From: Candidatus Heimdallarchaeota archaeon | GTDB taxonomy: Archaea > Asgardarchaeota > Heimdallarchaeia > Heimdallarchaeales > Heimdallarchaeaceae | Direction: 5' to 3' | DNA: 40,340 bases | Assembly: GCA_023270155.1 (NCBI GenBank) | Contig: JAGLTB010000021.1 | Span: forward strand, 1-40,340 | Made by a program: the position numbers and the translations under genes | Shown: in pieces, positions 1-40,340 of the stretch | Layout of the letters: each line of letters starts with the position of its first letter | How positions within the stretch are numbered: the first letter of the stretch is position 1 | The notes under the pieces: model-generated | Told to the model about the DNA's origin: nothing | The model's input: only the letters and a program-made list of their open reading frames with translations | Database searches by the model: none

Positions 1-1
1 A

Positions 2-322
2 GCTAAGACAGCAGCTAAACCAAAAACCGAACCTAAAAAGGATACAACTCGACGATATAGTAACACAGCTGTCGAAACCCAAATCGTTGATGTAGAACAC
101 GTCATAAAACAGCTTGAGATATTGCAGCCAATGAGTGAAAGTATTAGAGATTATGTTATAATAGGGGATACTCTTTTTGTTGCACCAGAAAATCTCGAAA
201 AGCCTAATACTGAATCAAAAGTATCTCTTCCAGATGGATCATTTGTAGCAGATGATTATATTCCCAGATTATTTTTAGAAAATGGTAAAATTATCGCAAT
301 TGAATTATGGAGAGAATCTTAA
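2..322 (+). CDS. C-terminal end of an unrecognised protein (partial, runs in from left edge)
   Basis: The reading frame is open from the window edge (first whole codon at base 2) to a TAA at 320-322, giving 107 residues. The gene therefore starts outside the window, and the internal TTG and ATG codons near 122-131 need not be starts. The visible part opens with a low-complexity Ala/Lys/Pro/Thr linker of about 20 residues and ends in a compact predominantly beta-type segment (VIIGDTLFV, then SLPDGSFVADDYIPRLFL, then GKIIAIELW). I do not recognise the family. The stop codon overlaps the stop of the convergent GTPase gene on the other strand. The linker suggests a C-terminal accessory domain on a longer protein. 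Confidence 0.75.
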   Translation, partial: AKTAAKPKTEPKKDTTRRYSNTAVETQIVDVEHVIKQLEILQPMSESIRDYVIIGDTLFVAPENLEKPNTESKVSLPDGSFVADDYIPRLFLENGKIIAIELWRES

Positions 323-885
323 AGTTCTCTATTTTCCATTACTTTCTTTGCAATTATTGAATAGATATCTTCTACTCCTTCTCCCAATTTAGCTGAAGAT
401 TCTAAAACAGTAAAACCTTTTGCACCCCATTCTTTACTAGCTTCATCAAAAGAAACCAATCTTTCTTCTTCAAGATCAGTTTTATTTCCTACTATGATTA
501 TGGGTATATCAGGACACCTTTCCCTAACTTCATCAATCCAATTATTGAGGTGTTCGTAAGTTTCTTTTCGTGTAACATCGAAAACTACTACTGCACCATG
601 AGCACCAGTATAGTATCGTTTTCTTAAATTAACTAGTTTTTCTTGACCTACAGTATCAAACAATACAACTCTTAAATTAGTATCTTCGTCAAATTGGATG
701 TTTTTCGAGTGGAAGTCAACCCCAAGAGTAGGTAAATAGGAAGAAGAAAATCGATTTTGAGTGTATCTTAATGCTAAACTTGTTTTCCCTACACTATAAT
801 CGCCAATATTAAGGATTTTAATAATGTAAGTTACATTAGGGGTTAAGCTCATTAAGAGGATATTGCCTAAAGGATATTTGAGCAT
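319..885 (-). CDS. Rab/Ras-like small GTPase
   Basis: A 188-residue single-domain GTPase with all five G motifs: P-loop GDYSVGKTS (28-36), switch I Thr in LPTLGVD (about 53), DTVGQ with the catalytic Gln (77-81), NKTD (134-137) and ESSAK (162-166). These are characteristic of Rab/Ras-superfamily proteins, which are greatly expanded in Asgard archaea and act as GTP-controlled switches, usually in membrane or cytoskeletal processes. There is no C-terminal cysteine for prenylation, so any membrane attachment must be indirect. A TATA-like stretch at about 916-926 (minus strand) fits transcription starting just before the first ATG; an internal ATG at codon 12 (850-852) would also leave a complete domain. 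The gene converges on the preceding partial gene and shares its stop region. Confidence 0.93.
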   Translation of the reverse strand: MLKYPLGNILLMSLTPNVTYIIKILNIGDYSVGKTSLALRYTQNRFSSSYLPTLGVDFHSKNIQFDEDTNLRVVLFDTVGQEKLVNLRKRYYTGAHGAVVVFDVTRKETYEHLNNWIDEVRERCPDIPIIIVGNKTDLEEERLVSFDEASKEWGAKGFTVLESSAKLGEGVEDIYSIIAKKVMENREL

Positions 886-1026
886 TGTGATATTTTTCTA
901 TTACATGCAACTCAAATTTTAAAAATATTTCAACAAAAAAATCTGTCCAGCAGTTCTTTACATGAAAAGATTGATATTACATTTCTTAAATACTAAATAG
1001 AGAGAGCACTCACAGATTTGAGAGAA

Positions 1027-1737
1027 ATGGAAAAGATTTATACTGATTTGACTATTATCATTCCCACTTTAAACGAAGAAGAATCTATACCTATTATTCT
1101 CCAAAAAATTGATGAATGCGTATCTAAGACTAATATAATTATTGCAGATGATGGATCAACAGATAAAACAAAAGAACTTGTCGAATCTTTTGATGGAGGA
1201 ATTAATGTACTATTTTTAGATAGAAAAAAGAAGAAAATCCATGGTTTAACCATCAGTGTATTAGATGCAATAAAAAACTGTAGAACACCAATGTTTCTAG
1301 TAATGGATGGTGATCTTCAACACCCTCCTGACAAGATAGTAAACTTCTATGATGTTTTGAAGAAGGATTTTGACCTTGTTGGAGGTAGAAGAATCAAAGT
1401 ATTAGGGAAATGGCCTCTTCAGAGAAGATTAATGTCCATTATCGCATCTTTAGCAGGTAGAACTTCTTTATTTATTAGACGAAGAAATAGAGTAAAAGAT
1501 ATATTGTCTGGTTTTTTCGCTTCAAAGACAGAGTTATGGCAGAAACTGCTGGAGGAGAAAGAAGATGAATTCACATTGGAAGGATATAAAGTCCTTTTTG
1601 ATTTCTTGAAAATTTATCCTTCTAAATTAAAAATTAATCATGTGGATTATGTCTTTGGAATACGCGACTATGGAGAATCAAAAATTAGTGGAAAAGTTAT
1701 TTGGTTATATTTCAAATCTCTGTTTAAAAAAGCTTGA
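1027..1737 (+). CDS. Family 2 glycosyltransferase, dolichyl-phosphate mannose synthase (DPM1)-like
   Basis: A GT-A fold glycosyltransferase, cytoplasmic or peripheral to the membrane. The N-terminal TIIIPTLNEEESIP, the nucleotide-binding DDGSTD and the DGDLQHPP (DxD) segment are typical of polyprenyl-phosphate mannose/glucose synthases, which load a sugar from GDP or UDP onto a lipid phosphate for N-glycosylation or lipid decoration. Later EGYKVLFDFLK also matches this family. Unlike many archaeal relatives there is no C-terminal transmembrane region; the protein ends at about 236 residues, as in short DPM1 forms. I chose ATG at 1027 over an in-frame TTG three codons upstream (1018), because the domain starts normally from it. 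The exact sugar and lipid cannot be read from the sequence. Confidence 0.88.
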   Translation: MEKIYTDLTIIIPTLNEEESIPIILQKIDECVSKTNIIIADDGSTDKTKELVESFDGGINVLFLDRKKKKIHGLTISVLDAIKNCRTPMFLVMDGDLQHPPDKIVNFYDVLKKDFDLVGGRRIKVLGKWPLQRRLMSIIASLAGRTSLFIRRRNRVKDILSGFFASKTELWQKLLEEKEDEFTLEGYKVLFDFLKIYPSKLKINHVDYVFGIRDYGESKISGKVIWLYFKSLFKKA

Positions 1738-1756
1738 AACAAGGAAGATAGTGAGT

Positions 1757-2449
1757 TTAAACTCCTATTAGATGTTCTTTATAATCATACACCGTTTCCA
1801 AAAATTCTTGCATGAGTTCAGGATTCTTTATACCAGGTATTTTTTCAACACCTGAGGAAATATCAACAGCGTTTGGTGAAAGAGCTTTCGCTATTTTCCC
1901 AATATTAGAAGTTTTCAAACCTCCACCAACAATGAGTGGTTTGGTTACAATATTTTTGATTTTAAAGATGATGTTAATCAAATTCTCCTTCTTGCTCTTA
2001 GAATCCCAATTTAATCCTAATGGTAAATTAATGTTTATCGCGTGGACATAAGAATCTAGTATTTGTGCAGCTTTAATAGGATCTGAATCAAGAATATTCG
2101 ATTCCAAGGTTTCATTATCAATATGAATAGAACCAATTATCGGAATAGTTGATATTGATTGAACAGCAATAAGAGTTTTGACATCATTAAAGAATAAGCC
2201 ATTGATTTGAATCATATCCGGGTTGCAGATTTCCTGAATTTCGAATATCTCATCAATTGAAGATGGAACAATTTCTGCAATTGTTACACAGTTTTCCATA
2301 CTTGCGAAAATCCTTCTTGCATCGAATTTGCTTACAGCCCTAATTTCATTAATATCATCTATTATTGCTCCTATAGCAAATTCAGGGGAAACATCGACGG
2401 ACATAGCTGAATCAAAGTCAGTAACACCGGAAATTTTTGCAATCCACAC
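1757..2449 (-). CDS. Phosphoribosylanthranilate isomerase (TrpF)-like protein with Cys7 replaced by Ser
   Basis: A 230-residue TIM-barrel protein that follows the TrpF pattern from end to end: N-terminal AKISGVTDFDSA, LDSY (130-133), PLIVGGGL phosphate loop, and a C-terminal VDISSGVEKIPGIK. TrpF converts phosphoribosylanthranilate to CdRP in tryptophan synthesis using Cys7 as general base and an Asp as general acid. Here the Asp (D132 in LDSY) is kept, but residue 7 is Ser (codon TCC), the VQLHG strand reads IQING, and the SPR phosphate-binding segment after strand 2 is missing. No other trp gene is nearby. Start is GTG at 2449 with a GAGGT Shine-Dalgarno-like sequence upstream. It may be a poor or repurposed isomerase; family assignment is firm, activity is not. 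Confidence 0.8.
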   Translation of the reverse strand: MWIAKISGVTDFDSAMSVDVSPEFAIGAIIDDINEIRAVSKFDARRIFASMENCVTIAEIVPSSIDEIFEIQEICNPDMIQINGLFFNDVKTLIAVQSISTIPIIGSIHIDNETLESNILDSDPIKAAQILDSYVHAININLPLGLNWDSKSKKENLINIIFKIKNIVTKPLIVGGGLKTSNIGKIAKALSPNAVDISSGVEKIPGIKNPELMQEFLETVYDYKEHLIGV

Positions 2450-2616
2450 TCTTAGTTACCTCAAATTGTAATATTTGATAGGGTTTTAATATTTTCCCCA
2501 TGTAACTAAATTTGACATAACAGAATGATATCCCGAATGTATCTGCGACTTGACAAGCATAATTTCTGGATATTACAAAAGACCATATTCTATTACTCAC
2601 ACCTTATTTTGATTAC

Positions 2617-2949
2617 ATGACAACGAAGGATACGTTTCTCAGTTACAAATTGGAGAAAGCAATAGCTAGAATAAAGACTCACCATGGCTACAATGATTCT
2701 CCTCTATTTCTAGAGATATGTAACTGTCCAAGTAAAGGTGGTTCATTATATTATGATACTAAGAAAAGCTCCTATTTTGGAAAAGGTTCATGCAATAGAG
2801 GTCTTCTTTGTTCTAATATTCAAGTCGATAAACATCAAGTAAGAGTTCGCAAAGCAATACCTCTAGAATTAGCAAATATTTCATCTAATCAAGATAAAAT
2901 CTCACTCAAAAATCAAGATTTGAATATCTCTGCTAGAATTATTTCTTAA
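2617..2949 (+). CDS. Small hypothetical protein with four cysteines
   Basis: A 110-residue protein I do not recognise. The N-terminal half is probably helical; the centre holds four cysteines (C35, C37, C59, C65) in the contexts EICNCPSKGG and GSCNRGLLCSN, which could bind zinc or form a metal site. The rest is polar, ending in ISARIIS. It has an ATG start, lies alone between a minus-strand gene and GluRS, and has A+T-rich flanks with TATA-like sequences on both sides. Codon use looks like that of its neighbours, so I believe it is real, but no function can be assigned. Confidence 0.6.
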   Translation: MTTKDTFLSYKLEKAIARIKTHHGYNDSPLFLEICNCPSKGGSLYYDTKKSSYFGKGSCNRGLLCSNIQVDKHQVRVRKAIPLELANISSNQDKISLKNQDLNISARIIS

Positions 2950-3014
2950 AATTAGCTAAATTCCATAGCTTCTCCGTATATAGTGATTGTTTAAACTTAT
3001 AAAGAACAATCAAC

Positions 3015-3024
3015 TATTTAAGTA
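3015..3024 (+). promoter_or_regulatory. TATA-like element of the GluRS gene
   Basis: TATTTAAGTA lies centred about 27 bases before the ATG at 3046. This spacing fits an archaeal promoter giving a leaderless transcript; no clear Shine-Dalgarno sequence precedes the ATG. Confidence 0.5.
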
Positions 3025-3045
3025 CAAAATTTAACGAGTATTAGG

Positions 3046-4764
3046 ATGAGTAACGCTGACGAGATTCTTTACAAAGAAGCTCTAATTAACGCATTCAAAT
3101 ATGGATCAGCTGAAGTTAAGATTGTTTTTAAGAAGATTATGGCTAATTATCCTAATTTAAGAGAAAAATCGAAAGAATTATTCTCAAAACTAGAGAAGAT
3201 TGTCAAGGAAGTCAATTCATTTTCAGAGGAAAAAATAGCAGAAATTGTTGAAAACAAATTTCCAGAAGAAATCATTGTTGAGAAGAAAGAAAGAGTGGTT
3301 CTTCCAGATTTACCAAATGCTGTGGAAGGAAAAGTAGTAGTTCGTTACCCTCCTGAACCTTCTAAACATCCTCATATTGGTCAAATGCTTTCATTTTGTA
3401 TTAATCATCTTATTGCAGAAAAGTACAAAGGAAGGAGAGTTCTACGATTCGATGATACAAATCCAGAGAGGATAAAAGAAGAGTTTTACGAAGGTTTTCG
3501 TGAAGCAATTTCTTGGATGGAATTAAAAATCGATCAAGAAGTTTTAGCTTCTAACTATATGGATACTTATTATGAAAAAGCAGAAGGACTAATCAAGAAC
3601 GGTGATGCTTTTGTTTGTTCATGTGAAAGAGAAGCATTCTCAAAACTTAGAGCTGAAGGAAAATCTTGTCAGTGTAATTTGAACAATGCTACAGAGAAGA
3701 ACATAGACTTATTTGAACAAATGATGAAAGGGGAGTTTTCAGTGGGAGAAGCAGTTCTAAGATTAAGAGGAGACATGCAATCAGATAATTCAGCTTTAAG
3801 AGATCCTGTTTTATTACGGATATCAGAGTTTCCTCATGCAATTCAAGGAGATAAGTATCATATTTGGCCGATGTATGATTTTGAATCTCCAATAATGGAA
3901 GAGATTACAGGAGTAACACACATTTTCAGGAGTATTGAATTTGGAAAAATGAGAGAGGAACTCCAGTCTTTGATTTCAAAGAAACTAAATATAATTCCTC
4001 CAGAGTTTTATGAATATAGTAGATTCAACATAATCGGTGCTCCAACACAAGGACGAGTCATCAGAGAACTTGTTGAAGAGGGTGTAGTAAATGGGTGGGA
4101 TGATTATCGTTTAGTGACATATCAGGCATTAAAAAACAGAGGAATTCAACCACAAGTTTTTTCAGAGATTGTTGAAAGGGTAGGCATTACAAAATCCACT
4201 ACTAATATTGATTGGTCATTAATATTTTCTATCAACAGGAAGATAATTGAACCGAGATCAAAACACTACTTCTTTGTAGATGAACCGATCGAGATTGTTC
4301 TATTAAATCCAGAACCAGTTGAACTTGAAATTTCCTTACACCCATACAATAAGGATTTAGGAAAAAGAAAAGTCAAAGTAAATGAGACGTTGTATTTAAG
4401 TGGGACAGACAAAAAACTGCTTAAAGAAAATGAAATCCTCAGAATGAAAGATCTCTACAACATTAAAATTGTAAAAAAAATCAATGAAAAAAAATATGAA
4501 GCAGAAATTTTTGGAGATGAACTACTTCCTAAGATTCCTCGACTTCAATGGGTTTCTGAACCTGTGAAAATAGAGATTGTTAAACCAGAAATGTTATATT
4601 TAAATAATCGAATTAACAAAGATAGTCTAGAGTATATCACTGGCTTCGGTGAAAAGAGTATCTCCAACCTGAAGATAGGAGAAATAGTTCAACTTGAACG
4701 CTTTGGGTATACAAAAGTTAATAAGAAGAACGATAAAATAAAAATGAATTACATTCATGGATGA
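3046..4764 (+). CDS. gltX: Archaeal-type glutamyl-tRNA synthetase with altered HIGH and KMSKS motifs
   Basis: A 572-residue class I synthetase with the archaeal GluRS layout: helical N-terminal extension (1-90), Rossmann core, Cys-x-Cys...Cys-x-Cys zinc site (191-210), stem-contact region with GWDDYRL, and the two C-terminal beta-barrels that bind the anticodon, ending in FGEKSISNLKIGEIVQLERF. It should charge tRNA(Glu), probably also tRNA(Gln) in archaea that amidate Glu-tRNA(Gln). Two signatures are unusual: HIGH is HIGQ (110-113), and the KMSKS loop, usually SKR/SKSK in this class, reads GAPTQGRVIR (332-341) and so lacks the conserved lysine. The RGK(D/E)H stretch is FRSIEFGKM. HIGx variation is known in bacterial GluRS, but loss of the loop lysine is odd. 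It may be a divergent enzyme or a paralogue. Confidence 0.9.
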   Translation: MSNADEILYKEALINAFKYGSAEVKIVFKKIMANYPNLREKSKELFSKLEKIVKEVNSFSEEKIAEIVENKFPEEIIVEKKERVVLPDLPNAVEGKVVVRYPPEPSKHPHIGQMLSFCINHLIAEKYKGRRVLRFDDTNPERIKEEFYEGFREAISWMELKIDQEVLASNYMDTYYEKAEGLIKNGDAFVCSCEREAFSKLRAEGKSCQCNLNNATEKNIDLFEQMMKGEFSVGEAVLRLRGDMQSDNSALRDPVLLRISEFPHAIQGDKYHIWPMYDFESPIMEEITGVTHIFRSIEFGKMREELQSLISKKLNIIPPEFYEYSRFNIIGAPTQGRVIRELVEEGVVNGWDDYRLVTYQALKNRGIQPQVFSEIVERVGITKSTTNIDWSLIFSINRKIIEPRSKHYFFVDEPIEIVLLNPEPVELEISLHPYNKDLGKRKVKVNETLYLSGTDKKLLKENEILRMKDLYNIKIVKKINEKKYEAEIFGDELLPKIPRLQWVSEPVKIEIVKPEMLYLNNRINKDSLEYITGFGEKSISNLKIGEIVQLERFGYTKVNKKNDKIKMNYIHG

Positions 4765-4773
4765 TGCTAAATC

Positions 4774-5691
4774 ATGGAATATGGACTACTAATATTTCTA
4801 ATATTCATTGCCTTATCTCTTATAGTTGCAGCAAGAGCTGCTATTAAGAGCAAACAGAAAAAACAAGCTCCGAAGAAAAGATACAAGCCTTATCAACCAT
4901 ACGGGCAACAAGAATCCACAGTTCAAACTCCAGCAAGATCAGCAACTCCTAGACAAGCTTCTACACGACCAGGTCAATCAGATTCGAGAGCTGCTTATGC
5001 AAGTGCAGATGAATTTTTCAGAGCCGGGATGTATGATAGAGCAAAAGAAGAATACCTTAAGACTGGAAGAGTTTTTGGAGCAGCAAAATCTATAGCAGCT
5101 AAAGGTAGAGAATTTATCCCTGATTCATTACAAATTATCTCTAGGTATGCACCTGAAAGAGAAGAAGAAATGGTTAGAAATCTTTCTCGATATTTCTTTG
5201 ATAGTGGAGAAACCGAAATTTCTGCTTTGATTCTTTCCGAAAGTGGTTTAACAGGAGAAGCTGATGCTGTTTTAGCTACAATTGGAAAAACGATTGATGA
5301 TATTGCTCTGGGAGAGGTAGTGGAAGTATCTTCAATAGAACCGATTGTTTCAGAAGATGAATTGGTTGATACTCAAAAAAGTCTTGAGGAATTAGAAGTA
5401 ATTGCAGCTGAAGCTAAAGAGACAGAAGAGGGAGAAATAGTAATTAAAGAAAAGGAAAAGAAAGTAGTTGAAGTTAAACGAATAACTACACAACCACTAA
5501 AGATTGCTACTTCTGCTTTAGAGGATAGATGCAGTGTCTGTATGTCTCCTATCAAAGCAGGAGAAAGTTTTGTAAGATGCCCACACTGTGAAATCCCTTC
5601 GCACTATTCTCATATAGTTGAGTGGATAAAAGTCAAACCTCAATGTCCTAACTGCAGAAAGAAGTTAGTCTCAAAAATGTTTCAGGAATAG
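4774..5691 (+). CDS. Membrane-anchored RING-type zinc-finger protein
   Basis: A 305-residue protein with an N-terminal transmembrane helix (about 3-22), a basic, Pro/Gln/Ser-rich linker (25-75), a helical middle resembling TPR-type helices (ADEFFRAGMYDRAKEEYLKT, about 76-100), an acidic Glu/Lys-rich stretch (about 185-245) and a C-terminal zinc finger. The finger has eight ligands in RING order: C253, C256, C269, C272, H277, H280, C291, C294, with the hydrophobic VEWI that precedes the last CPNC as in RING-H2 domains. RING proteins act as ubiquitin E3 ligases or zinc-stabilised protein-binding modules; Asgard archaea encode ubiquitin-like pathways. No E1, E2 or ubiquitin gene is in this window. 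The gene follows GluRS by 9 bases and is probably co-transcribed. The ligase role is inference. Confidence 0.82.
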   Translation: MEYGLLIFLIFIALSLIVAARAAIKSKQKKQAPKKRYKPYQPYGQQESTVQTPARSATPRQASTRPGQSDSRAAYASADEFFRAGMYDRAKEEYLKTGRVFGAAKSIAAKGREFIPDSLQIISRYAPEREEEMVRNLSRYFFDSGETEISALILSESGLTGEADAVLATIGKTIDDIALGEVVEVSSIEPIVSEDELVDTQKSLEELEVIAAEAKETEEGEIVIKEKEKKVVEVKRITTQPLKIATSALEDRCSVCMSPIKAGESFVRCPHCEIPSHYSHIVEWIKVKPQCPNCRKKLVSKMFQE

Positions 5692-5728
5692 AGAAAAGAG
5701 TTAAAAACATATTTGCAATGAAAACCTC

Positions 5729-6205
5729 ATGGTATTCTTACCTCCTTTTTCAAAAGAGATTATTAAAGAGTATATTGATTTAGAAACTCAAACACAAATT
5801 GCAGGTTTTGATCTCTCAGTTAGAGAGATAATGCAATTACAAGATGGGGGAGTATTAGATTTTGATAATTCAAAAAGATTGATTCCACAGCATGAGCTGT
5901 TAGAAAAAGAGGACGATGCTTGGATGCTTAAACCAGGAGGGTATTTAGTAAGATATAATGAGATTGTTGAAGTTCCAAATGATGCAGTTGGAATTGTATT
6001 ACCACGATCAAGTCTAATGCGATGCGGTGCGACAATCTTCTCAGCTGTTTGGGATCCTGGATATAAGGGTAGAGGAGTAGGATTGATGGTTACTTATGCA
6101 GAAATAAAAATACATCAAAACACAAGAATTGCTCAAATAATGTTCATTAAAACATCAGAAAAAACAAAGAAAGGATATTCTGGGGATTATCAAAATGAAA
6201 GATAA
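5729..6205 (+). CDS. dut: dUTP diphosphatase / dCTP deaminase family protein (archaeal dUTPase-like)
   Basis: A 158-residue trimeric dUTPase-fold protein. It carries the family motifs in order: GFDLSVREI near residue 27, LPRSSL (motif 2), AVWDPGYKGRG (motif 3, with the Asp that holds the catalytic water), NTRIAQIMF (motif 4) and a C-terminal KKGYSGDYQNE (motif 5, which closes over the base). AVWDPGY instead of the deaminase-type TAGxIDPG favours dUTP hydrolysis to dUMP, which keeps uracil out of DNA and supplies thymidylate synthesis. The ATG at 5729 is about 25 bases after the TATA-like AGTTAAAAACA (5699-5709), so the transcript is probably leaderless. An out-of-frame ATG lies at 5718. A bifunctional dCTP deaminase/dUTPase cannot be fully excluded. 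Confidence 0.87.
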   Translation: MVFLPPFSKEIIKEYIDLETQTQIAGFDLSVREIMQLQDGGVLDFDNSKRLIPQHELLEKEDDAWMLKPGGYLVRYNEIVEVPNDAVGIVLPRSSLMRCGATIFSAVWDPGYKGRGVGLMVTYAEIKIHQNTRIAQIMFIKTSEKTKKGYSGDYQNER

Positions 6206-6251
6206 GAGGGAAATGTTAAAACTAATAGTTTTATCTACACAATACGCATTT

Positions 6252-6261
6252 TTTATATATT
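6252..6261 (+). promoter_or_regulatory. TATA element upstream of radA
   Basis: TTTATATATT, about 45 bases before the radA ATG at 6303, is the clearest TATA match in this interval. It would place the transcript start near 6282 with a leader of about 20 bases. Confidence 0.5.
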
Positions 6262-6302
6262 AAAATCTAAATAGTGAAATAGCAGATAAAGAAAGTGAGA
6301 AT

Positions 6303-7409
6303 ATGTCAAAGAAAGCTGATCCACCTAAAAGCACTAAACAAGCTACTTCAAAAACTCCTGCTGAAAAGAAAAAACCAAAAGAAGCAGAAGATTGGATAGC
6401 AGAAATTATTCCAAAGAAGAAGAAACCAAGCGTTCAGAAATTAAATGATGATGATCTAAGTGATGTAATTGTTAATAAAATTCCAGGAATCGGACCTGCG
6501 GTTTCAGAAAAACTCATGTCTGCAGGTTACATAACCTTAGCAGCTGTTGCACATGCATCTCCTTACGAACTAGTAGAACATTGTGAAATAGGAGAACAAA
6601 CTGCAAAACGACTAATTACGGCAGCTAGAAGTCAAATTGGAGTAGGTTTCAAAACTGCAAAAACATTGCTTGAGAGTAGACAGAAGCTTCAAATGATACC
6701 AACAGGAAGCAAGGCTCTTGATACACTACTAAAAGGAGGGATTGAGACCAGCTCTTTGACAGAAATATCGGGAGAATTTCGAACTGGGAAAACACAAATC
6801 TGCTTCCAATTGTGTGTAATAACAGCTATGGAAAAGAAAAACGGTGGATTAGATTCAGGAGTTATTTTCATTGATACAGAAGGGACTTTTCGACCTGAAA
6901 GAATAGTTCAAATCTGCAATAGATTCGGAGCAAATCCAGATGATGTCTTGAGTAGAATTCACGTAGGAAGAGCTTACAATTCCGATCATCAAATGGTCTT
7001 AGTTCTAGAAAGTCCAAGACTGATAAAAGAGAAAAATGTTAAATTAATGATTATTGATTCATTAACCAGTCATTTTAGAGCAGAATTTACAGGTCGAGGA
7101 GCTCTTCTAGAAAGACAACAGAAACTCAATAAATACTTACATCAATTGCTCAGACTTGGTGAAGTTTATGATATAGCAATCGTTGCAACGAATCAAGTAT
7201 TATCAAAACCAGATGTACTCTACGGTGAAACTATTTTCCCAATAGGAGGGCATATTGTAGCACATTCTTGTACGACTAGAATCTTCTTAAGAAAAGGAAA
7301 GGGAGATAAAAGAATAGCAAGAGTGATAGATAGTCCCCACATCCCTGAAATTGAAACCGTCTTTAGTATAACTGAAGATGGGATAGTTGACATTGAAGAT
7401 TCCGGCTAG
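6303..7409 (+). CDS. radA: DNA repair and recombination protein RadA
   Basis: The archaeal RecA/Rad51 orthologue, which forms ATP-dependent filaments on single-stranded DNA and drives strand exchange. Residues 1-48 are a lysine-rich extension not found in short RadA proteins. Residues 52-108 are the N-terminal helix-hairpin-helix domain ([17 protein letters not shown]...ASPYELVE), followed by the FxxA-type polymerisation motif in GFKTAK (115-120). The ATPase core has Walker A GEFRTGKT (157-164), [10 protein letters not shown] (191-200), Walker B LMIID (248-252), the L2-region ATNQV, and a C-terminal ATP-cap-like IVDSPH-type segment (IDSPHIPE). At 368 residues it is full length. It is followed after 69 bases by a coiled-coil gene that seems to have its own promoter. 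Confidence 0.97.
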
Positions 7410-7478
7410 GAATGTAACAACATTTAAGTAAGACGTTTAACAATCTGTCAGATAAGAAATTTAATCTTGTAAAAAATA

Positions 7479-8270
7479 TTGGTGATAGATTTGTCAAGTG
7501 AAGGCATATCAGTTAGTGACGCTATAAAAATTACTGAATTAGAGAACCAAGTGCAAATTCTTCAAAACAAAGTTGAAGAGCTTGAAAATATCAAGAAGGA
7601 ATTGGAAGAAAAGAGCAATAATCTAGATCAAGAACTCAATGATTTAAAAGAAAGATCTGCTGCTTTGAATGAAATTGAAAGTGCAAAAGCTAATCTTGAA
7701 ACTGAAGTGGAAAATTTAAAACAAGAGAATTCTCAACTTCAAGAAGAAAGAGAGAACTTAAACAATGAGATTCAAGAGCTCAAGAATGATACAATGAGAA
7801 AGGATACTGAAATCTCAAATGTCAAGAGGGAATTTGAAACCAAAAGCGAAGGTATTCAAGAAAAGGAACATACCATTGAGAAGCAGAAAGAAAATATAGC
7901 TGAAATGGAGAGTATAAAAACAGAGCTTGAAGCACAAGTTGAACAACTTAGAGATGAGAAAGCAACTATCGAAAACAAATACAATGAGCTTTTAACGGAT
8001 TCTTCTAGGTTGGAACAAATTAAAGCTGATTTAAGAATAAAAGAAGAAGCTCTTAGGAGATTCCAAATCATCGCTGAATCTGATCCATCTTACAGCTGGC
8101 TTTCGACTCTAGAACAATATAAAGTTATAGAGCTAAAGAGATTAGCTATGTCTACTGGATCATCAACACATGCTATTCTAAAATATGTAAGATTGCTTGA
8201 ACGAGCAGGTCTTGTAGATATAGAAATGCATGGGAAAGACGATCCAAATCCAACTATAAAGCTAAAATAA
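7479..8270 (+). CDS. Coiled-coil protein with C-terminal winged-helix domain
   Basis: A 263-residue protein. Residues about 15-205 form an almost continuous coiled coil with strong Leu/Ile heptads and many Glu, Lys and Asn residues. The last 60 residues (SYSWLSTLEQYKVIELKRLA...ILKYVRLLERAGLVDIEMHG) look like a winged helix: three helices followed by a hairpin, as in archaeal transcription factors. The protein could be a DNA-binding rod or tether. No ATG occurs at the N terminus; TTG 7479, GTG 7482 and TTG 7491 are all possible starts, the last two equally plausible. It lies directly after radA on the same strand, but the TATA-like ATTTAAGTA near 7423 suggests separate transcription. The family is not recognised. 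Confidence 0.75.
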   Translation: MVIDLSSEGISVSDAIKITELENQVQILQNKVEELENIKKELEEKSNNLDQELNDLKERSAALNEIESAKANLETEVENLKQENSQLQEERENLNNEIQELKNDTMRKDTEISNVKREFETKSEGIQEKEHTIEKQKENIAEMESIKTELEAQVEQLRDEKATIENKYNELLTDSSRLEQIKADLRIKEEALRRFQIIAESDPSYSWLSTLEQYKVIELKRLAMSTGSSTHAILKYVRLLERAGLVDIEMHGKDDPNPTIKLK

Positions 8271-8331
8271 TTTTTTTCTAATTTTCCTTTATTATTTTTT
8301 TAGTATCCTTTTTTTTGGTCTTGTTTTTTCA
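8271..8331 (+). terminator. Oligo-T terminator after the coiled-coil gene
   Basis: Directly after the stop codon come several T-runs (TTTTTTT, TTTTTTT and TTTTTTTT separated by a few bases), the form archaeal intrinsic terminators take. No stem-loop is present or needed. Confidence 0.6.
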
Positions 8332-8377
8332 CAACATTATTATTTTAAATTGTGGAATGATAATTACAGTGAACAAA

Positions 8378-8542
8378 ATGAGCAAAGTCGAGATAAAAGT
8401 CAATAATAATAAAATACCTCTGAATCAATTTGTAAATACCATAGTGTCTAAACTTATATTAGCTATAGTCGATTCTCTAAAGGGAATAGAAGACAAAGAT
8501 ATAGAAAATGTAAACATAACGCTCGATATGAAACTTAGCTAA
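8378..8542 (+). CDS. Small conserved-looking protein, 54 residues
   Basis: The frame is open from about 8315, but I favour the ATG at 8378, giving MSKVEIKVNNNKIPLNQFV and onward. It is preceded by a TATA-like TATTTTAAAT (8341-8350) about 30 bases upstream, and everything before it is T-rich terminator-like sequence. The protein has a beta strand, the IPLNQFV turn, a hydrophobic helix (NTIVSKLILAIVDSLKG) and a final strand (IENVNITLDMKL). This strand-helix-strand pattern, with the KVNxxxIPLNxFV start, resembles very small conserved proteins seen in archaea and some bacteria. I know no function. The TnpB-like gene ends 26 bases downstream on the opposite strand. Confidence 0.6.
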   Translation: MSKVEIKVNNNKIPLNQFVNTIVSKLILAIVDSLKGIEDKDIENVNITLDMKLS

Positions 8543-8604
8543 ACTGCCAAAAGGCGTCTAACCGTCGTTTAAGTGGGTCCCCTCACGAGCGTTGAGGGGA
8601 AAAG
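8543..8604 (-). other. Hairpins at the 3' end of the TnpB-like gene (candidate element end / guide-RNA scaffold)
   Basis: Two inverted repeats lie at the 3' end of the TnpB-like gene. A 7-bp perfect stem (CCCCTCA / TGAGGGG with a 7-base loop, 8579-8599) covers the last codons, and GCCAAAAGGC (8545-8554) lies just past the stop. In IS605/IS1341-type elements the gene's 3' end and right end encode a structured guide RNA and the element boundary. I cannot fix the boundary or identify a left end, so this is a candidate only. Confidence 0.35.
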
Positions 8605-10449
8605 ATCATGAGGAAGGAGAGCACCTTGAAGGGAAGCAATATTTTTAGCAGCATTAAAGTGAGTATTGATTTGTTGACCACATTTCTTGCAAGATGCAAC
8701 ATCATACTGACCAGATTGTCGAGCGAGAGCACCTTCACAGCTATAATGTAGAGTACTAGTTTGATAGGGATGGACCGATTCTAACTGAACATCATAGCCC
8801 AACTCCAAAGAAGCCAACCAAATAGCTTTTTTGTAAATAAATAAACTATCGGGCATGGTGTAGATAGCTTTAGCTAAAGCGCCTTTGGTACCTGAGGGGT
8901 CAACAGTTAATCTTTCAATTTTCAACACTTGACACTTCTTTTTCACCAGCACTGCCGCGAGAAAGTGAGGAAGAAGACGAGTAATCTCTTGAAGGATTCT
9001 ATGACGGCGAGTATAGACGCGATTAAGTTCACCCTTGAGCTTACAACAACCGCGGGAATCATGCTCTTTACGCTTTCGTGCTAATCCTTTGTTAAGTTCA
9101 GCAATAACCTTCTTGGTAAGATGTTCATAATTTTTAGCTAATTCCAACAGTTCTTGAGGAAGGACTACAGAAGTGTTAAACGCAACCATATGCCTTCCTA
9201 ACCTATTAATATCTATTCCAAGTATGGGTGTTTTCTTTCCTGAAATGTGCGAAAGATAACGATGGAGAAGTGTAGGGGAGTGGAAACAGCTATGAGTTCC
9301 TTCTAATACTACATCTACCCTAGGCTTATAGCTAGGGGATCCACTACTTTTTACTTGGAACACTTTGATGTTGGCACCATTCCTGATATATTCTACTACT
9401 TTCTGTGGAAAATGAATTTGAGCTATTAGTTTTTGTTTTCCTTTTCTTGGAAAACCGAGTTCTGTCCATCCTTGCTTTTTTACTTGTTCAGTCAATTCTT
9501 GAGCATTCCCTTCACGGGTAATAACATAATTTTTTTTCATGAGTAATTTTACTGGTAATCTTCCTTTCTTTTTACGTTTAAATGGTGGAGAAACAACATG
9601 TTCACTAGGTAGAACCTTGATTAACTTAGGGACACTCTGCATGTAATGATCAAAGAGTGTGAAAACTACTATCAGCCTAACTGCTGAAAAGAGTTTTCGG
9701 GTAGGTTTACCTATTGTTTGAGCTAGTTGTTCTGCGAGAGCTTTGAGACTTTTCCATCGAGAAGATTGAGAGCAATTAATCCATGAAGTTAGAAAGGGGA
9801 TAACAATCGCTTGTTCTTTTTTCAAGAGTTTTAGTTTTTCAAGATATGCTTTCTGATTCTTGGATAGTTTTGGTAAGAGGGAAAATTCGTGAGTGTAGTA
9901 AAACAACGCATCATCGAGGGCTTGTAAGACCTCATACTGAGTGGAAGCTGGAAGCTGAGCGTTCAATTGTAGAAACTCGGAAGTATAAAGAGTTTTCTGT
10001 TTTTTTCTCCAATATGAGTCTGCCTTTGCTCTAGAACTGGTAAGAAGATTGATAATATACCTCCTTCTTAGTTTCCAATAGTTTTCTAAACTGCGCTCTG
10101 TATACGGAGAACGTCCAAAAATCTGCCATTCTATCAATTGTTGAGGATTCTTTGTTAGAAAATTGAATAATCCTTGCACTTTCTGCTCTTTATCTATCTT
10201 TCCTTTGATAGCTATGTACAACCAATGGAAGGCACTTTCTGCAATATTCGGGCTTTTTCCCACTTCTTTACAGAGTTGGCGAGTGAAGAATCCTTCTCTG
10301 GGATTGGTTCTGTACAGTTCCATTGCCTGCTTAATAACTTGAGGAGTGAGTAGATGATACTGTTGTTCTTCTAAAGATCTTATCAACTGATTAATTTCTT
10401 CTCTTTGGGATTGGTCAACACACTTGAGTACGACTTGATAATTCCTCAT
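8569..10449 (-). CDS. Large TnpB/IS1341-type RuvC-like protein with altered catalytic and zinc residues
   Basis: A TnpB-family (IS605 OrfB) protein, normally an RNA-guided nuclease of transposons and the ancestor of Cas12. I place the start at ATG 10449 (626 residues), since MRNYQVVL looks like a TnpB N terminus; an in-frame TTG at 10509 would add 20 residues. Residues 1-400 are a long, mostly helical region; typical TnpB proteins total about 400. RuvC-I is LGIDINRLGRH (Asp413) and RuvC-II is VLKIERL (Glu512). RuvC-III, usually DRDxNAA, reads NTHFNAAKNI, so the expected Asp is His597. Of the zinc-ribbon cysteines only C571, C587 and C590 remain. The gene is clearly richer in G+C than its neighbours (bases 9001-9060 are half G+C), which suggests transfer. 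No TnpA transposase is adjacent. Confidence 0.8.
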   Translation of the reverse strand: MRNYQVVLKCVDQSQREEINQLIRSLEEQQYHLLTPQVIKQAMELYRTNPREGFFTRQLCKEVGKSPNIAESAFHWLYIAIKGKIDKEQKVQGLFNFLTKNPQQLIEWQIFGRSPYTERSLENYWKLRRRYIINLLTSSRAKADSYWRKKQKTLYTSEFLQLNAQLPASTQYEVLQALDDALFYYTHEFSLLPKLSKNQKAYLEKLKLLKKEQAIVIPFLTSWINCSQSSRWKSLKALAEQLAQTIGKPTRKLFSAVRLIVVFTLFDHYMQSVPKLIKVLPSEHVVSPPFKRKKKGRLPVKLLMKKNYVITREGNAQELTEQVKKQGWTELGFPRKGKQKLIAQIHFPQKVVEYIRNGANIKVFQVKSSGSPSYKPRVDVVLEGTHSCFHSPTLLHRYLSHISGKKTPILGIDINRLGRHMVAFNTSVVLPQELLELAKNYEHLTKKVIAELNKGLARKRKEHDSRGCCKLKGELNRVYTRRHRILQEITRLLPHFLAAVLVKKKCQVLKIERLTVDPSGTKGALAKAIYTMPDSLFIYKKAIWLASLELGYDVQLESVHPYQTSTLHYSCEGALARQSGQYDVASCKKCGQQINTHFNAAKNIASLQGALLPHDLFPSTLVRGPT

Positions 10450-10711
10450 CACTGTTGTTGAACCTGGATGAGTGTGTACTTGTGCTTTCCGTGCTGTTTG
10501 TGAACCCAATGTTTCTCAGTATCTAATTCGCAAAATGCTATTTAAACTCGATAAAATCCCTTTTCTTTGGTAATGAAAAGAAGAGTGTTCTAGATTTTTT
10601 TCCCCCTTATGGTAAGATTGGATAAGTTTTCACTCTTCAGTAGTCTAAAGTAACTTATGTTTAATATAGTACTCTAACAAAATTTAAAACATACTTATTA
10701 TCTTCTATCCC

Positions 10712-11662
10712 ATGGAACCTAAACAATTTTCTAGAAAAGAAATTGTGTTATCGTATATCACAATTCTCAGATTAGTGAATGGAATTGTTGCGGGAACTGC
10801 AGCAACTTTTGGAATTGTTCTCTCTTTACCTGCTGGTGTGAAAGTCAATTTTGTGACTCTAGCTTTGGTCATTATAGCAACCATGCTTGTCTCATCTCAA
10901 GCTATGATCTTCAATGATATTGCAGATAGAGAAGAAGATGCAATTAATGCACCACATAGACCGCTTCCTTCGGGAAAAATGTCTTTAAAAACAGCGAAGA
11001 TTTATGGAGTGATTATTGCGTCTTTAGCATTAACTTTAGCTGTTATAATTGATGTTATCAACAATCTCTATGGATTAAGTGTTGCAACTGCAATATTGTT
11101 TGGGGGATCTCTAGATCTATACAATTTCAAGCTAAAGAAACTTGGTTTTTGGGGAAATTTAACAATAGGTATAAATGTCGTTGCATTGTTCTTTTATGGT
11201 TCACTTCATACTTATTTGAACTATCCTGAAGCAGGTATAGCATGGGTTCCTATCTGTGTAGGCTTCTGTGCTGGATCAGGAAATGTTGGTAGAGAAGTCA
11301 TCAAAGGATTACCTGATATTGAAGGAGATCGAGAAACAGGAGTTAGAACTATAGCAGTAAAATTCGGACCTAAGATAACAGCTCTTATAGGTTCTCTTTT
11401 TCTCTGGGGATTAGTTGCTGGAGCTTTGATAGCGGCAATACTACCTATGTATCTGTCAGGTCCTGAACCTCTATATTTAGTCAGTCAAATTATGATATAT
11501 TTGATAGCATCTGTAGCATCCTTTCTAGCAATTGCTATACTCTTTAACCAAAAACCTAAATGGGCTTATATAACAAAAGAAATACTTCTATTTGTATTTC
11601 TAGCTTTCTTACTAGCCTTTATAGTAGATAAAATCGTGAAGCTAGCCATAGGAGCTAGTTAG
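10712..11662 (+). CDS. ubiA: UbiA-family prenyltransferase, probable digeranylgeranylglyceryl phosphate synthase
   Basis: A 316-residue integral membrane prenyltransferase with about eight or nine hydrophobic helices. The first Asp-rich motif is NDIADREED (68-76) and the second is LPDIEGDRETG after NVGREVIKG; both bind Mg2+-diphosphate of the prenyl donor. The spacing and the sequence HRPLPSGKMS match archaeal digeranylgeranylglyceryl phosphate synthases, which add the second geranylgeranyl chain to make archaeal ether lipids in the membrane. Other UbiA members (for example quinone or heme prenyltransferases) share these motifs, so the substrate is inference. The ATG is preceded by A+T-rich sequence. 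The gene converges on the small TIGR04076-like gene with only 3 bases between the stops. Confidence 0.87.
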   Translation: MEPKQFSRKEIVLSYITILRLVNGIVAGTAATFGIVLSLPAGVKVNFVTLALVIIATMLVSSQAMIFNDIADREEDAINAPHRPLPSGKMSLKTAKIYGVIIASLALTLAVIIDVINNLYGLSVATAILFGGSLDLYNFKLKKLGFWGNLTIGINVVALFFYGSLHTYLNYPEAGIAWVPICVGFCAGSGNVGREVIKGLPDIEGDRETGVRTIAVKFGPKITALIGSLFLWGLVAGALIAAILPMYLSGPEPLYLVSQIMIYLIASVASFLAIAILFNQKPKWAYITKEILLFVFLAFLLAFIVDKIVKLAIGAS

Positions 11663-11665
11663 ATT

Positions 11666-11938
11666 CTATCTTTTTCTAATAACTTGGTAAACAACAGGAT
11701 TGAAAGCATCAGGACAAGCATGAGTAGATATGTCTTTATCTTCTAACCAAGGAAATTCAGCACCATAAGCCATTGCATAAATCTTTGGCAATACTGAATA
11801 AAGTGCATGTAAGCAAATTTTACCTTTGATTTCGTTTGTATCAAAATTGAAGACAATTTCATCACCTACTTTGTGACCTGCTACACAGCTACCCTTTTGT
11901 TCAACAACTTTCAGAATTATTTCATGTGCCATATTCAT
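11666..11938 (-). CDS. TIGR04076 family small protein
   Basis: A 90-residue protein with the hallmarks of this family: an early GSCVAGHKVGDEIVF, a central KGKICLHALYSVLPKIYAMAYGAEFPW, and a C-terminal ACPDAFNPVVYQVIR. The conserved cysteines (in GSC, ICLHA and ACPD) and the HKVGD turn suggest a small redox or metal-binding domain, but the family's biochemical role is unknown to me. There are two close ATG starts (codons 1 and 3); the second starts MAHEIILKVVEQKG, which fits the family start well. It is divergently oriented from the FAD protein gene, sharing a short promoter region of about 45 bases. Confidence 0.8.
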   Translation of the reverse strand: MNMAHEIILKVVEQKGSCVAGHKVGDEIVFNFDTNEIKGKICLHALYSVLPKIYAMAYGAEFPWLEDKDISTHACPDAFNPVVYQVIRKR

Positions 11939-11952
11939 GCTTCATGTTTTAG

Positions 11953-11961
11953 ATTTAAATA
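11953..11961 (+). promoter_or_regulatory. TATA element of the FAD-binding protein gene
   Basis: ATTTAAATA is centred 26 bases before the ATG at 11983, which supports that ATG (not the GTG at 11977) as the start of a leaderless message. Confidence 0.55.
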
Positions 11962-11982
11962 GTTATTCCAGAATTAGTGTAT

Positions 11983-13059
11983 ATGGTTGAGAAATTTCGA
12001 AGTGATATAATCATTGAAGGAAGTGGTTTATCAGCTTCTGCATTAGCATATTATGTTTCTCTTCATAATACTGATGATGTAATTATTTTGATTCGAAGAG
12101 AAACGAAAGAAACGAATACACCAAATTTCACTCCAGGATTCAGCTTTCCTCAATTTGATCTCCCAGGAGAAATAATGGATGGTGTTTTCAGAAAGACCAA
12201 AGAAAACCTAGGTGATCTTCATTCAATATCAGGCATGTTTGAGTTTTCAACAAATCCACTCGTTACAACCTATAGAGGGAGAGATTCCCAGAAAATGATG
12301 GAGAATCATAAAACAAAACTAGAAAAAACAGATATCAAACATAATACTTTAGATATTAACGATATTTCAACTTATTATCCTTTTATTTCCCGTCAAGAAG
12401 AAATATATCTTATGGAGATATTTGATTCAATAACATGTGCAAATGTCAAAGAATTATCTCAAGCTTTTCAGAAATTTGCAACAGAAAATAATGTTATTAT
12501 TACTAAAGAATCGGGAAATCTAAAGTTAAATGTAAAGGACAGAAAATTGTTTTCAGAAGAAAGTAAATATACAGCTAATAAAGTTATCACAATTACATCA
12601 AAACATCTATTTTCTTCTTCCTTTCATGAAGAGCTTTTTGCTCTGGATATCTCAACACCTGTCTTTGAGAAATTTCCCAAGATAAATCTCATTGATTTCT
12701 ATAATAACTCCTATATGTGGTTGGAAGAGGCAGGCTATTTTCATATCTTCAGATTGTTTGAAAAGGACGATGAAGAGCAGAGTATATTGCTAGTAGAGAA
12801 AGATTTTGAAAAGGTTTTCCCACATCTTGGAAAACTTGAGATTGCTGATTCCAGCTTTGTTAAGCACATGCAATGTAATGATTTGGGTAAATCACTTGGA
12901 ACCTTAAATTCATCCAACATTCATTGCTTCTCTCTCCCTGTAGAATCTGAACTTTCCTTGATTACAGTTCTTGCAGAGAATTATTCAAATTTAATCGCTT
13001 CTGATAAATTAAAAGAAATTGATGATTTGAATTTCCTTAATTTATTACTAAGAAATTAA
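11983..13059 (+). CDS. Divergent FAD-dependent oxidoreductase-like protein (DAO/DadA type)
   Basis: A 358-residue protein. The N terminus DIIIEGSGLSASALAYYVS (from residue 8) is a strand followed by a GxGxxA dinucleotide-binding turn and helix, as in the D-amino-acid oxidase / sarcosine oxidase group. The segment YYPFISRQEEIYLMEIFDSI...ANVKELSQAFQKFATENNVII matches the part where such enzymes have a substrate-gate strand followed by the helix that shapes the second FAD strand. The normal second glycine-rich motif near the C terminus is not evident and the C-terminal half is poorly conserved, with many aromatic residues. It may be a reduced or non-catalytic flavoprotein. The substrate cannot be predicted. 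The ATG at 11983 is preferred because of the TATA spacing. Confidence 0.6.
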   Translation: MVEKFRSDIIIEGSGLSASALAYYVSLHNTDDVIILIRRETKETNTPNFTPGFSFPQFDLPGEIMDGVFRKTKENLGDLHSISGMFEFSTNPLVTTYRGRDSQKMMENHKTKLEKTDIKHNTLDINDISTYYPFISRQEEIYLMEIFDSITCANVKELSQAFQKFATENNVIITKESGNLKLNVKDRKLFSEESKYTANKVITITSKHLFSSSFHEELFALDISTPVFEKFPKINLIDFYNNSYMWLEEAGYFHIFRLFEKDDEEQSILLVEKDFEKVFPHLGKLEIADSSFVKHMQCNDLGKSLGTLNSSNIHCFSLPVESELSLITVLAENYSNLIASDKLKEIDDLNFLNLLLRN

Positions 13060-13072
13060 TTTCCAGATTCAA

Positions 13073-15430
13073 CTAATTTACCATATCTTCAGCGAAGTCA
13101 CTGTACTTAATTTGGTTGTCTTGACAATATCTTCTTAATACCCGTGTATGTGATTTGATGATCAGGCTATTTAGAGACTTCAATTTCTTACTTTTCTTTA
13201 TTTTATTCAAAATACCAACAATAATTTCAGCTTCTAATCCTTTAGATTTCTCTAAGAATAACTTCCTTGGATTCGCAGTCATTTTACCCAATATTTTAAC
13301 GATACCATCGACACTAGCTTCACCTAAATAGTTTAATGAAGAAATTCCAATCCTGGCATTACCTTCAACTATCTGATTGATTGTTTCTTGTATTATTTCA
13401 ATATCCTGAGCAACAGCAAGGAGAAGAATTAAACGTTCTTTTGTTTTCTTGTTCCTTTCTTTTTGATAGAATTTTCTCAATGGTCCAATTGCTGATTTTT
13501 CCATTTTTTCAATTACTTTACGTAAATTATTGAACCATTTCTCTTCAGCACTTTTTAGATTAGGGAGAATTAATTCAAGTATTTTACTTTCCATTTTACT
13601 TAATGCGCTTATAGTAGATTTTACAAGATGTTGATTTGAAGAAGTTAATTGTTGAGAGAGTTTCTTTACAATTGGAGAACCTATCTTAACTGCAGCATAG
13701 ATTGAAGCTTCTCTGACTAATTCCTTAGATCTTTTCATATTGTTGATGATAACATCAATAACTCCTGGATCCTTTAATTCACCAAGTGCTCTTGTTGAGA
13801 TTTCCGCTATACCATCATCATGATCTTTTGCAGCTTTTATTAATGAAATTAGAGCTCTTTTACTTTTTATTTTTCGTAAAGATTCAACTGCTTTTCTTCT
13901 TAATTTAATGTTAGGATCAGATAAGATTGATGAGAGGATAGGAACAGATTTAGTCCCTAGATGTGACAACAGATCACATGATTTTTCTCGAATTTCCGGA
14001 TCTATCTCCTTCAACGATTTGATTAATAGGGTGAAGATTTCGTCGTCTTTGGATCTTATTTTTTCCTTTTGGAATGCAAATGAATAACCTAGTTCTTGTA
14101 GCTCTTTTGATGGATAGTATAAATAAAGTATAACTCCGAGTTTCACACCTTGGATATGATCACTTTCGAGGAAACCATCAAGCGCAAGTTCGATATTATC
14201 TGTACCAAAATACTGCAAAACTTCCACTGCATTTTTCCTGAGTTGCAGATCATCATCTATCAGCTCTTCTATTAGAACTTTTATTGAGGGGGTACCAAGA
14301 GTGAGTAGAGCTTGAGTAACAGCTTCAAGAATCGAAGGATTCTTTCCAGCTAGCTGAGTTGTTAATAATCTTATAGCACCTTCATAACCATACTTTTGAC
14401 TCATAACTAGTGTTAAGCATTGTGCTGCATTTCTCCTGACATTCTTTTTACCTTTTTGGAGAGCCCCCATTAGGTAATCATAGCTTGATTCACCTATTCT
14501 TTTCATAGATTCAATTATATAAGGTGTGTATCTGTCTTCTTCAAGTGCGGTAATCAAGCTTGGAAGAGCCCCATTTCCAATTAAGGCAAGAGACCTTGCC
14601 GCATAATATGCAGCAGGATCACCTTTTTCAAATTGGTCAATAAGTATCCCAATGGCTTTTTCACTACCTAAATTCCCTAAAGCTTCAATAATAGCTAATT
14701 GTGTATCAACAGCGTCTTTGAAATTTGAAAGTCTAGAAATTAAAACATCAGCGTGCTTTGGTTCGTCTAGATGCATCAAAATAATTGAGCCATACATAAT
14801 GTGTTCTTCAACATTGGAAGTCAAAATTACTTCACGAACTTGTTTTACAAAAAGGTAAGTAAGTTCAGGATATTGAGTGATAGTAAGAAGAGTAAGTTCT
14901 GTGAAAATAGGATTTGTCTGCTTCAATCTATAGGTGAGAATTTTCTTTAGTTCTTTTGATTGCTCATCAATAAATTGAAAATTAATGAAGGTATCATTGT
15001 AATTAGATAAAGAAGAATGGCAGGTTCTAATGGCAATTTCAGTTAATGTGGCAAGCACAGGAGTTACTATATGTGCTTTGCTAATTGCAGAAAAAATCTT
15101 CTTAGCTTGAAGTGTGGAAAGTATATCGAAGATTAGATTAAAACTTTCAGCCTTGATTAAGTAAGTATAAAGAATTGGAATAAAATGCTGAAGTTTACTT
15201 ACAATTACATCTTTAATTAAGGTATCTTGATTTTTAAGGTATTCTTCGATTATCTTATCTGTCGGGATATAATCTGTACTAAAAAGCAGTTTCGTAGCAT
15301 TTACTCTAACTAGTGTATCCTTATCTGTTAGAAAATTAATTAGAAAGTAGTAATCCTTAATGTTTTCCAGACGTATTTTTTCTACTTTTTCTTCTTTCAA
15401 GAGGAGTCTTTTAAGTTCTTCTTCATTCAA
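13073..15430 (-). CDS. HEAT-repeat (PBS-lyase type) protein
   Basis: A 785-residue alpha-solenoid of about 18-20 HEAT repeats, each two helices of about 35-40 residues in all. The clearest copies are near the middle: SDPNIKLRRKAVESLRKI, DPEIREKSCDLLSHLG, DDDLQLRKNAVEVLQYFG and KNVRRNAAQCL. Such solenoids are protein-binding scaffolds. There is no signal peptide or transmembrane segment, so it should be cytoplasmic. Its start codon overlaps the stop of the upstream Rab-like GTPase by 4 bases (ATGA type), so the two are translationally coupled. The layout suggests that the HEAT protein is an effector, regulator or scaffold for that GTPase; this partnership is inference from the operon. Confidence 0.88.
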   Translation of the reverse strand: MNEEELKRLLLKEEKVEKIRLENIKDYYFLINFLTDKDTLVRVNATKLLFSTDYIPTDKIIEEYLKNQDTLIKDVIVSKLQHFIPILYTYLIKAESFNLIFDILSTLQAKKIFSAISKAHIVTPVLATLTEIAIRTCHSSLSNYNDTFINFQFIDEQSKELKKILTYRLKQTNPIFTELTLLTITQYPELTYLFVKQVREVILTSNVEEHIMYGSIILMHLDEPKHADVLISRLSNFKDAVDTQLAIIEALGNLGSEKAIGILIDQFEKGDPAAYYAARSLALIGNGALPSLITALEEDRYTPYIIESMKRIGESSYDYLMGALQKGKKNVRRNAAQCLTLVMSQKYGYEGAIRLLTTQLAGKNPSILEAVTQALLTLGTPSIKVLIEELIDDDLQLRKNAVEVLQYFGTDNIELALDGFLESDHIQGVKLGVILYLYYPSKELQELGYSFAFQKEKIRSKDDEIFTLLIKSLKEIDPEIREKSCDLLSHLGTKSVPILSSILSDPNIKLRRKAVESLRKIKSKRALISLIKAAKDHDDGIAEISTRALGELKDPGVIDVIINNMKRSKELVREASIYAAVKIGSPIVKKLSQQLTSSNQHLVKSTISALSKMESKILELILPNLKSAEEKWFNNLRKVIEKMEKSAIGPLRKFYQKERNKKTKERLILLLAVAQDIEIIQETINQIVEGNARIGISSLNYLGEASVDGIVKILGKMTANPRKLFLEKSKGLEAEIIVGILNKIKKSKKLKSLNSLIIKSHTRVLRRYCQDNQIKYSDFAEDMVN

Positions 15431-16017
15431 GCATTCTGCCCCCTCTGCTTCTTGCGGTACTTAATGAAATCGATAATACCAGAACCAAGATCCTCAAAAA
15501 CTTGTTGAACATTTTCTCCAGTTTTTGCAGAGGTTTCATAGTATTTAACTTTGAATCCTTTAGATTTGTATTTATTATTTAAATCTTGAACATATGTTAA
15601 TGCCTTTTCTCTTACATTTGCTCGTTTTGTTTTAGAAAGTAAATCCATTTTGTTACCCAAAACATAGAAGGGAACAATACCTCTTTCTGTACCTGTTTCT
15701 AATTCCTTCACCCATCTATCCAAAGTTTTTAGAGTTGAAATTTTTGTTGCGTCAAAAACCATTAAAGCACCTAAAGTTCCTCGATAGTACATCATACGAA
15801 CTTTCTCGAAAATTTCTTGTCCTGCAATGTCCCAAATTTGAAATAGAACTGAATAATCGTAAATTTCCTTTGGTAAAGATGCAAAATCAGCTCCGATTGT
15901 TTCTAGATGTTTTGTGATAAAACCTTCTCCTAAATATGAACGTCTCAAACTTGTTTTTCCAACCGCTGCTTCTCCTGCTAAAATGACCTTGAGAAATAGT
16001 TTTTGACTGTAGCTCAC
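15427..16017 (-). CDS. Rab-like small GTPase in an operon with CPBP protease and HEAT protein
   Basis: A 196-residue GTPase with P-loop GEAAVGKTS (15-23), switch I Thr in ETIGADF, WDIAGQE (62-68, with the catalytic Gln at 67), GNKMD (121-125) and ETSAK (161-165). The WDxAGQE and ETSAK forms are those of eukaryotic Rab proteins. The C terminus (YRKKQRGQNA) is basic and has no cysteine, so it is not prenylated directly; the basic tail could contact acidic membranes. It starts 2 bases after the stop of the CPBP membrane protease and overlaps the HEAT gene by 4 bases, which marks a three-gene operon. The GTP-switch role follows from the family; its membrane link to the protease is inference. Confidence 0.94.
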   Translation of the reverse strand: MSYSQKLFLKVILAGEAAVGKTSLRRSYLGEGFITKHLETIGADFASLPKEIYDYSVLFQIWDIAGQEIFEKVRMMYYRGTLGALMVFDATKISTLKTLDRWVKELETGTERGIVPFYVLGNKMDLLSKTKRANVREKALTYVQDLNNKYKSKGFKVKYYETSAKTGENVQQVFEDLGSGIIDFIKYRKKQRGQNA

Positions 16018-16019
16018 TG

Positions 16020-17789
16020 TTATCCCGTCTCTCTAGTTATATTGTTTTTAGATAAATGCTTTGTTCGTCCTAGTTTATTATTAATAAAGTTGAATAGAGC
16101 TGAAAGAGGAATTAAGAATACATAAATCATATATAATGCCCCTAAAGCTGTAATCAATAGTACAAGGATTTCTCCATTAAGTATCAAACCTAAGTTTGGT
16201 GTTAGTAACATACCTATTACGAAATCGTTGACTACATGTAAGAAAATTGCTGCATGTAAACCATATTTATAGAAAGCATATCCAAAAATTAATCCAGCAA
16301 CTGCAGCTTGGAAAATCTTCCCTTCTTGCCAATAAGGATATCCTAATTGGTAATGTGCATATCCAAAACTATAGGATGAGAAGAGAAGAAAAAGAAAATC
16401 AATTGCTCCTAATTTCTTCCAACGTCCTGTTAAGTAAAAGAGGGGATTTTTAGGTTTTTTTTCAAGTATATACTTTGTAAATCTAGATGGATTTGAATGA
16501 TCATGTTGGTTTCTTTTAAACAGTATTTGTGATAATTTTATAATACCATAAAAGATACCGTTTAGAACAAATAAGGGTAGTCCAAATAGAAGAAAACGAT
16601 ATGTTATTTCTTCATTGAAACCAGCCCAATATAATTGTGATAACTGCACGTATAGTATATCATAATTGATTTCTATCTGAGATGCTATGGGAATTCCCAA
16701 ATTAAGAAGAATAATGATTATAAAAGAAGCTAAAGCTAGATTTAAACAAGCCAAATTCATGACAGGAATAATATCACTGACCATTATTCGTTTGATGAAC
16801 TTCTCTGTTCTATTTTTCGTAGTTTTGGGTAAAGTTGATGGAGGACTATATTCCTTTGAATGAATATCAGGAGAGAGAATGTTGAATGCTATATCATCCA
16901 TGGATTTCTCAGTAGAAAAATCTTCAAAATCCGATGGTGTTTCCTCTAACGTTACTTTTTTGTCCTTTCTAGGTAAATAGAATAATAGAATAAAGATAAC
17001 GAAGAGAGCTAAACACATCAAAGATTGAGTAAGTTTCCAATCAACTATTAATTGTGATGGAATAGATGTTGATACAAAAAACTCTTGTCTGAAACCCAAC
17101 TCAGCTTTGTAGGTATAAAAGAAATTTGGATAGGTAAAAGAAAGGTTAGCTAAAACTGTATCAGAAGGGATTGAAGGGAAGACAATGAAAACAAGAAAAT
17201 TGGAAACGACAAGCATTATTGCTACAACAATCATACTGTTTTTCCATAGTTTATTTATTGAATACTGAGATTGTCTGACAAGTGATCCCAAACCTATTTT
17301 CCTTTCATCTGGGAGAAGGATTTCTTTATGGATTAATAATCCAAGGTGTTTCTCTATTTTCTGATAAGTGAAGATTCCGATTAAAGAACTCATTATTGCT
17401 ATTTGAAGAAACTGAAGTAGGTTTGTAGAGATTGCAATTAAGATATAATTATCTCTGAATATAGTCGAATAAATAATAATAGTATAAACCAGAATAATGC
17501 CAAATAAAGGTAAAAAGAATTTAAACAGATGTGTAAGAGCATTATCCCCTTGATCTTTGTTATTTATTATAAACCATCTTCGGATTTTCCATCCATATAG
17601 AATATAAAAAATTACAGAAATGAAATAGATTATTACAGAAATTATGAACCCATGTTCAAGGTAGTATAATCCAATATCATTATCATTGGTAGAGAACAAG
17701 GCAATCATTGTATTTAATGCAGAGAGAACAAGGATGACCACAGGAATAAAAAGAGTATCAAGTATCATTCTACTGGTATTCTTCTGCAT
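16020..17789 (-). CDS. CPBP-family intramembrane protease (CAAX protease/bacteriocin-processing type)
   Basis: A 589-residue polytopic membrane protein with about ten hydrophobic helices. The C-terminal part is a CPBP glutamic protease domain with its motifs in order: EEITYRF (E393, E394, R398), FGYAHY (H479) and FLHVVND (H518, N521). These residues bind the water or metal in Rce1-type CAAX proteases. The N-terminal 260 residues add six helices, and a soluble acidic loop (about 275-335) separates the halves, so it is longer than the usual 200-300-residue family member. Rce1 relatives cleave prenylated proteins or peptides inside the membrane; here the target is unknown. It is the first gene of an operon with the GTPase and HEAT genes; a TATA-like ACTTTAAGTA-type sequence lies about 30 bases before the ATG. 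Confidence 0.85.
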   Translation of the reverse strand: MQKNTSRMILDTLFIPVVILVLSALNTMIALFSTNDNDIGLYYLEHGFIISVIIYFISVIFYILYGWKIRRWFIINNKDQGDNALTHLFKFFLPLFGIILVYTIIIYSTIFRDNYILIAISTNLLQFLQIAIMSSLIGIFTYQKIEKHLGLLIHKEILLPDERKIGLGSLVRQSQYSINKLWKNSMIVVAIMLVVSNFLVFIVFPSIPSDTVLANLSFTYPNFFYTYKAELGFRQEFFVSTSIPSQLIVDWKLTQSLMCLALFVIFILLFYLPRKDKKVTLEETPSDFEDFSTEKSMDDIAFNILSPDIHSKEYSPPSTLPKTTKNRTEKFIKRIMVSDIIPVMNLACLNLALASFIIIILLNLGIPIASQIEINYDILYVQLSQLYWAGFNEEITYRFLLFGLPLFVLNGIFYGIIKLSQILFKRNQHDHSNPSRFTKYILEKKPKNPLFYLTGRWKKLGAIDFLFLLFSSYSFGYAHYQLGYPYWQEGKIFQAAVAGLIFGYAFYKYGLHAAIFLHVVNDFVIGMLLTPNLGLILNGEILVLLITALGALYMIYVFLIPLSALFNFINNKLGRTKHLSKNNITRETG

Positions 17790-17876
17790 TCTAATTACCT
17801 TTAATTGTTATTACTTAAAGTTTTTTTCAGTCTTTAGGTATTGATGAATTTTTATGTTCCAATAGTTTAAGGAAAA

Positions 17877-17886
17877 CCTTTTAAAC
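17877..17886 (+). promoter_or_regulatory. TATA-like element of the Alba gene
   Basis: CCTTTTAAAC lies about 75 bases before the Alba ATG at 17956. It would give a leader of about 50 bases containing the Shine-Dalgarno sequence. The intergenic region 17790-17955 also drives the divergent CPBP operon. Confidence 0.4.
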
Positions 17887-17944
17887 ATGGAAACGGCTTT
17901 TTGTTCTAATTCAAACATAAGCAAACTAAAGACAACCGATTTAC

Positions 17945-17949
17945 AGGTG
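17945..17949 (+). promoter_or_regulatory. Shine-Dalgarno sequence deciding the Alba start
   Basis: AGGTG, 6 bases before the ATG at 17956. This favours that ATG over the upstream in-frame ATG at 17887, which would add 23 residues unlike any Alba. Confidence 0.6.
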
Positions 17950-17955
17950 TATCAT

Positions 17956-18375
17956 ATGAGCAAGAAAAAGACAGTAAAAAAGAAAGAAGCAGTTGAAAAG
18001 GAAACCGTCGAAGAAGTAGTTGAAGAGGAAGCCGAAGAAGAAGTAGTTGAAAAAGTAAAGGAAAAGAAAAAACCTGCTCCTCAAGCTAGAACTGAAGAAC
18101 AGCGTCAAATAATCTACATCGGTAAGAAGAACACAATTAGCTACGTTCTCGTTGCTGTAACTATATTGAATAAACATGACAGTTGTAATATCCAAGCCAG
18201 AGGAAGACAAATATCTAAAGCTGTTGATGTTGCAGAAATTGCTCGCAGAAAATTCTTACAAGACATGGTTGAAGTAAGCACTGTTAATATTGGGTCTGAA
18301 GATATTGCAAGTGATGTAGAAGGAATGCCACCTAAGACTGTCTCTACAGTTGAGATTATTTTGAAGAAAAAATAG
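17956..18375 (+). CDS. albA: Alba chromatin protein with charged N-terminal extension
   Basis: A 139-residue protein. Residues about 50-139 form a complete Alba domain: IIYIGKKNTISYVLVAVTIL, then ARGRQISKAVDVAEIARRKF, then VSTVEIILKKK. Alba dimers coat and bridge DNA and also bind RNA. The GKKN loop holds the lysine pair that is acetylated in crenarchaeal Alba. In front is a 45-residue tail that alternates Lys-rich and Glu/Val-rich blocks (KKKTVKKKEAV, then VVEEEAEEEVVEKVKEKKK); typical Alba proteins of about 90 residues lack it. The tail could tune DNA affinity or bind partners, as charged histone-like tails do (inference). The gene stands alone between two minus-strand operons. Confidence 0.93.
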   Translation: MSKKKTVKKKEAVEKETVEEVVEEEAEEEVVEKVKEKKKPAPQARTEEQRQIIYIGKKNTISYVLVAVTILNKHDSCNIQARGRQISKAVDVAEIARRKFLQDMVEVSTVNIGSEDIASDVEGMPPKTVSTVEIILKKK

Positions 18376-18401
18376 TAAACTAAGTTTTACTTAATGGATC
18401 T

Positions 18402-18418
18402 TTTTTCTTTAATTTTCT
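18402..18418 (+). terminator. T-rich terminator after Alba
   Basis: CTTTTTTCTTTAATTTT lies 25-45 bases after the Alba stop, between converging genes. It is a plausible archaeal oligo-T terminator. Confidence 0.35.
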
Positions 18419-18434
18419 AGATATCTAATGGATA

Positions 18435-19844
18435 TTAGATGAAATCTCCTGTTTCAATCTTTTGAGGTAAATAGAAATTTGTAATAAATTGTGGATCGCG
18501 AGCATTCAGTGCTTGTATTTCAGCTTTATACCCACTAGAAATTAGAATCTGTAACTGCTCTTTCCATCTTGGTTTTCTTACTACAAATTCCTCTTCTAGC
18601 ATAAGCTTGGATCTATGAATATCTTTAGCAGTCATTTTCAGGAGAGTGCTACTAGGAATGTCAAAACCGCTTTCCGGAGCTAAATCACTTGGAAGAAGTC
18701 CTAACCACTTAATGCTTGGTACTGCCAAATGGCTAGATTCGAAGCTTAGTGCTTTACTTCCTACACTATAAACTCTCATGATTTCGAATCCATAAGGATC
18801 TGCATCCATAACTGCAAAAATGGGGAGCTTTAAATCATCATCTATTTTTTTGAGAAACTGTCTTGTCGCAATATCTGGTTGTCCCTTTGCAGTTATCAAA
18901 ATACTTGGTACATAATCATAAAAGTGATCTTCTGCTAATCTATTAAAGACAGCATCTTTTTCTATTACTAATACAAATTCTGCATCGGAATCTAAATCCT
19001 CAATGTCATCAATATTCGGTGAAATAGCTTTTCCTGCACCAATTGCTCTACAATTAATAGGATCACCTTTTTCCTTAAAATCTATACGACCAACAACTAT
19101 GCCTTTGGAAGATGCACTAATGTTGAGAGAAGTTCTAGTAACTTGCAACATTGCGCTCAAATCCTCCAATAATGAATCAGAGACAGATTGCTTCTCAAAC
19201 GAATTTACATCCATGTAAAACACATCTCTTTTGGTACTATGAATATCTCGAGTAAGAATATCGTGAATAAGTCTCATAATGATAGTCATTTGTTCAACAG
19301 AGCTAACGGAAGCAAGATTACGAAATTGTCTCTCAATCATTTGCCTGCCAATAAGAACGAGTTCTTGTTCCTCATCAAATCCGACATTTGTTCCAGCTCT
19401 AGAAGGTATGTAGAACGAAGCTTCAGATGGATTAAGCATAGCTTGTTGTAGAAAGTCTAAAGAGTATTCCACAAGTAAATTATTGGTTTCTTCGGATGTT
19501 CTAGTATCTACATGAGTTACACCATAAGGCATAAAGTAATCTTTTTTATGATCAAGTTCTTTGCGAACATCTTGTATCTTTTTCAAAGACACAGCATTTT
19601 TTACACTGACTTTCATTGTTTCCTTTTGCAAAGGGTATCTTGATAACTTTCGAGTTGATTCTAATTTATACCACTTCTTTGCACTTCTGAGAAATAGAAC
19701 AAAAGATCCTCGCTTAAGATCAAAGGTTTCTCTAGCCCATGAATACATTTCTCTAACTAAAATTTCTTTATCAAAACTAGTTGGTTTTTCTAATGCAGGT
19801 ATGATTGTTGAGTTTCTAAATATGAAATTAAATTCAGGTGGCAT
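18435..19844 (-). CDS. top6A: DNA topoisomerase VI subunit A (Spo11-like) with long N terminus
   Basis: The cleaving subunit of type IIB topoisomerase, homologous to Spo11. The winged-helix (CAP) domain carries TKRDVFYMDVNSF with catalytic Tyr210; yeast Spo11 has the closely similar RDIFYSNVELF. The Toprim domain shows VLVIEKDAV (Glu295) and AVMDADPYGFEI (Asp347, Asp349), the Mg2+ ligands. At 469 residues it is about 90-110 longer than usual, and the tyrosine, normally near residue 105, is at 210; most of the extra length is an N-terminal region of about 100 residues with a Lys/Arg-rich centre. It begins 2 bases after the top6B stop and has a perfect AGGAGG (19855-19860) inside the end of top6B, so it is well translated within the operon. 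All catalytic residues seem intact. Confidence 0.95.
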   Translation of the reverse strand: MPPEFNFIFRNSTIIPALEKPTSFDKEILVREMYSWARETFDLKRGSFVLFLRSAKKWYKLESTRKLSRYPLQKETMKVSVKNAVSLKKIQDVRKELDHKKDYFMPYGVTHVDTRTSEETNNLLVEYSLDFLQQAMLNPSEASFYIPSRAGTNVGFDEEQELVLIGRQMIERQFRNLASVSSVEQMTIIMRLIHDILTRDIHSTKRDVFYMDVNSFEKQSVSDSLLEDLSAMLQVTRTSLNISASSKGIVVGRIDFKEKGDPINCRAIGAGKAISPNIDDIEDLDSDAEFVLVIEKDAVFNRLAEDHFYDYVPSILITAKGQPDIATRQFLKKIDDDLKLPIFAVMDADPYGFEIMRVYSVGSKALSFESSHLAVPSIKWLGLLPSDLAPESGFDIPSSTLLKMTAKDIHRSKLMLEEEFVVRKPRWKEQLQILISSGYKAEIQALNARDPQFITNFYLPQKIETGDFI

Positions 19845-19846
19845 TT

Positions 19847-22800
19847 TTAATTATCCTCCTTTTTTTTGCTGTTTGAAGATTTCTTAACCGTTGTTGAATT
19901 AGTGTTACTTTTAGTCATATCCAACAAAGTTGTTTGTCTAGCTTTAGCTGATTTATTAGCAGTTGATTTTGTTTTTACTGAAGCTTTTGGTTTTGCTACG
20001 GTTGAACCAGTCTTTTTAGGTGTAGCTTTTTTAGTAGCAGGTTTTGAAGTGCTAGATTTCTTAGTAGCTTTTACTTTCTTGGGTGGAAGTCTGCTTTTTA
20101 GGCTCTTAATTACCATATAACTGAGATCTGTTTTTTCATCAAGTTGTGCTGCTGGATACACTACAAAATCCTTGATGGAAGTGATTCCTAATTGTTTGAT
20201 TTGGTTAATCACCTCAGGTTTTATCTCAAGATTTCCAATGGGTTGTTCAAGTGTTCCAATCAGCTTCTTAACATTTGGATCCTTTAATGAGGTTGATTGT
20301 TTCATCTCTGAATCTGGCATTAGAAGTGCTTGAAGAGTGGTTATACTACTGCCTTTCAGTTGAGCTATATTACCCTCAGTAGTGTGTGGAAGTGTTTTTC
20401 TTATTTCGACTTGATCCTTTTCAGCTTGTTTAAGTGAATCAGGATTCAAAGAAGCATAGAGTGATCGAAGATTCTTTACTGAAATTTTAACTATCTTTGA
20501 GAGTTGCTGAATTGGAGTTGCGAATAAATCCCATAGATTAGTGATATTATTGCTATGCAACAGAAAAACACTCTGAGCATTGGCTTTAATCATATCAGTA
20601 AGATAATAAATTGGTGTTTCCAGAAACTTATGTATTCGAGTTATTTGAAGTTTATTTAACTTTGAAGTTGATGCTATGAGTTCCTCTGGATTATTCAAAT
20701 GAGCAATGGATGTATACCCTGAAATCTTTAACAATTTCTTCATGTTTTTATCGAATAAGCCTATCTTTTCTATGGGATAACTCTTTGTCGTCAAAGCATC
20801 TTTTATCAATGAGAGACTCAAGGAACTCTGTAATTTCTGTACAGCTGTTTGCTCTTGTTCTGTAAGAGACATTTTTACCACTTTTCTTACATCTGGAACA
20901 GCAATAAAATCAATAACTTGTACTATTCCTGCTACCTCTAATTTCGAAACTAAACGCTCTTGAACAACAAACAGATTAATCGGAGCCCGTAGAGCAGTAA
21001 CTAATTCAATAAGTTCAGGCTCGTACTCTGCAATTTCCTTACTTTCTAAGTGTTTAATCAGAGTACCGAAAGATCTAATTTTTTGTTTTCTGAGGAAGGG
21101 TGCTAACTCTGAACCACGTATAAAACTAGACAATCTCTTCTGTTCATCATCCAGCATTCTCTCTACTTTTGTTGAAGATAATTTAGGTAGAAGGTTAACA
21201 CAATTTAATTTATCACTCTCAGGTGTTATTGATTTGCAATAGAACAATAAGTCATAGATGTTGACTAATTTTAATTCTGAAACAAGTTTCTGGATATTCT
21301 TGGATTGTCTAACAGTTGGCAATGATAGTAGTTCTGTTTCTACCATAGTACAGACAGTTTCTGTCAGTTTCCAAAGAGAACTTGTTTTAGCACTAGATTG
21401 TTTATTGAAGGTTATAGCTTCCTCAATTGAATAAATGGTGTTTTTCTCTAATTGTGAAATGTTGCTTCCACTGAGTAATTCAGAAGGTAGATTTGTCAAT
21501 TCCTTTTGGAGATCATTTAAAAGATTAATTGATATATTTCTAAGATTTCTTAGGAATGTTGTTTCTGCAATCTGTTTCTTAATCTTGATACTATCTTCTA
21601 GCAATAACTCTCTGATATTTCTATATGGGAGTTTAGCTACTTGGTTGATACTATTTCTATTGGGAGCTAAGAGAATGGGAGATCTTGATAAATATGGAAC
21701 CAACTCTTTGAATCGCTTACTTATTTTTGAGTGTAGATGCGATCTTGTTTTGTCATAGATTTCAATTTCATGCTTTTCAAGCAATAACAAATATTCAATT
21801 GTTGTATCCGACATTTCAAATTTCTGATCTTTTGTTTCAAGATTGAGTATTTGAGATAGGAGTAAACCTTTACTAAAAATGAAATTAATTATAGTGCTGA
21901 TACTATCACGCTGTTTTTTCTCCATGGTCATTTTATCTATGCTAGGAGCCAAATAGGCTAGATCTAATATTGATAAGGAAAACTCAGAATATGGATCAAA
22001 ATCTTTCAAACTTAGTTGCTTAAAGATCTTTATCTTATCCAAGATATAATTAGGAACTTTCTCAAGTTTCACTTTATCATCAAAAAGGTCTACATAGGTC
22101 TTGATATTCTTCTGTTTCAGAATGTCTATATCTTTTTTGGAGAACAATTTATTCTCTTTAATTATTGGATTATGACCAATGTTGCTTTCAGCTAATGAAT
22201 AACGCAGTTTTCCAACTTCAGTTTGTTTAAGGGAAAGAATTGAAGATAGCTCTTTATTTGTTAATAAGTACAAATCCTCTATTGTATTAATCGATTTGAG
22301 TAATTTCTGCCAGCTTTTTATTGTTACATTGGGGAACAATAATAATTGTATTGGAGTATTCAATCTTCGTTGTATTTTGTTTCCTAATGCTTTGGATATA
22401 GGATAATCTTCTTGTTTCAAAGAATAGATCAAATCGTCCATTGTAGCATAGTGTTTAAGAATTTCCTTCTTTGTATCAGCATCAAAAATCTTGATTTTGC
22501 TTAGTTGAACTTTTTTACTAACATCTGTTTCTATCTTCTTATATGATAATGATGATAATGAAGAAATTATAGTTTCTTTGAAAGATGCAGGAGTCAAATT
22601 AGTCCAAAAAGAGCTAGGTTTAATAATAAGTTCCCCAACGGTGAATATTCCTTTCAAAGCTAGATTTTCAGTATCAGACTTTGAAAGAAAAGATAATGAA
22701 GAAACAGGATTCTGGAATGATTGATTGATTTTATGTCCTAAAATACTTAAAGAATCCTTATTCTGTTCTAAAACAGTGACTAAATCGACAACTGTGTTGA

Positions 22801-25800
22801 CATTGGAGGTACTAATTTTCTTTGAGAATAATTCACCAGGATTGCCATTCTCTAGATATTGTGATATAGGTATGTAATCGCTTTCAACTGTTTCTTTATT
22901 TGCAGAAAATAGTTTCATGAATCCTATGATTTTGTTTTTTTCAGCTTGATTACTTATGGAAATTAGTTCCTGCACCGTTGTTATTCCCTTTTCAAAATAA
23001 TCCCTTTTGATATCTGAAAGTGTATATTCGGATATACTTGGATAATATAAGATTGAAGATACTAGAGCTGATTTTGTTTTATTTCGTATTTGTTGTATTT
23101 TCTTCATTGAAACAAGCCAGTCATAAATAGAATTTTCAGCAAGATCATTTAGAGAATAAATCCCTATCGATTTCAAGAAATTTCTATCTGCTGTGGATAA
23201 GAAAAAGAATTCATCATCTGTCTTTTCAGCTACTGTATCAATCTTCTGAAGTATATTATCGATTTTCAAACTATCAATCAGATTTTGTATATCAGAGACT
23301 TTTGTCTTTGTTGTTGATGCAACTATACTTGGGGACATAAAGAATAAATCTGCAATAATTGTGAAATCTGCATTTTTCCATTTATCTAGGATTTTTTGAT
23401 CAACATCTAGATATTTCAAATTTGCTAGAAGATATGGAGCAAATTTAGCAAAAATCTCTTCATCTTCTTTGAAGGATGGTGAAGTTATAAGAGCTTTATA
23501 TGACGAAAATCCTTTCTGTTGTAGATAAGTTTCCATCTCAGAGAGAGGTTCGACGAACCCAGATTCTCTTATACTTTTAATCAATGAGAGAGAATGCAGA
23601 ATTTCCTCTTGAATATTTTTAGGAAGTTTCTTTATGAAAATAAGATGTTCAATGATTGTAGTTAACCCTTTTTCATAACAGAAATCGATGGATTCTTGGG
23701 TAATTGTAGATAAGTAGCTTATATTATAAGATAGTTTATCTCTCAAAGCATTAATGTCATTTGATTTCAATCGTGTATTCTTCACAATGTATTCAATTGG
23801 AATGAAATACAGGTGCTCGATTGTAGAAACACCTATTTGAAGGAGTGGAGCGGTTAGTTTAGCTGATAGGGTTAGTTTCTCTAATCCTATACCTTGTTTC
23901 TTTATGTTTTTGAGAAGCTTAACTAGATAAGTTGGATCTTCTTTTTGATTGTCGAGTAATTTATGCAAGCTAGAAGACCAGTTCTTGGGAGGTATTTCCA
24001 ATAAGTTAGTGTAAGTTGTGATACCGTTACTTAACAAATCTTTAATCTCAGTATCTTTCAATTTTAGAGTCTTTCCAATTAAAGTAATTGGTGTTAAGAG
24101 ATATGAAGTAAGCTTCACTATCTTGTTACGTTCTTCATTCGATAAGGGTAATAAGTCTAGATTCAATTTCGATGCTTGAACAAGCGAAACGCAACCAAAA
24201 TCAGCTAAGATCTTTCTTGTGTCTTGAGATATTTCAGGAAATAAGCTTAAATCCAATCCAGTTTGTTTAACACTCTGTTCTAGAAGTTTAATATTTTGAG
24301 TTGTTTTGTTCCGAGTAATCTTCTCTTCTGGAATCTTAGTTATTGTTGAGAGTAGAGGTGAAGGAACTAATAGGTATTGGTAAAGATTCTTTATTCCATG
24401 ACCTTTCAAAGTATCAATTTGTTTAGAAGTAAGATACTCTACTGAATACAAGGGAAGGCTTTTCAAAGAGAGAATCAATGGATAAACATCAGCTAGTAAA
24501 CTTTCATTTTGAACAATCTTGCTATCGAGTGAAAGTAGTTCATCTAAATAGACTATCTTTTCATCTTTTAGTTTCTTTAGAACAGATGGGTCAGTAATTA
24601 TTTTTGTATCTTCAAGTTTAATTGCCCAATCTGGTGAACTGAATTGTATAATACTTTTATTCAGAAATTCAGTAGTTTTTGTATACAAACCTTGATATTG
24701 TTCATTTTGAGATAAAAGTAATAAACCTGAGATAATATTTATTCCACCTATTTGAGCGAGAGAAATCAATTGCTTAACACTTAAGGACAAATCGGAAGTT
24801 AGCCAAGAGATTGGTTTGAACATATTTGAAGTTGCGATTCTAATAGTTGATTTCTCTAGATCATCTAGCTCAAAAACTGGATGGGGGATGAAATCGATTA
24901 TTAATAATGCGCTTGATAATCCATATTTCATAAATTGTCTTTCTGCTTTGTTTGGGAACGATAAAGAATGATCTATAAACTGCGAGAATGTTTCAGACAT
25001 TTTCTGACTTAAATCAAACTCTCTCTTGAATATCCTTATTTCTGATGTTGTTTCTTTTGAAACACCGGTTAATTCAGTTAAATTAAGTGAGAGAAGTTCT
25101 ATAACATGTTTTATTCCCTTATTCCACAAAACTGATTTTGTAGGAATACTAATGCCAGGGATTGATAATACATTCAAACATAAGAAGCTGACGAGCTGTT
25201 CGATGAACGCAATGCTTGAGGTTTTTACAATCTTATCTGATTCTGTTAGTTGCATTAAAGCCTCAGGTATGAATCCAAATAAGTCCTCAGCAGCTTTTTT
25301 AGTTGGATCAAATTCTAAGGATTTTAATAATTGAATTATAGGTTCATTTAGCTTTAATTGAGCACCTTTAGAAAGAGTAAAAACTCCTTTCCTAATCTTA
25401 CTTATTTCTTTAGGAACAGAACCCTCGAATGCACTTTTAAGATCTTTATCTGAGCTATTAAATAGATCTATAAGTCTAAGAATCCCTTCTCCTATCAATC
25501 TTAGTTTATCCTCTGATGAAAGCTCTTTAATTCTATAAACAGAGATATGACATGCATTGAGAAAATCTCTCATGTAATCTCCTGAAACACTTATAGAGGG
25601 ATAAGCTTGATAGTTCAAGCTATACAGATCTTGAACATATTCCTTACCAGTTCTAAGTAATGAATTGATCTTTCCTTTAGATAAAACACTGAATTCTTCT
25701 AGTTTTACTCCCTTTCTTTTGACCTCTTTCATTAGGTTTTCAGGTGTTATACGATCTAGAAATCGCTGAACTTTCTTTTCACTCATTTTTAGAAGAAGAG

Positions 25801-28800
25801 CAATTGTAGAGATATCTTCAGTTATAAATGAAAGAATATCCCCTACTCCAGAATAAATCAGCTTACGAACTTGGTTATTATCCAAGCCTATGAATGCAAC
25901 AGAGGCTCGATATAATTGAACTTCTCGGAAGATGTCCAGTTTCACTAAAGCAGGACGCGACTCTCTTATTTCTTCCATGCGAGAGATAAAGTCCTGAATT
26001 GAGTTTATTCCAATATCATTCAGTTTCTCCAAATAATCCTCCTCTATAGAAGGACATACTGAAAGAGGAATTGCAGAACTTATGCGTCTTTCAGCAAGTT
26101 CATCAAAAGAGATAAGATCTAATGCATGAAACTCTTGATAAATTGGGTTTTGAGTGATCTGATGCAACTCATCCTTATTTACTAATGCAAGATCTATTAC
26201 TGAATTTATCTCATGAAATTCTAGTCGTTTCAATTCATCATATGAAAGAAATCCAATGAATCTTATAGATCCTGAAAGAAGCTCTTTTGTTTTCTTGTAT
26301 TCTTCAATCGAAAGAACTTCTGAGATACCCATAATGCTTGCAGAGTAGAAGAGTGATTCAATATCAGAAATACCTATGTCTTTAAGCTCCTCTATTTTCT
26401 TTTCTGATAAGAACTCTGAAGGTCTTACTATATGAGCTTGAGATAAGCGGAAAGCAACTATATCGGAATAGGTTAATGCTTCTTTTATTTCTCTTATTTC
26501 TTTTTGAGAGTTGCCTGTTATTTCGGAAATTTGTTTTACAGGAATTGAAAAGAAATCGATTAATGTATTGACTGAGGATTTGCTTAATTTAAGAGCGATT
26601 GTTCGAGGTAATCCCATGGAAGCAATTGGTATGGCAAGTTCCATGATTAATCTATCTAACGAATCATTTTCTAATAAGCGTGAGTAAAAGGGTTGAAGAG
26701 CTGAATGTTCTTCAAAATCAATTTCGAAAACATCTCCAATTATTACGTCTTTATATTCTTCTCGTCTTGCTTTTCTGATTCGAGTAAAGAATGGAGTGAT
26801 TCTTAGAGGAAGCTCCAAAATTGATCTAATTAAGGTTAAATTATAATTCTCTGTAAGATATTGTTGATCCTTCCCCATTAGGTCTTTTATCACCTTATTA
26901 TCTGTAATTACATCAAATAACGTTTTACTCTCTATATCTTGAACTACTTTCTTGAAATAAGATGAGTTATATACAGTAGCAGGGAGATTAGCAAAGTAAT
27001 GAAATGCCTGCATTATGATAATTTTAGAAGAATATGTGGATACAACACGGAACAGAACTGGATCTGTAAGATCTGCATCAGGAATGAAAAGCAGTTGATA
27101 AACATAATCAATGTTATTTTGCTCAAGAATCTCCATTGAATACTCTGAGATCTCTGTGAATATTTTTAGTGGTAGTGTTAAGTACTTTTGAACTGCTGAG
27201 ATCTTTTTCCATATCTCTGGATTAGCATAATAGTATTGCTCTTCAGTTGAATAATATAGCTCTTGTATTGTTTGAAAGCGTTCAAATTGGAATATTGAAT
27301 CTCTGCTTAACACTCTTTGTTCATGCCTGTCGAACAATTGTGTTTCAAAGGCAAAAATACCTTTATTTTCATAGAGAGCTTGAATGCTTGATGTTGTCAA
27401 AGATATTATAATTTCCTTAATCTCATCTGGTTGAGCTTTAGTTAATTTACTAATTTTTTGAGCAGGAGCCATAATGAATTCTGCTATAGTTTTAATTCCG
27501 TTTTCTCTAAGAATTTCAGTATTGGTAAAGGATAGGGATGGTAAGAAATAAACTGGGAGTGAAAAGTAACCGAATATGTCTGATAAATCTAAAGCATTCT
27601 TAATAGTTTCAAATCTTTCATCAGCAATTCCTGTCTTTTCCATTAGTGCTTCAGGTGAAGATAACATGAAGCCTAGCAGAGTGGAAATGCTAGCTTTTCT
27701 TAGTATTTCGATAATCTCTGGATCTAACATGTCTGAGATATGATAGAGTGGAAGGTTCAGAATAGCTTTGAAAGATTCAATAACATCCCAAGGAAGAGAT
27801 TCTATTGTCCATTTATCCTTTGAAGTTGAGAAATAAAGATCCTCAATTGTGACTATATTATGTATATCTAATTCTCTTACAATCCTGGATTCTAAAATTC
27901 CAAGTTCTGATAGATCTATTCCAGTATCACTTATTCTTACATTTCTTTGCAGTGATTGAGCTTCTTCAATTTGAATTTCTAGATAATCAACTAAATCTGA
28001 GGGTTGACTTACTAATAAATCGATAATCTTAGTTATCCCATGATTACGTAGGGTGTTCAGTTGTAGTGTTGATAAAGTAGAAACTTGAATATCATCTATA
28101 ACTTGTTCTTCATCTGTCTCTTCATCTTTAACAGTTCTTTTAATCTCCTGTTCCCAAGTCACTAATGTTAATGGAGAACGTAGAAGTTTCCTAAATTTTT
28201 CTATCACATTCCAATTAACAAAAGCTGATGAGAATGTGAGAGGGTTTGCAAGATAGAAGATTTTGTCTATTGTATCATATCCAGATAGAATTAGAGAAAC
28301 AATTTCGGCAGAGGAGAATCTTTCAGACTCTTCAAACTCAAATGAAACTAAGGACTCATATTTGGTTCCTTTTTTCTCAAAAAAGAAGGTTCCTTGTTTT
28401 AAAATTGAAAAATCATCAAACAGTTGCGTTATATTTTCTTCTTCTTTTCCAAGAATGGATGCCAATTCTGTGACAGTGTAATCAAAAATTTGATGGATTG
28501 CTATTATCCCATAGTTTCTCAATTTATCATAATCATCCAAAGTGAGACCACTTATTCGGGATATCGGAAGAGCTAAGCTTCGCAGAAACTCATCATATTC
28601 GCTGAGAAGAACTATTTGTTGATTAAATTCGCTCTCTTCTTCGATATCTCTTGTTTTAATTTTATTGTATAAATTCAAAGCTAACTTTCTTTCTTTTGTT
28701 GTATTAAGTTCTGATTCAATTATCTCAGGTAGTAAATCTAAAAACTGTCTAATTGTTACAATATTTCGTAATTTTAATTTTAGTAAAGTATCTTTTAGTT

Positions 28801-31800
28801 CAGGATGTTCTTTGAATTTACTAGAATATATCTGAGTAAGCTCAATTAGTTCAAGATTAGAAAGTTTGTTCAGACTCTCAAAATTCTTCCAAAAGTCTTG
28901 AATTAATGATGGTTTTTCAGTAGGGTAGACACTGAAAAGATCCTGTAAATTATGTTTAAATTGATCAAAATAACCAATGAATTTTGGAAAGATTTTCTTC
29001 AATAATACAGAATCTTTTCCAAAAGTTGCTCTGTTCTTATTGATTTCCTCCACTGAAATAGCCTTCTTGAACTCTTCTACTTTTATTTCTGATAGATTTA
29101 GAATTTCTGCTAATTCACTGTTAGTCCATAGTGTGAAACGACCAATGCAGTTTATACCCACATCATACAGCAAATTAGAATTCTTACGAAGAGAAGGGAA
29201 AGCAAAGGTCAGAGGAGTTCTGAGGAATGTTGAGATTTCTGTATATTTCTTCTTGTTTTCTGATGATAATGAATATACTTCTGGAGGATTATAGAACAGC
29301 TCTTCTAAAGTAACAATTCCTTCTGTTTTAAAGAACTCAGGTTCATCAATCCAAGAGGGTATAGGTGTTCCTAGTTTCTTTTTAATCCACTCAATATCTT
29401 TCTTACGTAAGCCAACTTTACGTAATTGGATGGATGGAAAAGCCAAGAAAGAAGAAGTTGTAAAAATCTGAAGAACTTTCAATTCTCTTTCAATATCTAG
29501 AGATATGATTTTTATGTGAGAGAGATCTTTATCCTGTTTGGTTTCCCTAATATGAGATAAGAGTTTGTATTTAGATTCTTTAAGTAAGAAATTACGAAGC
29601 GATGCAAATTTCTTATTATTAATAGAAGCCACTGGTAAGTAAATTAAATCCAATAATGTTGAAATTTTGTGTGTAGTTAGAATCTTCTTGATTTCTGATT
29701 CTTCTTGTTTTAAACCTTCATCTGTTGAAAATTGTAACTTTGATAAACTAATAGATTTCGAAGAAGAAGAAAGGATATCCATAAAAGATGCATAGAGTTT
29801 TCTTTCAAGCTCTTTGATTACTATTAATTCATCAAGATTTGCATTCACAAAATCCTCTATTGTTTTTATCTTTCTCCTGTGGAAAGCGTTTTTAGTATAT
29901 GCATCTGTCCAGTCAGGAGTCAGTTTAGTGATATTTGTTTTAGCAAAATCTGGGAATTTATCACACAATTGAGAATAAACATTTTTCAAATAATTTACTA
30001 AAATTGCAGTAATTTCTGCTTGATAATTTATAGTAGTTGGCAATTTAGTTTGAAAGAGGAACTCTTCGATAGTTGTCTCTTGAGCGATTAAACCTTTAGA
30101 ATTATCCTTTAAGTAATTAAATGATGGGAACAAAGTCTGTATTTTTAGGTCTGCTGTTTTAGTCAAGGATGCTATTAGTTGCTTACCTTCAGAGGAAATT
30201 GCAGCACTACTTTTCTTGTTCATATTGAGTAAAAACTGATGTAGTAAATCTTCCCTCATATTTTCAAAAAGTTTCTCTGGTAAACCAGCAACTGATTGAA
30301 GTTTTCTATAATCTGTAGCAAAGTAATGATAGCTATTTTGAATCCATCGTCTATACAATGAATCCTTTAAGGAGTCAAATGATTTTCCATTATCTGAAAC
30401 GAATCTTTTTTCTATGGTTCTGCTTACAAAGATTTTAGGATCGAATCTTGGACTCATACCTTCCCTATCTAGTTCTGATATTGTTCTCAATTTTATATTG
30501 TAAATATCCTCTTCAGAGAGCGATAGAAGGGTAACAAGTTCTTCTGAAGGAGTAATAAGAAAATCTGCAACAGATTCAATGGCTTTTGATTTCAAGGCAT
30601 ATTGTATTCTCGAAGGACACCATACATTAGCTCCAAAAAGTCGTTTTCCTAAAGGCATGAAAAGTTTGACTTTTTTCGTTGCTCCATGAGCAAGCGCTGC
30701 TGCAATTCTATCTGATTCCAATCTGAAATCAGTATAACTCAGATCTTCGTCTTCCAATATTTTTGTTAGATTCTCAACAATTATAGGAGCTGACCTAACA
30801 AAACGAGATAATCTTGCATGTTCTCTTCGTTTTCTTTTAGCTCTACTAAGAAAGGTCTTTAATCTTCTTCCTAGTTGCATTAGAGCTAATCTAATTTCTT
30901 CCTCAATCTCTGGAACAATAGAAATATATTCCTTACTGGTTTCAGGAAAGGGAATTTTTGTACTAACCAATGAAACAGCAATCGCTAATGGATCAGATTG
31001 TCTAGTAAGACCATAGTCATTCCACCTTATTGAAGAGACAACATGTGTAATAACATCGTTCCCAGCTCCAAAAACAAGAGGAATACGATTAGCATAACGA
31101 TATATTATCTTATTATCCGTTACTGTTGCACCTTTTACTTGTGATGCTTCTCCAACTCCTCCTCCATACCCTAATGCCGCTTCAATAACAAATGGATGTC
31201 CAGAGTAAGCTTTTGGAGCTCGAGTCACAGCTTCTACGAATTTTGGTTGTAATTCTTTTTCTAAACCCCTCCTTAATCTGTTTGCGCCTAGAGGAGAAAG
31301 AGCTGTTCCTCTTGGTGCATCAAACTGAAAAATCCTATCTCTTTTTCTCTTTACATCTTTAGCTTCTTGATATGCTTTCACAAATCCTTCATGAACGATT
31401 CTTCGAATCTCATGTGATGTGATATCTTTTGGGGATTTATTTGGATCTATCTCTAGGAGCTGGAAGAAATCTTCTGCTATTTCTTCAGTCACTCCCATAA
31501 ATTGTGTTGCTAGAAACTCCTTCAATTTCTTGCTTCTAGTTACAGCTAATTCAGCTTTGAATTGTGTAATATCACACCCCCAGGGATGAATTTTCACAGG
31601 TTGAGGAGGTGGAGGCATATCATCTACAACACTATCATAATCCAAATCCTCTGTTTCTCCCTCTTTGTCACCTGGTAATCTTACTTTGAAGGTTGAGTAA
31701 GGAGTAATAATTGCTAACTGTCTGAAATACTCCTTCACACTATTTTTAGCTAATCTCCAAGCTCCTGTAAAAGTGATTGAAATTTCCAATCCTGGTTCTA

Positions 31801-32359
31801 CCAAATAATTAGGGTCTCCTGGAAGATATTCATGCTGTTCCATTATTATTGGTTCATTCTTTTCCAGGTTAATCATCAGATGCATTTCATGAGTGATATC
31901 GTCCATGAAATACCTACTACGAATCTTTGCAGGGAGATCTACAGAAGACATTGAATAAAGCAAACACATTTTTGCTCCTAAACCGAATCTTCCACGTGTC
32001 TGAATCACACCATATTTAGTTCCTGTTAAAACTCTCCCAAATAAGTCTGCAATCTCATTACCTGGAACTCCAACGCCATTATCTCTACATGAAAGTTGAA
32101 GAAAATCTAAATGCTTTTCCAGCTTCTTGTACTGTGTTACATCTAATAGCTCATTAATTTCTCTACTGGATAATTTTCTTAAATCAACACTAACAACTGG
32201 GCTAATACCTCTTTTTTCAGCTGAATCCAAGCCATTTTCAACTAGTTCCCTTATGCTTGTAAAGACTGCTCTCATCGAATTTCCAAAGCCTGCAATCGCT
32301 CTGTTCTCATTAAAGAAAGCAGCTGCAGACATCTTTTTTGTAATAGAATTTTCAGACAC
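19847..32359 (-). CDS. top6B: Giant DNA topoisomerase VI subunit B with about 40 C-terminal repeats
   Basis: A 4170-residue protein; ordinary subunit B is about 530. The N-terminal core is normal: GHKL N-box RELVENGLDSAE (Glu38, Asn42), G1 DNGVGVP (93-99), G2 QTRGRFGLGAK (120-130), an H2TH-like region (about 269-326), and a transducer with NRIPLVFGAG and STKIPF, whose Lys468 is the likely ATP-sensing lysine. After about residue 545 the protein continues without a stop through about 40 copies of an 85-residue repeat (from about 585 to 4091), then a Lys/Ser/Thr/Ala-rich tail (4092-4170). The core binds ATP, dimerises and captures DNA together with subunit A. Start is GTG at 32359 (next ATG is codon 10) with GGGG upstream and a TATA at 32396-32405. 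The frame shows no break, so the fusion is real unless misassembled. Confidence 0.95.
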   Translation of the reverse strand: MSENSITKKMSAAAFFNENRAIAGFGNSMRAVFTSIRELVENGLDSAEKRGISPVVSVDLRKLSSREINELLDVTQYKKLEKHLDFLQLSCRDNGVGVPGNEIADLFGRVLTGTKYGVIQTRGRFGLGAKMCLLYSMSSVDLPAKIRSRYFMDDITHEMHLMINLEKNEPIIMEQHEYLPGDPNYLVEPGLEISITFTGAWRLAKNSVKEYFRQLAIITPYSTFKVRLPGDKEGETEDLDYDSVVDDMPPPPQPVKIHPWGCDITQFKAELAVTRSKKLKEFLATQFMGVTEEIAEDFFQLLEIDPNKSPKDITSHEIRRIVHEGFVKAYQEAKDVKRKRDRIFQFDAPRGTALSPLGANRLRRGLEKELQPKFVEAVTRAPKAYSGHPFVIEAALGYGGGVGEASQVKGATVTDNKIIYRYANRIPLVFGAGNDVITHVVSSIRWNDYGLTRQSDPLAIAVSLVSTKIPFPETSKEYISIVPEIEEEIRLALMQLGRRLKTFLSRAKRKRREHARLSRFVRSAPIIVENLTKILEDEDLSYTDFRLESDRIAAALAHGATKKVKLFMPLGKRLFGANVWCPSRIQYALKSKAIESVADFLITPSEELVTLLSLSEEDIYNIKLRTISELDREGMSPRFDPKIFVSRTIEKRFVSDNGKSFDSLKDSLYRRWIQNSYHYFATDYRKLQSVAGLPEKLFENMREDLLHQFLLNMNKKSSAAISSEGKQLIASLTKTADLKIQTLFPSFNYLKDNSKGLIAQETTIEEFLFQTKLPTTINYQAEITAILVNYLKNVYSQLCDKFPDFAKTNITKLTPDWTDAYTKNAFHRRKIKTIEDFVNANLDELIVIKELERKLYASFMDILSSSSKSISLSKLQFSTDEGLKQEESEIKKILTTHKISTLLDLIYLPVASINNKKFASLRNFLLKESKYKLLSHIRETKQDKDLSHIKIISLDIERELKVLQIFTTSSFLAFPSIQLRKVGLRKKDIEWIKKKLGTPIPSWIDEPEFFKTEGIVTLEELFYNPPEVYSLSSENKKKYTEISTFLRTPLTFAFPSLRKNSNLLYDVGINCIGRFTLWTNSELAEILNLSEIKVEEFKKAISVEEINKNRATFGKDSVLLKKIFPKFIGYFDQFKHNLQDLFSVYPTEKPSLIQDFWKNFESLNKLSNLELIELTQIYSSKFKEHPELKDTLLKLKLRNIVTIRQFLDLLPEIIESELNTTKERKLALNLYNKIKTRDIEEESEFNQQIVLLSEYDEFLRSLALPISRISGLTLDDYDKLRNYGIIAIHQIFDYTVTELASILGKEEENITQLFDDFSILKQGTFFFEKKGTKYESLVSFEFEESERFSSAEIVSLILSGYDTIDKIFYLANPLTFSSAFVNWNVIEKFRKLLRSPLTLVTWEQEIKRTVKDEETDEEQVIDDIQVSTLSTLQLNTLRNHGITKIIDLLVSQPSDLVDYLEIQIEEAQSLQRNVRISDTGIDLSELGILESRIVRELDIHNIVTIEDLYFSTSKDKWTIESLPWDVIESFKAILNLPLYHISDMLDPEIIEILRKASISTLLGFMLSSPEALMEKTGIADERFETIKNALDLSDIFGYFSLPVYFLPSLSFTNTEILRENGIKTIAEFIMAPAQKISKLTKAQPDEIKEIIISLTTSSIQALYENKGIFAFETQLFDRHEQRVLSRDSIFQFERFQTIQELYYSTEEQYYYANPEIWKKISAVQKYLTLPLKIFTEISEYSMEILEQNNIDYVYQLLFIPDADLTDPVLFRVVSTYSSKIIIMQAFHYFANLPATVYNSSYFKKVVQDIESKTLFDVITDNKVIKDLMGKDQQYLTENYNLTLIRSILELPLRITPFFTRIRKARREEYKDVIIGDVFEIDFEEHSALQPFYSRLLENDSLDRLIMELAIPIASMGLPRTIALKLSKSSVNTLIDFFSIPVKQISEITGNSQKEIREIKEALTYSDIVAFRLSQAHIVRPSEFLSEKKIEELKDIGISDIESLFYSASIMGISEVLSIEEYKKTKELLSGSIRFIGFLSYDELKRLEFHEINSVIDLALVNKDELHQITQNPIYQEFHALDLISFDELAERRISSAIPLSVCPSIEEDYLEKLNDIGINSIQDFISRMEEIRESRPALVKLDIFREVQLYRASVAFIGLDNNQVRKLIYSGVGDILSFITEDISTIALLLKMSEKKVQRFLDRITPENLMKEVKRKGVKLEEFSVLSKGKINSLLRTGKEYVQDLYSLNYQAYPSISVSGDYMRDFLNACHISVYRIKELSSEDKLRLIGEGILRLIDLFNSSDKDLKSAFEGSVPKEISKIRKGVFTLSKGAQLKLNEPIIQLLKSLEFDPTKKAAEDLFGFIPEALMQLTESDKIVKTSSIAFIEQLVSFLCLNVLSIPGISIPTKSVLWNKGIKHVIELLSLNLTELTGVSKETTSEIRIFKREFDLSQKMSETFSQFIDHSLSFPNKAERQFMKYGLSSALLIIDFIPHPVFELDDLEKSTIRIATSNMFKPISWLTSDLSLSVKQLISLAQIGGINIISGLLLLSQNEQYQGLYTKTTEFLNKSIIQFSSPDWAIKLEDTKIITDPSVLKKLKDEKIVYLDELLSLDSKIVQNESLLADVYPLILSLKSLPLYSVEYLTSKQIDTLKGHGIKNLYQYLLVPSPLLSTITKIPEEKITRNKTTQNIKLLEQSVKQTGLDLSLFPEISQDTRKILADFGCVSLVQASKLNLDLLPLSNEERNKIVKLTSYLLTPITLIGKTLKLKDTEIKDLLSNGITTYTNLLEIPPKNWSSSLHKLLDNQKEDPTYLVKLLKNIKKQGIGLEKLTLSAKLTAPLLQIGVSTIEHLYFIPIEYIVKNTRLKSNDINALRDKLSYNISYLSTITQESIDFCYEKGLTTIIEHLIFIKKLPKNIQEEILHSLSLIKSIRESGFVEPLSEMETYLQQKGFSSYKALITSPSFKEDEEIFAKFAPYLLANLKYLDVDQKILDKWKNADFTIIADLFFMSPSIVASTTKTKVSDIQNLIDSLKIDNILQKIDTVAEKTDDEFFFLSTADRNFLKSIGIYSLNDLAENSIYDWLVSMKKIQQIRNKTKSALVSSILYYPSISEYTLSDIKRDYFEKGITTVQELISISNQAEKNKIIGFMKLFSANKETVESDYIPISQYLENGNPGELFSKKISTSNVNTVVDLVTVLEQNKDSLSILGHKINQSFQNPVSSLSFLSKSDTENLALKGIFTVGELIIKPSSFWTNLTPASFKETIISSLSSLSYKKIETDVSKKVQLSKIKIFDADTKKEILKHYATMDDLIYSLKQEDYPISKALGNKIQRRLNTPIQLLLFPNVTIKSWQKLLKSINTIEDLYLLTNKELSSILSLKQTEVGKLRYSLAESNIGHNPIIKENKLFSKKDIDILKQKNIKTYVDLFDDKVKLEKVPNYILDKIKIFKQLSLKDFDPYSEFSLSILDLAYLAPSIDKMTMEKKQRDSISTIINFIFSKGLLLSQILNLETKDQKFEMSDTTIEYLLLLEKHEIEIYDKTRSHLHSKISKRFKELVPYLSRSPILLAPNRNSINQVAKLPYRNIRELLLEDSIKIKKQIAETTFLRNLRNISINLLNDLQKELTNLPSELLSGSNISQLEKNTIYSIEEAITFNKQSSAKTSSLWKLTETVCTMVETELLSLPTVRQSKNIQKLVSELKLVNIYDLLFYCKSITPESDKLNCVNLLPKLSSTKVERMLDDEQKRLSSFIRGSELAPFLRKQKIRSFGTLIKHLESKEIAEYEPELIELVTALRAPINLFVVQERLVSKLEVAGIVQVIDFIAVPDVRKVVKMSLTEQEQTAVQKLQSSLSLSLIKDALTTKSYPIEKIGLFDKNMKKLLKISGYTSIAHLNNPEELIASTSKLNKLQITRIHKFLETPIYYLTDMIKANAQSVFLLHSNNITNLWDLFATPIQQLSKIVKISVKNLRSLYASLNPDSLKQAEKDQVEIRKTLPHTTEGNIAQLKGSSITTLQALLMPDSEMKQSTSLKDPNVKKLIGTLEQPIGNLEIKPEVINQIKQLGITSIKDFVVYPAAQLDEKTDLSYMVIKSLKSRLPPKKVKATKKSSTSKPATKKATPKKTGSTVAKPKASVKTKSTANKSAKARQTTLLDMTKSNTNSTTVKKSSNSKKKEDN
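19850..20086 (-). other. Lysine-rich tail of Top6B with a PIP-box-like motif
   Basis: The last 79 residues are low-complexity and rich in Lys, Ser, Thr, Ala and Pro, like histone H1 or other DNA-binding tails. Inside is ARQTTLLDMTKS (Gln4142 at 19934-19936). It matches the start of PCNA-binding boxes (Q-x-x-L, compare QATLFDFL in archaeal RFC) but lacks the aromatic pair, so PCNA binding is only possible, not shown. Confidence 0.4.
20087..30607 (-). repeat. About 40 degenerate HhH-like protein repeats within top6B
   Basis: By eye, residues 585-4091 of the B subunit break into about 40 units of about 85 residues. A unit reads roughly: L-x3-G-I-x-T-I-x-D-L, then 6-8 residues, L, about 10 residues, I-x2-L-x3-L, a Pro-Leu/Ile (as in LNLPLYHIS, LETPIYYL, LRTPLTFAF, LEQPIGNL), and on to the next L. 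Clear examples are LRENGIKTIAEFI, LKGHGIKNLYQYLLVP, LLSNGITTYTNLLEIP, IKQLGITSIKDFVVYP and LRNHGITKIIDLLV. The GI-[TS]-[IL] hairpin between two helices resembles the helix-hairpin-helix of RadA ([13 protein letters not shown] in this window). The copies differ greatly in sequence, so the array is old and not a recent DNA-level expansion. Confidence 0.8.
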
Positions 32360-32395
32360 GTTGTCTACCCCTATTATGACTCATATTTAGCTTTC

Positions 32396-32405
32396 TAATA
32401 TATTA
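32396..32405 (-). promoter_or_regulatory. TATA element of the top6BA operon
   Basis: TAATATATTA on the minus strand would start transcription near 32373. That gives a short leader with GGGG (32368-32371) about 9 bases before the GTG start at 32359. Confidence 0.45.
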
Positions 32406-32497
32406 CATTAATTATAGTCTTACACGAGTATATAATTTACAGAATCAGATATCTATATTTAAAGTTAAATTTTACCGGCAAAAATTGTTAAAATTAA

Positions 32498-32524
32498 GAA
32501 AATGGAAAAAGAAAAGAAAAAAGG
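32498..32524 (-). terminator. Oligo-T terminator after the LVIVD surface protein
   Basis: On the minus strand the stop of the surface-protein gene is followed by CACCTTTTTTCTTTTCTTTTTCC, a run of pyrimidines typical of archaeal termination. Confidence 0.5.
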
Positions 32525-32526
32525 TG

Positions 32527-35500
32527 TTAAGATTTCTTGAATTTAGGTCCAGTTCTATAAAGAACCACTGAAGCAATTACGAAACCAATTGTGACTAAGA
32601 AAAGAGCAGCAAAAGCACCTATGGTACGGTTTGCATCTGCATTATTGATCTCATTTAAGAAAGTCTCCAAAAGGTAATCGTAAAATGCAGAACTTGCTTT
32701 GTGAACATCTTCACCCCAGAAGTTAGTTCCCATGTTACCTGCTAATCCAGGATTAGTTGTATGCCATGTTCTGTATCTGTCACCTTCAGATAACTCATCA
32801 GGATCTATAATCCATCGTTCATTAACAACGTCATAATAACCATATATAGTTTCATTAAGAAAAGCGTAAGCTTCTGAAAATCCTTGCACTCCTGTACAGT
32901 ACTGTACTCTATCTTCTCTTTCAATAACACTTCCAGTAATAGGCTCAGCTCTCATATTTTGCATGTGGAAAGGATCCCTAGAAAATCCTGGGAGAGAGTG
33001 TGTAAGCTTGAATTCACTAGGTTTCAAATCAAGATCATACATTCTATTCCATCTTCCTACGTGTATGAAACTGGAGTTCAAATAATTGGAACCTATCATC
33101 CAATAAATGTCTGTCATAGCTAATTGTCTAAGTGGTACTGTAGCCTGAGCAGTATAAACTAAAACATCTTGATCATAGAAGATAGCAGTGTCTGTTAGGG
33201 AGGAATACGCAAAAGGTCTGAAGAAGAATTCACTCCATTGTTGTCGTAAACCTTTTTCTGCATAAGGATAAACTGCAAAATTATCATAAGTTTCGTTAAA
33301 GTGCAAATCTGATTCTACAAGTGTCCAATCATTAAAACGGATTTTTGAATCTTGTCTCCAGCATTCAACGAATGCATGCAACTCATCTCTTTCGATCTCT
33401 TCAAAAGTTCCACCAATTCCCAGCTCTAGATGAATAAGACCTTCAGAACCATCTGCAAGGTAAATATCATCTAAATTAGCAAAAACTCCATATGCTGAAC
33501 CTAAATGAGCAGTTCCATTGAATCTGTAAGATTCTGTTAGAGTTGCAGGTTGAGATGTACTTACTATTGTGAAACCATAATCACCTTGTGTAAGATAAGC
33601 TCTTGCTGTATCTTCATCAATATAGAGATTATTGAAATAAGTCTCTGCGGGATCATAAGTGAATTGACCTAATTCTGTTAAGATACCATCAAAATCAACT
33701 TCAAAAGTAAGTAAGCCTTCAACTTGATCTAAAACATATACTGTGCTTCCTTTTGCTTTGACGTCAATTACATTCTTGAGATTTGGAAAATCAATTGAAT
33801 TATAATGTAAAATATCTCCTAAATTACCTGTAGCTTGCTCAATTTCGATAAGATTGAGACCATCTGTACCAAGTGCTACATAAGCATGTCTTTTGTTATC
33901 ATTAACATCAATTGCAATAGCAGTACCGTTTAATGCTTTGGTCTCTGCTATTGTACTTATTTCTCTTTCTGCACCGATTGTATCGCTTATTCTAGCATAG
34001 GTTATACCATATGCTCCATTAGCAATATACAAGGCATCAAATGGAAGACCTGCTCCCATTGAGGAATGATCTATATCTCGCATATCGGAGTTTCCTAAAT
34101 TATTCCATTGATCTATTTCATAAATTGATGCTGGATTTGTTGCATTCAACACTTCTAATCCTCTTGTTCCTTCAACAGCATATACAAAGCCATCAACAAC
34201 TGCAAAGCCTAAAATTTGTCCATCAGAACCTAAGGCTTGTTCTGTAGTTGTTACATAATCGCCATACTGACCCATAGCCATGAATAGTGGGTTAGTCATA
34301 TTAACGATTTTAATGTCTGTGCCACCTTCAAGAATATAAGCTAAATCATCTTCTACAATTACATCTGAGGATCGAGAGTTTTCATAGTAAGGGATATTAG
34401 CTATTGCCATTATTTTTCCAACATCATGAACATCATATGTACCTAATTGTTCAGCGTAGAAAAGATCTTTAGTCCAATCAATATCATTGCTTGCAAGGGT
34501 TTGATTTACTATAAATGGGAATTTTCTATAACCCAGTAATGGATCGTCAATACCTAGTATCCATTCAAGCGCTGTTCTTTTACAAACGTAAGAAATTTTG
34601 TTTTCGTATAACCAGTCAAGAGAAGGTTTACCTAATAGATATTGTAAATATGCAGCAAAAGATTGTGCTAATTCTTTTTCATATACTGTATCTATATCAT
34701 AGATATCTGCGAGAAGTTGTTCTACATCAACAATCAAATCACCGGCATCATAATCCAATCCTTTCACTAAATCAAGGAAGAATTTAGCAGAACCTGATTC
34801 TCCTGTCAATACTGAATAATCATGACCATTATATTGTGCGTTATACAGGATTTTATTGCTTGTAGCTTGATCAAAATCAAGATCTAGGTACGCAGGTCGA
34901 ACACTTAACCAATTATGAGGTAAATATATACCTAAATCTATTAATCCTTCTTCCTCTGCATAAGTTCGATTAAGAGCTGCATAGGCTAGTTCACTATCTG
35001 AATATACAACAGGATCACCTTTGATATCAAGAAGCTCTTGCTGAAGAAGGAATGATGCAACATAAGCTTGAAAACCATATTCTGTTCCATTCCCAAACTC
35101 ACTAATATAATAAGGCCACATGTAGTTGAAATTCAAAACTGTTTCTTCACCTGTCAAGTCTGAAGCTGTTGTGTTGAGAAGGTATTGCTTTCTATATGCA
35201 TATGTTACATAATCTCCTTCTATATCATACTCCAGAATTGTTTTATTTGTAATTATATCAAAGACAAGATCACCTTGAACGAAATAATAAGCAATTGCGT
35301 TACCATAATCAAGAAAACCTGTGCGGTCACTCACATTAAAGAACTCAAAGAATGCTTGATCATAAAATAATGAATTATTTTCCCAACCACCGGTATACAT
35401 CCACTCTGAATTCTCTCCTGACCCATCAAAGGGATTGAAATCATCTTCAGTTAATTTTCCATAAACATCCAACCTATCGTTTATAACCTCAATATTATTA

Positions 35501-35598
35501 ACAGAGCTTTGTGGGAGAAGGAGTCCCATTGTGATTGCTGAGCCCACGAAAATAGTTATAATTGTTATACCTAAAAATGTCCTAAGTCCTGCTTGCAT
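32527..35598 (-). CDS. Membrane-anchored extracellular protein with LVIVD-type beta-propeller
   Basis: A 1023-residue protein with an N-terminal hydrophobic signal/anchor (about 5-29), a C-terminal transmembrane helix (about 992-1014) and a short basic tail (RTGPKFKKS), so the body should lie outside the cell with the tail inside. The centre (about 395-765) has six or so beta repeats of the LVIVD kind: DLAYILEGGTDIKIVNMTNP, GFVYAVEGTRGLEVLNATNP, DALYIANGAYGITYARISD, and further copies ending in YLADGSEGLIHLEL. These make a beta-propeller used for binding. The flanks (40-390 and 770-990) are large, acidic and Tyr/Trp-rich, with many possible N-glycosylation sites (N-x-S/T). I do not recognise a catalytic domain. 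GAGGA (35605-35609) 6 bases before the ATG supports the start. Confidence 0.8.
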   Translation of the reverse strand: MQAGLRTFLGITIITIFVGSAITMGLLLPQSSVNNIEVINDRLDVYGKLTEDDFNPFDGSGENSEWMYTGGWENNSLFYDQAFFEFFNVSDRTGFLDYGNAIAYYFVQGDLVFDIITNKTILEYDIEGDYVTYAYRKQYLLNTTASDLTGEETVLNFNYMWPYYISEFGNGTEYGFQAYVASFLLQQELLDIKGDPVVYSDSELAYAALNRTYAEEEGLIDLGIYLPHNWLSVRPAYLDLDFDQATSNKILYNAQYNGHDYSVLTGESGSAKFFLDLVKGLDYDAGDLIVDVEQLLADIYDIDTVYEKELAQSFAAYLQYLLGKPSLDWLYENKISYVCKRTALEWILGIDDPLLGYRKFPFIVNQTLASNDIDWTKDLFYAEQLGTYDVHDVGKIMAIANIPYYENSRSSDVIVEDDLAYILEGGTDIKIVNMTNPLFMAMGQYGDYVTTTEQALGSDGQILGFAVVDGFVYAVEGTRGLEVLNATNPASIYEIDQWNNLGNSDMRDIDHSSMGAGLPFDALYIANGAYGITYARISDTIGAEREISTIAETKALNGTAIAIDVNDNKRHAYVALGTDGLNLIEIEQATGNLGDILHYNSIDFPNLKNVIDVKAKGSTVYVLDQVEGLLTFEVDFDGILTELGQFTYDPAETYFNNLYIDEDTARAYLTQGDYGFTIVSTSQPATLTESYRFNGTAHLGSAYGVFANLDDIYLADGSEGLIHLELGIGGTFEEIERDELHAFVECWRQDSKIRFNDWTLVESDLHFNETYDNFAVYPYAEKGLRQQWSEFFFRPFAYSSLTDTAIFYDQDVLVYTAQATVPLRQLAMTDIYWMIGSNYLNSSFIHVGRWNRMYDLDLKPSEFKLTHSLPGFSRDPFHMQNMRAEPITGSVIEREDRVQYCTGVQGFSEAYAFLNETIYGYYDVVNERWIIDPDELSEGDRYRTWHTTNPGLAGNMGTNFWGEDVHKASSAFYDYLLETFLNEINNADANRTIGAFAALFLVTIGFVIASVVLYRTGPKFKKS

Positions 35599-35604
35599 AA
35601 TGAA

Positions 35605-35653
35605 TCCTCATAAATTTAATTGTTAAAGTGCCGTCTCAACATATATATATAAA
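35605..35653 (-). promoter_or_regulatory. Promoter and ribosome binding site of the surface-protein gene
   Basis: On the minus strand TTTATATATATAT (35641-35653) is followed by a predicted start near 35620 and a Shine-Dalgarno GAGGA (35605-35609). It is the strongest TATA box in the window and suggests high expression. Confidence 0.6.
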
Positions 35654-35654
35654 G

Positions 35655-35673
35655 GTAATGACGAAAGCATTAC
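35655..35673. promoter_or_regulatory. Inverted repeat next to the TATA box (possible operator)
   Basis: GTAATG and CATTAC form perfect 6-bp arms with a 7-base spacer, just upstream of the surface-protein TATA box. A wider pair, CCGTCT (35631-35636) and AGACGG (35679-35684), brackets the TATA. Either could be a regulator site; chance is not excluded. Confidence 0.25.
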
Positions 35674-35775
35674 ATTACAGACGGTTTAAAGGAAAAAATG
35701 ATAGAGCAATTATAAATTTATCTCTCCGGTTTTGTGATAGAAAATTAATGGAAGAAAGCGAAGATTTTTGACTTT

Positions 35776-37077
35776 TTATTCTTTTTTATCTTCCTTTAAA
35801 ATGCGTTGGATTTTGTAGGTGTCATGAAGCCAAAGTTCTTCCAATTTAACGGTATCAAGATATCCAACCACTTTATCTTCTTCGTTTAGTAACTCAATAA
35901 TAACATCGGAAAGATTTTCAAACCTCTTCAAAACTTGTTTTGGTATCTCAAAATACGATAGAATTCCTCTAATTATAGCTCCATTGCTTCTTCTTTTTTG
36001 AATCGAAATAATAACATCAAGATTTGTATATCGTTTTCTTATTTCATGATATTCCGTAACTGAAAGACCTTCAGGTCCAGGTTGAATGATCATATACCCT
36101 CTTGTTGGTTTGTCTTTTATTTCATAACTTTCCAGAATCCCCTTTTGATCTATAACACCTGATAAGAGAGGATTATTATCATAAACATCCAAAGAAAGAA
36201 GATTGCACAATCCTTTTGCATTATCGAATATTTTTATGAAATTTCCAAAATCTGTTTGGTAAAATTCAGACGAATTTTGGGTTCCTATCATGAAATCAAC
36301 TAACAAGTTAGCTTCTCTGTGATTCATTTTCTCTTTAAGAATGTCAAATGGGATACCAGTTGGATTGTTCTTTACAATTCTTGTTTCATCTACAAGTATA
36401 AAGGGTAGGCTTTCAGTGAAATTTTTCTTCATCAAGTAATGAATAAAGGATAGAACTGAAATGGAATCTCTAGTGATCGCATCAATTTTCTCCACATCGG
36501 TTGGATCTTGGATAGACATAGGGAGAGTTAAAAGTAAAACTGCTTGGATTTCTTTTTCTTTCAGCATCTCTAAGATTTTGGAAATTGCACCAAGGATAAA
36601 TGCATTATTGTCCAGAACAAGGAAGACAAAAGAAATGTCTCTGAATGTTCTTTCTAAATAGCCTGTAATACTTACTTCATTTGATTCAAACCATTTTATT
36701 CCTCTTGAAAATGTTTGTTTATTTATCGGAGTTTCAGGTAGGTCTAGTGCAGGTATTTTCATGTTGATATTTTCAATCTCTAATTTACTGGCTAATAATA
36801 ATGATTCTGGGAAATTGTTTGTAATCCTATTCTTCATTATTGAGAGTATGGAACTCCCCTTCTTCCCTGAGAAAATAAAACCAAACGATTTTGTTTTCTC
36901 TTCTCCTTCTAGATAAAGCGTATTTGATTTATCACAACCGATTAGTAAAGAATCAGTTTGAAGACTGTCACTAATGATATTTTCATGATGGAATTGATAC
37001 AACCCATTATATTTCTTTGGAACATCAATTCCCACTTTTTTTCTTCTCCGTCTTAAAATAGATTTGACCCTAGACAT
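35776..37077 (-). CDS. FtsZ/tubulin-like protein without the GTP-binding signature (paralogue of the 38577 gene)
   Basis: A 433-residue protein that at first looks unknown, but its second half tracks the FtsZ-like protein encoded at 38577-39719. TRGYMII (325-331) matches KRGYLTI (291-297), and AIIRGILS (367-374) matches LTIRGVLT (333-340); the two blocks are 44 residues apart in both proteins. LPFILVDETRI corresponds to SPILLFDNEKL, and the YQTDFGNF segment (273-280) to the T7-loop-like DADLND. The nucleotide-binding GGGTGS is replaced by FLVLDNNAFILG, and the N-terminal GxxxAGC is absent, so it probably cannot bind GTP in the usual way. A basic N terminus (RVKSILRRRRKK) may contact membrane or nucleic acid. 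It is divergently transcribed from the membrane protein and its FtsZ-like partner. Confidence 0.7.
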   Translation of the reverse strand: MSRVKSILRRRRKKVGIDVPKKYNGLYQFHHENIISDSLQTDSLLIGCDKSNTLYLEGEEKTKSFGFIFSGKKGSSILSIMKNRITNNFPESLLLASKLEIENINMKIPALDLPETPINKQTFSRGIKWFESNEVSITGYLERTFRDISFVFLVLDNNAFILGAISKILEMLKEKEIQAVLLLTLPMSIQDPTDVEKIDAITRDSISVLSFIHYLMKKNFTESLPFILVDETRIVKNNPTGIPFDILKEKMNHREANLLVDFMIGTQNSSEFYQTDFGNFIKIFDNAKGLCNLLSLDVYDNNPLLSGVIDQKGILESYEIKDKPTRGYMIIQPGPEGLSVTEYHEIRKRYTNLDVIISIQKRRSNGAIIRGILSYFEIPKQVLKRFENLSDVIIELLNEEDKVVGYLDTVKLEELWLHDTYKIQRILKEDKKE

Positions 37078-37105
37078 TGTTTCTTCAAATACAGATAGCT
37101 TTCGT

Positions 37106-37115
37106 TATTTTTAAG
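37106..37115 (-). promoter_or_regulatory. TATA-like element of the minus-strand FtsZ-like gene
   Basis: CTTAAAAATA on the minus strand lies about 33 bases before the ATG at 37077. The 123-base divergent region also holds GTTAAAAGTA near 37167-37176, about 30 bases before the plus-strand ATG at 37201. Confidence 0.4.
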
Positions 37116-37200
37116 ACTTTTTGACTATAAGCTAAACAATAGCAATTTCATGAATCAATACGAAATTGTTAAAAGTAAGCGCACAGTATAGAAACTTGTT

Positions 37201-38574
37201 ATGGAATCTAATCCTACTAAACCAACAGATGTCAAAGTTAATATTATTCAACCTGACAAAGTTGAACTTCCAAAATTTGAATTTGAAGATATGTTAATTG
37301 AGCATTATAAAAAATACCCAAGAACAGCAGGGATGGTGGAAAACCCTAGATACTTGGAAGCGTTGCAGCATCCTTTCAAGAAATTTTATCTTGTGCCTTT
37401 AGCTCTTTTTGGATTAAAGATGAATACAATTCTTTCACTAAATTGGAAGGAATATCTTAAACTTTGGATATATATCGCGATTTTGTCAATCCCTACTTTC
37501 ATTATGATCTATTTCCCATTTGTGGGAAAAATAGGTGAAGTAACAGGAAATAGAGTAGTTGTTGATGTTATTGCATCTATATACTTACCAATATTTATTG
37601 CAGTATTATTATCGTTGTTTTATTTGAAATTCACACATGATGGGTTTCTAGGATTAGTATTGGATAAAAGAGTCGAGTGGATTGAAGAACCAATAAGAGA
37701 GTATTATTCAAAATTCTATGATAGAAAAATACCAAAAAATCCTCTGATAATTTTACTAGCATTGGGTACAGGATTAGCAATCAATATTCCAATAATTTTA
37801 TCTGCTCCAAGCATCGCTATATTTCCAGGAAATATTCCTGTATCTCAAACATTTGGAGTAATCTCATGCATATTAAGTCCAATTTGGTTTTACATCTTTT
37901 ATGTAGAAACCTATTACTTAATTCAAAATACAAGGTTATATTCAAAAATTCTTAATTCAATAAAAGAGAGAATAGAAGTTTATCTTAATGAGTATGGGAC
38001 CTTATTAACAAGAGAAAATTATGACATCATTTGGGCATTGGGAGACAAATGGAGTAAAGGTCGTTCAATAAGACAGATAGAAAATATACCAGTTTCAGGT
38101 ATCTTATCAGCTTTAATTATTACCATTGCTATGCTGATGGGGAGTATCAATGCCATAATCTATGGTATAGCTGGTAGAATGCCAGAAATCGGATTTAATA
38201 TAGGAACATTACTGGATAGCTCAGCTCCATGGACTGTAATGGTGGTTATCATTTCAGCTTTAATAGCAATAATTCTGCTATTAGTTGTTCTTATCCCACT
38301 CCTTTCACTCAGAAGTAGGTTAAAGAAGTTCAAGATTAAAGCGCTAATTGAATTAGATAACTACATTTTCGCGAATGTAGTAGAATTTGAAACAAGATAT
38401 GCAGAAGAAGCTAGAGAAGAATCACTTACAATGTTTCAATTAAGGGAATATATTGCAGGAATGAGAACTTTCCCAATTTCAACAAATAAGATCTTTCGTA
38501 CTATTATAGCTGTAGTCATCTGGATAGTGAATATTCAGAAAATCTTCAGAGCAGTCACACAAACGGTGGTATAA
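37201..38574 (+). CDS. Multi-pass membrane protein linked to FtsZ-like proteins
   Basis: A 457-residue protein with six clear transmembrane helices (about 86-108, 119-142, 181-201, 216-238, 297-322, 344-370) and a possible seventh near the C terminus (about 437-453). The N-terminal 85 residues and a loop of about 60 residues (239-296, with YNEYG-like and DKWSKGRSIRQIE stretches) are soluble and charged; so is the 371-435 region. No transporter or enzyme motif is recognised. It ends 2 bases before the FtsZ-like gene and is divergent from a second FtsZ-like gene, so it is probably their membrane partner. FtsZ-like (FtsZl) families in bacteria and archaea are known to occur next to membrane proteins and have been proposed to remodel membranes. 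Confidence 0.8.
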   Translation: MESNPTKPTDVKVNIIQPDKVELPKFEFEDMLIEHYKKYPRTAGMVENPRYLEALQHPFKKFYLVPLALFGLKMNTILSLNWKEYLKLWIYIAILSIPTFIMIYFPFVGKIGEVTGNRVVVDVIASIYLPIFIAVLLSLFYLKFTHDGFLGLVLDKRVEWIEEPIREYYSKFYDRKIPKNPLIILLALGTGLAINIPIILSAPSIAIFPGNIPVSQTFGVISCILSPIWFYIFYVETYYLIQNTRLYSKILNSIKERIEVYLNEYGTLLTRENYDIIWALGDKWSKGRSIRQIENIPVSGILSALIITIAMLMGSINAIIYGIAGRMPEIGFNIGTLLDSSAPWTVMVVIISALIAIILLLVVLIPLLSLRSRLKKFKIKALIELDNYIFANVVEFETRYAEEAREESLTMFQLREYIAGMRTFPISTNKIFRTIIAVVIWIVNIQKIFRAVTQTVV

Positions 38575-38576
38575 CA

Positions 38577-39719
38577 ATGTCTTGGTTAAAAAGAAAATTA
38601 TTCAAAAAGAAAATTTCCATCGCTGTAATTGGAATTGGAAATGCAGGATGTAAAATTGGTGATGAAATCATCAATCAACTTAAAGAGAGTAATATTACAG
38701 TAAAATCTCTTGCTATTAATTTTACAGATAACTTTGATCCAAAAATAAAACACTTTACTGAAGACTTTTGGTTTGGGAGTAAAGAGAATCCTTCTTCCAA
38801 TGGAATCCTTGAGAATGCGTGGAATGCGATACAGAACAAAGAGCTGACTTTAAAGAATAAACTTGAAGACGTTGTATTTTATAAGAAAGGAGATAGAAGA
38901 TCTGAAGAGGATCTAGCTTTGCATCTCATAGTGGGGAGTGGAGGAGGAACCGGAAGTGCCGGTACAATGCTAGCAAGTAATGCTATTTTAGATATAACGG
39001 GTGAAGCACCAACGATCATCTATATAGTTCCAGAGAAAGATGAACCATCACTAATTCAATATAATGCAGCAACAGCACTTCATTTTCTAGGTTTCAGCGC
39101 GAAGGGTCCAAGGTCACCAATTCTTTTGTTTGACAATGAGAAACTAATGAAAATTCTAAAAGAAGAGAAAATTGATGAAGTACTCAATATCTCTAATAAT
39201 ATATTAGCTGAAATATTAACTACTACAGTATTAGCTGCTTTACAAGAGAGTACTCATGAAGAATATGATGCAGATTTGAATGATTTCTTCTTATCCTTTA
39301 CAAAAGAAGCAAGAGGATTAGGTGTTATCGTCTCCGTAGACAAAGAATTTGAATCTCTGGAAAAGGCTCAAAATGTTCGATTTTCTGATATCTTTTTCAA
39401 TGAATTGGATGAAAGTTCAAGTCTATCAGCAGATGTTACAAGAGCAAAAAGGGGATATCTAACAATAAATATGCCTACTACTTACCAATCAACATTTGAG
39501 ACTAGGAAGATAGTAAAGCGATTTGAGAAGGGATCCATCAAAGTTGCTCTGAATTCTATTGAAGAACCATTTCTCACAATAAGAGGAGTTCTCACAGGCA
39601 TTCATCCAGATTATGTAGATAGATTCTGGGAGATTCTGGAAAAAGGTAGAGATAGTCGAAATGAAATAATTACTAAAGAAGAGAAGATTAGGCAATCACA
39701 GATAGATCTTAATCACTAA
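38577..39719 (+). CDS. FtsZ/tubulin-superfamily GTPase, divergent FtsZ-like type
   Basis: A 380-residue protein with the tubulin/FtsZ layout. IAVIGIGNAGCKIGDEII (15-32) is the first nucleotide loop. LIVGSGGGTGSAG (117-129) holds the tubulin signature GGGTGS. SPILLFDNEKL follows strand S6. DADLNDFFLSFTKEARGLG (231-249) aligns with the T7 synergy loop of FtsZ (NxDxxD), with Asn replaced by Asp but both acidic positions kept. A C-terminal domain follows (KRGYLTI, LTIRGVLTGI). It is neither canonical FtsZ nor CetZ; it fits the diverse FtsZ-like (FtsZl) group. There is no conserved FtsZ C-terminal tail; the N terminus is strikingly basic (KRKLFKKK). It should form GTP-dependent filaments near the membrane protein encoded 2 bases upstream (inference). 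Confidence 0.85.
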   Translation: MSWLKRKLFKKKISIAVIGIGNAGCKIGDEIINQLKESNITVKSLAINFTDNFDPKIKHFTEDFWFGSKENPSSNGILENAWNAIQNKELTLKNKLEDVVFYKKGDRRSEEDLALHLIVGSGGGTGSAGTMLASNAILDITGEAPTIIYIVPEKDEPSLIQYNAATALHFLGFSAKGPRSPILLFDNEKLMKILKEEKIDEVLNISNNILAEILTTTVLAALQESTHEEYDADLNDFFLSFTKEARGLGVIVSVDKEFESLEKAQNVRFSDIFFNELDESSSLSADVTRAKRGYLTINMPTTYQSTFETRKIVKRFEKGSIKVALNSIEEPFLTIRGVLTGIHPDYVDRFWEILEKGRDSRNEIITKEEKIRQSQIDLNH

Positions 39720-39766
39720 AATTTCTTTTTCTTTAAGTTTCATTCCTTGTTTTTTTACTAATTTCC
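39720..39766 (+). terminator. Oligo-T terminator after the FtsZ-like gene
   Basis: Following the stop are TTTCTTTTTCTTT and TTGTTTTTTTACT, consistent with archaeal termination before the next promoter. Confidence 0.5.
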
Positions 39767-39781
39767 GTAAATTGTGGAAAA

Positions 39782-39791
39782 CTTATAAATA
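39782..39791 (+). promoter_or_regulatory. TATA element of the FAD-linked oxidase gene
   Basis: CTTATAAATA lies about 45 bases before the ATG at 39831, giving a predicted leader of about 17 bases. Confidence 0.5.
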
Positions 39792-39830
39792 CAAGCATTT
39801 AATCAGCCTAATTATAAATCAGTGATTAAA

Positions 39831-40340
39831 ATGACAGAACGTCCTGTTAATATTGAAAAGAAATTAAGAAATTTTAAACGAAAATTCAAAGGAAATGTTA
39901 TGGAAGATAGCATTACTAGATATTTGTTCTCAACTGATGCAAGTATTTACAAAGTCAAACCTTTGGCAGTTGTACAACCTAAAGACACAAAAGATGTTCA
40001 ATCAATTGTAAAATTCTGTTCTAAAAACCAAATCTCTCTACATGCAAGAGGAGCAGGAAGTGGAGTAGCGGGACAAGCTATAGGCGCTGGAATTGTGATA
40101 GATTTTACTAGATATATGAACGCTATATACGAAATAAATCCAGAAGAAAACTATTTCATCTGTGGACCAGGTTTGAAAGGTTCAACTTTGCAAAGAAAGC
40201 TTGATGTTCATAACAAGTATATCCCACCTGATCCAAGTAGCTTTGATTATGCCACTATTGGAGGTATGATAGCAACCAACGCTTCTGGAGCTCACTCAGT
40301 TATGCATGGAGATTTTGATAAATGGGTAGAGGAATTAGAA
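39831..40340 (+). CDS. FAD-binding oxidase, GlcD/D-lactate dehydrogenase type (partial, runs off right edge)
   Basis: The first 170 residues of an FAD_binding_4 (PCMH-type) oxidase. LAVVQPKDTKDVQSIVKFC is the usual start of the fold, HARGAGSGVAGQAIGAGIVI is the pyrophosphate-binding stretch, and PPDPSSFDYATIGGMIATNA is the diagnostic flavin-binding segment seen in glycolate oxidase GlcD, D-lactate dehydrogenase and alkyl-DHAP synthase. These enzymes oxidise 2-hydroxyacids or related substrates using FAD. The rest, including the substrate domain and any fused iron-sulfur (GlpC-type) part, lies beyond the window, so the substrate cannot be named. The ATG is supported by the upstream TATA element. 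Confidence 0.88.
   Translation, partial: MTERPVNIEKKLRNFKRKFKGNVMEDSITRYLFSTDASIYKVKPLAVVQPKDTKDVQSIVKFCSKNQISLHARGAGSGVAGQAIGAGIVIDFTRYMNAIYEINPEENYFICGPGLKGSTLQRKLDVHNKYIPPDPSSFDYATIGGMIATNASGAHSVMHGDFDKWVEELE

What the first reader, a model, noticed from the sequence alone, without database searches (positions are those of the whole stretch)
19847..32359. Topoisomerase VI B subunit expanded to 4170 residues by about 40 HhH-like repeats
Seen: one uninterrupted frame with a complete GHKL/H2TH/transducer core (about 545 residues), then about 3500 residues of degenerate 85-residue repeats and a lysine-rich tail. Known: archaeal and plant Top6B proteins are about 530-700 residues; I know of none like this. 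Inference: the array is a long flexible rod or beads-on-string DNA- or protein-binding arm that would let a topoisomerase hold distant DNA segments, or act as a chromosome scaffold or meiosis-like axis protein. The partner Top6A is intact and co-transcribed, so the enzyme is probably active.
Basis: partly seen in the sequence, partly recalled or inferred. Interest (0 to 1): 0.95.

Follow-up and report, generated by a model that had tools for sequence, protein, structure and literature searches.

The report
Giant topoisomerase VI with helical arm
Heimdall-type Asgard archaea carry a normal-looking DNA-untangling enzyme (topoisomerase VI) whose ATPase subunit has a fixed-length chain of roughly 58 small helical domains, making it about eight times longer than usual; the gene is real, conserved and under selection, and I found no description of it in the text of the papers searched.

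Summary
The 4170-residue frame (window 19847-32359, minus strand) is real. Residues 1-540 are a complete topoisomerase VI B core with its ATPase motifs; the catalytic A subunit lies 2 bp downstream. Residues about 548-4095 are nearly all helical: two AlphaFold slices (mean pLDDT about 78) show five-helix units of the RAD51-N-terminal / RNA-polymerase-alphaCTD (HhH-like) type. They repeat every 60.6 residues, alternating 67/54 (121-residue pairs), so about 58 units rather than forty 85-residue repeats. A lysine-rich tail follows.

It is not a misassembly: twelve same-genus genomes carry the full array, as do a single-contig genome of the same family (4305 aa) and other families. The array is under purifying selection (dN/dS mostly 0.04-0.18). 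Its length is fixed within families (last unit ends at residue 4090-4105 in 14 genomes). All extended Top6Bs form one clade, with arrays growing distally from about 550 to about 3,520 residues. Almost every carrier also has DNA gyrase or a second, normal topoisomerase VI.

Best reading: an active topoisomerase VI with a built-in arm of fixed length and a basic tip, specialised alongside another type II enzyme. Whether the arm binds DNA or protein is open; its net charge is about zero, unlike topoisomerase V.

The parts
19847..32359 (-). giant top6B gene, 4170 aa, 476 kDa, GTG start, TAA stop
   Evidence: orthologues
30740..32359 (-). Top6B core, residues 1-540: GHKL ATPase (N box RELVENGLD 37-45, G1 DNGVGVPG 93-100, G2 TRGRFGLGAK 121-130), H2TH, transducer (K468 of STKIP)
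20075..30718 (-). array of HhH-fold five-helix units, residues about 548-4095; mean unit 60.6 aa, 121-aa pairs, about 58 units (extrapolated)
23480..26692 (-). residues 1890-2960, AlphaFold slice showing 17 units with alternating 67/54 spacing
28076..28162 (-). residues 1400-1428, predicted beta-hairpin insertion in the otherwise helical array
19850..20074 (-). lysine-rich basic tail, residues 4096-4170
19916..19936 (-). QTTLLDM motif (residues 4142-4148), kept in all 12 complete tails of the family in an otherwise variable tail; loosely PIP-box-like but without the aromatic pair, role unknown
18435..19844 (-). top6A, 469 aa, catalytic Y210, Toprim E295/D347/D349; 2 bp after the giant top6B

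Best explanation
A catalytically competent topoisomerase VI (A2B2) in which each B subunit carries a covalent arm of about 58 tandem HhH-fold domains of fixed length, ending in a basic tail. SHOWN from sequence: intact core and partner; single-origin array; constrained length within families; purifying selection; co-occurrence with another type II topoisomerase. PREDICTED: the fold of the arm. INFERRED: the arm works as a fixed-length tether or scaffold that positions the enzyme on the chromosome or next to partner proteins, with the basic tip gripping DNA. This would make it a dedicated decatenase/unknotting machine while gyrase, or in two lineages a second ordinary topoisomerase VI, handles general supercoiling.
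For: Core motifs align with solved Top6B and the Top6A catalytic residues are kept. The array starts directly after the transducer helix, is regular and nearly all helical, and has no Ig-like domain. Array length is held: first unit at residue 570-580 and last unit ending at 4090-4105 in 14 genomes of one family, 2283-2289 in f5 and 1098-1103 in f6, despite 30-65% identity in much of the array. dN/dS is mostly 0.04-0.18 in the array. All extended Top6Bs form one clade, support 100/99, with collinear arrays of increasing length. Gyrase A occurs in f1-f5 and f7 carriers; f6 and f26 lack it but have a second normal Top6B. In f5 and f7 gyrA sits directly upstream of the giant top6B (coordinates). 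Published precedent: Top6B C-terminal extensions accompany gyrase in archaea (PMC9348778).
Against: No biochemistry and no model of the whole protein; global shape is uncertain (pTM 0.55-0.58). The gyrase association rests on few independent origins: Loki-type relatives with gyrase enlarged Top6B by other means (inserts), and f16 has an enlarged Top6B with no gyrase match. G035 and G039 lack a detected second enzyme (both incomplete genomes). What the arm binds is unknown.
Confidence: 0.5

Rival explanations
1. Topoisomerase V-like clamp: the HhH units wrap DNA directly and act as a built-in processivity clamp that holds the DNA segments.
For: Topoisomerase V is the only precedent I know of for a topoisomerase with tandem HhH domains, and its domains encircle DNA (PMC9489208). 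It is the top-ranked Foldseek row for slice 1890-2960, though not significant (E 0.21). The units resemble DNA-binding domains (RAD51 NTD, alphaCTD, XPF).
Against: Net charge of the arm is about zero to negative (-14 here, -49 in an f5 member, -114 in the f2 member), whereas topoisomerase V forms a positively charged track. No glycine position is kept in more than about half of the recognised units.
Confidence: 0.25
2. Protein-interaction platform: the HhH units act as alphaCTD- or NusA-AR-like adaptor domains that recruit many partners (RNA polymerase, RadA, PCNA, SMC), making a hub rather than a ruler.
For: The unit profile matches RNA polymerase alphaCTD (1doq E 2e-5) and, weakly, the NusA C-terminal repeats, which as a matter of general knowledge work partly through protein contacts. 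A short motif is conserved in the tail.
Against: Strict conservation of array length is not needed for a hub. No partner has been identified.
Confidence: 0.2
3. Near-neutral expansion: the arm grew by duplication and is merely tolerated, with the enzyme working as ordinary topoisomerase VI.
For: Array length differs between families and sequence identity falls quickly.
Against: Low dN/dS along the whole array, fixed length within families over deep divergence, no frame breaks in the intact loci.
Confidence: 0.04
4. Assembly or gene-model artefact (fusion of two genes or a missed stop).
For: The window comes from a fragmented metagenome-assembled genome (270 contigs).
Against: Independent assemblies give the same frame, including a 3.33-Mb single-contig genome (4305 aa) and a 4.94-Mb single-contig genome (2312 aa).
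Confidence: 0.01

Closest known systems
Archaeal DNA topoisomerase VI (Top6A/Top6B; Saccharolobus shibatae 2zbk, Methanosarcina mazei 2q2e)
   Same: Full core homology of both subunits, catalytic and ATPase residues kept, adjacent genes.
   Different: Top6B is 4170 aa; the solved ones are 470-621 aa and most Asgard Top6B outside this clade are about 500-670 aa. The extension is an HhH-like array, not the Ig-like C-terminal domain of M. mazei.
Topoisomerase V of Methanopyrus kandleri (type IC)
   Same: An N-terminal topoisomerase module followed by tandem HhH-type domains (PMC9489208).
   Different: Unrelated catalytic domain; 12 (HhH)2 domains rather than about 58 units; a positively charged track, whereas this arm is neutral to acidic. 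No significant fold match of the whole array.
RAD51/RadA N-terminal domain and RNA polymerase alpha C-terminal domain (HhH-like fold)
   Same: Each unit has this fold: RAD51C NTD TM-score 0.71 (target-normalised), rmsd 2.0 A; profile hits 1doq, RAD51B, RAD51D; Pfam RAD51D_N.
   Different: There it is a single domain; here dozens are in tandem with a 121-aa pair period.
Lineage-specific Top6B C-terminal extensions of gyrase-bearing archaea (PMC9348778)
   Same: Extension directly after the transducer in organisms that also have gyrase.
   Different: Described as globular domains (an Ig-like fold of about 100 aa in Euryarchaeota group II); nothing of this size or fold is described in the text read.
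Giant proteins (>3000 aa) of Asgard archaea (PMC8813620, Extended Data Fig. 7)
   Same: That figure lists giant proteins of selected Asgard genomes with CDD domains. The authors' 3.32-Mb circular Heimdallarchaeum endolithica genome is probably our G022, which has a 4305-aa frame here.
   Different: The text discusses aloposon giants; the word topoisomerase does not occur in it. The figure could not be read, so an unremarked listing is possible.

Membership tests
Topoisomerase VI B subunit | Top6B profile over the full core above the curated cut-off | tested here: met
   NF003218 440.2 bits (cut-off 274), TIGR01052 386.7 bits (cut-off 380.7)
Topoisomerase VI B subunit | GHKL ATP-binding boxes, H2TH and transducer with the conserved lysine | tested here: met
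   alignment to 2zbk_B residues 9-486; PF09239 transducer
Topoisomerase VI holoenzyme | intact Top6A with catalytic Tyr and Toprim acids, encoded alongside | tested here: met
   Y210, E295, D347, D349 aligned with 2zbk_A; gene 2 bp downstream
Topoisomerase VI holoenzyme | ATP-dependent decatenation and relaxation activity | not testable with these tools
   needs purified protein
Topoisomerase V (type IC) | type IC catalytic domain | tested here: not met
   the catalytic core is Top6B
Topoisomerase V (type IC) | tandem HhH domains after the catalytic part | tested here: met
   (works-like resemblance only)
Topoisomerase V (type IC) | positively charged HhH track | tested here: not met
   net charge of the arm -14; only the last 80 aa strongly positive (+20); local grooves not examined
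M. mazei-type Top6B Ig-like C-terminal domain | beta-sandwich domain after the transducer | tested here: not met
   AlphaFold slice 500-1660 is helical after the transducer helix
Tandem HhH-like (RAD51-NTD / alphaCTD) domain array | repeating unit of this fold, found by sequence profile and by structure | tested here: met
SPO11 / meiotic TOPOVIBL complex | closer kinship of the A subunit to Spo11 than to archaeal Top6A | tested here: not met
   48 bits to yeast Spo11 versus 193 bits to S. shibatae Top6A; no tree with eukaryotic sequences could be made

The most novel reading that the evidence does not exclude
Heimdallarchaea use topoisomerase VI as a chromosome-architectural machine: a roughly 1.06-MDa A2B2 enzyme whose two arms of set length (inferred to span on the order of 100 nm) fix the distance between the strand-passing gate and a second anchor on DNA or a partner, with a different fixed arm length in each family, and with ordinary supercoil control handed to gyrase or a second topoisomerase VI.
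Probability: 0.3. Interest if true: 0.93.

Novelty: new variant of a known kind. Interest (0 to 1): 0.8.

Why it matters
Heimdallarchaeia are among the archaea closest to eukaryotes, and almost nothing is known about how Asgard archaea organise or separate their chromosomes (stated in PMC12188315). An active, conserved topoisomerase VI with an arm of fixed, family-specific length would be a new way of coupling strand passage to chromosome geometry. Arm length is a ready natural variable, from about 9 to about 58 units. The work also sharpens the published idea that topoisomerase VI is remodelled when another type II topoisomerase is present.

Tried and rejected
85-residue repeat: rejected; AlphaFold unit spacing gives 60.6/121, and profile self-offsets show peaks near 60 and 120 and none at 85. 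Misassembly: rejected. Relaxed or decaying array: rejected by dN/dS. Array borrowed from another protein of the same genome: an array slice finds only the giant itself in the window's genome; a unit profile finds mainly the giant plus a few small HhH proteins in relatives. Ig-like C-terminal domain as in M. mazei: not present. Whole-array fold matches in PDB: none significant. Top hit of the unit-profile search (8vd6, 'CAP repeat') set aside: five copies of one 20-residue match. SPO11 affinity: only a weak lead. Self-BLAST of the array printed no off-diagonal pairs, so iterative profiles were used. Long Top6B outside Asgard archaea was not searched; the genome-contig scan reached only close relatives.

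Full report
OBSERVATION. The minus-strand frame 19847-32359 runs from GTG to TAA without a stop and encodes 4170 residues, 476 kDa. Residues 7-542 match the NCBIfam Top6B models above their cut-offs. They align end to end with Saccharolobus shibatae Top6B 2zbk_B, with the N, G1 and G2 boxes, the H2TH region and the transducer STKIP lysine in register. Top6A (18435-19844, 469 aa) begins 2 bp after the giant's stop codon on the same strand. Its Y210 aligns with Y106 of the S. shibatae chain, and its Toprim acids E295, D347 and D349 are kept. Co-transcription is inferred from the spacing.

IT IS NOT AN ARTEFACT. Orthologues of the core occur in 52 of the 57 genomes searched, the window's own included. 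Regions taken from those genomes show that eleven same-genus genomes, the window included, have complete frames of about 4170-4238 aa, and a twelfth runs to its contig end at 4135 aa with the whole array present. A 3.33-Mb single-contig genome of the same family gives 4305 aa, other families of the order give 3473-3573 aa, f5 gives 2312-2324 aa (including a 4.94-Mb single contig), f26 gives 2286-2293 aa and f6 gives 1118-1123 aa. Record titles identify same-genus members as Heimdallarchaeota MAGs, including AB_125, and f26 as Candidatus Borrarchaeum. Pairwise dN/dS in the array is mostly 0.04-0.18 (one distal block 0.24 where dS is near saturation), against 0.02-0.05 in the core and 0.3-0.5 in the lysine-rich tail. 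The whole length is therefore translated and constrained.

WHAT THE ARRAY IS. Pfam sees RAD51D_N (82.9 bits) and HHH_5 in it. Iterated profiles find about 30 units by sequence in this protein, 20-37 in other members of the order with a complete frame and 7 in f6. AlphaFold with 15 orthologues gives mean pLDDT 77.6 for residues 1890-2960 and 78.2 for 500-1660. The first slice shows 17 five-helix units with spacings 67, 54, 67, 54, 67, 54 and so on: mean 60.6, pair mean 121.07. Over about 3,520 residues this is about 58 units in about 29 pairs. This figure is an extrapolation, because the distal third was not modelled. Single units match the RAD51C N-terminal domain (TM-score 0.71 normalised to the target, rmsd 2.0 A). 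A profile of 23 units matches RNA polymerase alphaCTD (1doq, E 2e-5), RAD51D (E 0.0015) and RAD51B (E 0.002) N-terminal domains. The unit consensus is SILSLPISFLPGLSPEILKKLKKNGITTIIDFLLTPSEELAKILGLSEKEIEEIKKSL. No solved structure matches the array as a whole; the top-ranked row by E-value for one slice, not significant, is topoisomerase V (E 0.21).

HOW IT EVOLVED. In a maximum-likelihood tree of cores, every extended Top6B falls in one clade (support 100/99). The second, normal-size Top6Bs of f6 and f26 fall outside it; a 547-aa Top6B without an array (f27) is the nearest unextended sister. Profile alignments are collinear: f6 1-1092 with f5 1-1236; f5 3-2289 with f1 2-2451; f3 along nearly the whole of f1. 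So the array most simply arose once and grew, mostly at its far end. Within a family its length is then held: in 14 genomes the first unit begins at residue 570-580 and the last ends at 4090-4105; in six full-length f5 proteins it ends at 2283-2289, and in three f6 proteins at 1098-1103. Identity in the distal array is only about 30-45% between most same-genus members. Repeat arrays usually change copy number readily, so this suggests that length or shape matters (inference).

CONTEXT. Gyrase A is found in essentially every genome with the longer forms (f1-f5, f7) and in none of the f6 or f26 carriers examined. f6 has a second, ~505-aa Top6B in eight of nine genomes, and both f26 genomes examined have a 564-aa one. 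Exceptions are G035 and G039, both incomplete. In f5 and f7, gyrA lies immediately upstream of the giant top6B (coordinates). In Borrarchaeum, both topoisomerase VI gene pairs lie in one locus. A link of this kind has been reported for smaller extensions: gyrase-bearing archaea have lineage-specific Top6B C-terminal domains, explained as division of labour (PMC9348778). The present case is an extreme and structurally different example. The association rests on few independent events and is not strict across Asgard archaea (f16 has an enlarged Top6B without a gyrase match).

MECHANISM. Shown: a complete enzyme core, a conserved arm, and co-occurrence with another type II enzyme. Predicted: the fold. 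Inferred: the arm as tether or scaffold. A topoisomerase V-like DNA wrap is the obvious analogy (PMC9489208), but that enzyme offers a positively charged track. This arm is neutral to acidic in most members (-14 here, down to -114; mildly positive in a few), and only the last 80 residues are strongly basic. No glycine position is kept in more than about half of the recognised units. I therefore favour a structural or protein-binding arm with a basic tip, at about 0.5; DNA-wrapping at 0.25; protein hub at 0.2. The tail also carries a short conserved motif, QTTLLDM, of unknown role.

NOVELTY. Searches of the open-access library for Top6B or topoisomerase VI with Asgard, Heimdallarchaeota, giant or helix-hairpin-helix found no text describing it. 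One figure (Extended Data Fig. 7b of PMC8813620) may list it among giant proteins without comment. I file it as a new variant of topoisomerase VI.

Noticed in passing
L123-L126 (G116, G082, G083, G081): Loki-type and related Asgard Top6B are 1000-1350 aa because of N-terminal and internal inserts around the core rather than a C-terminal array.
   Followed up: partly
L051 / L120: Candidatus Borrarchaeum carries two topoisomerase VI gene pairs in one locus: a normal one (564 aa Top6B + 389 aa Top6A) and an extended one (2293 aa + 473 aa).
   Followed up: partly
window 13073-16017, minus strand: A Ras-family GTPase (196 aa) overlaps by 4 nt a 785-aa HEAT-repeat protein with a weak condensin Cnd1 match; they look like a co-expressed pair.
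   Followed up: no
window 38577-39719: A 380-aa tubulin/FtsZ-superfamily GTPase just at Pfam's threshold (33.1 vs 33) and far from the FtsZ model (18.5 vs 295 bits): a divergent family.
   Followed up: partly
window 8569-10509, minus strand: A 646-aa TnpB/Cas12f-like protein with weak matches; no companion element searched.
   Followed up: no
window 17887-18375: An Alba chromatin protein with a charged N-terminal extension lies convergent to Top6A.
   Followed up: no
window 32527-35598, minus strand: A 1023-aa protein upstream of the giant Top6B on the same strand has no Pfam or NCBIfam match.
   Followed up: no
window 6303-7409: A RadA-like protein with an HhH N-terminal domain resembling the array unit is encoded in the same window; a possible source of the unit (read by eye, inference).
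   Followed up: no
window 18435-19844: This Top6A has an N-terminal extension of about 100 aa relative to solved Top6A, and matches yeast Spo11 slightly better (48 bits) than a standard Asgard Top6A (34 bits).
   Followed up: partly
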